From a virus: a stretch of 36,000 nt of DNA. The notes beneath the pieces were generated by a model that was not told the origin of the DNA, searched no databases, and was given only the letters and a program-made list of their open reading frames with translations. Made by a program: the position numbers and the translations under genes. Positions 1 through 36,000 of this stretch are shown here, one piece after another; within the stretch, counting starts at the first letter, position 1, and each line of letters starts with the position of its first letter. The DNA lies in the IMG/VR virus record IMGVR_UViG_3300021960_008364, positions 1 through 36,000 of that record; one strand, written 5' to 3'.

Positions 1-3000
1 ATCCTGCGTGTACATCGTACCCAAATGGTGCTCCTCCTGCGGCGCCTGGATTAAACATCGCTACACCATTCATCCAAAAACCAATTGGTCCAGCTGGTGT
101 TTTTGTTGGAGTAGGATTAGGATAATTGCGACCTGCATAATTTGGCCATGTCATATTAAAATTTTGAGAGCTTGGTATATTAGCGGCTTGCGGGTTTCCT
201 CTACTATGGTAAGGTAATCCACTTGCTTGTAAACGAACTGTACCGTTACTAAATTCCCAAAAACTTGCTGTTCCACTTAATGAACTGCCAAGTCGAGCAC
301 CGCCTTGAGTTGCTAGTTCAGTAGCATCACTGTCTAAAGGAATGTCGCCAATGTATGTATTTTGATATTGAATCCATCCATCAGAGGCTTCTGCATCAAC
401 ATTTGAAAATTCTTCTTGACGTGCAAATATTAGTGTTTCGCCGTGTTTATAATTCTTAACACCATCAATGCCTGGACCAACCAACGGATTTGCTAGTTGA
501 TTGCTGTTAATATAATCTCTTGTGCGTAAATTAATACTTTCAAAACTCTGCTCAACTGCATAGGTAACAGGGGTTTCTGCTTCACCAACACCAATCAACA
601 ATCTGTCAAATGTTGTTTCTTCACTTGGTGTAAATCTGTTGCTAGTAATTTCAAAGTTCTTGGATAGAATATTATCAAGTTGATAACGATCAACTTCAAA
701 GTCAATATTGCCAAATCTAATATTGTTGCTTCTCAAACGATATGCAATAAGTTTACTCGCACCTGGTATTGTATATGCTAGTACTACTGCACGTTGGAAA
801 CCTAGTACACGTTTATCTTCTTGTACATCTAGCATCCACTGTGGGAACACACCTCTAGCACTGTAACCTAAATTATCAATAATACGCTTGTTCATGTTTT
901 CAAATGTATTAGGATAAATCCACGGCTCAATTACATTGCCGTTTTCATCAATAAATGACTGCACATTGTCAACAGTTTGATTTAAAAAGAACTGACCACC
1001 TTGTGGAGATGGATGCGAATTTAACCTAACTCTTTCAGGCACAGTAGCATTTGATTTGTTTTTTGGATCGTTAATTTCTAGATATACAACTTCGTATATA
1101 ACATTGTAGAATTCGTCAACAGCTCTAGCAGTTTTAATTGTACCAAACTCAATTTGTTTGTTAAAATGATTGCGTTCCATGGCCGCAACATACGATGCTA
1201 GTGTACTAGGCTCAATCCCAGCAAGTGCTAGGAATTTAATAGTTGTTGCTCTACCAAACCATGGATCATTTTTACGATAGATAAGTTCGTCTGGGAAGAT
1301 ATCTTGATTGTTAACAATATCAAGGAATGCCTGACGTTGTTGTTGTGTTGGCAATGCTTTGAGATATAAGTTTTCGTATGGTCTAGTGTATAGAGGATTA
1401 ACACGTAAAGTAAATGTTTTTTTACTACTGGTTAGTTGATCAGCAGTAGTTGCAACAACAGTGAGTTGGTGCAAGTTATCAAAGTTTGTTTTTTTCTTAT
1501 CAAATGTAGTTGTCCCGCCATCAAGTTGATAACCTCTAAAACTAGTTCTTCCGCTAATCAAACCATCGCTGAGAACTTTGAGACTTAAACCTTGTGGAAT
1601 ATCTAATGTAGTATCAGGATCTATAGAATAGATGAGTTGCTGTCCTCTTGCTGAACTAGCTTCAACTTTGAGCTGACTGACTTCGCCTGGAATAACACTG
1701 CCTAAGTCTGTTGGAGTAATCCAGGTAATGGTGTCTGTTAAACTTCCTAAAATAGTTAAACTGTACTGAATTGGAGCACTAACAAAACTAGGATCTTCTA
1801 CTTTGTTTGCCGCAATAATAAATTCATAAGTTTTTGAATCTTCTATCTGCGGCTCAACATAACCATTAAGCCATCCGTTGTTGTCAATGGTTAATGTTGG
1901 AGGTAATTTGCTTTCAGATTGATCAAATAGACCTGTGTCAAATCCGCTACCAGTCGGAGTGGTATTTCCCAGCAATAGTATTGCAACATCAACAGCTAGT
2001 CGTCCACCACTAGGAACAAGTGCAGGGTCGGTTACTTGTACTTGTGTATCTGTAACGTTAACATTAAAGTCGACACCTTCTTCTAAGATGGTTACTGCTC
2101 CGCTCGCATCCTCATAGTATACAACATATCCGTCTGTTGAGTTTGAAAAGACATTGTGTGTACCGTCGGCACCGTCAGGATTGATATCAAACTGGCTGCC
2201 TTCAGGATAAGGTGTAGTATCTAAGTTAAAGTTCAGTGTTTGTCCATCTGTAGGGAAAAAGATTCTAGTTCTAGGATTGTTTAACGCTCTGCCAAGTTGT
2301 GGAGCAAATACATCTCCACGACCGTTGCGTTCGTCCTTCCAGCCAAACGTATCTGTACCTGCTTGCCCAAAACCACTACCATCTGCAAGTCTAAACTGAA
2401 ACTCAATGGCGTCGCCTTCAAAGTCAATGGCATCAAACTTAAATGCAAAAAAGTTTTCTTGTCTTACTATAGGTAAGTTTTGTGGCGGCGTAGTAATAAT
2501 AGGTACGTATCTGTTGTCAGCATCAACTGTTAATTCATTGTTGTCAACACTGATCCCTAAAGTTTGTTCTTCAAATCCAGTAATTAATGTGTGATCTTGG
2601 TCTGTGGTAAACAGGCCTTTTGCGGCAACACCTAGGTTGTAGGTTAGCGTGTCAATACTGTTTCCGTCGCTAACTTGTACAGTAAATGTGTACTTTCTGT
2701 TTTTACTACGTCCCAGAGTATCCCAACCTGCGGCATCATAATATGTAACACCCGATCCGCTGGCCGCATCGTAACCTGGAATAACATTATCATTTTCAAC
2801 AGGCTCAATTTCAATATAACCAATAATTAAACCACTTTCATCCATTGTAATACCTGGAGGAAGTTGTCCACTTTGAATTTTCCAAACCAGTTTAGCATTA
2901 GGGTTAGGTTCTGTAGCACGTAGTTGATTGGAATAGTACGAACCGTCGAACACTGTACCTAAGTTGGTTGTTCTTGGCACAATACGCGGAGGAAATAGGT

Positions 3001-3310
3001 TTGTAACAGTAAGTTCAAAACTTCTGTCGGTGACAATGTTACTAGTAGTTGCTCTAGCACGTATACTAAATTTATATGTACGTGCTTCGTCAACTTCAAT
3101 TGGATCTAACACAACAGGTACACCCTGAATAGATCCTGGTCTGCGAACAACTTGAATACCTGGTGGTAGTTCACCACTGATTACTTCAAATGTAATTAAA
3201 TCATTTGTTGGATTGGTAGTTTCTAAAGGTATCTCAATGAATTCAAGTTCAGGAACAGTACCAATATTCCCGCCTTGTGTAATCCATTTATGTCGTGTAA
3301 CAAGAGCCAT
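1..3310 (-). CDS. Large virion/adhesin protein, Ig-like repeats plus YHYH domain (3' end outside window)
   Basis: Open for 1103 codons from ATG at 3310 to the left edge, so the C-terminus is missing. The start has a good ribosome site (AAGGAAGTTAA then ATG). At least four segments match the putative-Ig (He_PIG) pattern, LPPGI...GxxxG: near residues 48-65, 150-166, 465-485 and 563-583. The last ~70 visible residues carry a YHYH-type domain: YHSRGNP, a proline-rich run, then IGFWMNGVAMFNP and GYDVHAG. Such multi-Ig proteins are usually displayed on phage tails or baseplates and bind surface polymers; the YHYH domain has no settled function. It lies 9 nt behind the 3320-4297 fibre gene and probably shares its late promoter. 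Virion location is inferred; domain calls are from motif reading. Confidence 0.85.
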   Translation of the reverse strand, partial: MALVTRHKWITQGGNIGTVPELEFIEIPLETTNPTNDLITFEVISGELPPGIQVVRRPGSIQGVPVVLDPIEVDEARTYKFSIRARATTSNIVTDRSFELTVTNLFPPRIVPRTTNLGTVFDGSYYSNQLRATEPNPNAKLVWKIQSGQLPPGITMDESGLIIGYIEIEPVENDNVIPGYDAASGSGVTYYDAAGWDTLGRSKNRKYTFTVQVSDGNSIDTLTYNLGVAAKGLFTTDQDHTLITGFEEQTLGISVDNNELTVDADNRYVPIITTPPQNLPIVRQENFFAFKFDAIDFEGDAIEFQFRLADGSGFGQAGTDTFGWKDERNGRGDVFAPQLGRALNNPRTRIFFPTDGQTLNFNLDTTPYPEGSQFDINPDGADGTHNVFSNSTDGYVVYYEDASGAVTILEEGVDFNVNVTDTQVQVTDPALVPSGGRLAVDVAILLLGNTTPTGSGFDTGLFDQSESKLPPTLTIDNNGWLNGYVEPQIEDSKTYEFIIAANKVEDPSFVSAPIQYSLTILGSLTDTITWITPTDLGSVIPGEVSQLKVEASSARGQQLIYSIDPDTTLDIPQGLSLKVLSDGLISGRTSFRGYQLDGGTTTFDKKKTNFDNLHQLTVVATTADQLTSSKKTFTLRVNPLYTRPYENLYLKALPTQQQRQAFLDIVNNQDIFPDELIYRKNDPWFGRATTIKFLALAGIEPSTLASYVAAMERNHFNKQIEFGTIKTARAVDEFYNVIYEVVYLEINDPKNKSNATVPERVRLNSHPSPQGGQFFLNQTVDNVQSFIDENGNVIEPWIYPNTFENMNKRIIDNLGYSARGVFPQWMLDVQEDKRVLGFQRAVVLAYTIPGASKLIAYRLRSNNIRFGNIDFEVDRYQLDNILSKNFEITSNRFTPSEETTFDRLLIGVGEAETPVTYAVEQSFESINLRTRDYINSNQLANPLVGPGIDGVKNYKHGETLIFARQEEFSNVDAEASDGWIQYQNTYIGDIPLDSDATELATQGGARLGSSLSGTASFWEFSNGTVRLQASGLPYHSRGNPQAANIPSSQNFNMTWPNYAGRNYPNPTPTKTPAGPIGFWMNGVAMFNPGAAGGAPFGYDVHAG

Positions 3311-3319
3311 TTAACTTCC

Positions 3320-4297
3320 TTAGAATGATGAGAATGCTGTTCTCACCCATGTGTTAGCTGTATGGCAGTAGTATAGATAATATGTTCCGCTATCTTCGCC
3401 AAACCTAATTTCACCTACTTCGCCGGTATCTGTAGAGCTTGCTGGTGCCGCGGCAGTAAAAAATTTCATTGTACCATCTTCTGTATAGATAGTAAAATAG
3501 TTAGGATTGCCAACAGTACCTGAGCCGCCGGATTGTCCAACTTGCCCTCTAGCCATTGATCCAAAACCAAATCGTCCTAGACGTCCGTTGATTTCACCGT
3601 TGCCTGCTCCTGTGTTTACGCAGAAAATACTGCCTGTATTAACGTTAACGTTCCCTGTAGTAAGAGTAACATTACCTGTAGCAACCGTAACTCCAGTATC
3701 AGCATTAATACTATCAACAGTTAGTAAACCACCAATGGTTGCAGAAGTATTAACAGCTAGAGTGGAGTTGCTGATTATACTATCAGCAATTAATTGGTTT
3801 GTTAATGTTATATCTGTTGCGTTTATAGCATTTGTAATTGTAGCACTATCGCCTACGATAGCACCAGAGGCAGTTACAGTAGTTCCATTTACATTTCCAG
3901 TTAGATCGCCTGTAACATTACCTGTAACATTACCTGTAACATTACCTGTAACGTCGCCAGTTAGATCTCCTGTAATTGTAGTTGCTGTTACAGTAGGTGA
4001 TGTAATCGATGATGCAAAGTTAGCGGAGCCGCCAACACCAATACCACCAACAATAGTTAACGCACCTGTTGAACTGTTAGTGCTGTTCGTGCCGTCTGTA
4101 ATAGTAGTTGCATTACTGATTGTACCACCGGTAAACACTGCATTAATATTAGCAACTTCTTGCGTGATTAACGTAGGTACAAGTGTAGTTTCGATTGTGT
4201 TAAAATTATCACGAACCTTTGAGAACGCATCACGAATGCTGTCCCCTGTGCCATCATTTGGCGAGGCTCCAATGTTGATTGTGTTTAATGTAGGCAT
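3320..4297 (-). CDS. Tail-fibre-like protein with short G-N-V-T repeats
   Basis: 325 residues. The N-terminus (NDGTGDSIRDAF, then KVRDNFNTIE) is the attachment-type motif found at the start of many marine phage fibre proteins, and the giant fibre at 7174-11823 has a related one (AGSGDSLKVAFDKINANF). Residues ~108-140 are a run of GDLTGDVTGNVTGN-type repeats, probably a trimeric beta-helical shaft. The C-terminus (GEIRFGEDSGTYYLYYCHTANTWVRTAF) is a small aromatic-rich tip. A late box lies 27 bp upstream. The role is likely receptor binding or spacing; which virion structure carries it cannot be told from sequence. Confidence 0.85.
   Translation of the reverse strand: MPTLNTINIGASPNDGTGDSIRDAFSKVRDNFNTIETTLVPTLITQEVANINAVFTGGTISNATTITDGTNSTNSSTGALTIVGGIGVGGSANFASSITSPTVTATTITGDLTGDVTGNVTGNVTGNVTGDLTGNVNGTTVTASGAIVGDSATITNAINATDITLTNQLIADSIISNSTLAVNTSATIGGLLTVDSINADTGVTVATGNVTLTTGNVNVNTGSIFCVNTGAGNGEINGRLGRFGFGSMARGQVGQSGGSGTVGNPNYFTIYTEDGTMKFFTAAAPASSTDTGEVGEIRFGEDSGTYYLYYCHTANTWVRTAFSSF
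3909..3956. repeat. 12-bp tandem repeat in fibre gene
   Basis: Three perfect copies of CCTGTAACATTA and a fourth diverged copy encode the G-N-V-T run of the fibre on the minus strand. Confidence 0.9.
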
Positions 4298-4323
4298 GCT
4301 AATCTCTTTCCTCTATTATAGAG

Positions 4324-4331
4324 TATTTATC
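4324..4331 (-). promoter_or_regulatory. Late-type promoter box GATAAATA
   Basis: On the minus strand GATAAATA fits the NATAAATA late box of T4-like phages. It lies 27 bp before the ATG of the 4297 fibre gene in a 46-bp intergenic gap, a distance matched by other late boxes here. Confidence 0.7.
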
Positions 4332-4343
4332 GAAAGAAATAAC

Positions 4344-5975
4344 TTAGCTTGCAGAGAATGGTGTGTTGTTTCTATAAGGGGTCCACAAAAACTTGTTTTT
4401 AGCACCTTGTAATGCACGAGTTTCTATGTAATCTGTACTGGCTGTACCAGTTGTAGTATCGTGTATGTAATCTTCTCCGCTGGCTTTTTGATTAAGCCAA
4501 TTTAATGCATCAGTTTGATTAAGGTCTGTTCGATTTTGTGCTAAAGTAGCTAGTACGCCTGCTACTTGCGGCGAAGCCATACTTGTACCAGACAACTTTT
4601 TTGTAAATTTTGTGTTATCTCTATCATCTACCCAGCGTGTTGTTGATGTGCCTGAGGTAGCTCTAGATCCAGCAATTGAACTATGTATATTTGTACCTGC
4701 GGCAAAAATATCAACTCTTGGGCCTCGTTCACTGCTAGTGGCAATTTGATTTTTTCCTGGATTACTTGGAGCAGGTTCAAAATATGTACTATCAATGTTA
4801 CCTACACTAATAACTCCTGTCGTTGATCCTGGAGTGGATCCTCTGTGATAGTAATCGAGAACGTTACTAGAATTAAACCAGTAGTTGTCGTAGTCATCAC
4901 CGCCGGGTATATCACATTTGTGTGCAAAGTTTCCTGCGGCGCCAACCATAATAATTCCATCAGCAATACAATCTTCAATGTCAGAATCAACACTAGTAAC
5001 TCGTGTTGGATATAAAAACCCGCCAAATTCTGCCGAAAATGTAGCTGTTCGCATTCCTTTTGTTTGGTCTGCGCTAGTACCTGTCCAATTGGCTCCTCTG
5101 TATTGGCCACCTGCAACATCTGCATAAACACCTAGGAAACCCCAACTCATGTTTACTACTGTTGGGTTTGGCACGCCAGTTGAAGCATTGTTGCCTTTTG
5201 AATTATGCCAAGCACGTAGCATAGTTAAACTTGCTGATACACCAAATGCGGCAGTAGCGTCATCGAGTATTTTTAAACTGTACATGTTTGCTTCAGGCGC
5301 CCAACCGTTGCGGTTGCCTCCTGCAATACCTGCTACATGAGTTCCGTGTCCATCTAAATCTCTATGATAATTTACGTTTTGAGTAAAGGTGCCGGTAGTT
5401 CCGCTAATTGTTGGCCAATCAACAGTTTGATATCTTGATGTATTTCCTGTTAAACCCCAAAACTCTGGATGGTTTGGATCAATACCACTGTCGTGAATTA
5501 CAAGGTCGACATGTTTTCCTGTTAATGTCATTGGAACAACATGCGAGGCTATTTCACCTTCGTTTAACCATGCATCAAACTCAAGACCAAGATTAGCAAT
5601 ACCTAAATTAGGATTACCTGAGTCTTGATATGCATGAGCAATCAAACCCCAATTGGCATTGATGTCTGAACTTGTTGCTGATCTACTTCCAAGCAATCCT
5701 AATCCTGACCGACTAGGGTTCCAGTCTGTTCTTTCGGCAAACCCTTGCAAAATAATGCCATTGTCTACTTTTGATCCATAACGCACATCTCTTACACGCT
5801 CATCACTTTTTAAAGTTTCTGCTTGAGCTTTTGTCATTATAAAATCAAAATTACTACGACTGTGTGGTTTTGCATCGTGTAGTACATAACCATTATCTAG
5901 CATTTCGTTAACAAACTGTTCTGCGTCAACACCTTTATTCAGTGTAACAACACATCTGTTTTCTTCGTCAGCCAT
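4344..5975 (-). CDS. Subtilisin-family serine protease (peptidase S8)
   Basis: 543 residues with the full S8 triad: Asp162 in HDSGID, His210 in DGHGTHVAG, Ser465 in GTSMASPQVAG; the oxyanion Asn349 sits in VGAAGN. Residues 1-75 resemble an inhibitor-type propeptide (VVTLNKGVDAEQF...KSDERVRDVRYG). There is no signal peptide, so it is unlikely to be exported by Sec. It is embedded in the fibre block with 10 nt to the upstream fibre gene and shares its transcript. Likely uses are maturation of fibre or adhesin proteins, or a virion-borne protease acting on host surface proteins. The family is near certain; the substrate is unknown. A subtilase inside an adhesin operon is unusual. Confidence 0.93.
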   Translation of the reverse strand: MADEENRCVVTLNKGVDAEQFVNEMLDNGYVLHDAKPHSRSNFDFIMTKAQAETLKSDERVRDVRYGSKVDNGIILQGFAERTDWNPSRSGLGLLGSRSATSSDINANWGLIAHAYQDSGNPNLGIANLGLEFDAWLNEGEIASHVVPMTLTGKHVDLVIHDSGIDPNHPEFWGLTGNTSRYQTVDWPTISGTTGTFTQNVNYHRDLDGHGTHVAGIAGGNRNGWAPEANMYSLKILDDATAAFGVSASLTMLRAWHNSKGNNASTGVPNPTVVNMSWGFLGVYADVAGGQYRGANWTGTSADQTKGMRTATFSAEFGGFLYPTRVTSVDSDIEDCIADGIIMVGAAGNFAHKCDIPGGDDYDNYWFNSSNVLDYYHRGSTPGSTTGVISVGNIDSTYFEPAPSNPGKNQIATSSERGPRVDIFAAGTNIHSSIAGSRATSGTSTTRWVDDRDNTKFTKKLSGTSMASPQVAGVLATLAQNRTDLNQTDALNWLNQKASGEDYIHDTTTGTASTDYIETRALQGAKNKFLWTPYRNNTPFSAS

Positions 5976-5985
5976 TTAATGTTCC

Positions 5986-7158
5986 TTATGCAATATTAAT
6001 TACGCCATTCATTGCACTGTGTACAGTACAATTATAGTGCAGGGTTGCGGGCGCATCCATTGGCACATTAAAAGTAATTGTTCCAGATTGTGTGGCATTA
6101 TTTGTGACGCCATTTGAATACTGGCTACCAGTTCCTGTTGTGTTTGTTGTATTAATACTGAATGGATGACCTACTGCATTTACAACAAAATGATATGTAA
6201 ATCCTTTGTATAAAGTTAATGTAGGGTTAGTGGTTGTTTGATAAAAACCATCGCCAGTAAATGAGTATGATGTTGAACCACTATTAACAATATTAAAGGT
6301 TATTGCTACTGCATTATCAACATAGTTCTTGGTAGCGGCATCTTGTGCATTGTTAGGATCTGTAACATTAATAATATTACTACTGCTGGCATTGATATCA
6401 CCTGTGGCATTGAGTATAATGTCACTACCACTGGTTAAATTAGCAAAACCAAGACCGCCTGATCCTCCGTTAATGCTTGTTACAGTTAGTGTATTATTAA
6501 TAGTAACAGCATCGTTAGTTGTAGCACCACGTGCGGTAACTGTTGCTAGTGTATCAGTTTCTGTTATTGTAACTGTTGCTGGCTCCCATACACTGTTTGC
6601 GTTGTCCCAAACAAGTGCTTGTCCATCTGTAGGAGCGACGCTAGATGTATCAACATCACTGAGTGCATCAATGCTGATAGAGTTGAGATCGCTAGCCACA
6701 ACAGTATAGCCAGTTATATAACTACTTAAATCGGGCGGTGTATAACTAAATGCACCTGTTGTATTATTATATACAAGGTTTGCTGAACCGGCGGCATTAA
6801 CAGTAACACTTAGATCTGTAAGCGCAATACCACCACCGCCTGTAACAGTAAGATCACCACTTCCTAGTATTGAACTACCGTTGATTGTTTTAATATTATT
6901 TCCACTAACTAATGTTGCTTGTGCATCGTTGATGCCGTATCCTGCCAGTGTAGTTGGTGTTCCGGTAAGTGAACTAAAAGCACCATCAAAAGAATCTGTG
7001 ATGCCATATCCTGCCAGTGTAGTTGGTTTACCAGTTAAGTCTGCAAACGCTACAGTTGAGTTTTGTGCGGACCATGATGATCCGTTCCAGAGATATGTAA
7101 TTCCACCTAATGTAGAAGTATCGTTTAGTGTTGGACTGTCTGGAAAGTTAAATGCCAT
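5986..7158 (-). CDS. Tail-fibre-like protein with C-terminal cupredoxin-like domain
   Basis: 390 residues. The N-terminal part is typical fibre: repeated KPTTLAGYGITD motifs, SDVDTSSVAPTDGQALVWDNANSVW (shared with the giant fibre) and a DAATKNYVDNAV segment. The last ~85 residues differ: a beta-rich domain with GHPFSI (His331) and YNCTVHSAMNG (Cys377, His380, Met383). The C-x2-H-x2-M spacing equals that of amicyanin-type blue-copper sites, and a His about 46 residues upstream fits the fourth ligand. Copper binding is inferred from these ligands; the domain could also serve only as a stable fibre tip. Located between the giant fibre and the S8 protease on one transcript. Confidence 0.85.
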   Translation of the reverse strand: MAFNFPDSPTLNDTSTLGGITYLWNGSSWSAQNSTVAFADLTGKPTTLAGYGITDSFDGAFSSLTGTPTTLAGYGINDAQATLVSGNNIKTINGSSILGSGDLTVTGGGGIALTDLSVTVNAAGSANLVYNNTTGAFSYTPPDLSSYITGYTVVASDLNSISIDALSDVDTSSVAPTDGQALVWDNANSVWEPATVTITETDTLATVTARGATTNDAVTINNTLTVTSINGGSGGLGFANLTSGSDIILNATGDINASSSNIINVTDPNNAQDAATKNYVDNAVAITFNIVNSGSTSYSFTGDGFYQTTTNPTLTLYKGFTYHFVVNAVGHPFSINTTNTTGTGSQYSNGVTNNATQSGTITFNVPMDAPATLHYNCTVHSAMNGVINIA

Positions 7159-7173
7159 TGATATCTGCTCCTA

Positions 7174-10100
7174 TTATGCCGCTACTGATCCGCCGTTTAG
7201 ACACCAACCAGTTCCATCCCAAACACAACTAAATGCGCCTGCAAAAACGCCGCCAATTGTGTCTAATCTCCAAGCATGTGCTGTTCTTAATTCTGTTGCG
7301 CCGTTACCTAGTGTTACTTTTGCGTTTGACACTATAATATCACTATATGTTGATGTAGTCACACCTGATTTATAAAACCAAAGTTCTTGTCCTACATAAG
7401 TGCCATTTCCTAGGGTATAGTCTACACCGCTTGTGATAAAGTGATTGCGTTTTGTAATATCAATAGCGCCGGTGATATTATTGGTTTCGTGTGAACTGGT
7501 TGAAATAGTCGAACTATTAAATCTTAGTTCGTCGCCGCTCCTACTAATTGGATATTCAATTGGATTTTGTGGATCGCTATCGTCAACAAACTTAATACTA
7601 TTATCACTTACATATAAGTCACGGATTTTAAATTCAGCACTACCAATATCATATGTGTCATTGGTATCTGGAATAATGTGTGTGCTTAGGTTACCGTTTA
7701 AGTAAGTTGCTACATTGCTGTCGCCATAACTGGTGCCGCCTACGCCACCTGGGCTTGCATCAACCCATTGACTGCTAGTACCATCATTGTAGTAAACCTT
7801 AAGTCTACCTGCATCGCTTTCCCACCATAGATCGCCTACAGATGGTGAGGTTGGTGCGGTATCACTAATAGTTACATTGGCTCCGCCGCCACCGCTACTA
7901 ATGTTTCCTGGTACCCATTTACCATTTGGATTATCCCAAATCAAACCTTGGCCATTTGTTGGTGGAGCTGATGTTGTGTCTACATCACTAAGGGCATTAA
8001 TACTAATAGTATTCAAATTACTAGCTGTTACTGATGTTAAGTAACTGCTGAGGTCGGGTGGGGTATATGTAAACTCGCCTGTGATATTATTATATGAAAG
8101 TCCACCGCTGGCATTTGCTACTGCATCAGGCCCAACACTTAGGTCTCCTAGTGCGATAAAATTAGTAATACTTGCGGTTGTTGCATAACCAGTTAGATCT
8201 GGTGGAGTGTAACTAAACACCCCGGTTACGTTATTGTATGTTAATGCGGCTGTTCCAGCTGGCGCTGTTTGTACACTTAGATCTGTTAGTCCAATGTTTC
8301 CGCTTTGTGCTACCCAAGCATAGTCTGTGCCTGTCCAACTTAGTACTTCGTTGTTACCCGCTGTACCTGTGTTTAGATGTGTATCAACATCACTGTTAGC
8401 GTAGTGTGCTAAATCGCTGATTTGACTTTCAGTAATAGTTAATGCCGCTTGGTGTTGTGTAACACTACTTTCAGTGATGTTTACATCTGGAACATTTGCC
8501 CAGGTAACTGCACTTGTTAGATCATTTGTTTCTGTAAAGCTAGTTAAGAAACCAGTTAAATCTGGCGGAGTATATGTAAACACACCATTGGCATCATTGT
8601 ATGTTAGTGTTCCTGTTCCTGCGGCCACAGCCTGTGTAACACTGAATGAATCCAGTGTAGCTGATGCAGGTGGGGTAAATGTAAACACACCTGTTGTATT
8701 ATCGTATGCTAAACTGCCTGAGCCGCTAGCGGCAATAGTAATTGCGCTGATGTCAGTGAGTGCGATACCACTGCCTGCGCCACCACTTGCTGTGCCCCAA
8801 CTTAGTGTGCCGGCACCGTTTGTACGTAAAAACTGTCCAGCGGCACCATCTGCCGGAGGCAATTCCCAAACAGTGTTTACGCTGTCTACGTTAACAGGTG
8901 CTTTGAACCCAATATAATTAGATCCATCGCCATCATAAAAACGTAATTCACTTGGATGAGTAAGTTCTACATGATCGCTAATTTGTAATGTTCTATCACT
9001 TGCAATGTGTAAGATTGCTGTTGATGAATTTGCGGCATCTTTGTCCATGGTAATCCATGGAGTGCTCATGCTAGTTTTGTAAATACCAAAATGTGATCGA
9101 GCATCAACGCCTGGGTTACTTCCTCTAGTAGAATCACCAGCAGACCAATTCCATGTTATTAATGCTTCGTCTCCTAGTTCAGTTGCTCCGCTATTAATAG
9201 TTTGTGTAACATCACCATAAGCAATAGCAATAGAACCGGTATTTGTGATATCTGCTTGATTACCAACATGTAACCAAACACCTGGGTTGTTGTTATTAAT
9301 ACCTGTAAAGTCACTGAGTACAATCTCGCCTGAGCCGTTTGCGTTGATAGTAATACCACCGTCTTGATTATCTACGCCAAGTGTGTTATTTGTAAATGTA
9401 AAGTTACCAACGGTGTTTGTAGATTCTACATCACCGGGTATCCACACACTGTTTGCATTATCCCAAACCAATGCCTGTCCGTCTGTAACTCCTGTGGTGT
9501 CTACATCACTTAACGCTGTAATGCTTGCCGCGGCAATTCTTGCATCTGCACGAACATCTGTGTAATATAAGTTTGTACCTTCTGCTAAATCTGTTGTTGT
9601 TTTATTTGCTAGACTTAGGTTAGCACCTACTTGTAGTGCAATACGTGCATCTGCTCTTGCATCTGTATAATATAAATTTGTACCTTCTGCAACATCTGTT
9701 GTTGACTTAGCGGCTAATCTAGTATCAAATCTTGTATCAGTGTAATATAAATTTGTACCTTCTGCAACATCTGTTGTGGACTTTGTTGCTAGGCGTGTGT
9801 CAAAATCTACGTTTGCTCTTGTTGTGGTATAGTATAGGTTACCGTTCTCAGCAATGTCGCCAGTGTCTAGTACAACAGCGCCTGTAGCACCATTGACGCT
9901 GGTTACGGCTTGTGCGGTTGCTGTAAAGCTGATGACACCTGTGTTTGCATCATATGCTAAATCGCCGCCAGCACTGATTGCGGCTCTCGCTCTAGCATCT
10001 GTATAGTATTTGTTTGTGCCTTCTGCAAGATCGTCTGTGTTATGATTGCTAATATCGCTTACTGTACCAGTTACATTACCAACTACTGCACCTGTGTGGG

Positions 10101-11823
10101 TACCTGCGGTATCACCAGTTACATTTCCTGTTACATTTCCTGTAACATTGCCGGTTAGTGTACCGGTAAATCCGCTGGCTGTGGATACACCTTTATTGAA
10201 TTCCCAACGATCTGTTCCGCTTGCGTATGCTATTTGTGCGTCTGCGCCAGCAACGTGTAGGCCTGAACCGTTTGCACTGGCAGCATCTTGTGCGCCTTCT
10301 GCAACCGTAATCATTTTGTCAGCAACAGCAAGTGTGGTGCTGTTTACTGTGGTTGTTGTTCCATTAACTGTTAGGTCACCGCTGATAGTTAGATTATTAA
10401 ATGTTCCGTCTGCGGTTGTATCTAGTCCAATAACACCCGAAGTGCTGTTGTAGGTTACACCTGTGCCTGCGCTAAGTGCCTGTCTTGCTCTAGCATCAGT
10501 GTAGTATAAATTGGCGCCTTCAGTTAGATCAGCTGTTGTCTTGGTTGCTAATCGTGTATCAAAATCTGCGTTTGCTCTTGTTGTGGTATAGTATAAGTTT
10601 GTACCTTCTGCAAGATCTGTTGTTGTCTTGTTTGCAAGGCTTAGGTTTGTGCCTGTAGCGGCGGCAACTCTAGCATCAGCTCTTGCGTCTGTGTAGTATA
10701 AGTTTGTTGATCCTTCAGCAAGTGCGTCTGTGTTGTGATTGCTAATATCGCTTACTTGACCAGTTACGTTACCAGTTACATTACCAGTTACATTACCAGT
10801 TACATCTCCAAGTAGATCACCTGTTACATTACCAGAAACATTACCAACTACTGCACCTGTGTGGGTACCTGTGGTATCACCAGTTACGTTACCAGTTACG
10901 TTACCAGTTACGTTACCAGTTACGTTGCCGGTATGTGTGCCTGTGGTATCACCTGTTAGTGGACCAGTGATAGCAGTAAATACGCCAGTGCTTGGAGTAT
11001 TAGCACCTATAGCTGTACCGTCAATAGCACCGCCGTTAATGTCAACAGTTGTGAATGTTGATGTGCCACCTGAAGTAACATTACCTAATACATTACCTTG
11101 AAGTGTTCCAACAAGATCAAACGCGGCATTTTGTACAGTTGCTCCATTTAGATTTAATGTACCACTAAATGTGCTTGTTCCAGCAGAAGTAATGTTTCCA
11201 ACAACATCGCCGTTGTGGATACCCGTGGTATTACCAGTTAGGTCTCCAGTTACATTACCTGTTAGGTTACCAGTTACATTACCTGTTAGGTTACCAGTTA
11301 CATTGCCAGTTAGATCTCCAACAAAACCAACGGTGGCTGTGATTGTTCCACCGCTAAGGTTGCCACTGAGACTACCATTTATACTGGAAATTTGATTTTG
11401 TAAATTTGCAAATTCGTTATTGTGTTTTGTTTCTAGTGCAGAGATTTGTCCAATTATTGTACCAGCAAAATTAGCATCATCTTGTATTGCCGACGCGATT
11501 TCATTTAGTGTATCTAGTGCGGCTGGAGCACCATCAATCAAACTGTTTAGTGCATCTGCTACTTTGGTGTCAACTTCTGCCTCAGTTACTGCATTAACAC
11601 TTGCAATAAGTCCATCTACATATCCTGTGCTTGCGGCACCAGAAATATCATTTACTGCTAAATCAATCGCCCCTGTTCGTCCTGCTACACTTGCTACTGG
11701 CGCAGAACTGACGACGACAAATTCACCGTTTTCTATTTGTGTAAAGTTAGCATTGATTTTGTCAAATGCTACTTTTAATGAGTCGCCGCTACCGGCCGCT
11801 GTACTAACTGATTCAAAAGGCAT
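7174..11823 (-). CDS. Giant repeat-rich tail fibre (1549 aa)
   Basis: The N-terminus (STAAGSGDSLKVAFDKINANFTQIENGEF) resembles the attachment motif of the 325-aa fibre. A predicted helical segment (~70-145) is followed by long blocks of TGNVTGNVTGD repeats, and then several copies of a module reading AEGTNLYYTDARADARI (or YTTTRANADFDTRL), common in phage fibre shafts. Later blocks repeat LTDLSV...YNNTTGVFSYTPPDL and ALSDVDTTG...QALVWDNANSVW. The tip ends AGAFSCVWDGTGWCLNGGSVAA. Low-complexity shaft with a distinct tip fits a long host-recognition fibre. The gene heads a minus-strand late block, 15 nt before the next fibre gene. A degenerate late box lies 35 bp upstream. Confidence 0.9.
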   Translation of the reverse strand: MPFESVSTAAGSGDSLKVAFDKINANFTQIENGEFVVVSSAPVASVAGRTGAIDLAVNDISGAASTGYVDGLIASVNAVTEAEVDTKVADALNSLIDGAPAALDTLNEIASAIQDDANFAGTIIGQISALETKHNNEFANLQNQISSINGSLSGNLSGGTITATVGFVGDLTGNVTGNLTGNVTGNLTGNVTGDLTGNTTGIHNGDVVGNITSAGTSTFSGTLNLNGATVQNAAFDLVGTLQGNVLGNVTSGGTSTFTTVDINGGAIDGTAIGANTPSTGVFTAITGPLTGDTTGTHTGNVTGNVTGNVTGNVTGDTTGTHTGAVVGNVSGNVTGDLLGDVTGNVTGNVTGNVTGQVSDISNHNTDALAEGSTNLYYTDARADARVAAATGTNLSLANKTTTDLAEGTNLYYTTTRANADFDTRLATKTTADLTEGANLYYTDARARQALSAGTGVTYNSTSGVIGLDTTADGTFNNLTISGDLTVNGTTTTVNSTTLAVADKMITVAEGAQDAASANGSGLHVAGADAQIAYASGTDRWEFNKGVSTASGFTGTLTGNVTGNVTGNVTGDTAGTHTGAVVGNVTGTVSDISNHNTDDLAEGTNKYYTDARARAAISAGGDLAYDANTGVISFTATAQAVTSVNGATGAVVLDTGDIAENGNLYYTTTRANVDFDTRLATKSTTDVAEGTNLYYTDTRFDTRLAAKSTTDVAEGTNLYYTDARADARIALQVGANLSLANKTTTDLAEGTNLYYTDVRADARIAAASITALSDVDTTGVTDGQALVWDNANSVWIPGDVESTNTVGNFTFTNNTLGVDNQDGGITINANGSGEIVLSDFTGINNNNPGVWLHVGNQADITNTGSIAIAYGDVTQTINSGATELGDEALITWNWSAGDSTRGSNPGVDARSHFGIYKTSMSTPWITMDKDAANSSTAILHIASDRTLQISDHVELTHPSELRFYDGDGSNYIGFKAPVNVDSVNTVWELPPADGAAGQFLRTNGAGTLSWGTASGGAGSGIALTDISAITIAASGSGSLAYDNTTGVFTFTPPASATLDSFSVTQAVAAGTGTLTYNDANGVFTYTPPDLTGFLTSFTETNDLTSAVTWANVPDVNITESSVTQHQAALTITESQISDLAHYANSDVDTHLNTGTAGNNEVLSWTGTDYAWVAQSGNIGLTDLSVQTAPAGTAALTYNNVTGVFSYTPPDLTGYATTASITNFIALGDLSVGPDAVANASGGLSYNNITGEFTYTPPDLSSYLTSVTASNLNTISINALSDVDTTSAPPTNGQGLIWDNPNGKWVPGNISSGGGGANVTISDTAPTSPSVGDLWWESDAGRLKVYYNDGTSSQWVDASPGGVGGTSYGDSNVATYLNGNLSTHIIPDTNDTYDIGSAEFKIRDLYVSDNSIKFVDDSDPQNPIEYPISRSGDELRFNSSTISTSSHETNNITGAIDITKRNHFITSGVDYTLGNGTYVGQELWFYKSGVTTSTYSDIIVSNAKVTLGNGATELRTAHAWRLDTIGGVFAGAFSCVWDGTGWCLNGGSVAA
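9570..10740. repeat. Imperfect repeats encoding NLYYTDAR modules
   Basis: About eight imperfect copies of a DNA block containing GTACCTTCTGC followed by A/C-ATCTGTTGTTG encode the A-E-G-T-N-L-Y-Y-T modules of the giant fibre. Spacing varies and G-N-V-T blocks interrupt the series. Confidence 0.7.
10759..10806. repeat. 12-bp tandem repeat in giant fibre
   Basis: Four near-identical copies of ACCAGTTACATT encode T-G-N-V repeats on the minus strand. Confidence 0.9.
10879..10926. repeat. 12-bp tandem repeat, four perfect copies
   Basis: Four exact head-to-tail copies of ACCAGTTACGTT. It differs at one base from the unit at 10759, so each array looks internally homogenised. Confidence 0.92.
11246..11293. 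repeat. 24-bp tandem repeat, two perfect copies
   Basis: Two exact copies of a 24-bp unit (a CCAGTTACATTA half followed by a CCTGTTAGGTTA half), followed by a partial third copy. It encodes alternating G-N-V-T and G-N-L-T turns. Confidence 0.88.
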
Positions 11824-11858
11824 CTCTGGTTCATTCCTAAATTGGTATACTTATACAC

Positions 11859-11866
11859 TATTTAGC
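11859..11866 (-). promoter_or_regulatory. Possible degenerate late box (GCTAAATA) before giant fibre
   Basis: On the minus strand GCTAAATA differs at one position from NATAAATA and lies 35 bp before the ATG of the giant fibre, in the only intergenic gap (58 bp) upstream of it. Confidence 0.4.
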
Positions 11867-11881
11867 AAGTTTAGAATGAAC

Positions 11882-12208
11882 TTAACCGCAAGAGAAGCTA
11901 GATCCGCAACTACAACTGCTATTAGCATTAGGATTATCAATGCTAAAACTGTAGCCACCAAATTCTTCTACAAAATTAATGGTACTGCCTAATAGGTATA
12001 ATTGACTCATGCGATCAACAATGATTTCAATACCATTGCTTTCAAACACATCGTCGTTGTCTGTTTTTTCTTCGTCAAGGTCAAATCCGTATTGAAATCC
12101 TTGACAACCGCCCCCGTTAATAAAAACACGTAATCTTGCTTGGGGTTTGTTTTGTTCAAGTTTTAATTCAGATATTCTCTGAACTCCAAGTTCGTTAATT
12201 TCAATCAT
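11882..12208 (-). CDS. A-type Fe-S cluster carrier (IscA/ErpA/HesB family)
   Basis: 108 residues, usual family length. The three cluster-binding cysteines stand at family positions: Cys35 in GGGCQGF, Cys99 and Cys101 in SCSCG; an extra Cys107 follows. A-type carriers hand [Fe-S] clusters to apo-enzymes in the cytoplasm. Its start overlaps the preceding small gene by 8 nt, making it the last gene of the six-gene unit with IF-1 and SOD. A radical SAM enzyme in the same window is a possible client, as are host Fe-S proteins. HesB-like genes occur in marine T4-like phages. ErpA versus IscA cannot be separated by eye. Confidence 0.93.
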   Translation of the reverse strand: MIEINELGVQRISELKLEQNKPQARLRVFINGGGCQGFQYGFDLDEEKTDNDDVFESNGIEIIVDRMSQLYLLGSTINFVEEFGGYSFSIDNPNANSSCSCGSSFSCG

Positions 12209-12443
12209 TTTTCATTTGCTCTACTTGTTCTTTTGTCCAACGATTATTTGTCCAGTCCTGATCCTTAAACTTCAGTGGCTCTCGTTCTATATATAGTTTT
12301 TTAGGACACTGATATTCTTTATTTGTACTAACAAACTCTTTTGTACTATCTGTACATTGATAAAAACACATACGATCCAAGTCTTTGATAGCTTGAAACT
12401 GTATACTACAAGCCAATAATCCAGCCATTGCTAGTTCAATCAT
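12201..12443 (-). CDS. Small protein with hydrophobic N-terminus, unknown
   Basis: 80 residues. The ATG overlaps the SOD stop (TAATG) with AAGG 5 nt upstream, arguing for coupled translation. Residues 1-17 are hydrophobic (MIELAMAGLLACSIQF), then come four more cysteines (CFYQC near 26-30, YQC at 46) and a charged tail. It could be membrane-anchored or a lipoprotein-like peptide; a cleavable signal with mature Cys12 is only weakly suggested. The first codons share 13 identical bases with the start of the TctA-like gene at 22286. No family recognised. Confidence 0.75.
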   Translation of the reverse strand: MIELAMAGLLACSIQFQAIKDLDRMCFYQCTDSTKEFVSTNKEYQCPKKLYIEREPLKFKDQDWTNNRWTKEQVEQMKND

Positions 12444-13000
12444 TATAGCCTTGCATTAATTACTGTCCAATCAAATATTTTCCAAAGATTTTGTACGTAT
12501 GCTTTTCTGTTTCCTGGATAATCTCTAGCCCATGCATGTTCCCACATGTCAATAAGAACAACAATTCCGTCCATTGGAATTCTATGATTACGTATCTGTT
12601 TAATTTTCATATTTCTATTAACATACACCCAACCACTGCCGTATACTTTTTCGCATTCATCAATTAATGCATCGCGAAAATCTTTCATACTTCCATAGTG
12701 CCTATTAACTCTATCAAGTATAGCACCTGACGGACGATTTACTAGTCTACGTGGTCTAAATTGTTCAAACCATTTTTCATGCAGGTAGGCGCCTGCTTTG
12801 TTTCTTGAAACATTTACTCCTTGATTATACTTGTCAACATATCCTTTGTAGAGTTTGTTGTAGTGTGTATCAAGGGTGGCCTTAGATGTTATAGGAGCCA
12901 AGCCATAAGGAATTGAATAACGACTAGGTTTCCAGACGCTCATCTCAGGTCTACCAGCGGCTTCTACTAAATTAATGAGTTTTCTTACATCTTCGGTCAT
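12443..13000 (-). CDS. Fe/Mn superoxide dismutase
   Basis: About 185 residues from the ATG at 13000; an upstream in-frame GTG at 13024 would add eight residues and overlap IF-1. Neither start has a strong ribosome site. Both family halves are present: an N-terminal helical hairpin (LAPITSKATLDTHYNKLYKGYV) and the C-terminal signature DMWEHAWARDYPGNRKAYV. In numbering from the GTG, the ligands are His54, His82, Asp159 and His163. The enzyme converts superoxide to peroxide and oxygen in the cytoplasm. No signal peptide is seen. It lies between IF-1 and the Fe-S carrier gene, and one job may be to protect Fe-S clusters late in infection. Metal choice (Fe or Mn) is not decided. Confidence 0.92.
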   Translation of the reverse strand: MTEDVRKLINLVEAAGRPEMSVWKPSRYSIPYGLAPITSKATLDTHYNKLYKGYVDKYNQGVNVSRNKAGAYLHEKWFEQFRPRRLVNRPSGAILDRVNRHYGSMKDFRDALIDECEKVYGSGWVYVNRNMKIKQIRNHRIPMDGIVVLIDMWEHAWARDYPGNRKAYVQNLWKIFDWTVINARL

Positions 13001-13004
13001 ACCG

Positions 13005-13012
13005 TATTTATG
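13005..13012 (-). promoter_or_regulatory. Possible internal late box CATAAATA at SOD start
   Basis: Minus-strand CATAAATA ends 4 nt before the ATG at 13000. If active it would give a nearly leaderless SOD message, like the TctA and radical SAM genes. A chance match is possible in this AT-rich DNA. Confidence 0.35.
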
Positions 13013-13013
13013 A

Positions 13014-13253
13014 TTACTTTGCACGGTATACGATTCGGCCCTTGGTTAAATCGTAAGGGCTTACTTCAACATCAACAATATCCCCTTCAAGGACTTTGAT
13101 ATTGTGTTGTCTGAGCTTGCCGCCCAGATATCCTAAAATAGTGTGATCTATATTATGACCTTCATCGTTTTCGGTCAAGTGTACTTTAAAAAGTGTGTTT
13201 GGAAGTGACTCCGTGACTTTACCACGGAACATCATCTTTTCATCTTTTGACAT
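13014..13253 (-). CDS. infA: Translation initiation factor IF-1
   Basis: 79 residues, one S1/OB-fold domain. The match to bacterial IF-1 is strong along its length: [16 protein letters not shown], then [21 protein letters not shown] and the closing [15 protein letters not shown]. The usual E. coli protein has 72 residues; the extra length is an insertion after strand 2 ([11 protein letters not shown]). IF-1 binds the 30S A site and helps select the initiator tRNA and start codon. The gene overlaps its upstream neighbour by 14 nt. A phage copy could raise initiation capacity or bias 30S subunits toward phage messages, including the leaderless ones seen here; that is inference. Confidence 0.93.
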
Positions 13254-13761
13254 CGTTGTTTACTCTTATTCCTCCTTTGTTTACAAAGGCTTCTAACATG
13301 TTTTTATGCTTTGCTCTAAATAAATTTTTGCCTGAATAGTATATGTATTTTTCAAGGTTATCGTCGTTGACAATGTATATATCCAACGAACATTTGGTAT
13401 GAGCTACTAGGTTTTGTCTAGCATCCGTTCCAGCCTCGTCGGGCACATGATCTGTTTCTGAAAACTCTTTAAATATCTTAGTAACTTCTGGACTATTAAC
13501 CCAACTATAAACAATGGCTTTTGCATCTTTTTCAGAATCAACATTTCTAATTTTAATTCTGCGTTCGTACATATCAATTTCTTCGTTGTATGTAATTTTT
13601 GGTTTTAAGACATTAACCTTAAACTTGTCTTCAAACCATTGGTATTGATCTCGATATGCGCCCGCCAGATCTTCTTGTAGATCGTCAGGAACCTGATCAC
13701 TAACCATAAGAAAACCATCTTTGTCTGTGTGCTGATTTCGTATTACGATTGTTTTTGACAT
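13240..13761 (-). CDS. Unknown 173-aa soluble protein
   Basis: Starts at ATG 13761 with AGG 7 nt upstream and overlaps the gene before it by 19 nt. Acidic, soluble, no membrane segment. A visible pattern is [30 protein letters not shown], which looks like an alpha/beta unit, followed by a lysine/arginine-rich C-terminus. No family recognised. Its place between a membrane protein and IF-1 in a tightly coupled operon suggests joint expression early. Confidence 0.8.
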
Positions 13762-14126
13762 ATTGCCTGTATTTCGTCTGTTATTGAAGAATGAGTTTCG
13801 TTAGATAAGATAAACGAATCTTCTTGAATTCTTTCGTTGATTGCTTCAATCAACTCAGGTATGGTATTTCCTTGTGCTAAAAATCTATTGTGGGGCAAAA
13901 GATATGCGTAGAAAATTGAAGAAATTTTTTCAATCGTTACTACTGGTTGGCCTTTCTTGGCGAAGTCTTCTGGTAATATACTTTCAAAAGGTTGTCTGTA
14001 TCTTTCGCGTTCGTTTGCAATTTGTCTATACGTTTCTAGTATATTAAACAATATTCGCTTAACAATACCCCATACAACCCAAGATAACACAAACCAAAAG
14101 GCAAAAGTAAGCCAGGTTTCTACCAT
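13743..14126 (-). CDS. Membrane-anchored protein, unknown
   Basis: 127 residues. Residues 4-28 form a tryptophan-rich transmembrane helix (WLTFAFWFVLSWVVWGIV) followed by a basic/helical linker (residues 30-45), so the ~90-residue C-terminal domain should face the cytoplasm. That part contains VVTIEKISSIFYAYLLPHN and GNTIPELIEAINERI, a beta-beta-beta-alpha order loosely like HicB-type folds; this similarity is weak. AGGA precedes the ATG by 5-6 nt. First gene of the unit behind the 14162-14190 promoter. Confidence 0.78.
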   Translation of the reverse strand: MVETWLTFAFWFVLSWVVWGIVKRILFNILETYRQIANERERYRQPFESILPEDFAKKGQPVVTIEKISSIFYAYLLPHNRFLAQGNTIPELIEAINERIQEDSFILSNETHSSITDEIQAICQKQS

Positions 14127-14161
14127 AAAAATTCCTCTAGCTAAACGTTATTTACCTTATA

Positions 14162-14190
14162 AGTATATACAAGATCAACGAAAAGGTCAA
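14162..14190 (-). promoter_or_regulatory. Sigma70-like early promoter for the IF-1/SOD unit
   Basis: Minus strand: TTGACC (14185-14190), 17 bp, TATACT (14162-14167). It lies 36 bp before the 14126 gene. A weak late-like box GGTAAATA (14149-14156) follows, so the operon may be used at both times. Confidence 0.7.
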
Positions 14191-14207
14191 TGGAGTATTT
14201 TACCATA

Positions 14208-14633
14208 ATGACAAAAAGACTAATAAAACTACAATATCAAAAACCATCAGATGTAGAATGGTGGGACACTTTTATTGCCAAATCTAACAACGACGAGCTT
14301 CAAAAATCGTTTGAGTTTTTTACAGATACTCTACACCCAAAAAATAAATTTCCATATATGCAAATGCTGTTAATGCCCATTGACTCAACTAACTCTAACA
14401 AACGAGATCAATATTGGCATATTCCTTCGTTGCCTGAGCCGGTGCCAAGTTTTCTCATGGACTGGTATAACACAGAAACCAGACGAATTATCACTAAGTA
14501 TATTGCAGATGCTGAAGGTGTAAATAAAGAAACATATAACCAAAGTATCTTTTGGATTCAAAATTACAAACGAGACAACGACATAGAAATAACCTCTTTT
14601 GAAGTTGTAGAGAACTGCGATGTTCTTGACTGA
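14208..14633 (+). CDS. Unknown 141-aa protein, paralogue of the next gene
   Basis: Start chosen at ATG 14208 because the resulting N-terminus (MTKRLIKLQYQKPSDVEWW) aligns with that of the next gene (MPKMIKITLSRPSTDVNWG). The ATG at 14190 would lie inside the opposing promoter. The C-terminal halves also align (YNQSIFWIQNYKRDNDIEITSFEVV with YNKFQEWMRNWRASNGIKPISYEEV). Soluble, rich in aromatic residues and charges. Function unknown. Confidence 0.78.
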   Translation: MTKRLIKLQYQKPSDVEWWDTFIAKSNNDELQKSFEFFTDTLHPKNKFPYMQMLLMPIDSTNSNKRDQYWHIPSLPEPVPSFLMDWYNTETRRIITKYIADAEGVNKETYNQSIFWIQNYKRDNDIEITSFEVVENCDVLD

Positions 14634-14636
14634 ATG

Positions 14637-14644
14637 TATAAATA
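14637..14644 (+). promoter_or_regulatory. Perfect T4-type late box TATAAATA
   Basis: Exact TATAAATA on the plus strand in a 55-bp gap, 44 bp before the ATG at 14689. Confidence 0.75.
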
Positions 14645-14688
14645 CAAATGATATATCATACTTTGTTAACAAACACGGAGTCTAGACT

Positions 14689-15150
14689 ATGCCAAAAATG
14701 ATTAAAATTACTCTATCCCGTCCTTCAACGGACGTCAATTGGGGTATTGCTGATGAAATGGGTCTTAGCGATGAGCTAATGACTTCGTATAACCTAATGC
14801 GTAGTAAAATTAACTACGATGCCGCTACCCCAGGCAGTTACACTTCACAATCAGTATTTAACTCCCCAGATGATTTACATATGGAACGTTATTATCTGTT
14901 TAATGACTATCCATCAAACAACGGCGGTACTACCCCTGCAAACCTAGCACAATGGTTTTGGAAAGCAAGAAGAGCCGCTGACAGCGAACACATTGGTGAT
15001 GTTACTGTTAATTCAACTAATCCACTAACCAACGAAGCCATGTCTTACAAATATAATAAATTTCAAGAATGGATGCGTAATTGGAGAGCTAGTAACGGTA
15101 TTAAACCAATCAGCTACGAAGAAGTAGATCACACTTTTCCAACTGAATAA
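14689..15150 (+). CDS. Unknown 153-aa protein, paralogue of preceding gene
   Basis: A ribosome site (CGGAG, 11 nt) precedes ATG 14689. N- and C-terminal motifs are shared with the 14208 product, but a middle stretch (residues ~20-110, with WFWKARRAADSEHIGD) differs. The late box upstream points to late expression, perhaps as a minor virion or assembly protein. No family recognised. Confidence 0.82.
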   Translation: MPKMIKITLSRPSTDVNWGIADEMGLSDELMTSYNLMRSKINYDAATPGSYTSQSVFNSPDDLHMERYYLFNDYPSNNGGTTPANLAQWFWKARRAADSEHIGDVTVNSTNPLTNEAMSYKYNKFQEWMRNWRASNGIKPISYEEVDHTFPTE

Positions 15151-15167
15151 GGAAACACAAGACTAAA

Positions 15168-15365
15168 ATGTCTGATACTTTTTTATGTGCTAAATCAGGA
15201 CGCATTATAGGTGCTGAACGAGCTTTAGGAGACGGTTTTGTTATAGATCCAGATTTCCTACCTTCATGCGATTGTCAAAATATATGTAAGATAAAAAAAG
15301 AGGAGTCGAATGACTCCTCTTTTCACGTAAACTCTAAGCCTGATTACTTAGACAGCTTCGCCTGA
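15168..15365 (+). CDS. Doubtful small protein reading through a terminator
   Basis: 65 residues from ATG 15168. The first ~40 residues look protein-like (CAKSGRIIGAERALGDGF, then a CDCQNIC cysteine group). However, the frame continues through a perfect 12-bp terminator hairpin (15296-15323) and over the 3' end of the opposing gene. The ribosome site is weak (AAGGA about 14 nt away). It may be real with transcripts antiterminated late, a remnant, or not expressed. Confidence 0.42.
   Translation: MSDTFLCAKSGRIIGAERALGDGFVIDPDFLPSCDCQNICKIKKEESNDSSFHVNSKPDYLDSFA
15296..15323. terminator. Bidirectional intrinsic terminator
   Basis: Perfect 12-bp stem AAAAGAGGAGTC / GACTCCTCTTTT with loop GAAT; A- and T-runs on both sides let it work for the converging plus and minus genes. 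Confidence 0.88.
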
Positions 15366-15620
15366 TTGTGCTAGAGCACGATAACCTGCCGCAATAACAC
15401 GACGGGTTGGTGTACCTAAACGATACTTCTGGGTAACACGACCCTTAGTATCTTTATGAGTGTTTAGGTAAATTGGATAACCCTTCATACGCAGTGCTGA
15501 AACAGTAGCACTTGGATTACCAACCTTAAATCGAGCACGGATCTGCTTGCCCGTTAGGCGCTCACCAGCGGTTAGCGCATCCAGGACCTTGTCCTGCTTA
15601 GTTAGAGTTACTTCTGACAT
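15348..15620 (-). CDS. Small helix-turn-helix DNA-binding protein
   Basis: 90 residues from ATG 15620, which has AAGGAGACATTTT directly upstream; a longer frame exists but would lie inside the 5' UTR of the promoter at 15675-15702. Residues 10-50 form a winged-helix-like unit (DKVLDALTAGERLTGKQIRARFKVGNPSATVSALRMKGYPI), and the C-terminus is basic. Likely a small phage transcription regulator; its target is unknown. Its own promoter overlaps the end of the upstream gene, and the bidirectional terminator lies 25 bp past its stop. Confidence 0.82.
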   Translation of the reverse strand: MSEVTLTKQDKVLDALTAGERLTGKQIRARFKVGNPSATVSALRMKGYPIYLNTHKDTKGRVTQKYRLGTPTRRVIAAGYRALAQSGEAV

Positions 15621-15674
15621 AAAATGTCTCCTTCTTTTGATGTTTTGCTTTAGAGTGTTCCAAAGCAATAATAC

Positions 15675-15702
15675 ATTATACACTATCTAAACTGTTTGTC
15701 AA
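15675..15702 (-). promoter_or_regulatory. Sigma70-like early promoter
   Basis: Minus strand TTGACA (15697-15702), 16 bp, TATAAT (15675-15680), consensus at both boxes. It drives the HTH gene at 15620 and overlaps the 3' end of the 15683-16033 gene. Confidence 0.82.
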
Positions 15703-16033
15703 CATCTTTTTTCACACAAATGAACCCTAGTTTGTCCAAATCTTCTATTATGGTTGGATCTAATTTGCCCTCTTCGCCGTTGCAATAAAAGTCCATGTAG
15801 TCATATTGTTCTTCACTAGCACTAAGCCTAGCCACTAGTTCGCCTGCATAACGCCAGCTACAACTCCATATCTCTTCTTTGAGCAACGGAATTGGATGCT
15901 TTGCAGTCCATTCCGTGTTACATAATGCACCATAGAGCTTGTTACGATAGTCATGGTCAACCCGGCACTTCTCTTGTATGCTCTTGCTCATCAACAGATG
16001 GTACTCAAGATCATTGGTGGTATCAAATTCCAT
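15683..16033 (-). CDS. Unknown 116-aa acidic protein
   Basis: Start placed at ATG 16033, 7 nt after an AGG; an in-frame TTG at 16054 would add seven residues. Soluble, rich in Tyr, Glu and Leu (LVARLSASEEQYDYMDFYCNGEEGKLDPTIIEDLDKLGF). The end reads VKKDVDKQF. No family recognised. Probably transcribed with the ligase group. Confidence 0.7.
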   Translation of the reverse strand: MEFDTTNDLEYHLLMSKSIQEKCRVDHDYRNKLYGALCNTEWTAKHPIPLLKEEIWSCSWRYAGELVARLSASEEQYDYMDFYCNGEEGKLDPTIIEDLDKLGFICVKKDVDKQFR

Positions 16034-16059
16034 ATTCATACCTGTATAAATCAATGAAA

Positions 16060-16491
16060 TTATTTGTTTAATTCTACAGAGCCGTTGTCCTTAACATCAA
16101 AGTTAATGGTATCTCCAAACTTGAGTTCCATTTGTGCGGAAATTTCGTGTGGGATAGTTAAAACAGTTTCGCCATCTGCATCCTCAACGAGATGAACAGT
16201 GTACGCACCGTCCGCAGTTTTGGCCACGTTTTCTTGAACGTAGGGCTCTACATTGGTCACATTTGCGATCTTAAAGCTACGCCAAGCCTGTGACTCCAAG
16301 GAATAAACACTTAGGTTTTCCATCTGCTTGGGAGACAGGGTTTTGGTTCCTTTTGGCTTTTCAGATTCTGGGATATAGCTTTCTACCAGTGTGCAGGGCA
16401 TTACACGCTCTTCACCGTTGACTTTGGTAAAAGTAACAGTGTGTGTTCCAGAGCGCAAAAGGTCTTGTAGTTGTTCACGAGTGTAGTTCAT
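16060..16491 (-). CDS. Two-part small protein: SH3-like (DUF2693-like) plus AbrB-like hairpin
   Basis: 143 residues from ATG 16491 (AAGGA 9 nt upstream; ATGA overlap with the previous gene). Residues ~20-80 carry VTFTKVNGEERVMPCTLVESYIP and LSVYSLESQAWRSFKIANVTNV, the pattern of small phage beta-barrel proteins of the DUF2693 kind. Residues ~105-143 (VLTIPHEISAQMELKFGDTINFDV) resemble one swapped-hairpin AbrB/SpoVT unit. A nucleic-acid-binding regulatory role is possible but not shown. Confidence 0.72.
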   Translation of the reverse strand: MNYTREQLQDLLRSGTHTVTFTKVNGEERVMPCTLVESYIPESEKPKGTKTLSPKQMENLSVYSLESQAWRSFKIANVTNVEPYVQENVAKTADGAYTVHLVEDADGETVLTIPHEISAQMELKFGDTINFDVKDNGSVELNK

Positions 16492-16715
16492 TGTGTATTT
16501 CCTTTTTCTAAAATCCATTCAATTTGTTCATCTATTGCGTATCTAGCGCCTTCGATGTAATCCTTGTCTTCTTCGGACAAAACTGACCAGAACTTGCTGA
16601 CTTGAGAAATCATGTTCTGAACTTCGTCGGGGTGTTTTAGATGGTAGTTGCCTTCCATCCAATGTTGCACAATATTCATACGAGTATTAATAATCTGTCG
16701 AATACTAGTACCCAT
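16488..16715 (-). CDS. Unknown 75-aa helical protein
   Basis: Starts at ATG 16715, overlapping the ligase stop by one base (TAATG), and ends by ATGA overlap with the next gene. Mostly helical (FWSVLSEEDKDYIEGARYAIDEQIEWI). No known motif. Coupling to the ligase suggests joint expression in DNA metabolism. Confidence 0.75.
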   Translation of the reverse strand: MGTSIRQIINTRMNIVQHWMEGNYHLKHPDEVQNMISQVSKFWSVLSEEDKDYIEGARYAIDEQIEWILEKGNTQ

Positions 16716-18019
16716 TACAACTTCTCTCCCAGTTCAAATCCACGGAAGGTTTTAAATCTTGGGAACCTCAACGAATACGTTCCATCTTGGTTTTGGGTAA
16801 CAGCATCTGCTCGGATTTCAACCATTTGTCCCACCACAGAATTCCTATTAGCCCAAATATCAATACGCATACTATCAGTAAGACCGGAACCGACATTAAC
16901 GGTAATATTTTTCCCGTCGTCTTCTCCGTTGCAAACCAGAGCTCCAAGTCTTCCTTCGTTTTTTCCTGTTCCTTCTTCGACATCAATAACTTCCAATGAA
17001 ACTTCAATAAACGGCTTTTGCTTTAGCCAAGCATGGCTACGCTTAGTTTCGTATACTGCATCAGGATCTTTGATCATAATACCTTCATAACCTTCGTTAA
17101 TTGCACGAGTATTAATCTCACTAAACTGTTCCTGACCTTGTTCAGTATTTAAATCAATGGGCACATAACCTAAGATCTCTACGTTTGGCAGATTATCAGC
17201 AATGTGCTTGTACCAATTTTGCAGTGTTTGGCTACGCTCAAGTTGAGTATGCTTGCCTGTGCCACGTTTGAACTCTTCCAAACTCAAGATATCAAACAAA
17301 TGTAGTACAGCATCGTTTGCTTCTACGTTGTCTTTTCTATGCACCTGCTTCATGAGATCTTGAAAACTAGAACTCATAACTTCTCCGTCTAGCACTGTAG
17401 GCACTGCAAACAATCGAGCAATACGACTTATTTGTTGTTTAATATGTTCAAAGTTGTGTAGCTCTTTGCCATTACGGCTGTATTGGTTAACGGTACCATC
17501 CGGATATACAATAGTAATAACACGTACCCCATCCAACTTAACTTCAACCAGTTTCTTACCTGCAACTTTCTTTTCGTGGTTAGCACCATCGTGTGCAAGT
17601 TGGCAAGAAAAGACCGGAACTTCGTATGCTCGGTTGATCTTTTTAACTACGTTGTTAATGGTCTTTTCGCTAACACCACACCGTAAGTCTTTGATGAGAA
17701 TACGTCTATACCAACCATCCCATTCTTCAGCAGTTGCTTTCATACGCAAGAAGCCAATAGCACTCAGTGCGTCATTGCCGGTAAGCTCACGTTTTGCAAG
17801 TTTTTCAGCGGTATCCCAAAACGTTTGTGATTTGAGTCCGGAGCCACTAGCACCTGTTGGAACTTGCTTAACACCAAACGTAATCATGCTGTCTAGTGCC
17901 CAGCGAGCACCTGTAAAAAACTCTAGGTTGCCTGCTTCAGCTTCACGTTTGATGATTGCTTCTTTAGCAAGACGACTGTTGTCACTTTCTAGTTCTTGTG
18001 TAATCTGCCACGGGGTCAT
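16715..18019 (-). CDS. ATP-dependent DNA ligase (T4 gp30-like)
   Basis: 434 residues; T4 gp30 has 487. Nucleotidyltransferase motifs occur in order: motif I KLDGVR with nucleophile Lys161, motif III VLDGEV (~209-214), motif IV YEGIMIK (311-317), motif V WLKQKP (331-336), then an OB-fold region ending GTYSLRFPRF. An N-terminal helical domain (1-150) is present as in T4-type ligases. It seals nicks during replication and repair in the cytoplasm using ATP. It follows a small membrane protein by 3 nt and is driven by the early promoter at 18272-18300. Complete, with no missing motif. Confidence 0.95.
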   Translation of the reverse strand: MTPWQITQELESDNSRLAKEAIIKREAEAGNLEFFTGARWALDSMITFGVKQVPTGASGSGLKSQTFWDTAEKLAKRELTGNDALSAIGFLRMKATAEEWDGWYRRILIKDLRCGVSEKTINNVVKKINRAYEVPVFSCQLAHDGANHEKKVAGKKLVEVKLDGVRVITIVYPDGTVNQYSRNGKELHNFEHIKQQISRIARLFAVPTVLDGEVMSSSFQDLMKQVHRKDNVEANDAVLHLFDILSLEEFKRGTGKHTQLERSQTLQNWYKHIADNLPNVEILGYVPIDLNTEQGQEQFSEINTRAINEGYEGIMIKDPDAVYETKRSHAWLKQKPFIEVSLEVIDVEEGTGKNEGRLGALVCNGEDDGKNITVNVGSGLTDSMRIDIWANRNSVVGQMVEIRADAVTQNQDGTYSLRFPRFKTFRGFELGEKL

Positions 18020-18022
18020 AAT

Positions 18023-18235
18023 TTATCCTATAAACCAATTTTGAGTATAAAAATAATAGATCATCAGCCCAGTTGCTACTAGGGTGAATGTTGGTGCTCG
18101 AACAAGCATCATAACCGGAGCCATGATAATTGGAGCCGCAACAATACAACCAATAATAACCGCAAATGGGAATAAGGCACAAGCCGCAACAAAAATTAGA
18201 ATATTTTCTGCGGGAATATCTGCAATCCATTCCAT
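18023..18235 (-). CDS. Small membrane protein, two predicted helices
   Basis: 70 residues. Hydrophobic spans at ~10-38 (ILIFVAACALFPFAVIIGCIV) and ~45-65 (PTFTLVATGLMIYYFYT). AGGAG lies 12 nt before the ATG. First gene behind the 18272-18300 promoter, upstream of ligase. Unknown function; a host-membrane effector is one option. Confidence 0.72.
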   Translation of the reverse strand: MEWIADIPAENILIFVAACALFPFAVIIGCIVAAPIIMAPVMMLVRAPTFTLVATGLMIYYFYTQNWFIG

Positions 18236-18271
18236 AATCTGTGTAAACTCCTAATCTTTTATTGTATACAT

Positions 18272-18300
18272 AGTATAACAGATAGTTTTTAGATTGTCAA
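18272..18300 (-). promoter_or_regulatory. Sigma70-like early promoter for the ligase unit
   Basis: Minus strand GG-TTGACA (18295-18300), 17 bp, TATACT (18272-18277). Confidence 0.85.
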
Positions 18301-18313
18301 CCGTTATTTGTAT

Positions 18314-18355
18314 AACACAAATGGACCTTTTGTGTTGTAAAAATACAACACTTTT
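18314..18355 (+). terminator. Terminator-like hairpin with competing upstream hairpin
   Basis: GTGTTGTA (18332-18339) pairs with TACAACAC (18344-18351), followed by TTTT. The left arm can pair instead with an upstream stretch: AACACAAA (18314-18321) with TTTGTGTT (18329-18336). The two 8-bp hairpins exclude each other, an attenuator-like layout on the plus strand. No clear plus promoter lies upstream. It may simply insulate the 18414 gene. Confidence 0.5.
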
Positions 18356-18373
18356 ACTCATTAAGGTTAGTCT

Positions 18374-18381
18374 GATAAATA
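18374..18381 (+). promoter_or_regulatory. Late-type box GATAAATA
   Basis: GATAAATA on plus, 32 bp before the ATG at 18414. Confidence 0.68.
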
Positions 18382-18413
18382 AACGTGTATACACCAATAA
18401 AGGAGACTCCTAA

Positions 18414-18878
18414 ATGGCAAACTTTAAGTTAAAGTCTACATACATTGCTGAAGATGCTGTTCATTTTCCTAATAATATCACAGACCCTGCTATTCGTTCA
18501 ATCATTGATGCTCGCAACGAACCTATTAGGGTTTTAATCCAGGCATTTGACAACAACGATAGTCCAAATACTGTTCCAGTGAGAATTCCAGCAGAACAGA
18601 CTACACTTGACGACGGTCGGGTACAGTTGGTTAATGGTTGGACAGGATTTGAATCGCAAACTGAAGCAGTTACTTTTGCACAACATGCTGTTAAACAAGC
18701 CGCGGGCCAAGCCGATCTTGTAGCATATTGGATTGCTAATAACGTAAGATGTAAGATTGTAGTCACAGACGACAACGATAATGAAATTCAAGTGTTACAG
18801 GATAATACTCATCTAGACCGTCACACAGTTAACGGTTACATTGAAAACCCAGACGATCCATTTTTCGTCGAAGCGTAA
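18414..18878 (+). CDS. Unknown 154-aa protein, probably late
   Basis: AAGGAG 9 nt before ATG. Acidic, soluble, with a beta-rich start (MANFKLKSTYIAEDAVHF) and a middle segment TEAVTFAQHAVKQAAGQADLVAYWIANN. The C-terminus is Asp-rich (VVTDDNDNEIQ, NPDDPFFVEA). No family recognised. The late box suggests a virion or assembly role. Confidence 0.8.
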   Translation: MANFKLKSTYIAEDAVHFPNNITDPAIRSIIDARNEPIRVLIQAFDNNDSPNTVPVRIPAEQTTLDDGRVQLVNGWTGFESQTEAVTFAQHAVKQAAGQADLVAYWIANNVRCKIVVTDDNDNEIQVLQDNTHLDRHTVNGYIENPDDPFFVEA

Positions 18879-18889
18879 AGAAATTGTTT

Positions 18890-19012
18890 ATGCGGGGAAT
18901 TGTACAAACCCGCATAAATAATACAGCAGGATCTTGCTATAAACTCCCCACATTTCAGATACTAGTCAACTCGTGATGTGGAATATAGATCCCGCATAAT
19001 ATGTACATATTA
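18890..19012 (+). promoter_or_regulatory. Structured leader before the DctP-like gene
   Basis: This 147-bp gap contains several possible pairings. TGCGGG at the start can pair with CCCGC nearby (~18909) or with the distal CCCGCA (~18991). CCACAT and ATGTGG flank a 21-nt loop. A perfect 16-bp palindrome TAATATGTACATATTA (18997-19012) abuts the AAGGAG ribosome site. Either an operator or an RNA that controls access to the ribosome site is possible; no known riboswitch class recognised. Confidence 0.4.
18913..18920 (+). promoter_or_regulatory. Late-type box CATAAATA
   Basis: CATAAATA on plus, 105 bp before the DctP-like start, implying a ~95-nt leader. Confidence 0.55.
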
Positions 19013-19025
19013 AGGAGAAAGTAAA

Positions 19026-19982
19026 ATGACACAAGTTGAAACCCTAAAACTTACATGGGTTCTAGCGCACGTTCCTTACGATCTATTCCTTCGTTCAGCT
19101 AATGCTTTTTCAAAGGCAGTTAGTGAGAAGACAAACGGTCGTATTGAAGTCGAAGTCCTAGGTAAGAATGAGTGGCAGGACAAATACAACGGTGGCAAAG
19201 AAATTGGCAACCGTGGTTTCCTAAAGCTAATGGAAGAAGGCAAAATTGGCATGACACAGACCTATTCAACAGTACTAGGTCTACTAAATGACGATTTCTA
19301 TTCACTAGATATGCCATTCCTATTTGAGAATCATGACCATGCGGCACGTGTTCTAGACGGTCCAGTAGGTGATTATCTACTAGACAGCCTAACAACAACA
19401 AGTGGTGCAAAAGGTCTAGCTTTCACATACTCAGGTGGTTATAAGATGATGGCTGTTAACAAAAACGTTCACAGCATTGCAGACCTAAAGGGTATGAAAG
19501 TACGTTGCGGTACAAGCCCAGTTTCCGAAGCAACATTCCGTGCAGTTGGTGCAGACACAGTGCCAATGGGCGTTGATGGTTTTGCTCAGTCAGTTGCAAT
19601 GGGCGAGTGCGAAGGCGGTGAAAACGTGTTCCCACGTTATTTCCGTTCAGCAGTCAACACCGTTACAGACACAGTTGCTGATACAGAGCATGCATTGTTC
19701 CTAACAAGCATCGTAATCAGCAATAAGATTTGGGAATCACTAAGCGCAGAAGACCAAGCAATCCTAGCAGAATCTGCTAAGATCGCCGCAGTTGAAGAGC
19801 GTAAAGAATCTCTAATCGACGGTGCTGCCGCTAAGTCACGTGCTCAAGAAGAAGGTATCCAAGTTATTGAATGGGCACCTGAAGCAGTTGAAGAATTTAA
19901 AGCCGCTGTTAGCTCAGTTTACACTGAGTTTGATGGCTACTTCAGCCGTGACCTAGTTAGTGAAATTAAAGCACAACGCTAA
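19026..19982 (+). CDS. TRAP-transporter solute-binding protein (DctP-like), no signal peptide
   Basis: 318 residues. Family pattern is clear: LAHVPYDLFLRSANAFSKAVSEKTNGRIEVEV, FYSLDMPFLF, Arg160 in LKGMKVRCG (the Arg that binds a carboxylate in this family) and GECEGGEN near 193-200. Normally the protein is periplasmic and delivers C4-dicarboxylates or other organic acids to DctQM. Here it begins MTQVETLKLTWVLAH with no signal peptide, and an in-frame stop at 19011-19013 rules out an upstream extension. DctQ and DctM are absent. AAGGAG precedes the ATG by 9 nt. It may be cytosolic, act as a ligand sink, or be part of the virion. The late-type box upstream supports late expression. Confidence 0.9.
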   Translation: MTQVETLKLTWVLAHVPYDLFLRSANAFSKAVSEKTNGRIEVEVLGKNEWQDKYNGGKEIGNRGFLKLMEEGKIGMTQTYSTVLGLLNDDFYSLDMPFLFENHDHAARVLDGPVGDYLLDSLTTTSGAKGLAFTYSGGYKMMAVNKNVHSIADLKGMKVRCGTSPVSEATFRAVGADTVPMGVDGFAQSVAMGECEGGENVFPRYFRSAVNTVTDTVADTEHALFLTSIVISNKIWESLSAEDQAILAESAKIAAVEERKESLIDGAAAKSRAQEEGIQVIEWAPEAVEEFKAAVSSVYTEFDGYFSRDLVSEIKAQR

Positions 19983-20003
19983 TCACTAGCTAATAGACAA
20001 AAT

Positions 20004-20032
20004 AAAAGCCCGGGTTTTTGCCCGGGCTTTTT
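20004..20032. terminator. Strong bidirectional terminator
   Basis: Stem AAAAGCCCGGG / CCCGGGCTTTT with a T-rich 6-nt loop, between the converging DctP-like and Bug-like genes. Confidence 0.93.
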
Positions 20033-20049
20033 CTTGGAAAGTTTTAGAG

Positions 20050-20967
20050 TTACTTAAACCAACCTTTAACAGTACCAATGAGCTTGTCAAATGTACCTGG
20101 CTCGTCTGTTTTCCAGTAGTACTCATAAACGTTGTTAACGTGACTGTCTACTACCTTAACATCGTCTGCGGTAATACCTGAGTTCTTTGTATCACTGAAT
20201 CCGTTAAATGCAATACCGTCTAAGAACTTGGTGTTCTTACCCGCATCTGCAACAGCCTTTGCCATTGCTGAATCTTCAGTGTTGGTATGAATCATCTGAA
20301 TGATTGGAAGTGTTGGAACCTTTAGTCCTGGCAGAGCGGCACCAATAAAGTTTTTAGCGGCTGGATCGTAATCGTATACACATTCAATCTTGCCTTCTTT
20401 AAGTGGGCTGTTAACTACACCAGCACCAATAATTCCATAGTCAACATCACCTGCTAGTACAGCGGCTAGCACTGTCTTTGAACCTGAGTACGGAACACCG
20501 ATCAACTTGCGCTTGCCACCATTTAAATCATCAAATAGACCTTTTGAAAGGATAACACTTGCAATACCAACTGTGGTATCTGTTTCACCAAATGTCTTGG
20601 TGCTACCTGGTAAACGACAGAACTTCAAATAGCTCTTGGTGATTAGTGAAGTGTTTTCTGCTGTGGCGTTGTAGTCACATCCAATACCTTTTGCAAGACT
20701 TGCAATACGCACGTCTGCGTTAAACACCATAACAGCGTTCTTTGTTGAGCTATACTTCTTGTCAGCGTCTGCACAACTTGAAGCCTGATAAAACTCAACG
20801 TTAAATTGATTCTGTTGCTTAAGAGCTTCTTCATAGCTTTTAGCAAAAACTGTAGCTGGGCTAGCTTTGTTACTAGGGTTAACTACTGTAATAGTATCCT
20901 TAGCAAATGCGGCTGTAGACACCAATGCCGCGGTTAACAACGCGGCAGTAAAAATAGATTTCTTCAT
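20050..20967 (-). CDS. Bug/TctC-like periplasmic solute-binding protein
   Basis: 305 residues from ATG 20967 (AAAGGAAACTTC then ATG). Residues 1-22 form a classic Sec signal peptide (MKKSIFTAALLTAALVSTAAFA), cleaved before KDT. The segment LIGVPYSGSKTVLAAVLAGDVDYGIIGAG matches the VPYxG...GxVD pattern of Bug/TctC proteins, which bind tricarboxylates or other small acids for tripartite tricarboxylate transporters. Two Cys pairs may form disulfides. It starts 14 nt after the TctA-like gene, the operon partner expected. Divergence is high, so the ligand cannot be named. Confidence 0.82.
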   Translation of the reverse strand: MKKSIFTAALLTAALVSTAAFAKDTITVVNPSNKASPATVFAKSYEEALKQQNQFNVEFYQASSCADADKKYSSTKNAVMVFNADVRIASLAKGIGCDYNATAENTSLITKSYLKFCRLPGSTKTFGETDTTVGIASVILSKGLFDDLNGGKRKLIGVPYSGSKTVLAAVLAGDVDYGIIGAGVVNSPLKEGKIECVYDYDPAAKNFIGAALPGLKVPTLPIIQMIHTNTEDSAMAKAVADAGKNTKFLDGIAFNGFSDTKNSGITADDVKVVDSHVNNVYEYYWKTDEPGTFDKLIGTVKGWFK

Positions 20968-20981
20968 GAAGTTTCCTTTGC

Positions 20982-22286
20982 TTAGAAATTGATTGCTACA
21001 AATTGCATTGTAGTCCAAATAAGTTTATCACCAAACATAGTTCCAAAAATAAACAGTATGGGATTAATTCTAAAGTATTTAAGCACAAAGCCAAAGGCAG
21101 TAAAAAAAAGTAATAGAATGGTATACAGCCATATGGGCGTTTCGTTTACACTCATATCTATTAGAACCATTGCACCAACGATTATGAATAAGAGATATGA
21201 ACTCTTGCTGTATAAGAATCTAACTATTGCTACATAGGTGTCAATGAAACGTGTGCTGAGCAAGAAATAAAATACTGTAGCGATACCAGCAATCAGTATC
21301 ACAACATCAAACACATTTAACTGCGGCACAAAATTACTGGCTTGTCCTACAAACTCTACAACGTCTACGTTCTTAACATCTAAGACTGTTGAAATAATCA
21401 GTGCGCTGGCTGTGATAGGCACTCCCATAGTAAAGAACGGCAACAGCATCATTACCACACCTGGGTTGTTTGCTGTTTCTGCTCCAACAATCTGTTGGAA
21501 CCGTCCTTTCTTTTTGTGAGCATGATATGCTAGAGCTGATGCTGTTTCTGCGGCTGGTCCTGGTACTAGACCACTAAACAATCCAATCACCGTACTCTTG
21601 GCAATAGTCCACCAACTAGCAGTCTTATCACGACGTGCTTCAAAGTGTTCACGTGTGATGTGTTCTAATTTCACACGGTCCATTACCAAATCTGGTATCA
21701 ACATCATGCTAGCAATCAACATAAAGAAGCTGGTGTTTTCAAAGAAGATTTGTATTTGATACCACCAAGGCGGAAGTGCAAAGTTATTCACAGGGCCTAA
21801 AAATGTTCCCAAGGCTAGTAGCAGTATTGCAATGACAGGTCTACGATCAGTGAACGCAAACAGTGCAATTACAATCGCAAACATACCAAGCACAAAGTTT
21901 ACACTAGCCAGCATGTTACTGTAGTCACTTAACCAATGATATGCTAACCAAACAACACCTAGTGCTACCATACCAGCAAACAAACTACCTTTAGCCGTGT
22001 GGTAGAGTAGGTAGTTGCGTTCAGTTAAACTCATACCTTTGAGGCTATTGATGTAGACCAAGGCACTGGCTTCGCCTGGTATGCCCAAGGTAATGGTGCT
22101 AACACTACCAAAGAACTGACTACCAATAGCGGCAGTAGCCCAAAACACTAATAAGAGTTCAGGTGTCCATACAGGGTGCAGTGCATAAACAACAAACCCT
22201 GCAAAATATATAGGAAATACGGAAAACAGTCCTAGGGCTATTCCAACAACTAGCCCTAGGAGACCCACCATTGCTAGTTCTAACAT
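20982..22286 (-). CDS. TctA-like permease of the tripartite tricarboxylate transporter family
   Basis: 434 residues from ATG 22286, slightly shorter than the ~500 typical of TctA. About ten or more hydrophobic spans. Both family signatures are present: GSVSTITLGIPGEASA (~60-75) and GLVPGPAAETASALAY (~239-254) followed by GAETANNPGVV and PFFTMGVPITASA. TctA is the large inner-membrane subunit moving citrate-like carboxylates with H+ or Na+. A Bug-like binding protein follows. The small TctB subunit is not seen in this window. No Shine-Dalgarno precedes the ATG; a promoter-like box ends 6 nt before it, suggesting a leaderless message. Confidence 0.9.
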   Translation of the reverse strand: MLELAMVGLLGLVVGIALGLFSVFPIYFAGFVVYALHPVWTPELLLVFWATAAIGSQFFGSVSTITLGIPGEASALVYINSLKGMSLTERNYLLYHTAKGSLFAGMVALGVVWLAYHWLSDYSNMLASVNFVLGMFAIVIALFAFTDRRPVIAILLLALGTFLGPVNNFALPPWWYQIQIFFENTSFFMLIASMMLIPDLVMDRVKLEHITREHFEARRDKTASWWTIAKSTVIGLFSGLVPGPAAETASALAYHAHKKKGRFQQIVGAETANNPGVVMMLLPFFTMGVPITASALIISTVLDVKNVDVVEFVGQASNFVPQLNVFDVVILIAGIATVFYFLLSTRFIDTYVAIVRFLYSKSSYLLFIIVGAMVLIDMSVNETPIWLYTILLLFFTAFGFVLKYFRINPILFIFGTMFGDKLIWTTMQFVAINF

Positions 22287-22292
22287 CAATGG

Positions 22293-22319
22293 TATTTAAG
22301 CACTTGACGGTGAGGTCAA
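22293..22319 (-). promoter_or_regulatory. Paired conserved promoter element (copy 1)
   Basis: Minus strand TTGACC (22314-22319), then a 15-bp spacer with a small inverted repeat CACC...AGTG, then box CTTAAATA (22293-22300), 6 nt before the TctA ATG. Copy 2 at 32164-32190 has the same spacing and most of the same bases. Confidence 0.6.
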
Positions 22320-22322
22320 AAG

Positions 22323-22350
22323 AAAAGGGGGTGAATGAACACCCCCTTTT
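22323..22350. terminator. Bidirectional terminator
   Basis: Perfect stem AAAAGGGGGTG / CACCCCCTTTT, loop of 6 nt. It ends the 22369-22749 gene just before the TctA promoter. Confidence 0.92.
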
Positions 22351-22368
22351 CCCAATGCAGGAGTAATG

Positions 22369-22749
22369 TTACTCCGTCACTGCCTCAGTAACGGTTGCTT
22401 CTTCAGCAACCTTAGCGGCCGCTTCGGCCCTCTCACGCAATGACGCCATGCTAGGTCCAGCAGTAACTCGCTTGCCTTTTGCACGGACCGCATTGTACTT
22501 GAGTACGGCATTATCGATGCACTCACGTACCAAAGACGAATCTTTAAATTCCGGACTCGTATATGCCTTAGTGGTCTTGAGGAACTTTACAGCCTCAGCC
22601 TTAGTGACCTCTTCTGGCATTTCAAAAAGCTCAATATCCGTATCAGTCTTAGCAAGGACCTTGACACGAGTAAAGTCGTTTGCAAAACGTACCTTATGAC
22701 CATACGGGGTAAGAGCAACACCAACGATTTTATAAAGTTTATCAGTCAT
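22369..22749 (-). CDS. Unknown 126-aa protein with Ala/Glu-rich tail
   Basis: Start ATG 22749 with GGAG 6 nt upstream. N-terminal beta-like part (LYKIVGVALTPYGHKVRFANDFTRVKVL), basic middle and a helical low-complexity tail (RERAEAAAKVAEEATVTEAVTE). Strong terminator 19 bp after the stop. Function unknown. Confidence 0.8.
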   Translation of the reverse strand: MTDKLYKIVGVALTPYGHKVRFANDFTRVKVLAKTDTDIELFEMPEEVTKAEAVKFLKTTKAYTSPEFKDSSLVRECIDNAVLKYNAVRAKGKRVTAGPSMASLRERAEAAAKVAEEATVTEAVTE

Positions 22750-22837
22750 TTGATTCTCCAATCTGACTAGTTGAAATAAGTGGTTGCTTCATTGCAACGC
22801 ACTAGGCTACGACACCACGTCGTATTCTGTTAGATGG

Positions 22838-22978
22838 CTACTTCGTAACTTCAGTTTGAACTGTACGTGCGCCATCTTGAATCTTTGCAACACCTTGGCT
22901 AACCATATTGGTTACACCGTCGATGCCCCAGGTTGCTAGTGCAATACCAACAACCACTCCAAGAACAAATCTTGTCAT
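22838..22978 (-). CDS. Small single-span membrane protein
   Basis: 46 residues from ATG 22978, chosen because GGGAGG stands 6 nt upstream; a longer frame would run into the preceding lipoprotein gene. One hydrophobic span (FVLGVVVGIALATWGI), then an amphipathic tail (VAKIQDGARTVQTEV). It lies directly after the entericidin-like gene and is of similar size. The two may act together at the envelope. The 88 bp between it and the 22749 gene hold two small hairpins (GTTGC...GCAAC, ACGAC...GTCGT) without a T-run. Confidence 0.68.
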   Translation of the reverse strand: MTRFVLGVVVGIALATWGIDGVTNMVSQGVAKIQDGARTVQTEVTK

Positions 22979-23019
22979 AAACAACCTCCCTGTGAATCCC
23001 CACAACATTCTGTTTCGAC

Positions 23020-23160
23020 TTACTGGCTTACGGATTTTACCCATTTGCCTGCTTTCTTTAAATCATCTCCAGCGCCATCAATAGCGCCGCCAACTGTACC
23101 ACAAGCGGTAACAGATACTAGTGCAACGATTGCAACTAAGGAAACAAAAAACTTCTTCAT
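23020..23160 (-). CDS. Entericidin-like small lipoprotein
   Basis: 46 residues: signal MKKFFVSLVAIVALVSVTAC with lipobox VTAC, acylated Cys20. The mature part, CGTVGGAIDGAGDDLKKAGK, follows the entericidin A/B layout (Cys, small residues, G-x-G-x-D, then a short amphipathic helix). AGGTGA stands 7 nt before the ATG at 23160. Bacterial entericidins are toxin/antidote-like lipoproteins linked to envelope stress; the phage copy could affect envelope stability or lysis timing. Family assignment rests on a short sequence. Follows the 23397 gene by 12 nt. Confidence 0.75.
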   Translation of the reverse strand: MKKFFVSLVAIVALVSVTACGTVGGAIDGAGDDLKKAGKWVKSVSQ

Positions 23161-23172
23161 ACTCATCACCTA

Positions 23173-23397
23173 TTAAATAAAGTCTATGGCGTACTCATCC
23201 GTGTCGCCTATACGGTTTAGCTGAATAGCGCAGATCAAATCTGCATCATTGGCAAGGATCTTTTTAAGACGCAATGCTGACTCTTCATCAGCATCAAAAA
23301 ACAACGTGCCACATGTAAAGTTAGGATACTCAACGTTGAGTCCTTCTGCTTCAACGGCTTCGTCAATCTTATTAAGAACAATACGTTCAAACGCCAT
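23173..23397 (-). CDS. Unknown 74-aa protein
   Basis: AAGGAGAAACAAA before ATG 23397, own consensus promoter upstream. Acidic; pattern beta-alpha-beta (NFTCGTLFFDADEESALRLKKIL, then LICAIQLNRIGDTDEYAIDF). Function unknown. Confidence 0.8.
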   Translation of the reverse strand: MAFERIVLNKIDEAVEAEGLNVEYPNFTCGTLFFDADEESALRLKKILANDADLICAIQLNRIGDTDEYAIDFI

Positions 23398-23426
23398 TTT
23401 GTTTCTCCTTGTTTCTAACTATACAC

Positions 23427-23454
23427 AGTATAACACATCTAACCAAAATGTCAA
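23427..23454 (-). promoter_or_regulatory. Sigma70-like early promoter
   Basis: Minus strand A-tract, GG-TTGACA (23449-23454), 16 bp, TATACT (23427-23432). The 5' UTR TAGTTAGAAACAAGGAG is nearly the same as at 23818 and 35467. Confidence 0.87.
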
Positions 23455-23461
23455 CCGTTTT

Positions 23462-23818
23462 TTAAGTGGTGTAATGCTCGCCGGTGACAACGTTTACCAT
23501 TTTAACACCAGCACCCATCGCCGCCCGAGCTTCGAAACGCTCTTCTGCAATCTGCTCCTGAGTGCGGTTGCTCTGGGCTTTAATGTACTCGGCCATAAAA
23601 GACTTGTTTTGTTCGCTACGAGCTTTGTTAGTGAGCTCAATGCTTTCAAAGCCAACGAAGCCAGCTTCAGCAAAGTCTGTTACCATATCTTCAAACGGCG
23701 TACGGTCGTTGCTTTTCCAGTACACAACACCATCTTTAACATAAGCGTCAGCAAAGTTCTCAGCCACCTTCTCAGCGGTGTATCCAGTGTATGTTTGGGT
23801 TTTTGTATCTCGACGCAT
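23462..23818 (-). CDS. Unknown 118-aa protein
   Basis: Start ATG 23818 (AAGGAG 6 nt upstream); a longer frame would cover the promoter. Helical, charged (YTAEKVAENFADAYVKDGVVYWKSNDRTPFEDMV). The C-terminal half is Ala/Glu-rich. Function unknown. Confidence 0.8.
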   Translation of the reverse strand: MRRDTKTQTYTGYTAEKVAENFADAYVKDGVVYWKSNDRTPFEDMVTDFAEAGFVGFESIELTNKARSEQNKSFMAEYIKAQSNRTQEQIAEERFEARAAMGAGVKMVNVVTGEHYTT

Positions 23819-23848
23819 TGTGTGCTCCTTGTTTCTAACTATACACAC

Positions 23849-23876
23849 ATTATAGCACATCTATCCTAAATGTCAA
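23849..23876 (-). promoter_or_regulatory. Sigma70-like early promoter
   Basis: Minus strand GG-TTGACA (23871-23876), 16 bp, TATAAT (23849-23854). Its GGTTGA also forms the Gly-stop end of the 23873-24025 gene. Confidence 0.87.
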
Positions 23877-24025
23877 CCAGAAAATGCATTTTGGTGGTAG
23901 ATTTCTAACATTTTTTGGATGGCTTCCCGGACAAAATCAACAGACAAACCAAGTTGATCTGCAATTTTGTCCGGGTTTTTGCCGCCTGCATAGAGTTCAA
24001 AACACCGATTTTCTAGTTCACTCAT
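23873..24025 (-). CDS. Small helix-turn-helix protein (50 aa)
   Basis: ATG 24025 lies within the end of the HD hydrolase gene (8-nt overlap). Sequence begins MSELENRCFELYAGGKN; residues 18-40 (PDKIADQLGLSVDFVREAIQKM) form a clear helix-turn-helix of the sigma-region-4/transposase kind. One HTH and nothing more, so it may bind DNA as a dimer or act on RNA polymerase. It ends in Gly-stop formed by the next promoter. The role, and any link to the hydrolase it is coupled to, are inference. Confidence 0.72.
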   Translation of the reverse strand: MSELENRCFELYAGGKNPDKIADQLGLSVDFVREAIQKMLEIYHQNAFSG

Positions 24026-24524
24026 TGGCCAACTCCATTGCACGAGTATGTAAAGTATGCCCTTTGATGCTCATTACATCTAATAGAGCCCTCTTTTCTG
24101 CCAAGTAGACCTTGGCAAAACCAGGATCGTTCAACACAATACTAGAGGTGTTGCTGATCAAATCTGCGGCTTTGACTATCTGAGCTTCTTTGCTAGCAGA
24201 AGCGGTGTGAGCCCTGTCCAACGACTTGCGAACAGCTCTATTCCCATCTTCTGGTTTGCTTATATCTGTGAGCTCGTCTACCAATGCTACCACCTCAATT
24301 GAAAAGACCTTGCTGAGATCCTCCAATGTGTATTTGGTGTCCTCAACAACATCGTGCAACAGTGCCGCTTGCAACATAGCATCAGTATGCTCTACACTGG
24401 ACACTATTTCAGCAACCTCTATTGGATGCACTATGTAGGGATCTCCGGTGTACTTGCGCTTCTGATCACCATGAGCTATCACAGCAAACTTCAGTGCGGT
24501 CAAAACATTTTTGTTAGTGAACAT
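24018..24524 (-). CDS. SpoT/MESH1-type HD hydrolase, probable (p)ppGpp hydrolase
   Basis: 168 residues, one HD domain and no synthetase or TGS part, as in small alarmone hydrolases. Motifs: AHGDQKRKYTGDPYIVHPIEVA (His33), LLHDVVEDT (His57-Asp58, Glu61-Asp62), LVDELTDI and KAADLISNTSSI (Asp121, Asn125). These metal and substrate residues fit Mn-dependent 3'-pyrophosphohydrolases. Removing (p)ppGpp would keep transcription and translation active under starvation, useful to a phage of oligotrophic hosts. It sits 9 nt behind a small unknown gene and overlaps a small HTH gene. Substrate is inferred from family. Confidence 0.88.
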   Translation of the reverse strand: MFTNKNVLTALKFAVIAHGDQKRKYTGDPYIVHPIEVAEIVSSVEHTDAMLQAALLHDVVEDTKYTLEDLSKVFSIEVVALVDELTDISKPEDGNRAVRKSLDRAHTASASKEAQIVKAADLISNTSSIVLNDPGFAKVYLAEKRALLDVMSIKGHTLHTRAMELANE

Positions 24525-24533
24525 AATTGTCTC

Positions 24534-24851
24534 TTAGAAAGGAAAGTTTGCAACACCAAAGCCATAACGATTATGACTTTTAATAAACCATTTCTCAACG
24601 ACCGGGCCGTTTTCGTCTTCGTCGACTGCGATATAGATACGAGTCTTTAAAACCTTTGCATAGCGAAACCCAGAATCAATACCTGCACGTGGGGTAGTAA
24701 CCCAAACCTTGTGTGGGAAGTCTTTTGCAAAGTCAACTGCATCGTTGTTTGCAGAGTACTCAAAATAGTTACTAGCATCAACTTCCTTAAAACTTCCAAG
24801 AATAGAGCCGTCTCCAGCATCTTTGTAAACTGAGGTATCTGCAAAAGCCAT
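24534..24851 (-). CDS. Unknown 105-aa protein
   Basis: AAGGAG 8 nt before ATG 24851, first gene behind its own promoter. Beta-rich and acidic (YAKVLKTRIYIAVDEDENGPVVEKWFIKSHNRYGFGV). No family recognised. Confidence 0.8.
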   Translation of the reverse strand: MAFADTSVYKDAGDGSILGSFKEVDASNYFEYSANNDAVDFAKDFPHKVWVTTPRAGIDSGFRYAKVLKTRIYIAVDEDENGPVVEKWFIKSHNRYGFGVANFPF

Positions 24852-24876
24852 ATCGTCATCTCCTTATTGTGTTTAT

Positions 24877-24905
24877 ACTATAACACATACTATCCAAAAG
24901 GTCAA
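24877..24905 (-). promoter_or_regulatory. Sigma70-like early promoter for hydrolase unit
   Basis: Minus strand A-tract, GG-TTGACC (24900-24905), 17 bp, TATAGT (24877-24882). Confidence 0.8.
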
Positions 24906-24925
24906 CCGTTTTTTACCATTTTTTG

Positions 24926-24980
24926 TAGCTAAATAATTTTAGCATTCACATGCTTAAAAAGTGGCCCATTCATCATGGGT
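24926..24980 (+). promoter_or_regulatory. Two short hairpins before a micro-ORF
   Basis: GCTAAA...TTTAGC and CCCAT...ATGGG hairpins lie in the 107-bp gap between the early promoter and the 25013 micro-ORF on plus. They could be a leader or the ends of transcripts; no promoter is clear. Confidence 0.35.
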
Positions 24981-25012
24981 TAAAAGATGGTTAACAGCGA
25001 AAGGAAAGTGCA

Positions 25013-25111
25013 ATGCATATACAACATTGGATACTTGCTCGTTTTAGCCAACTGCGAAAGATTGCTAAACTCGAGCGTGTATTAACACATAGAACTTTAG
25101 CAACTCGCTAA
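25013..25111 (+). CDS. Basic 32-aa micro-protein
   Basis: ATG 25013 with AAAGGAA 6 nt upstream. Begins MHIQHWILARFSQLRKIAKL and ends HRTLATR: an amphipathic, strongly basic helix. It sits in an otherwise empty 224-bp gap. Might be a small regulator or RNA-binding peptide; it could also be a chance frame. Confidence 0.48.
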   Translation: MHIQHWILARFSQLRKIAKLERVLTHRTLATR

Positions 25112-25134
25112 AAATCAATCAGGATTTGGTAACA

Positions 25135-25329
25135 TCAGCTCTTTTTTGGTGTTACCAATGCCTTTGGATAATTATCTCCTAGTCTAGCAGGAATCACAAT
25201 TTCTAAATTACAATCCGAACAACATCTAGCATTTGGATTTTTATCTACCGGCATCGGATTATGGCTCTTTACAAAAGCCTCCAATTGATTGCAAAAACAA
25301 CAACGAATTAATCTGTGACCGTGCATCAT
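25135..25329 (-). CDS. Small Zn-ribbon-like protein
   Basis: 64 residues from ATG 25329 (GGAG 9 nt upstream). Two cysteine groups, RCCFCNQ (~9-15) and RCCSDC (~35-40), about 25 residues apart, suit a zinc ribbon or knuckle. Ends in a basic tail. Follows the 25631 gene within 3 nt. Function unknown; nucleic-acid or protein binding is plausible. Confidence 0.68.
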   Translation of the reverse strand: MMHGHRLIRCCFCNQLEAFVKSHNPMPVDKNPNARCCSDCNLEIVIPARLGDNYPKALVTPKKS

Positions 25330-25331
25330 TC

Positions 25332-25631
25332 TTACATGCTCCAATATGCTTCTGAACTAGGGCTCATATAGCCGGGAGTATTAACACTCTCCATGTACTT
25401 CTTGCCCGTCATCATGTTGGTTTTCTCTACCTGCTTTTCGATCTTATCCTGGTAGTAGGTGAACTCAGCGATCGCATAATCAAACTCAGCACCTGGATTC
25501 TTCTTTGAATAACGTGTGAGGCCGGCTTTTGCCGCGGCCATTGTTGGGTAGCTACTCTTCTTCTGGTAGCTGTTCTTGCGATGGATTGTTAAAATTTGGG
25601 TGGTGTCTTTGCGGTAAATCACGTATGGCAT
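25332..25631 (-). CDS. Unknown 99-aa basic protein
   Basis: AGGAG 7 nt before ATG 25631. N-terminal beta hairpin (MPYVIYRKDTTQILTIHRKNSY), then helix SYPTMAAAKAGLTRYSKKNP and a DYAIAEFTYY strand. Phage genomes of this type often hold such small proteins; no name can be given. Confidence 0.8.
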   Translation of the reverse strand: MPYVIYRKDTTQILTIHRKNSYQKKSSYPTMAAAKAGLTRYSKKNPGAEFDYAIAEFTYYQDKIEKQVEKTNMMTGKKYMESVNTPGYMSPSSEAYWSM

Positions 25632-25663
25632 CTAAGTTCTCCTATTTCCTAACTGTTATATAC

Positions 25664-25691
25664 AGTATAGCATCACTATCCAAAATGTCAA
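25664..25691 (-). promoter_or_regulatory. Sigma70-like early promoter
   Basis: Minus strand A-tract, GG-TTGACA (25686-25691), 16 bp, TATACT (25664-25669). Confidence 0.87.
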
Positions 25692-25727
25692 CCATTTTTT
25701 ACCAAAAAGTGACATTTTTTACCAAAA

Positions 25728-25755
25728 AAAAGTGTTGCATTTCTACAACACTTTT
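25728..25755 (-). terminator. Intrinsic terminator after 25763 gene
   Basis: AAAAGTGTTG / CAACACTTTT stem, 8-nt loop, followed on minus by a long T-run. The core GTGTTG...CAACAC also occurs in the hairpin at 18332-18351. Confidence 0.85.
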
Positions 25756-25762
25756 AGGGGAA

Positions 25763-25963
25763 CTAGTTAAATTGCCAATTTTCTGGCAGGGCTTCAAAAT
25801 CTAAGCGGAATGTGTCCCTAGGGTAACCCATATACCGAAGATCCTTGATTTCTTCCATCATAGCGTGACCTGAGTAGTTCTCGTATCGGCGAGTTTCTAC
25901 TAGCCTTTCACCTGCTTGGCAACGGCGGTCCTTTTTGTAGACGAGTAAGGTATAACCATACAT
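25763..25963 (-). CDS. Unknown 66-aa protein
   Basis: AAGGAG 8 nt before ATG 25963. Reads MYGYTLLVYKKDRR..., with a Tyr/Arg-rich middle and an acidic end. Own promoter and own terminator make it a single-gene unit. Function unknown. Confidence 0.78.
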   Translation of the reverse strand: MYGYTLLVYKKDRRCQAGERLVETRRYENYSGHAMMEEIKDLRYMGYPRDTFRLDFEALPENWQFN

Positions 25964-25994
25964 TCTAGGATCTCCTTGGTGTTATTGTTCTTAC

Positions 25995-26022
25995 AGTATA
26001 ACACCAAAAATCTAGATGTCAA
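25995..26022 (-). promoter_or_regulatory. Sigma70-like early promoter
   Basis: Minus strand GG-TTGACA (26017-26022), 16 bp, TATACT (25995-26000). Its GGTTGA forms the Gly-stop of the lipase gene. Confidence 0.85.
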
Positions 26023-26807
26023 CCTCTAAGGTATAGGTCTAAAATTTTTTGAGCGTAACGATCTATACTGTGATCTGTGAATCCGCTAAAGGGTTGACCT
26101 TTTTTCCAAGCACGTTTACGAGCTCTCCACTGATCTTTGGCTTTTTGCCACCAAGTTAGTTTACGTATATTGCCATAGTAGTTGATATAGCAGAGCTTGC
26201 CGTGATGCCTAAATCCTAACAGTGCTGGCGGAACCTTAGGAACCACATCATTGTTGTTGACAAAGCGCCAGTGCCCTACACCATTGTTGGCTTGAACCCA
26301 ATTTGAGTTTCCAACACGAGGTGATCCAAATGTTATCAGCATAGGTTGTGCAACTGCACACATACGACTAGCACAGAGAGTAGCCATTGCTCCACCCAGG
26401 CTATGTCCTGTAATAAAAACATACTTGTCTTTTATTGGATAGTTTTCTACATGTTCCCAAAGTTTATTGAGCTCGTCGTAGAATCCGTCGTGTACCAAAC
26501 CGTTGGTCTTGCTTTTATGCTTCCATGCTTTGAGATCTGCGGCGATGTCGTTAAACTCTGTGGGTTGTGTTCCGCGAAATGCGAATACCACATAGTCTTT
26601 GTTTTCAACAATATGACATTCAGCATCGTTGTGTTCAATATATAAATGTTTGTTGAATCCAAGCTTCTTAAATAATGGCTTGGCTGTTTTTTCGTCTAGA
26701 TATGCCATGCGAGCACATTGCGCCATTACAGCCTGTTGGTAATTTGGATTATCCCAGTCTGTTATTTGCAGTGCCGAAATAGACTCCTTAATTGATAATA
26801 TCTCCAT
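26019..26807 (-). CDS. Class-3 lipase-like alpha/beta hydrolase
   Basis: 262 residues. VVFAFRGTQPTEFNDIAADL is the family's oxyanion-side motif; the nucleophile elbow is GHSLGG with Ser136; Asp187 in NNNDVVPKVPP and His246 in TDHSIDRY complete the triad. No signal peptide, so the enzyme should act inside the cell on host lipids or acylglycerols, or at lysis. GGAAG stands 9 nt before the ATG. It follows a lipoprotein gene by 24 nt and belongs to the group led by the nuclease gene. Substrate unknown. Confidence 0.9.
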   Translation of the reverse strand: MEILSIKESISALQITDWDNPNYQQAVMAQCARMAYLDEKTAKPLFKKLGFNKHLYIEHNDAECHIVENKDYVVFAFRGTQPTEFNDIAADLKAWKHKSKTNGLVHDGFYDELNKLWEHVENYPIKDKYVFITGHSLGGAMATLCASRMCAVAQPMLITFGSPRVGNSNWVQANNGVGHWRFVNNNDVVPKVPPALLGFRHHGKLCYINYYGNIRKLTWWQKAKDQWRARKRAWKKGQPFSGFTDHSIDRYAQKILDLYLRG

Positions 26808-26831
26808 AATACTCTCTTCCTCTTTTTATTA

Positions 26832-27098
26832 TTATTTTGAGGCATTGTCTTCCTCTTTTGAAGTGTTGGTTTCCTCTTCGTTGTCTTTGCAAACTTCGTC
26901 CTTGCTGAACACATTTTTTAGTTTGCAGTCCTTGCCAACAACACCGCTTACAGCGTTATCAACTACTCCTTTTCCTGTTTGTCCTTCTACCGTTGCATCT
27001 AATACCCAGATTCCTGTTGATGTTATAATATCAATGGGTGTAAAAGTGCAACCCACTACTGACAAAGCCAATAGTGCCGTAGCAATATGTTTAATCAT
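26832..27098 (-). CDS. Small lipoprotein, unknown
   Basis: 88 residues: signal MIKHIATALLALSVVGC with lipobox SVVGC (Cys17). The mature part holds GIWVLDATVEGQTGKGVVDNAVSG, then two cysteines and a Glu/Asn/Lys-rich low-complexity tail. Should anchor to the inner or outer membrane of the host. AAGG lies 3-4 nt before the ATG. Role unknown. Confidence 0.8.
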   Translation of the reverse strand: MIKHIATALLALSVVGCTFTPIDIITSTGIWVLDATVEGQTGKGVVDNAVSGVVGKDCKLKNVFSKDEVCKDNEEETNTSKEEDNASK

Positions 27099-27103
27099 TT
27101 ACC

Positions 27104-29275
27104 TTACTTCTTTTTACTTACTGCTACTAATCTTGTATCATAACCGTCTGGTGTTATATCAGCTAGTTCTTTTTTTAATTCTTTGTCTAAATTATCTCTT
27201 TCTTCTTGGCTGTTTGCTTTTCTCATCATTTCTAGATATTCGTCAATTATTTTTTGTCTCAAATTTTCATCCGAGTACACTAGCCCTCTTGGATCGTTTT
27301 CTGGATCATAAGCAAAAAACTTGTTGTTTTCTCTGTCCCAGGCATATACATGAATACCAGGTTGTTTGCTTAACTTTTGCCACAGTATCTCACTTCCTTT
27401 GCTCTGATTATCATCACTTACAATATCATAACCTTTTTTCACAGCATAAGCATATAGCGGAACAGCAAGTCCTTTGCCTTGTATTTCAGGATCAAATTGA
27501 ACACTGCTGGTCCAAAAACCTTGATTTTTAGCCTGAGCAAAAGGAGAATCACGTTGTGTAAGTATTAACTCTCCCAGTGGTGCTTCGTCTTTCTTGATAA
27601 CAAACACATGATCTCCACCATCTGCTTCACTTTCTATAGATTTGTGTATATTATAATCGCCTAGTTTGCCAACCTTTTTTAATAGTTCATCATTATGATT
27701 CCAGTAGCGAACTTTACCCTTTGGAAAACCAGTCATGGATTGAATTTCTTTAATTTTCTTTTTGCCTGCCTTCATATTAGCACACCAATGATACATTTTT
27801 CCACGTTCACCGCTGTACTTTTTAGCTTTGGCTCGAAGATCAGCCACACTTCCTTTACAACTTGCGCCGGCACGTTTAACACGCCCTGGACGACTTTTAC
27901 CTTTTACCTTACCGTCGGCAAAGTTTTCTGCAAGGTTAGCAACCTCATCTGGAACCTTAAATGCCCACACAGTTGCTTGACCGTCTTGTGCCATCATAGC
28001 AGTAAGTCTTGTGTTACCGCCAATTAATTCTTTATAACCGTCGCTGTAAACAGCAACGATAGGCATTTCAATTATGCCTTTTTCAAGTTGTGCTAGAGCA
28101 CGTCTTTGTTTGTTTGGATCTAATGATTTAAAACTATCTGGATCTGCGGCATCTGTATTGTTAATATCTTTAGCACTTTTAATAGTAAATTCTTTACCCT
28201 TCTTGGCAAGTTTAATCCATGCCGCTTTCCCAATCTTTTGAAACTCTGGATAGCGTTCTGCTTCTTCCCATTCACTATTAAAATTTGGTTCTACAAATTT
28301 TTTACCATCAGCAACGGTTTCTTCTACAGGTTCTTGCATATGCTGTTTGATATTTTTAACCGTGCGCTCGAACTTGTGATCCTTGTGCTTAAATCCAACG
28401 CCGCCAGCGGCTTCCCATTTAGCAATGTTTTGTCCAAAGTCGTCAATTAGTATGTTTGGAGTGCCATCTGATTGTGTAGCATATTTTTCTTTATCATGTG
28501 TTATGATAACACGACTTGGGGGGAATACTTTTAGATACTTTTCGATCCATTCTCTTTTGTGAGGTTCTGAATTGGGATCATCGGGCAATGGAGCACTTAG
28601 TATACTATAACTGCCTTTTAGTTTTTTAATAAGTCCTAATAGCTTACCAGCATTTGGAGCAGGAGGAATATTCAACCAAAAATCTTTTGTATCACGTATT
28701 TTTTGCAATGCCGCAGGAATGTCCTTGCTATCAATTTCTCTCCAGTCTTTGCCAACCAGTTTTTTCCAACTGCCAAAAAAGTCTGCAAGCACACCATCCA
28801 TGTCTACAAACACTTGACTAGATTTTGATATGTCACTTAGTGCTTCTTCTAAGGTTTCAGTCTGACGTGGATAACGGATCATTGTTTCTCTAAAGCTAAA
28901 GTCTTTGTTGCGACCTTTGTTTGGTACAAAACCAAAACGCTTGTAGAACTTTTCAAGTCTACCTTTACTTCCACCAAACGCTGTATCAGGTGTTAGCGCA
29001 ATCATCTTTCCTTCGCTGTCTGCGATGTCAACAAGACGTTGCATAACCTGTGTGCCAATACCAAACCCACGCTCTTCTTTAGGCAGTACTATTTTGCTGA
29101 GAATGTAACCTGCTTGTGTATCATACAAGTCTAGGTCTAAACCTGGAAACTCTGCTTCTAAATCTGTAGACACAGATTCGCCGAGCTTGCCCCATAGCTT
29201 AGAAGCCATGTGTTTCTTAAACAACTTGTCTCGGTACTTGCTTCTTTCCGTTAGACTGTATTCACTGAATCTCAC
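27104..29275 (-). CDS. Multidomain fusion: GNAT, HAD nucleotidase-like, ParB-like, second GNAT-like
   Basis: 723 residues. Residues 1-137: GNAT acetyltransferase with the acetyl-CoA loop region EERGFGIGTQVMQRLV and EKFYKRFGF. Residues ~150-310: HAD fold of the 5'(3')-deoxyribonucleotidase kind, DMDGVLADF (Asp158, Asp160), SILSAP, and ILIDDFGQN. Residues ~400-445: ParB/Srx-like segment GGNTRLTAM. Residues ~455-510: a Lys/Arg-rich Cys-containing segment (GASCKGSVADLRAKAKKY). Residues ~550-640: second GNAT-like region (PEIQGKGLAVPLYAYAVKKG). Starts by ATGA overlap with the nuclease gene. A nucleotide- or nucleic-acid-modifying enzyme is possible; no single function can be stated. Confidence 0.82.
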   Translation of the reverse strand: MRFSEYSLTERSKYRDKLFKKHMASKLWGKLGESVSTDLEAEFPGLDLDLYDTQAGYILSKIVLPKEERGFGIGTQVMQRLVDIADSEGKMIALTPDTAFGGSKGRLEKFYKRFGFVPNKGRNKDFSFRETMIRYPRQTETLEEALSDISKSSQVFVDMDGVLADFFGSWKKLVGKDWREIDSKDIPAALQKIRDTKDFWLNIPPAPNAGKLLGLIKKLKGSYSILSAPLPDDPNSEPHKREWIEKYLKVFPPSRVIITHDKEKYATQSDGTPNILIDDFGQNIAKWEAAGGVGFKHKDHKFERTVKNIKQHMQEPVEETVADGKKFVEPNFNSEWEEAERYPEFQKIGKAAWIKLAKKGKEFTIKSAKDINNTDAADPDSFKSLDPNKQRRALAQLEKGIIEMPIVAVYSDGYKELIGGNTRLTAMMAQDGQATVWAFKVPDEVANLAENFADGKVKGKSRPGRVKRAGASCKGSVADLRAKAKKYSGERGKMYHWCANMKAGKKKIKEIQSMTGFPKGKVRYWNHNDELLKKVGKLGDYNIHKSIESEADGGDHVFVIKKDEAPLGELILTQRDSPFAQAKNQGFWTSSVQFDPEIQGKGLAVPLYAYAVKKGYDIVSDDNQSKGSEILWQKLSKQPGIHVYAWDRENNKFFAYDPENDPRGLVYSDENLRQKIIDEYLEMMRKANSQEERDNLDKELKKELADITPDGYDTRLVAVSKKK

Positions 29276-29718
29276 TTAACTAACCCTTGCTCCTGCAATA
29301 TTTCTCTATTCTTCATATGCTGTTCTTGAACTAGTTCTTTGTTTTGTCCGTGATATGCAACAGCATATCCTTCACGGATCATCAATTCGTTAATGGTAGT
29401 TTCTTGATCTCGCTTTGCATCATACACTTTGAACTTGCCAAGTATACGACCAAACTTACCTCTGGCGTCGTCGCCGTCACGGTCAACTATGGTCATAAGT
29501 GTTTGAGTTGAGCCTTTAGGTAAAAAGCTGGTTAAAAACTTCTTGCTTAATAGCCCAAACTTTTTCTCTTCTCGGTCTCGTGTTCTTGATTCTGGAGTAT
29601 CAATTCCGTGCAAACGCACACGTTGGTTTGAAAGGATCACGTCAAATCCTAGATCAATATCTACGTCAACTGTGTCGCCATCTATAATTTTTATGATTTT
29701 TGCTCGATATTCATACAT
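29272..29718 (-). CDS. Thermonuclease-like (staphylococcal nuclease family) nuclease
   Basis: 148 residues, one SNase domain. IIDGDTVDVDI supplies the Ca-binding aspartates (Asp13, Asp15), RVRLHGIDTPES gives Arg35, Asp40 and Glu43, and Arg91 in GKFGRILGKF fits the second catalytic arginine. No signal peptide. Probably degrades DNA or RNA in the host cytoplasm, or acts in nucleotide scavenging with the nucleotidase fusion directly downstream (4-nt overlap). A late-type box lies 26 bp upstream. Confidence 0.9.
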   Translation of the reverse strand: MYEYRAKIIKIIDGDTVDVDIDLGFDVILSNQRVRLHGIDTPESRTRDREEKKFGLLSKKFLTSFLPKGSTQTLMTIVDRDGDDARGKFGRILGKFKVYDAKRDQETTINELMIREGYAVAYHGQNKELVQEQHMKNREILQEQGLVK

Positions 29719-29744
29719 CTATACACTACCTCTGTTTGATAGTG

Positions 29745-29752
29745 TATTTATA
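29745..29752 (-). promoter_or_regulatory. Perfect late box TATAAATA (minus)
   Basis: Exact TATAAATA on the minus strand, 26 bp before ATG 29718, in the 39-bp gap behind the MCD-like gene. Confidence 0.72.
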
Positions 29753-29757
29753 TAATA

Positions 29758-30354
29758 CTAGAGTGTACCTACTAGACTAGTATAATCATAGTTTGCCATG
29801 ATACCCCAACTTTGTGCCTGCCTTATATCGCTCGTATCTGCATCACGTACAACACGAAAAAAACTTGCGCCATTACGTAAATGAAACCTACTAACTGGGT
29901 CTTTGCGTGATTGCAAATACTTATTAACTTCGTCGTTGCTAGGCTTTTCGTCAAATACTTTTGTTAATGACGGAATAGGACTCATTGTTATAAAATGTTC
30001 AACTGTTGGAAATGCTTCTTTGATATAAGCAGCCGCACTCAGTATAAGCCAACCAGAACCATGTTTGGGAGATTCAATATGTGGGGTTTTAAAGACACTA
30101 TAAAAAATAGCAAATTTATGGTTGTCTGAGGCTGGCGTACTGTAAAATATCTGATCCATGGTGTCAGGTAATGTTGCTGTAAAAGCTACACATAAAACAT
30201 AGGTAGGATAATTATCTTCAATTTGAAAATAAATTTCTCTATCTTCAATACTGGTACGACGTTCATTCCATACTGTTGCTGGATGAACAGGATCAAATTT
30301 TAAGTTTTCTAGTAGGTCTCGATCAAAATCGGAATGGTTAGATCTGATTAGCAT
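29758..30354 (-). CDS. Malonyl-CoA decarboxylase-like catalytic domain
   Basis: 198 residues from ATG 30354 (one base after the upstream stop; an in-frame TTG at 30372 is less likely). It follows the C-terminal GNAT-fold domain of malonyl-CoA decarboxylase: PATVWNERRTSIEDREIYF, YVLCVAFTATLP, FAIFYSVF, a LSAAAYIKEAFPTVEHF helix, TMSPIPS with the catalytic-type Ser125, SRFHLRNGASFFRV with catalytic-type His158, and SWGIMANYDY. Full enzymes (~400-490 aa) carry an extra N-terminal helical domain, absent here. The reaction gives acetyl-CoA and CO2 from malonyl-CoA, which would lower fatty acid synthesis. Activity without the N-terminal domain is unproven. Confidence 0.85.
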   Translation of the reverse strand: MLIRSNHSDFDRDLLENLKFDPVHPATVWNERRTSIEDREIYFQIEDNYPTYVLCVAFTATLPDTMDQIFYSTPASDNHKFAIFYSVFKTPHIESPKHGSGWLILSAAAYIKEAFPTVEHFITMSPIPSLTKVFDEKPSNDEVNKYLQSRKDPVSRFHLRNGASFFRVVRDADTSDIRQAQSWGIMANYDYTSLVGTL

Positions 30355-30355
30355 T

Positions 30356-30520
30356 TTATAGTTCTTCTGCAATACCTAAAAATTCAGCCAAAGCAAAGAA
30401 CAGTGCGAGTAATACAACCGAACCTGTATATGCCCCAACTAAGCAACCTACTAAACGCAAGCCACTTTTAACAAGACTGATATAAAAATGTTTACGGCTT
30501 GGATCTACTGGTTCAGTCAT
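30356..30520 (-). CDS. Small membrane protein (54 aa)
   Basis: ATG 30520 overlaps the ClpP stop (ATGA), and its stop is one base from the MCD-like ATG. Begins MTEPVDPSRKHFYISLVKSG; hydrophobic span ~22-48 (LVGCLVGAYTGSVVLLALFFAL), ending AEEL. Tight coupling on both sides supports it being real. Function unknown; it may tether neighbours to the membrane. Confidence 0.75.
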   Translation of the reverse strand: MTEPVDPSRKHFYISLVKSGLRLVGCLVGAYTGSVVLLALFFALAEFLGIAEEL

Positions 30521-31107
30521 CGTTTTGTAATCACTTCGTCTGCGAGGCCATAGTCAACTGATGCTTGGGCATCCATAAAGTTATCACGTTCCGTGTCACG
30601 AGCAATCTCTTCAAATGTTTTGCCCTTGCTGTTGTGGTTAACATAGATCTGTGTTAGATAACGCTTCATCTCAATGATCTCTTTGACTTGGATTTCCATG
30701 TCTGTGGCTTGACCTCTAGCACCACCACTAGGCTGGTGAATCATGTGACGAGCATGTGGGAGAATAAAACGCTTGCCAGCGGCACCGGAACTTGCCAGCA
30801 AACTGCCCATTGAACAGGCTTGCCCCATTACAACGGTACGTATATCACATTTAATATACTGCATCACATCATAGATAGCCATGCCTGCTGTAACACTGCC
30901 ACCTGGACTATTGATGTAAAACAAAATTTCTGCGTCTGGGTCATCTGCTTCTAAAAACAAAAACTGTCCAACAAGTAGACTAGCAGTGTGTTCAGTAACT
31001 TCTGTATCTAGTAGTACAATTCTATCTTTGAGTAGGCGACTATATAGGTCGTAGCTACGTTCTCCATCACTGGTGCGTTCTAAAACAACAGGTACATAAT
31101 TAGGCAT
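30517..31107 (-). CDS. clpP: ClpP-type ATP-dependent protease subunit
   Basis: 196 residues, the usual ClpP size. Catalytic residues: Ser99 in GQACSMGSLL, His124 in HMIHQPSGG, Asp171 in ARDTERDNF. The N-terminal loop and SPGGSVTAGMAIYD are also conserved. ClpP forms a double heptamer that degrades proteins fed by ClpX or ClpA; no Clp ATPase is seen here, so it would use host unfoldases or mix with host subunits. It overlaps the radical SAM gene by 8 nt. ClpP-like genes occur in some large or marine phages. Complete and likely active. Confidence 0.95.
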   Translation of the reverse strand: MPNYVPVVLERTSDGERSYDLYSRLLKDRIVLLDTEVTEHTASLLVGQFLFLEADDPDAEILFYINSPGGSVTAGMAIYDVMQYIKCDIRTVVMGQACSMGSLLASSGAAGKRFILPHARHMIHQPSGGARGQATDMEIQVKEIIEMKRYLTQIYVNHNSKGKTFEEIARDTERDNFMDAQASVDYGLADEVITKR

Positions 31108-32158
31108 CTTTATAACTCTCCGGTATTAATTCCCAAAGCTCGGGAAAGGTTTTTTGAAATGATTCGCCACGACTCTGGTCTAGCATTTGAACATGTTTCA
31201 TAAACATATTAAAAGCGGTTCCAGGTAAAGTATCTAAACTTATATACTTCTTAACTTCATCAGGCAAACAATTTATATTTAGGTAGTCGGGATTAGTAAC
31301 TAGTCCAACATATGGATGCGGAAGATTCATTTCATCGCACCATAGTTTAAAATCGTCTAAATCTAATGCATTATACACACTAATTGTATGACTTACACTT
31401 AACTTGATGTTATCTGTGCGATCTCTAAGCTCAATGAATCGTTGAATATTTTCTTTTACACCTTTCCATTTTGCAGGCCAACGAATATATTCAAACTTTT
31501 TTTCTACGCCGTCTAGACTTAATTGAATGTCTACTTCAGGAAAATGTTGCCATGCTTCTACTAATTTTGCAGGCCAAGTAGTGCAGTTTGTTGTATAATG
31601 TAGTGTGGGCAATTCAGCTCTTGTATCTATTAGGTGATCAAGAAAGTTTTGGTGTTCTGGTATATTATGAAGGAAAGGTTCTCCTCCAGGGATATCAATG
31701 TGAATTGCTGTTTCGCCGCAGTGTTTGAGATCTTGCATAAACTTAGCATCTTTATAAAATCTTTGATGTTTAAAATATGCTAAATCAAGTTTACGTGCTT
31801 CTTGAGCCCACCGACTACTACTATAACTTGAGCATGTACGACATGCAAGATTACAGGTATTTCCAAAAGCAACACTGAGTATTTTAATTGAATCCAAGTT
31901 GGGTTTTTGTTTTTTGAAATGATATTCCCAATCCATTTCTCGTTTGCTAGGTAACCCAAGCTCTTCATCACGCCAACAACGAGCACAACCCACTGGTTGC
32001 TCTCCTCTTTCAAATGCCTGACGTAATTCTTTTAATTCTGGACTATCCCAATAATCATCAAAGTTATTCGCAATAGAATTTTGATATTTACAACACGGTT
32101 TAAATTTTCCTTGAGGACTAATGTCAAGACCTACCCATGGATGATAACACATTTTCAT
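31100..32158 (-). CDS. Radical SAM enzyme with N-terminal twitch-like cysteine domain
   Basis: 352 residues from ATG 32158 (MKMCYHPWVGLDIS). The core cluster motif is CNLACRTC (Cys102, Cys106, Cys109), followed by DIPGGEPFLH (GGE motif) and LSLDGVEKKFEYIRW. Before the core come five cysteines (Cys4, Cys22, Cys23, Cys58, Cys61), fitting an auxiliary Fe-S (twitch/SPASM-like) cluster, unusual in that it precedes the core. Substrate unknown; peptide modification or tRNA/lipid maturation are possible. The window's A-type Fe-S carrier could serve it. No Shine-Dalgarno; a promoter box ends 5 nt before the ATG. First gene of the ClpP/MCD unit. Confidence 0.9.
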   Translation of the reverse strand: MKMCYHPWVGLDISPQGKFKPCCKYQNSIANNFDDYWDSPELKELRQAFERGEQPVGCARCWRDEELGLPSKREMDWEYHFKKQKPNLDSIKILSVAFGNTCNLACRTCSSYSSSRWAQEARKLDLAYFKHQRFYKDAKFMQDLKHCGETAIHIDIPGGEPFLHNIPEHQNFLDHLIDTRAELPTLHYTTNCTTWPAKLVEAWQHFPEVDIQLSLDGVEKKFEYIRWPAKWKGVKENIQRFIELRDRTDNIKLSVSHTISVYNALDLDDFKLWCDEMNLPHPYVGLVTNPDYLNINCLPDEVKKYISLDTLPGTAFNMFMKHVQMLDQSRGESFQKTFPELWELIPESYKDA

Positions 32159-32163
32159 ATGTA

Positions 32164-32190
32164 TATTTAAACACTCAATAGTGAGGTCAA
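32164..32190 (-). promoter_or_regulatory. Paired conserved promoter element (copy 2)
   Basis: Minus strand TTGACC (32185-32190), 15-bp spacer with inverted repeat CACT...AGTG, box TTTAAATA (32164-32171), 5 nt before ATG 32158. Same layout as 22293-22319. Confidence 0.6.
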
Positions 32191-32192
32191 AG

Positions 32193-32226
32193 AAAAACGG
32201 CGTCATGGTAAGGTAACGCCGTTTTT
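32193..32226. terminator. Bidirectional terminator
   Basis: Stem AAAAACGGCGT / ACGCCGTTTTT with a 12-nt loop, between the LPP20-like gene and the radical SAM promoter. Confidence 0.9.
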
Positions 32227-32236
32227 CAATGCAAAA

Positions 32237-32836
32237 TTATTGTAGAGGAGTTAGCTTATTGAGTTTATCAGACTCTTGGTCCAACTCTTTAAACTCCTGC
32301 TCTCTCTTTGTTACCGCCTGCCCTGCAAGGTAATCACTTACCTTGTTTCGCTTGAGCTGATTAGCTTCTCCAATTGGAAGAGCTGTTAGCACATATGCAC
32401 GATAACGTCCGTACTCAGGAATTAACTTGCTTTCAACTACTTCGGCACCAGTAATATCAACTGCTGGACAAATAGTCTTAATAGCAGTGGTATTTAGAGC
32501 ATTGCTCTTGTTAGCAGAGTCGTTACGGAACACCTTAGTTTGACTCTTAACACGACCGCCGGCCGCCATACACAAGCCTTCCATAGCATTGGTACGTGCT
32601 ACACCTAGCGCCATATTGAAGTCACCACTTGCGGCGGTACCACTTGCATAAACAACACTAGGTGTATTGTCTGGCAATTTGGTCATCCAATCTGGAGCCT
32701 CGCTTAGAACTTCTTTGACCGCTTCTTGTCTACGTTCACGCTCAAGTTCTGCTCTACGTTCAAATTTGTCAGTACTGCCACAGGCACCAAGCCCAAGACT
32801 CACAAGTACCAACGGAACTACAATCTTAAGATTCAT
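32237..32836 (-). CDS. LPP20-like lipoprotein
   Basis: 199 residues from ATG 32836 (AAGGAGAAGATT upstream). Signal peptide MNLKIVVPLVLVSLGLGAC with lipobox LGAC (Cys19). The mature part has a Glu/Arg-rich helix, then PDWMTKLPDNTPSVVYASGTAASGDFNMALGVARTNAM, which follows the LPP20 family layout (PDW, small strand, then helix), and VESKLIPEYGRYRAYVLTALP. It should be anchored in the periplasm or outer membrane. Monocistronic between a promoter and a strong terminator, so expression is likely high and early. A role in envelope change or superinfection exclusion is a guess. Confidence 0.82.
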   Translation of the reverse strand: MNLKIVVPLVLVSLGLGACGSTDKFERRAELERERRQEAVKEVLSEAPDWMTKLPDNTPSVVYASGTAASGDFNMALGVARTNAMEGLCMAAGGRVKSQTKVFRNDSANKSNALNTTAIKTICPAVDITGAEVVESKLIPEYGRYRAYVLTALPIGEANQLKRNKVSDYLAGQAVTKREQEFKELDQESDKLNKLTPLQ

Positions 32837-32869
32837 AATCTTCTCCTTTGCTATTGTAGCATTATGCTG

Positions 32870-32898
32870 ACTATAACACATAAGTTTCCATTAGTCAA
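32870..32898 (-). promoter_or_regulatory. Sigma70-like early promoter
   Basis: Minus strand GG-TTGACT (32893-32898), 17 bp, TATAGT (32870-32875). Confidence 0.75.
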
Positions 32899-33352
32899 CC
32901 ACTTCCCATCGATTTATGTACGGCTGATGGTTTCGCCCGTTCCAACAACGCTTACCTACAGATACTCCACTGTTAGTTTCGTCTATTTCTTGTAAGCATT
33001 GCGCTGGAAGAATTTTTGACCAAGAACATTGGTTTCTTAGATCAAACATAAGCCAACGAACTACAGCCTCTTGTGCTCGTGTTCGTACTGCTCTATGTCT
33101 TTCGTATGTACCATTCATATGCTGAAGTAGGTACGATAAAATGCCAGTCATAAAGACATCGTTTTTAAACACTTCCCACGGCGTGGGTAGTTGTGAGGAT
33201 AACCAAACCAATTGTTGTTCTTTAACTCTACAATCATACCTAAATTCATTTAGGTCTTGGTATTCCATTCTATAGGTATCTGCTAATCCTGCGCCAGCAC
33301 CTTGTGGCACAATCGCAAATACTATAAAAAATGCAAGTATAAACTTTTTCAT
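32891..33352 (-). CDS. Secreted protein with signal peptide, unknown
   Basis: 153 residues. Signal peptide MKKFILAFFIVFAIVPQGAGAG at the start, then a soluble, Trp-rich part with six cysteines in all, suited to periplasmic disulfides (ending VGKRCWNGRNHQPYI). ATG overlaps the previous stop (ATGA). Last gene of the six-gene unit. No family recognised; the pairing with an adjacent lipoprotein is noticeable, like spanin gene pairs, but the sizes and the lack of a coiled coil do not make that call safe. Confidence 0.78.
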   Translation of the reverse strand: MKKFILAFFIVFAIVPQGAGAGLADTYRMEYQDLNEFRYDCRVKEQQLVWLSSQLPTPWEVFKNDVFMTGILSYLLQHMNGTYERHRAVRTRAQEAVVRWLMFDLRNQCSWSKILPAQCLQEIDETNSGVSVGKRCWNGRNHQPYINRWEVVD

Positions 33353-33609
33353 TGTACACTACACTTTGCCTGAGTACGTTCAATTTGATGCATCAGTGTA
33401 CGGTTATATAAAGATGTAGACGCACTAGAATCGCCAATTGGTTTATCTAATAGCTCATACCAATACTTCATATACAAATGAGCATTTCTACAATCAACAT
33501 CGATCATGTTGACACTTGAATAATTAGGTTTATGATATGTAGCAGTACAGGCTCCTAGACTAACTAGAAGTGTTCCTGCTAGCAGTAGTTTTATACCAAG
33601 TTGGCGCAT
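33349..33609 (-). CDS. Small lipoprotein
   Basis: 86 residues: signal MRQLGIKLLLAGTLLVSLGAC with lipobox LGAC (Cys21). The mature part has two further Cys (DCRNAH; AKCSVQ). GGAGG 9 nt before ATG 33609. The start lies 50 nt inside the upstream gene, and the end overlaps the next gene (ATGA). Function unknown. Confidence 0.76.
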   Translation of the reverse strand: MRQLGIKLLLAGTLLVSLGACTATYHKPNYSSVNMIDVDCRNAHLYMKYWYELLDKPIGDSSASTSLYNRTLMHQIERTQAKCSVQ

Positions 33610-33769
33610 TTTTTACAGCCTCCGTTGCCATTTCTTCATTGACCTTGGCCTTACGTTGAACATACTTAACAGCCTGTTCTGTCTCCAGCTGACGAATGAA
33701 AATAGCTTCTGATGCTACATCATTAACATTTAATTTCTTAAACATTTTCTTCAATTTCTCGCTTTTCAT
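33560..33769 (-). CDS. Unknown 69-aa helical protein
   Basis: ATG 33769 with AAGGA 5 nt upstream. Lys-rich start (MKSEKLKKMFKKLNV), then long helices (FIRQLETEQAVKYVQRKAKVNEEMATEAV). Overlaps genes on both sides (32 and 50 nt). Function unknown. Confidence 0.65.
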   Translation of the reverse strand: MKSEKLKKMFKKLNVNDVASEAIFIRQLETEQAVKYVQRKAKVNEEMATEAVKNAPTWYKTTASRNTSS

Positions 33770-33944
33770 ATACTTCCTTGTTTTCAAATGCACCACGAAG
33801 ATGCAGGTTAAGTTTATCAACAAAACGCTCTAAACTTTCAAGCTCATCATAGTTTAAAGTGTCGAGCTGTTTGCCAATTCTTCCATCGTCATCGTAACAA
33901 CGAGTTAAGACACGCATAACAGTGTCTAGATGTTGGGTAACCAT
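33738..33944 (-). CDS. Unknown 68-aa helical protein
   Basis: ATG 33944 with GGAGG 6 nt upstream; a longer frame would overlap the membrane protein gene fully. Helical and charged (NYDELESLERFVDKLNLHLRG). One base from the end of the 33946 gene. Function unknown. Confidence 0.68.
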   Translation of the reverse strand: MVTQHLDTVMRVLTRCYDDDGRIGKQLDTLNYDELESLERFVDKLNLHLRGAFENKEVYEKREIEENV

Positions 33945-33945
33945 T

Positions 33946-34113
33946 TTAGCCTCCAAAGAACCAAATAAGCAATCCCGCGGCACAGATCCAAGGTGCATAC
34001 TTCCAACCAATCTTAAATGCACCACTAAGAACGGCAATAACAATACCAACGGTAACACCAAAAATTACCAATCCCTGGATGGCGTCCCAGGCTAAGCCAA
34101 AATCACCCCCCAT
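33946..34113 (-). CDS. Small membrane protein, two spans
   Basis: 55 residues from ATG 34113 (GGAG 8 nt upstream; 11-nt overlap with the preceding gene). Spans at ~12-32 (IQGLVIFGVTVGIVIAVLSG) and ~40-53 (APWICAAGLLIWFF). Size and shape would suit a small holin-like or envelope protein; there is no direct evidence. Confidence 0.68.
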   Translation of the reverse strand: MGGDFGLAWDAIQGLVIFGVTVGIVIAVLSGAFKIGWKYAPWICAAGLLIWFFGG

Positions 34114-34309
34114 TGTATTTGCTCCAAAAGTCATTCCAAAATTCATTAACACATTCTTCAATTTCGGTAACGCTCATATGAGCAACTAAATTTGCATTAG
34201 CAACAGCAATCTTCATAGCTTCGCTGATGTGTTCGCTTTGTTTAACTGCGTCAGACACGATATCAAAAAACTTGTCTTCGCAGTCTAGAACGTAACTGGA
34301 CATTCCCAT
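34103..34309 (-). CDS. Unknown 68-aa protein
   Basis: AAGGAG 6 nt before ATG 34309, first gene behind the 34339-34367 promoter. Helical and acidic (EDKFFDIVSDAVKQSEHISEAM), ends NDFWSKYNGG. Function unknown. Confidence 0.76.
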   Translation of the reverse strand: MGMSSYVLDCEDKFFDIVSDAVKQSEHISEAMKIAVANANLVAHMSVTEIEECVNEFWNDFWSKYNGG

Positions 34310-34338
34310 TTGACTCTCCTTCTAATTATTATACTTCT

Positions 34339-34367
34339 AGTATAACACCATTTTACCAAAAGGTCAA
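34339..34367 (-). promoter_or_regulatory. Sigma70-like early promoter for six-gene unit
   Basis: Minus strand GG-TTGACC (34362-34367), 17 bp, TATACT (34339-34344). Confidence 0.82.
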
Positions 34368-34374
34368 CCATTAT

Positions 34375-34617
34375 TTACAAGTCGGTTCGAACAGTGAATT
34401 CATATTGGGCAATGCCCAATATGACAAAACGGGCCACATATACACTCTCGTTCCTTCCCGGCTTAAACTCTAACCTCACGTCTTTGGCTTCGTTAAGAAC
34501 AACGGAAAACGTGTTATTTCTGCCGGTTTGAACTACAGTACCAACGACTGTTTTTCCGGTTTCTGTATTGGTGCAGTTGATTTCTTCACCTTCAAAGAAC
34601 AATCCAGGAATTAGCAC
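34375..34617 (-). CDS. Small beta-rich protein
   Basis: 80 residues; start overlaps the upstream gene by 7 nt. Beta pattern (GKTVVGTVVQTGRNNTFSVVLNEAKDVRLEF) suggests an SH3- or OB-like barrel. Similar in style to its partner at 34611, so the two may have arisen from one fold. Function unknown. Confidence 0.74.
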   Translation of the reverse strand: MLIPGLFFEGEEINCTNTETGKTVVGTVVQTGRNNTFSVVLNEAKDVRLEFKPGRNESVYVARFVILGIAQYEFTVRTDL

Positions 34618-34895
34618 GACACCACCTCCAGCATGTTAGCAGGAACCTTCCAACGGCTTCCGCCAATTGACTGTTCAACAATCACAAACTTGCGATTGAC
34701 TTTTTGAACAGTACCAGTAATGGTACCACCTGTGCGCGAGCTAGTAAACCTTACAATGTTACCTGCACGTATCTGGCGCACATTCTCACGAGTAAGCATT
34801 TGACGACGCATCTTAACGGCTTCAACAACCTCGTCCAACTGATCGTTAGTAAGGTTCTTGATGTCTGCTTTGATGCTTTCAACTACGTGGATCAT
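34611..34895 (-). CDS. Small helix plus SH3/KOW-like protein
   Basis: 94 residues. Residues 1-40 helical (NLTNDQLDEVVEAVKMRRQML), then RAGNIVRFTSSRTGGTITGTVQKVNRKFVIVEQ, a KOW/SH3-like barrel often found in nucleic-acid-binding proteins. First gene behind the 34932-34959 promoter. Function unknown. Confidence 0.78.
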   Translation of the reverse strand: MIHVVESIKADIKNLTNDQLDEVVEAVKMRRQMLTRENVRQIRAGNIVRFTSSRTGGTITGTVQKVNRKFVIVEQSIGGSRWKVPANMLEVVSC

Positions 34896-34931
34896 GTCTG
34901 TGTGTCCTTGTGTTTGTTTAACTTATACACT

Positions 34932-34959
34932 ATAATAGCATATCTACAGGGTTTGTCAA
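34932..34959 (-). promoter_or_regulatory. Sigma70-like early promoter
   Basis: Minus strand A-tract, GG-TTGACA (34954-34959), 16 bp, TATTAT (34932-34937). Confidence 0.78.
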
Positions 34960-34977
34960 CCATTTTTTTCAATATGG

Positions 34978-35304
34978 TTAGCAACCACGTGTATCACTGT
35001 TGAGATTTGGTTGTAATTCTGCTATTAGCTGGCGCTCCCTCTTGTGTGCTGGCGCCTTGCCACGTACTACTTCTAGTATCGTTACAGTAAACGTTTCGGC
35101 ACCCTTTTTAAGCATAGATGCATATAGTTTCCATTCGCCTTTGTCAGGCTCGCTTCGCATGCGATACACATGCTTGTTAAAACGTACCTGAGCACTTCGA
35201 TTAACAGTAGTCTGGGTCTTAGCAGTGACTCCAATGTAGAAGTCTTTGCCTGATTCCAGCTTGTAAATGATGTGATTGCGATCACTGCGTTTTTTTCTAA
35301 GCAT
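34978..35304 (-). CDS. GIY-YIG-family endonuclease-like protein
   Basis: 108 residues from ATG 35304. The GIY element is HIIYKL and the YIG element DFYIGV; Arg41 in QVRFNKHV and a Glu in HKRERQLIAELQPNLN match the catalytic Arg and Glu, and AELQPNLN is the usual closing motif. Such enzymes cut DNA and act in homing, repair or restriction. No DNA-binding extension is seen, only a basic start (MLRKKRSDR). A longer frame to 35331 would overlap the -10 box; with the promoter at 35311-35338 the message would begin at about the ATG itself. Confidence 0.82.
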   Translation of the reverse strand: MLRKKRSDRNHIIYKLESGKDFYIGVTAKTQTTVNRSAQVRFNKHVYRMRSEPDKGEWKLYASMLKKGAETFTVTILEVVRGKAPAHKRERQLIAELQPNLNSDTRGC

Positions 35305-35310
35305 ACGTAT

Positions 35311-35338
35311 ATTATACACGAATCTACCCATTTGTCAA
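35311..35338 (-). promoter_or_regulatory. Sigma70-like early promoter, leaderless start
   Basis: Minus strand A-tract, GG-TTGACA (35333-35338), 16 bp, TATAAT (35311-35316), 6 nt before ATG 35304. Confidence 0.82.
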
Positions 35339-35408
35339 CCATTTTTTTCTTCAACAAAATCAATGACTTAGCACCCCTGTTTTTTGCCTGTTTTTTGGTA
35401 AAAAACGG

Positions 35409-35436
35409 TTGACATTTTGGTTAGATATGCTATACT
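35409..35436 (+). promoter_or_regulatory. Sigma70-like early promoter (plus)
   Basis: A-tract, GG-TTGACA (35409-35414), 16 bp, TATACT (35431-35436), followed by a leader nearly the same as those on minus at 23427 and 23849. Divergent from the 35311-35338 promoter. Confidence 0.88.
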
Positions 35437-35466
35437 ATGTGTATAGTTAGAAACAAGGAGCAAGAG

Positions 35467-35598
35467 ATGACGGAACAGAAAGCAAAGGCTTGGATTGAAG
35501 AAGTAACCAAGGACTTCATGGAGATTGGTTACACCTACAACGCCGCAAACTCTCTTGCTTGGGCAAAGTTTCTTGAATTTGCGCCCAAAAAAGGTTGA
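35467..35598 (+). CDS. Small 43-aa protein
   Basis: AAGGAG 8 nt before ATG 35467. Begins MTEQKAKAWIEEVTKDFMEI and ends LEFAPKKG. Helical, soluble. It ends in the Gly-stop formed by GGTTGA of the next promoter. Function unknown. Confidence 0.72.
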   Translation: MTEQKAKAWIEEVTKDFMEIGYTYNAANSLAWAKFLEFAPKKG

Positions 35599-35622
35599 CG
35601 ATAATAGCATTCGTGCTATTAT
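35595..35622 (+). promoter_or_regulatory. Sigma70-like promoter with internal inverted repeat
   Basis: GG-TTGACG (35595-35600), 16 bp, TATTAT (35617-35622). The spacer plus -10 form a perfect 9-bp inverted repeat ATAATAGCA-TTCG-TGCTATTAT (35601-35622), so a repressor site or an RNA hairpin may overlap the promoter. Confidence 0.7.
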
Positions 35623-35653
35623 ACATTATAAGTTGAAATTGAGGAGCAAGCAA

Positions 35654-35836
35654 ATGGAGCACATTATGCGAGCCAAGTTTGAGAACGGTTTTGCTATTTT
35701 CCAGGACGATACTGTGGTTTCCATGGAATCAGACTTTGGTAATGCCGCAGAGCTTGAGATGGTGCTCAGCGAGATGCATCCGGACAGCAAGTTTACTATC
35801 CGTGAATTCCGCAACTTTGGTGCAATCATCCTTTAA
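35654..35836 (+). CDS. Unknown 60-aa protein
   Basis: GAGGAG 8 nt before ATG 35654; a longer frame would cover the upstream gene and promoter. Begins MEHIMRAKFENGFAIFQDD; beta-alpha pattern, acidic, ends FRNFGAIIL. Function unknown. Confidence 0.75.
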   Translation: MEHIMRAKFENGFAIFQDDTVVSMESDFGNAAELEMVLSEMHPDSKFTIREFRNFGAIIL

Positions 35837-35847
35837 GGAGAGATACT

Positions 35848-36000
35848 ATGCAAGTATTCGTCGTAGTAGAAATGTATTACGACGGCTGTAATGGCTGGGA
35901 GACTACTGTAAAGGCCTTTGCAGACAAAGACGAAGCAGAGTATCACGCTCTTGAACTACAAGAGGCGTTTGATGCTACCATTCCGCCTCGTCCCAAGAAC
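35848..36000 (+). CDS. Small protein, 3' end outside window
   Basis: AAGGAG 8 nt before ATG 35848. Begins MQVFVVVEMYYDGCNGWETT, then a KDEAEYHALELQEAFD helix; open at the right edge after 51 codons. Function unknown. Confidence 0.7.
   Translation, partial: MQVFVVVEMYYDGCNGWETTVKAFADKDEAEYHALELQEAFDATIPPRPKN

Follow-up and report, generated by a model that had tools for sequence, protein, structure and literature searches.

The window analysed here is a 36,000-base stretch of marine virus DNA, of which positions 5986-7158 are occupied by a single long open reading frame on the minus strand encoding a protein of 390 amino acids, P0001. The frame opens with an ATG at 7158, immediately preceded by an AGGAG, and closes with a stop codon at 5986-5988, which establishes as genuine the gene put forward in the original prediction and adds its strand, which had not been given. 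P0001 sits in a series of minus-strand fibre-type genes, and the features of the locus are the following.

3320-4297, minus strand: fibre-like protein, beyond the subtilase
4344-5975, minus strand: subtilase, peptidase S8 (Pfam E 1.4e-28; phrog_9158)
5986-7158, minus strand: P0001, fibre/gp9-like virion protein of 390 residues (open reading frame and translation; phrog_677 match)
5989-6306, minus strand: cupredoxin domain, residues 285-390, about 105 residues (AlphaFold2 model, Foldseek and VIA-align matches)
6010-6012, minus strand: Met383, predicted axial metal ligand, in the loop between strands 7 and 8 (conservation and AlphaFold2 model)
6019-6021, minus strand: His380, predicted metal ligand, in the loop between strands 7 and 8 (conservation and AlphaFold2 model)
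6028-6030, minus strand: Cys377, predicted metal ligand, where strand 7 ends (conservation and AlphaFold2 model)
6166-6168, minus strand: His331, first predicted metal ligand, just before a strand, in GHPFSI (invariant in 79 of 79 copies; rusticyanin alignment)
6307-6678, minus strand: residues 161-284, common to the gp9-type connector family (LSDVDTSS..GQALVWD..W.PA, NVTDPNNAQDAATKNYVD; phrog_677 match)
6925-7038, minus strand: fibre-type repeats, residues 41-78, LTGKPTTLAGYGITD / LTGTPTTLAGYGIND (seen in the translation)
7174-11823, minus strand: fibre of 1549 amino acids, upstream of P0001

Elsewhere on the minus strand of the window, 27104-29275 encodes a 723-residue protein that combines a DarB-like antirestriction stretch (residues ~31-148) with a 5'-3' deoxyribonucleotidase-like domain (152-315), and a Radical-SAM protein (31100-32206) adjoins a head-maturation-protease-like gene (30517-31107).

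The first half of P0001 contains fibre repeats (LTGKPTTLAGYGITD), and residues 161-389 match phrog_677, annotated as 'baseplate wedge tail fiber protein connector', with an E value of 2.2e-38. The N-terminal domain of T4 gp9/10 (PF07880) was not found in P0001 in a Pfam search at E <= 1; it is present in four relatives (L002, L119, L123 and L124).

The original prediction had assigned the C-terminus of P0001 to a blue-copper-like (cupredoxin) domain and had proposed structure prediction as a check on its Greek-key barrel. The fold does come out as that of a cupredoxin. An AlphaFold2 model of the domain, computed with a 72-row alignment, has a mean pLDDT of 94.4 and eight strands, with His331 preceding a strand, Cys377 ending strand 7 and His380 and Met383 in the loop between strands 7 and 8, as in the cupredoxin topology. 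Cupredoxins head the lists of structural matches from both Foldseek, in which the top solved structures are the cupredoxin domain of the Hyphomicrobium nitrite reductase, AcoP and rusticyanin, and VIA-align, in which 2dv6 is matched with a Z score of 11.1 (1.8 Å over 92 residues, 22% identity) and rusticyanin with a Z score of about 9-10, the best matches spanning 1.8-2.2 Å. Searches of the PDB agree: a single sequence retrieves cupredoxins (plastocyanin, nitrite reductase) at E values of 0.3-0.5 only, while a 13- or 72-member profile retrieves copper nitrite reductases, plastocyanins, amicyanins, rusticyanins, pseudoazurins and auracyanin at E values of 1e-4 to 1, penicillin acylase and one laminarinase being the sole matches outside the cupredoxins.

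The Pfam Copper-bind model (PF00127, cut-off 21.2) gives 12.6 bits for the whole of P0001 and 16.3 / 15.4 for the domain alone, below the cut-off, and is matched by 19 of 72 relatives at E <= 0.1 (best 5e-5). The NCBIfam amicyanin model (TIGR02657) does not match the domain of the window and weakly matches 17 of the 72 relatives (best 1.8e-4); the halocyanin model is matched by 17 and the plastocyanin model by six. Of the 72 copies of alignment A2, 28 match PF25489, the At5g54830-like domain that takes its name from a plant DOMON/cytochrome b561 protein, compared with the 19 that match PF00127, which suggests kinship with this eukaryotic domain. The structural matches in BFVD include several giant-virus 'Beta-sandwich proteins', from Pithovirus and Marseillevirus metagenomic genomes (A0A481Z6J5, A0A481YVH3 and A0A481Z7Q7; 18-27% identity), some of which are nearly stand-alone domains.

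His331, Cys377 (the sole cysteine of P0001), His380 and Met383 are all present, as had been predicted, and both their order and their places in the topology are those of a cupredoxin copper site. The amicyanin-type spacing that had also been proposed for them holds for the C-x2-H-x2-M loop, which is identical, but not for the distance between the first histidine and the cysteine, which is 46 residues here and 39 in amicyanin (His53-Cys92). In HMMER alignments to plastocyanin and amicyanin, His331 is offset by two residues from the first histidine ligand of those proteins. In a profile alignment with rusticyanin, whose letters as used are identical to those of 1CUR, GHPFSI lies opposite GHSFDI, so that His331 coincides with the ligand histidine, just as Cys377 and Met383 coincide with the ligand cysteine and methionine; this register, rather than that of the plastocyanin and amicyanin alignments, is taken to be the correct one for His331.

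The four residues are strongly conserved. Among 23 copies found by similarity in named phages and IMG/VR contigs, H331, C377 and H380 are each retained in 22 and M383 in all 23, and all four are invariant in a set of 79 copies (that of the window and 78 from IMG/VR), where the conservation of C, H and M is partly built in by their presence in the IMG/VR search pattern and that of His331, which lay outside the pattern, is not. Copies derived from tblastn are free of this bias on Cys, His and Met. Over all loci, the complete set occurs in 126 of the 132 distinct copies. Of the six exceptions, most are only partly aligned, including a gp10-like copy that shows H...C-x2-H-x2-M once read out, and another of the six carries a Met-to-Lys replacement (L093). 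Six columns are invariant in alignment A2, in which the mean column identity is ~42%, and the ligands account for four of them; in alignment A1 they account for four of eight. Even the gp10-like neighbours of cyanophage gp9, which are divergent and contain long insertions, retain H...C-x2-H-x2-M. A chance motif is ruled out by this conservation together with the fold, since His331 is invariant in 79 of 79 copies and 71 of the 72 aligned copies contain a single cysteine; the latter count also rules out a disulphide role for that residue.

Only two complete copies lack the site, and in both of them His, Cys and His have been lost jointly. The copy of Synechococcus phage RN05-S (L030/L138) has F/A/V at these positions and retains the methionine, while in the second copy of locus L114 (open reading frame from 3703, residues ~300-400) the first histidine is replaced by Asp, the cysteine by Arg and the remainder is gone. 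This joint loss implies that the four residues form one functional unit; they appear to be under selection as such, in the pattern that a metal site would give, and the two degenerate copies suggest that the module can dispense with the metal in places. Taken further, the same two copies could be read as a sign that the domain binds no metal at all and is a β-sandwich for adhesion or packing that is employed much as Ig-like modules are in tail proteins and that retains the four residues for the sake of its fold. The exact invariance of H, C, H and M against a mean column identity of ~42%, and their loss as a group, are difficult to square with packing, and this explanation is highly improbable. 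Zinc or another soft metal acting as a purely structural clamp is a further candidate, given that zinc is accepted by Cys/His sites and that phage fibres often contain structural metals; nevertheless, the axial methionine and the C-x2-H-x2-M loop are those of type-1 copper and all of the solved relatives found are copper proteins, which makes such a clamp a distinctly unlikely occupant of the site.

The domain is by no means confined to P0001. A tblastn search (E <= 1e-3) located it in 344 of 50,697 phage records, almost all of which are Synechococcus or Prochlorococcus phages, and a scan with a tighter alignment returned mostly phage-like contigs in marine MAGs. The original description of the domain as unusual is thus accurate with respect to textbook phages, but does not apply to marine cyanophages. 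In T4-like marine cyanophages it mostly forms the C-terminal part of gp9, the connector between the baseplate wedge and the tail fibre; it lies near the N-terminus of its protein in the T7-like cyanophages P-GSP1 and P-SCSP2, and is also carried by the proximal fibres of P-SSM2 and by the virion subtilases of S-H9-1 and others. When the gp9 core of S-SSM4 was searched without the domain, 337 records were matched, 308 of them named as Synechococcus, Cyanophage or Prochlorococcus phages, and none of the Aeromonas, Escherichia and other non-marine phages matched by this core was among the tblastn matches of the domain. Judged from record totals and organism names, on which this comparison was made, gp9 seems to have acquired the domain in the marine cyanophage lineage, most members of which carry it. 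A collagen-like protein with a signal-peptide-like start, encoded in a Bacteroidetes MAG (L122, 3026-6049, plus strand), contains the same domain in its middle and is a case of cellular use of the module.

P0001 had been regarded as a receptor-binding fibre with the copper site at its tip. Its second half matches the gp9 connector family, and in its relatives, which include fibres and subtilases, the domain takes up N-terminal, internal and C-terminal positions, ending within ten residues of the C-terminus in 53 of 137 copies and starting within 60 residues of the beginning of the open reading frame in 11. Such varied placement indicates that the domain is not tied to a tip, which is ruled out as its general setting, and that it is a mobile module of virion proteins rather than a peculiarity of this fibre. 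This also bears on the possibility of a copper 'Ferrojan horse', in which the virion site would mimic a copper ligand of the host and dock on an outer-membrane copper-uptake receptor. The tail fibre of T4 is established to bind iron through HxH motifs of gp37, metal has been proposed in the fibres of marine phages (PMC11705849), and the concentration of the domain in phages of Synechococcus and Prochlorococcus would suit such a strategy. On the other hand, most copies lie away from fibre tips, either in connectors of the gp9 type or internally in long proteins, the site is invariant whereas receptor-binding surfaces usually vary, and no receptor is indicated by the present data, so that docking of this kind is unlikely.

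The subtilase gene starts ten bases downstream of that of P0001, and the stretches of its catalytic triad, HDSGID, GHGTHVAG and GTSMASP, look intact. A cupredoxin gene and a subtilase gene also adjoin at loci L002-L010, L067, L080 and L091, and the two are fused in L029, L036, L090 and L114, as well as in a marine MAG contig (L120) in which the cupredoxin interrupts the S8 domain itself; the fused form is what PHROG 9158 seems to represent. A link to a subtilase was found at 29 of 144 loci, a raw count made without a control and including many near-duplicates.

Taken together, the results favour, as the probable explanation, a cupredoxin with an intact set of type-1-copper-type ligands that binds copper, is loaded extracellularly and stiffens or presents a module for adhesion or assembly. 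The fold, the conservation of the ligands and the broad distribution of the module among marine phage virion proteins emerge directly from the computations, the metal-site reading is well supported and the role is put forward more cautiously. The domain is expected to bind copper because its ligand set is of type 1 and its solved relatives are copper proteins. P0001 would be made in the reducing, copper-poor cytosol of the host, probably as an apo-protein, and would take up Cu(I) or Cu(II) after lysis, in debris or seawater, since type-1 sites bind copper very tightly; it is where virions live that points to loading outside the cell. With less assurance, the bound metal may mainly stiffen an exposed β-sandwich at the baseplate and fibre that acts as an adhesive or assembly module, with the edge around His380 as a possible contact point. 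A rigid exposed module of this type is favoured over electron transfer to or from a dedicated redox partner because the same domain recurs in connectors, fibres and proteases as well as in a collagen-like protein that is secreted, this last occurrence being in keeping with a structural or adhesive function outside the cell.

The strict retention of a weak axial methionine, which mere stabilization of the fold would not need, nevertheless leaves room for a redox role. The domain could be a blue-copper centre with redox activity, handing on electrons or removing oxidants such as superoxide at the surface of the virion or cell, and the full type-1 set, methionine included, is indeed that of electron-transfer cupredoxins; yet such proteins are normally free or tethered near their partner, and neither a redox partner nor a second copper site is encoded nearby among the window genes examined, making this function very unlikely. 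A broader proposal can be advanced tentatively: the baseplates and fibres of most marine T4-like cyanophages and many other marine phages may bear genuine type-1 copper centres, from one to several per subunit, so that their virions would be copper proteins. Infection would then depend on the copper, whether for docking, for triggering or as protection, and marine viruses would constitute a reservoir of strongly bound copper in the sea.

Fold and site are both known already, and InterPro-type superfamily matches on these proteins may be present in databases. What is apparently undescribed is their repeated, mobile use in phage tail machines: no account of a phage tail protein bearing a cupredoxin was found in the open-access full texts searched. 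A viral NirK (PMC8115048), considered as a precedent, was discarded as a full enzyme that is unrelated. A module annotated in hundreds of records as just 'hypothetical' or 'tail fibre' thereby gains a name and a predicted structure. Copper in the sea both limits and poisons Synechococcus and Prochlorococcus. Should copper occupy the site, some of the most abundant viruses of the sunlit ocean would have copper proteins as their tail machines, a second metal, held in a very tight and redox-capable site, would join the iron story of phage tails, and marine copper chemistry would be linked to infection.

Among known systems, the best structural match is the N-terminal cupredoxin of the three-domain nitrite reductase of Hyphomicrobium (2dv6, 6tfo, 6tfd), which is likewise fused to a larger protein, but one that is a redox enzyme and has no fibre context. 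The Acidithiobacillus blue-copper proteins rusticyanin and AcoP share the fold, and rusticyanin also shares sequence signatures, its NPTL...GHSFDI corresponding to NPTL...GHPFSI here and its TYYYVCQ to TLYYVCQ in relatives; its loop, however, is C-x4-H-x4-M instead of C-x2-H-x2-M, and both are free periplasmic electron carriers of acidophiles rather than parts of a virion. Amicyanin has the same ligand loop and is, with halocyanin, the NCBIfam model matched by the most members, but differs in its shorter His-Cys interval, in the shifted register of the first histidine noted above and in its methylamine dehydrogenase context, which the module lacks. P0001 resembles T4-type gp9 through its connector region, and cyanophage gp9 itself ends in the domain, whereas PF07880 is undetected in P0001 and the domain is unmatched in the Aeromonas and Escherichia phages that the gp9 core matches. 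A further metal site on a phage tail protein is provided by the HxH iron sites of T4 gp37 and alterophage R22Y (PMC11705849), which differ in fold and in coordinating octahedral iron through pairs of histidines from a trimer, whereas the site described here is a predicted copper site contained within a single cupredoxin domain.

Follow-up and report, generated by a model that had tools for sequence, protein, structure and literature searches.

A leaderless DctP-type solute-binding protein of T4-like phages with a possible cytosolic role during infection

The DctP-type receptors of TRAP transporters, such as SiaP, TeaA and PA0884/PA5167, are described as extracytoplasmic proteins. Phages carry solute-uptake genes as auxiliary genes, and PstS is a phage-borne example whose product is exported. 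Binding-protein folds are also used inside the cell, as MqnA is a cytosolic enzyme with such a fold. In TRAP receptors a conserved arginine acts as the carboxylate filter (PMC4646407). A tctA domain hit has been reported in SUP05 viral contigs, and a leaderless receptor is not among the genes reported there (PMC4164917). In cyanobacteria, the C-terminal receptor-like domains of NrtC and CmpC respond to substrate inside the cell and control the gating of an ABC transporter (PMC6603209, PMC11349869). Our literature search, in which subscription journals were scarcely covered, returned no description of a leaderless or phage-encoded DctP protein.

Here we describe LDctP, a DctP-type protein that lacks a signal peptide and is encoded in a 36,000-nucleotide stretch of viral DNA (the window). 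The window carries DNA ligase, tail-fibre and baseplate-type genes and, judged by its sequence, comes from a T4-like phage; from the T4-like gene content and the relatives described below, we infer that the phages carrying LDctP are marine. No tRNA or Rfam match was found in the window. The features discussed are collected in Table 1. The ATG of LDctP lies 13-15 nt downstream of an in-frame TAA, and the codons between them (GGA GAA AGT AAA) include no other start, so a start further upstream is impossible. The protein matches the Pfam profile PF03480 (DctP) with an E-value of 4.7e-50 and 171 bits against a gathering threshold of 23.4, and the match covers profile positions 14-283 of 286, beginning at residue 24. 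It scores 140.6 bits with NF037995, above the cut-off of 50, and 133.9 bits with the NCBI dctP subfamily model TIGR00787, below the cut-off of 175.05. In the AlphaFold model (mean pLDDT 94.5) the DctP fold is whole from about residue 3, and the chain opens directly with strand one of the mature domain. Its best match in the PDB is 4n8y_A (Z 37.7, rmsd 2.0, 297 residues). LDctP is assigned to phrog_31178, which PHROG labels 'unknown function'. The first-pass annotation had described a full DctP domain that begins directly with the mature domain and an in-frame stop that excludes an extension, and both descriptions are borne out. LDctP is a leaderless member of the DctP family: the fold, the profile match and the family arginine are there, and the export signal is absent.

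Table 1. Coordinates of features in the window and in related viral contigs
Sequence	Feature	Coordinates	Strand	Basis or remark
Window	154-aa upstream gene	18414-18878	+	own ATAAATA box at 18375
Window	T4-type late box ATAAATA	18914-18920	+	112 nt upstream of LDctP
Window	In-frame TAA	19011-19013	+	rules out N-terminal extension of LDctP
Window	Shine-Dalgarno AAGGAGA for LDctP	about 19012-19018	+	sequence; strong
Window	LDctP, leaderless DctP-type (PF03480) solute-binding protein, 318 aa	19026-19982	+	ORF call, ATG start
Window	GC-rich hairpin, T-runs either side	20003-20033	.	sequence
Window	TctC/Bug-like receptor	20050-20967	-	clear signal peptide (MKKSIFTAALLTAALVSTAAFA-KDT)
Window	TctA-type permease, 435 aa	20982-22289	-	PF01970, E 2.4e-33
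Window	Class 3 lipase	26019-26807	-	PF01764, E 6.4e-23
Window	723-aa ORF, GNAT acetyltransferase and 5'-nucleotidase (NT5C) domains	27104-29275	-	
Window	204-codon ORF, malonyl-CoA decarboxylase C-terminal domain	29758-30372	-	PF05292, E 1.7e-21
Window	ClpP-type protease	30517-31107	-	PF00574, E 4.4e-74
Window	Radical SAM/SPASM protein	31100-32206	-	adjoins ClpP-type protease
L002	Protein with SGGxDS	15530-16885		C-terminal chance match
L008	2OG-Fe(II) oxygenase-like gene	3725-4546		weak Pfam match
L020	Small membrane protein DUF2061	1050-1316		PF09834
L029	2OG-Fe(II) oxygenase-like gene	8972-9814		weak Pfam match
L031	Second, divergent leaderless copy	3222-4328		
L042	Second, divergent leaderless copy	3260-4339		
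L062	Leaderless DctP copy over two overlapping ORFs	8974-9931		possibly broken
L062	Second, divergent leaderless copy	10993-11982		
L067	Second, divergent leaderless copy	14983-15939		
L196	TRAP operon	1567-7206		contig behind L002

Relatives were taken from two viral-contig searches, and the best 80 of 115 qualifying loci (39-81% identity) together with the window gene make up the 81 genes, in 28 lineages (90% clusters), that are compared here. The hydrophobic leader is absent from the window protein and from all of these best 80 of 115 relatives, in each of which the shared WV[LI]AH motif is preceded by just a few residues. The relatives are free-standing proteins of 310-335 aa. A signal peptide is present in 73/73 bacterial homologues, and under one hydrophobicity scoring rule the phage maximum (1.51, 81 genes) lies below the bacterial minimum (1.93, 73 homologues). 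The comparison of homologous phage copies proposed in the first-pass annotation thus gave the same missing leader throughout, and phage homologues with a leader, which would have pointed to a frameshift in the window, were sought and not found inside the clade. A recent pseudogene or a mis-called start, with the leader frameshifted off or lying upstream, is suggested by nothing beyond the rarity of leaderless receptors. The in-frame stop, the lack of any other start, the same start in 81 genes and a dN/dS between phage relatives of 0.06-0.19 (about 0.13, indicating purifying selection) led us to reject this explanation, whose probability we regard as negligible.

In a careful tree, 37 leaderless phage proteins fall on a single branch (support 100/98), and a quick tree agrees in placing the leaderless phage proteins together and separate from phage DctP proteins with signal peptides. 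The nearest bacterial relatives found are two tandem genes of one genome (G583), whose scores of about 200 bits compare with 365-494 bits among full-length phage copies. Because both members of this pair have signal peptides, the simplest reading of the tree, whose root was not inferred, is that the phage clade lost the leader at its base. Draws of 398, 385 and 369 genomes, searched within set E limits, gave no leaderless DctP from bacteria, and the best bacterial hits whose N-terminus was read have leaders. These draws, together with a pattern-based genome scan whose patterns were drawn from the window's own subclade, leave room for rare prophage copies. The non-periplasmic use of the family that had been suggested is supported by a leader absence that is fixed across the phage clade, the location itself being a prediction. 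Cysteine content was tried as a marker of cytosolic location and dropped, as no difference was observed (p 0.16).

Pocket residues are conserved. Arg160 of LDctP falls in the arginine column of the family, which holds an arginine in all 60 bacterial sequences and all 31 main phage copies compared, in agreement with the claim that the substrate-binding arginine is retained, and both Arg160 and Glu199 are invariant across the 31 main phage copies. Several contigs also encode second, divergent leaderless copies, and the conserved arginine is missing from 4/6 paralogues compared. Five further residues (His15, Glu43, Gln78, His103 and Arg204) are invariant or nearly so across the phage clade, and bacteria mostly have other residues at these positions. 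Residues that are invariant in phages and missing from bacterial receptors, in a protein without a leader and hence probably cytosolic, could mean that LDctP is an enzyme with a binding-protein fold; however, the fold search shows nothing apart from ordinary receptors and a catalytic motif was not recognised, so that we consider an enzyme to be improbable.

In T4-like cyanophages the late promoter is NATAAATA (PMC2984593). The late-type box seen upstream of LDctP at the outset is confirmed, and L002 and L005 likewise have a late box upstream of the gene. ATAAATA occurs within 150 nt upstream of LDctP in 18/28 lineages; among other ORFs the count is 46/341 (p 7.5e-9), or 28/116 when only those with a free upstream region are included (p 9e-5). 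Before the other genes of the module it was found in 0/15 (TctC), 0/6 (TctA) and 1/31 (PP-loop) cases. LDctP is likely to be expressed late, as far as promoter sequence can tell, and since the box is on LDctP and not on the importer genes, the timing of its expression need not match that of the importer. The main rival reading follows from this enrichment: LDctP could be a late virion protein, packaged or on the particle, with a fold that is structural or binds a solute or the host surface. A virion protein needs no leader, and in two lineages (21 of the 81 loci) the gene does lie inside structural operons with head-closure, tail-sheath-stabilizer and terminase genes, either between the genes for the small and large terminase subunits or by the head-closure gene. 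These are only 2 of the 28 lineages, however; most place LDctP elsewhere, beside UvsX, DnaB and MazG or by transporter genes. Conservation of the pocket Arg and Glu would be needless in a structural role, and no virion family was matched, phrog_31178 being the sole assignment. We therefore hold a virion role to be unlikely, though it deserves weight.

In the window, LDctP is convergent with a TctC-like gene and a TctA gene, and the same layout is found in L002-L005. The first-pass annotation mentioned neither this facing pair (20050-22289) nor the family of which LDctP is a member. The hairpin between the convergent genes is read as their shared terminator, and a different hairpin occupies the same place in L002 and L005, where the 154-aa upstream gene also has counterparts, of 158 and 141 aa. 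The TctC-like protein has no Pfam match above cut-off and is labelled by resemblance and by the adjoining TctA, so the assignment is putative; the neighbour family at other loci (c9) is PF03401. A 130-aa neighbour of TctA was considered as a TctB subunit and rejected because it is not hydrophobic. DctQ and DctM are absent from the window, which has TctA instead, and the window thus lacks the TRAP component gene set. It also has no PP-loop gene, and sister-phage genomes do have such genes. The SGGxDS match in L002 was set aside as due to chance, in a protein related to the GNAT/NT5C ORF of the window. In that ORF the acetyltransferase and nucleotidase domains occur together. Elsewhere in the window, a Class 3 lipase is encoded in this T4-like phage, a ClpP-type protease gene adjoins that of a radical SAM/SPASM protein, and a malonyl-CoA decarboxylase C-terminal domain, which we take to be GNAT-like, is matched; PF05292 matches are also present in the phages behind L002 and L005.

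Across the lineages, LDctP is found near genes for carboxylate transport and for PP-loop ATPases. TctC-like genes occur within two genes of LDctP in 14/28 lineages and none at five or more genes (p 2e-8), and PP-loop ATPases (SGGxDS) occur within two genes in 18/28 (p 9e-8). Transporter parts (TctC or DctP with signal peptides, TctA and sometimes full DctQM), PP-loop genes or both lie within three genes in 24/28 lineages. The positions and strands of these neighbours vary between lineages, and the association thus seems to have formed anew on several occasions. Among the points against a role in uptake and activation are the 4/28 lineages with neither type of gene near LDctP, the lack of a PP-loop gene in the window, the loss of the arginine in most paralogues, the separate late box and the fact that gene linkage in phages can also reflect shared ancestry. 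A DctP with a signal peptide and DctQM share an operon with LDctP in L031, L037, L042, L044 and L045, and the gene order DctQ, DctM, signal-peptide-bearing DctP, LDctP is found in L031/L037/L042/L045-type phages. The sister phage behind L002 (G001) has DctQ, DctM, DctP with a signal peptide, a PP-loop gene and TctA in a row elsewhere in its genome; a TctC match lies shortly after this row, and the phage encodes a second LDctP. On L196, the contig behind L002, the operon runs from a full TRAP transporter (DctQ, DctM and a signal-peptide-bearing DctP) to genes for a PP-loop ATPase and for a second TctA, with a fatty acid desaturase upstream. At other loci a small membrane protein (DUF2061) is encoded directly 5' of the leaderless gene (L020 and about 20 others), and 2OG-Fe(II) oxygenase-like genes adjoin it in L008 and L029.

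Because these phages own external receptors with signal peptides, LDctP is not a stand-in for an absent receptor. Its place next to full importers equipped with an external receptor of their own, together with the cyanobacterial precedent, raises the reading that LDctP regulates the importer from the cytosolic side, as the NrtC/CmpC domains do. LDctP is not fused to any transporter subunit, however, the permease is not nearby in many lineages, and permeases of the TRAP and TTT types lack an ATPase that could be gated; a regulator is accordingly a rather remote prospect in our estimate.

The reading that we prefer, tentatively and with about as much doubt as belief, is that LDctP derives from a DctP-type receptor whose signal peptide was lost a single time, where the phage clade begins, and that its present site of action is the host cytosol during infection. 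The position of the gene beside phage acid importers and PP-loop enzymes, together with the missing leader, suggests that the probable ligand of the leaderless phage proteins is an organic acid within the infected cell. Judged from its sequence and gene context, LDctP is most likely a carboxylate-binding protein that works in the cytosol as part of an uptake and activation module carried by the phage. A phage importer (TctA/TctC here, DctPQM elsewhere) would bring the organic acid in, and LDctP would bind this small acid in the cytosol and may hold it, sense it or hand it over. In many lineages the neighbouring PP-loop enzyme would be the most likely user of the acid. The PP-loop proteins were identified solely by motif and fold search, with no identification by Pfam or PDB sequence searches. 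The nearest folds to the PP-loop model are asparagine, beta-lactam and carbapenam synthetases, and these matches are weak (E 2.5e-4, TM about 0.3); folds of the asparagine/beta-lactam-synthetase type adenylate carboxylates. At L019-L081 these T4-like phages each encode more than one divergent PP-loop ATPase (cluster c1); these proteins lack a glutaminase domain, and their genes often lie near one another in twos or threes. A more specific scheme, in which LDctP captures the imported carboxylate and presents it to the phage PP-loop enzyme for adenylation, converting an external acid to an amide or other modified product, is doubtful but conceivable.

Should the preferred reading be true, marine T4-like phages have evolved an intracellular solute-binding protein from a TRAP receptor, and a clade that keeps the pocket without an export signal would show the fold working intracellularly. 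The clade would also mark a group of uncultured phages with complete gene sets for secondary carboxylate importers, of both the TRAP and TTT types, which would give a firmer grip on host carbon uptake than the known single-gene cases. Among isolated phages, the collection searched holds no close relative of LDctP, just matches at 20-30% identity, several of them in bacterial-looking records, and no match for the TctC-like protein or for the PP-loop protein tested. In the viral structure library the LDctP model matches two partial, automatically named UniProt entries only, A0A6J7WKL0 and A0A6J7WI33 ('TRAP transporter solute receptor DctP/TeaA [uncultured Caudovirales phage]'), the identity being 32% and 45% across stretches of about 150-160 residues. 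Compared with the DctP-type TRAP receptors, LDctP is alike in its full-length domain, its fold and its carboxylate-binding arginine; it differs in that no fetched member of its clade has a signal peptide, in forming its own phage clade with its own invariant residues, and in usually having no DctQM alongside. The NrtC/CmpC domains are likewise receptor-like, on the cytosolic side and beside a normal external receptor, the location of LDctP being predicted; those domains belong to another SBP family and are fused to an ATPase, whereas LDctP is free-standing and phage-encoded. Phage PstS and the SUP05 tctA share with this locus a phage-borne role in solute uptake, and PstS, unlike LDctP, is exported.

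Follow-up and report, generated by a model that had tools for sequence, protein, structure and literature searches.

Malonyl-CoA is the committed precursor from which fatty acids are built, and, to our knowledge, the handling of host membrane synthesis by lytic phages is poorly known. In human malonyl-CoA decarboxylase (MCD; MLYCD), Ser329 and His423 form the catalytic dyad, and the S329A exchange causes a 110-fold loss of kcat (Froese et al., PMC3701320). Among the other residue roles shown or proposed for catalysis by the human enzyme, Tyr456 holds His423 and Phe288 provides the surface beneath the carboxylate (PMC3701320). Characterised full-length MCDs also possess an N-terminal helical oligomerisation domain, which lies outside the Pfam family PF05292 (MCD C-terminal domain). 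A second set of described systems comprises the GNAT-like decarboxylases of polyketide synthases, CurA GNATL (2ree), GphF (6mfc), and SxtA (7uci), which decarboxylate malonyl-type thioesters with a His-Ser/Thr dyad; each is a compact single GNAT core forming part of a megasynthase. MCDs have an Asp where CurA has Arg404, and the catalytic Tyr of GNATs corresponds to the position of the MCD His, while the dyad Ser is a feature of MCD and CurA that GNATs lack (PMC3701320). In bacteria, canonical MCDs adjoin malonyl-CoA synthase and TRAP transporters, and the MatA/MatB malonate operons of Alphaproteobacteria contain a full-length MCD, MatA.

The DNA analysed here, referred to as the window, is a stretch of 36,000 nucleotides (positions 1 to 36,000 of the IMG/VR virus record IMGVR_UViG_3300021960_008364), whose DNA ligase, baseplate, and tail fibre genes are related to those of T4-like phages. 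The product of one of its genes belongs to the MCD catalytic-domain family, and membership is claimed for that family only. The gene and the codons of its putative active-site residues, assigned from alignments, are as follows.

29758..30354, minus strand: short (single-domain) MCD, 198 aa, ATG at 30354 (PF05292, AlphaFold2, VIA)
30103..30105, minus strand: Phe84 codon, equivalent of human Phe288
29980..29982, minus strand: Ser125 codon (AGT), equivalent of human Ser329
29881..29883, minus strand: His158 codon (CAT), equivalent of human His423
29836..29838, minus strand: Asp173 codon, Asp in MCDs and Arg404 in the CurA transferase/decarboxylase
29782..29784, minus strand: Tyr191 codon, equivalent of human Tyr456, the holder of the catalytic His

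An alternative TTG start at 30372 would extend the reading frame by 6 aa. The match to PF05292 was highly significant (E = 1.5e-21; 77.6 bits, cut-off 23.2), and a PDB sequence search with the window protein returned MCDs only (best 4ks9, 4e-12), supporting the sequence-only reading that had identified the gene as an MCD catalytic domain. That reading had also described the protein as following the domain from end to end. The match itself is real, but it is split in two (profile positions 17-150 and 211-252 of 253), leaving an internal gap of about 60 positions that correspond to the beta5-beta6 helical insert, and the C-terminal tail is lost. In the combined alignment with full-length enzymes, the short form lacks the C-terminal tail, about 40-60 residues of the insert, and, as had been claimed, the N-terminal helical domain, which is absent from all short members. 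NCBIfam yielded no family for the phage MCDs, but none for a canonical full-length MCD either, and is therefore uninformative here.

The catalytic-type Ser and His reported earlier are indeed kept, since S125 and H158 align with human Ser329 and His423. F84, S125, H158, D173, and Y191 are invariant in the alignment of short MCDs (29 of 29). The equivalents of F84, S125, H158, and Y191 are present in all eight full-length MCDs and that of D173 in seven of the eight, so that the dyad, the Phe288 and Tyr456 equivalents, and the conserved Asp are common to the phage and full-length forms. The pyrophosphate-loop motif varies among the phage proteins, as it does in MCDs.

The structure of the window protein was predicted by AlphaFold2 from an alignment of 29 short MCDs (pLDDT 95.6, pTM 0.91). 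The top 17 Foldseek matches in the PDB were all MCD chains. An overlay on human MCD, which had been proposed as a check, gave Z 21.2 over 194 residues at 2.7 A (VIA), and the superposition implies that Ser125 and His158 of the model would share one pocket. The VIA-align Z scores were 17.9-21.2 against MCD crystal structures (human MLYCD, R. palustris 4ksa, A. vitis 4ksf, and C. metallidurans 4ks9), which have the same GNAT-fold core, 16.5-17.6 against SxtA, CurA, and GphF, and at most 13.1 against GNAT acetyltransferases. The BFVD viral structures yielded no MCD-like match, only general GNATs at low TM. The fold alone does not establish function; the ordering of the Z scores, taken together with the active-site residues, argues for a decarboxylase.

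To determine the distribution of the short form, IMG/VR was scanned with a degenerate DNA pattern for DPVxxFHxxNGA. Of the 39 stretches found, 38 encode the short form, two of them being cut by a contig end, and one, L018, encodes a protein of 431 aa. Removal of near-copies, truncated ends, and L018 left the window and 27 other viral sequences; the window MCD thus has no fewer than 27 distinct relatives in other phages, most of them large. PF05292 matched 29 of 29 short members, and a Pfam GNAT match was found in none of them (E 0.001). Among the contigs carrying the short MCD are large ones of 238, 261, 355, and 364 kb that also encode a major capsid protein and a terminase of T4-like type. 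This minimal form of MCD, as yet without a name, is typical of phages. Like described phage auxiliary metabolic genes, it is a host-type metabolic enzyme under selection in tailed phages.

The sequence-only reading knew of no phage-borne MCD. This agrees with PHROGs, in which no MCD family was found, and with the openly licensed literature searched, in which MCD was never paired with auxiliary metabolic genes (which does not prove absence) and the two papers mentioning both MCD and phages had other subjects, judged by title. It also agrees, with one exception, with the INPHARED isolates: the five query proteins (L012, L021, and three from the window group) gave a single weak match there, a distant homologue in the Pelagibacter phage Mosig EXVC030M. 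This hypothetical protein of 161 aa (QOI69107.1; L050:4944-5429) scored 50.9 bits against the short-MCD profile, compared with at most 6.4 for 1000 shuffles. It resembles the short MCDs in keeping TLSP and FHIRNGA, and differs from them in the complete loss of the insert, a canonical GNAT loop (RKRGAG), and a Phe84 position that is not kept; it has no Pfam MCD match and a weak Pfam GNAT match. The 431-aa protein of L018 is a full-length MCD on a 15-kb contig (record G007) that is classed as viral and has a weak terminase-like match. It groups with alphaproteobacterial MCDs and was set aside as bacterial or proviral; the region may be bacterial DNA beside a provirus.

The surroundings of the window gene were examined through the following features. 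Neighbour families were named by eye, except ClpP, the nuclease, radical SAM, the nucleotidase, and the lipase.

30356..30520, minus strand: 54-aa ORF between ClpP and MCD, hydrophobic and probably transmembrane (by eye), no family match
30517..31107, minus strand: ClpP-like serine protease (PF00574, E = 4.4e-74), next to or near MCD in the window's phage group
31100..32206, minus strand: radical SAM/SPASM protein (PF13186, 1.1e-4, above cut-off; phrog_14086, 2.4e-20)
29272..29718, minus strand: staphylococcal-nuclease-like endonuclease (PF00565, 4.9e-13), downstream of MCD, in the same place in L001, L006, and L008
26019-26807: class 3 lipase (family match)

The 54-aa ORF overlaps the stop codon of ClpP, and a single base separates its end from the MCD start. 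The gene context is as the earlier reading had stated, with ClpP and radical SAM in a unit with MCD and the lipase in the next group; the ClpP and radical SAM genes overlap by 8 bp. PF04055 (6.8e-6) fell just under its cut-off for the radical SAM protein. In the window's phage group, the order of lipoproteins, radical SAM, ClpP, MCD, and nuclease is conserved in independent contigs. In a second group, MCD is followed by peroxiredoxin-like, SGNH-like, and AhpD-like ORFs, and in a third it lies near metallophosphatase-like and dCMP-deaminase-like ORFs. These several types of neighbourhood indicate that the MCD gene is not tied to a fixed partner. Radical SAM, ClpP, and the lipase were considered as functional partners and dropped, since they are absent from the other MCD-bearing phage groups; radical SAM and ClpP, conserved only in the window's group, say little about function. 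The minus strand at 27104-29275 encodes a 723-aa protein with GNAT acetyltransferase-like and 5'-nucleotidase-like domains joined to uncharacterised regions; these parts are differently arranged in related phages.

Phylogenetically, the short MCDs form one clade (support 100/100) on a long branch apart from the full-length enzymes. The dN/dS values of seven close pairs of short MCDs were 0.04-0.10, indicating strong purifying selection and a gene kept for its product. One member of the clade is bacterial. On one strand of L010, a Bacteroidetes contig, an MFS transporter and a MatB-like acyl-CoA ligase precede a short MCD of 190 aa; each of the five best PDB matches of the ligase is a malonyl-CoA synthetase or a chimera of one. 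The array resembles the MatA/MatB operons in its transporter, malonyl-CoA synthetase, and MCD, and differs in that MatA is full length. Because it adjoins a malonyl-CoA synthetase-like gene, the short MCD of L010 stands where an MCD is expected, which supports activity. L010 groups with two phage lineages (support 86/89), and the AU test with the phages held together gave p 0.205, a result compatible with a position of L010 outside the phages. Among the Bacteroidota genomes surveyed for the short form (395 of the phylum, 199 of the family), the only sound match was G002 itself, which indicates that the bacterial relative is rare; G284, from the same survey, contained one weak short-MCD fragment with stops. 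One tentative history, which we hold to be somewhat improbable as a whole, is that large aquatic phages descend from an ancestor that took up the gene once and kept it across deep lineages for takeover of the host, the enzyme emptying the malonyl-CoA pool so that the making of fatty acids and membrane stops and acetyl-CoA is returned; the phage form may then have passed to at least one bacterium, for malonate use.

We infer that the window protein likely decarboxylates malonyl-CoA. The protein would represent the catalytic core of MCD, with its GNAT fold but stripped of the oligomerisation domain, and would act on malonyl-CoA made by the host acetyl-CoA carboxylase. The Ser125/His158 dyad would hold the thioester, with Tyr191 bracing the His and the carboxylate placed over Phe84; CO2 would then be released via an enolate, leaving acetyl-CoA. 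The host carboxylase is the likely source of substrate because the phages almost lack an enzyme that activates malonate: a malonyl-CoA synthetase was found neither in the window nor in the phage records (20 viral records), and an AMP-binding ligase occurred in one of the 20, with a fatty acid ligase as its best match. Since the N-terminal domain, most of the insert, and the tail are missing, the oligomeric state and regulation must differ from those of full-length MCDs, and activity could be lower.

By depleting malonyl-CoA, the enzyme would slow the synthesis of fatty acids, or might halt it as the earlier reading supposed, and would give back acetyl-CoA. That the phage gains from such a drain, with host production of fatty acids and membrane slowed and acetyl-CoA recovered for making phage, is plausible, although we see the balance as tipping slightly against it; nothing in the neighbourhoods points directly to a shut-off of fatty acid synthesis, and a host carboxylase that is still active would create a futile, ATP-consuming cycle. 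Taking reaction and role together, the gene probably encodes a catalytically competent minimal MCD. If so, removal of malonyl-CoA by a conserved phage enzyme would offer a direct handle on the question of host membrane synthesis, and the protein would show, as a natural minimal MCD, that neither the helical domain nor the insert is needed. The assignment would also provide an annotation for a gene family, present in T4-like contigs of up to 364 kb, that is unnamed in the phage family libraries used. The results suggest phage control of host lipid supply by a route absent from the literature searched.

Several other readings were weighed against a minimal MCD. The protein could be a GNAT-like decarboxylase whose thioester substrate is not free malonyl-CoA but malonyl-ACP or a substituted malonyl-CoA; its product, acetyl-ACP or a starter unit, would then promote lipid or surface-glycan synthesis rather than halt it. 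The domains of CurA, GphF, and SxtA are its next-best structural matches, are similar in length, and likewise lack the MCD helical domain. An acyl carrier protein (ACP) is encoded by two of the closest large relatives (G003 and G587) and by G599, and a malonyl-ACP decarboxylase that promotes fatty acid synthesis is established in the unrelated hot-dog enzymes MadA/MadB (PMC8666670). However, the window protein is nearer to MCD than to the CurA-type domains in both sequence and fold, the identity to the latter being 12-14%. The Thr and Arg404 of CurA, the latter tied to the acetyl transfer that CurA performs as well, correspond in the phage proteins to Ser and to an Asp at position 173, as in MCDs. 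ACP genes are absent from most records, including those of 261-364 kb, and the ACP gene of G003 is far from MCD, near tail-fibre-like and glycosyltransferase-like ORFs. We therefore regard this reading as unlikely. We think the same of carbon scavenging, in which phage importers would take up malonate or other dicarboxylates, host MatB would form malonyl-CoA, and MCD would convert it to acetyl-CoA as fuel. This reading draws on the first two of the following features of the window.

20982-22289, minus strand: TctA-family permease (PF01970, 2.4e-33)
19026-19982, plus strand: DctP-like TRAP binding protein (PF03480, 4.7e-50), start apparently without a signal peptide
20050-20967, minus strand: secreted protein with a signal-peptide-like start, adjoining TctA and conserved in L006 and L008

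TctA also occurs in G003, G587, G588, and G590, and the joint occurrence of MCD, TRAP transporters, and malonyl-CoA synthase in bacterial operons fits such a pathway. Against it, the synthetase was not found in the phages (20 viral records), TctA is absent from the other MCD-bearing phage groups tested, and the DctP-like protein seems to lack a signal peptide. Considerably less probable than either is a GNAT acyltransferase that resembles MCD but transfers acyl groups to a protein or a metabolite. The window protein has the fold of GNATs, which phages commonly encode, and the distant Mosig relative combines a canonical GNAT loop with a weak GNAT match. The fold similarity is nevertheless greater to MCD than to GNAT acetyltransferases, Pfam GNAT matched 0 of 29 members, and all members have His158 at the position of the GNAT catalytic Tyr along with a dyad Ser that is foreign to GNATs (PMC3701320). 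Finally, the window protein is much shorter than bacterial MCDs, as would be expected of a recently captured or decaying bacterial fragment or a mis-assembled contig. This explanation is refuted by the recurrence of the short form, without stops, in 27 or more further distinct viral sequences, by the purifying selection acting on it, by its separate clade, and by the gene order kept in independent contigs; we assign it a negligible probability. A minimal MCD is thus the reading that we retain.

Some further observations concern the transport and acyl-metabolism genes of these phages. The 20050-20967 protein, which had no Pfam, PHROG, NCBIfam, or PDB match, is possibly the binding protein of the TctA permease. 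TctA is present in two copies in G587 and in G588, and tctA is among the phage genes listed in a review (PMC6359870). ACP genes of the phage records are located at L066:5277-6306 and L065:6320-6574, the former following a desaturase-like ORF (fatty acid; by eye). In the short-MCD phage record G595, an acyl-CoA ligase, an SDR reductase, and a third gene are adjacent (L067:7215-10380); by eye, the third resembles the beta-keto acid cleavage enzyme family.
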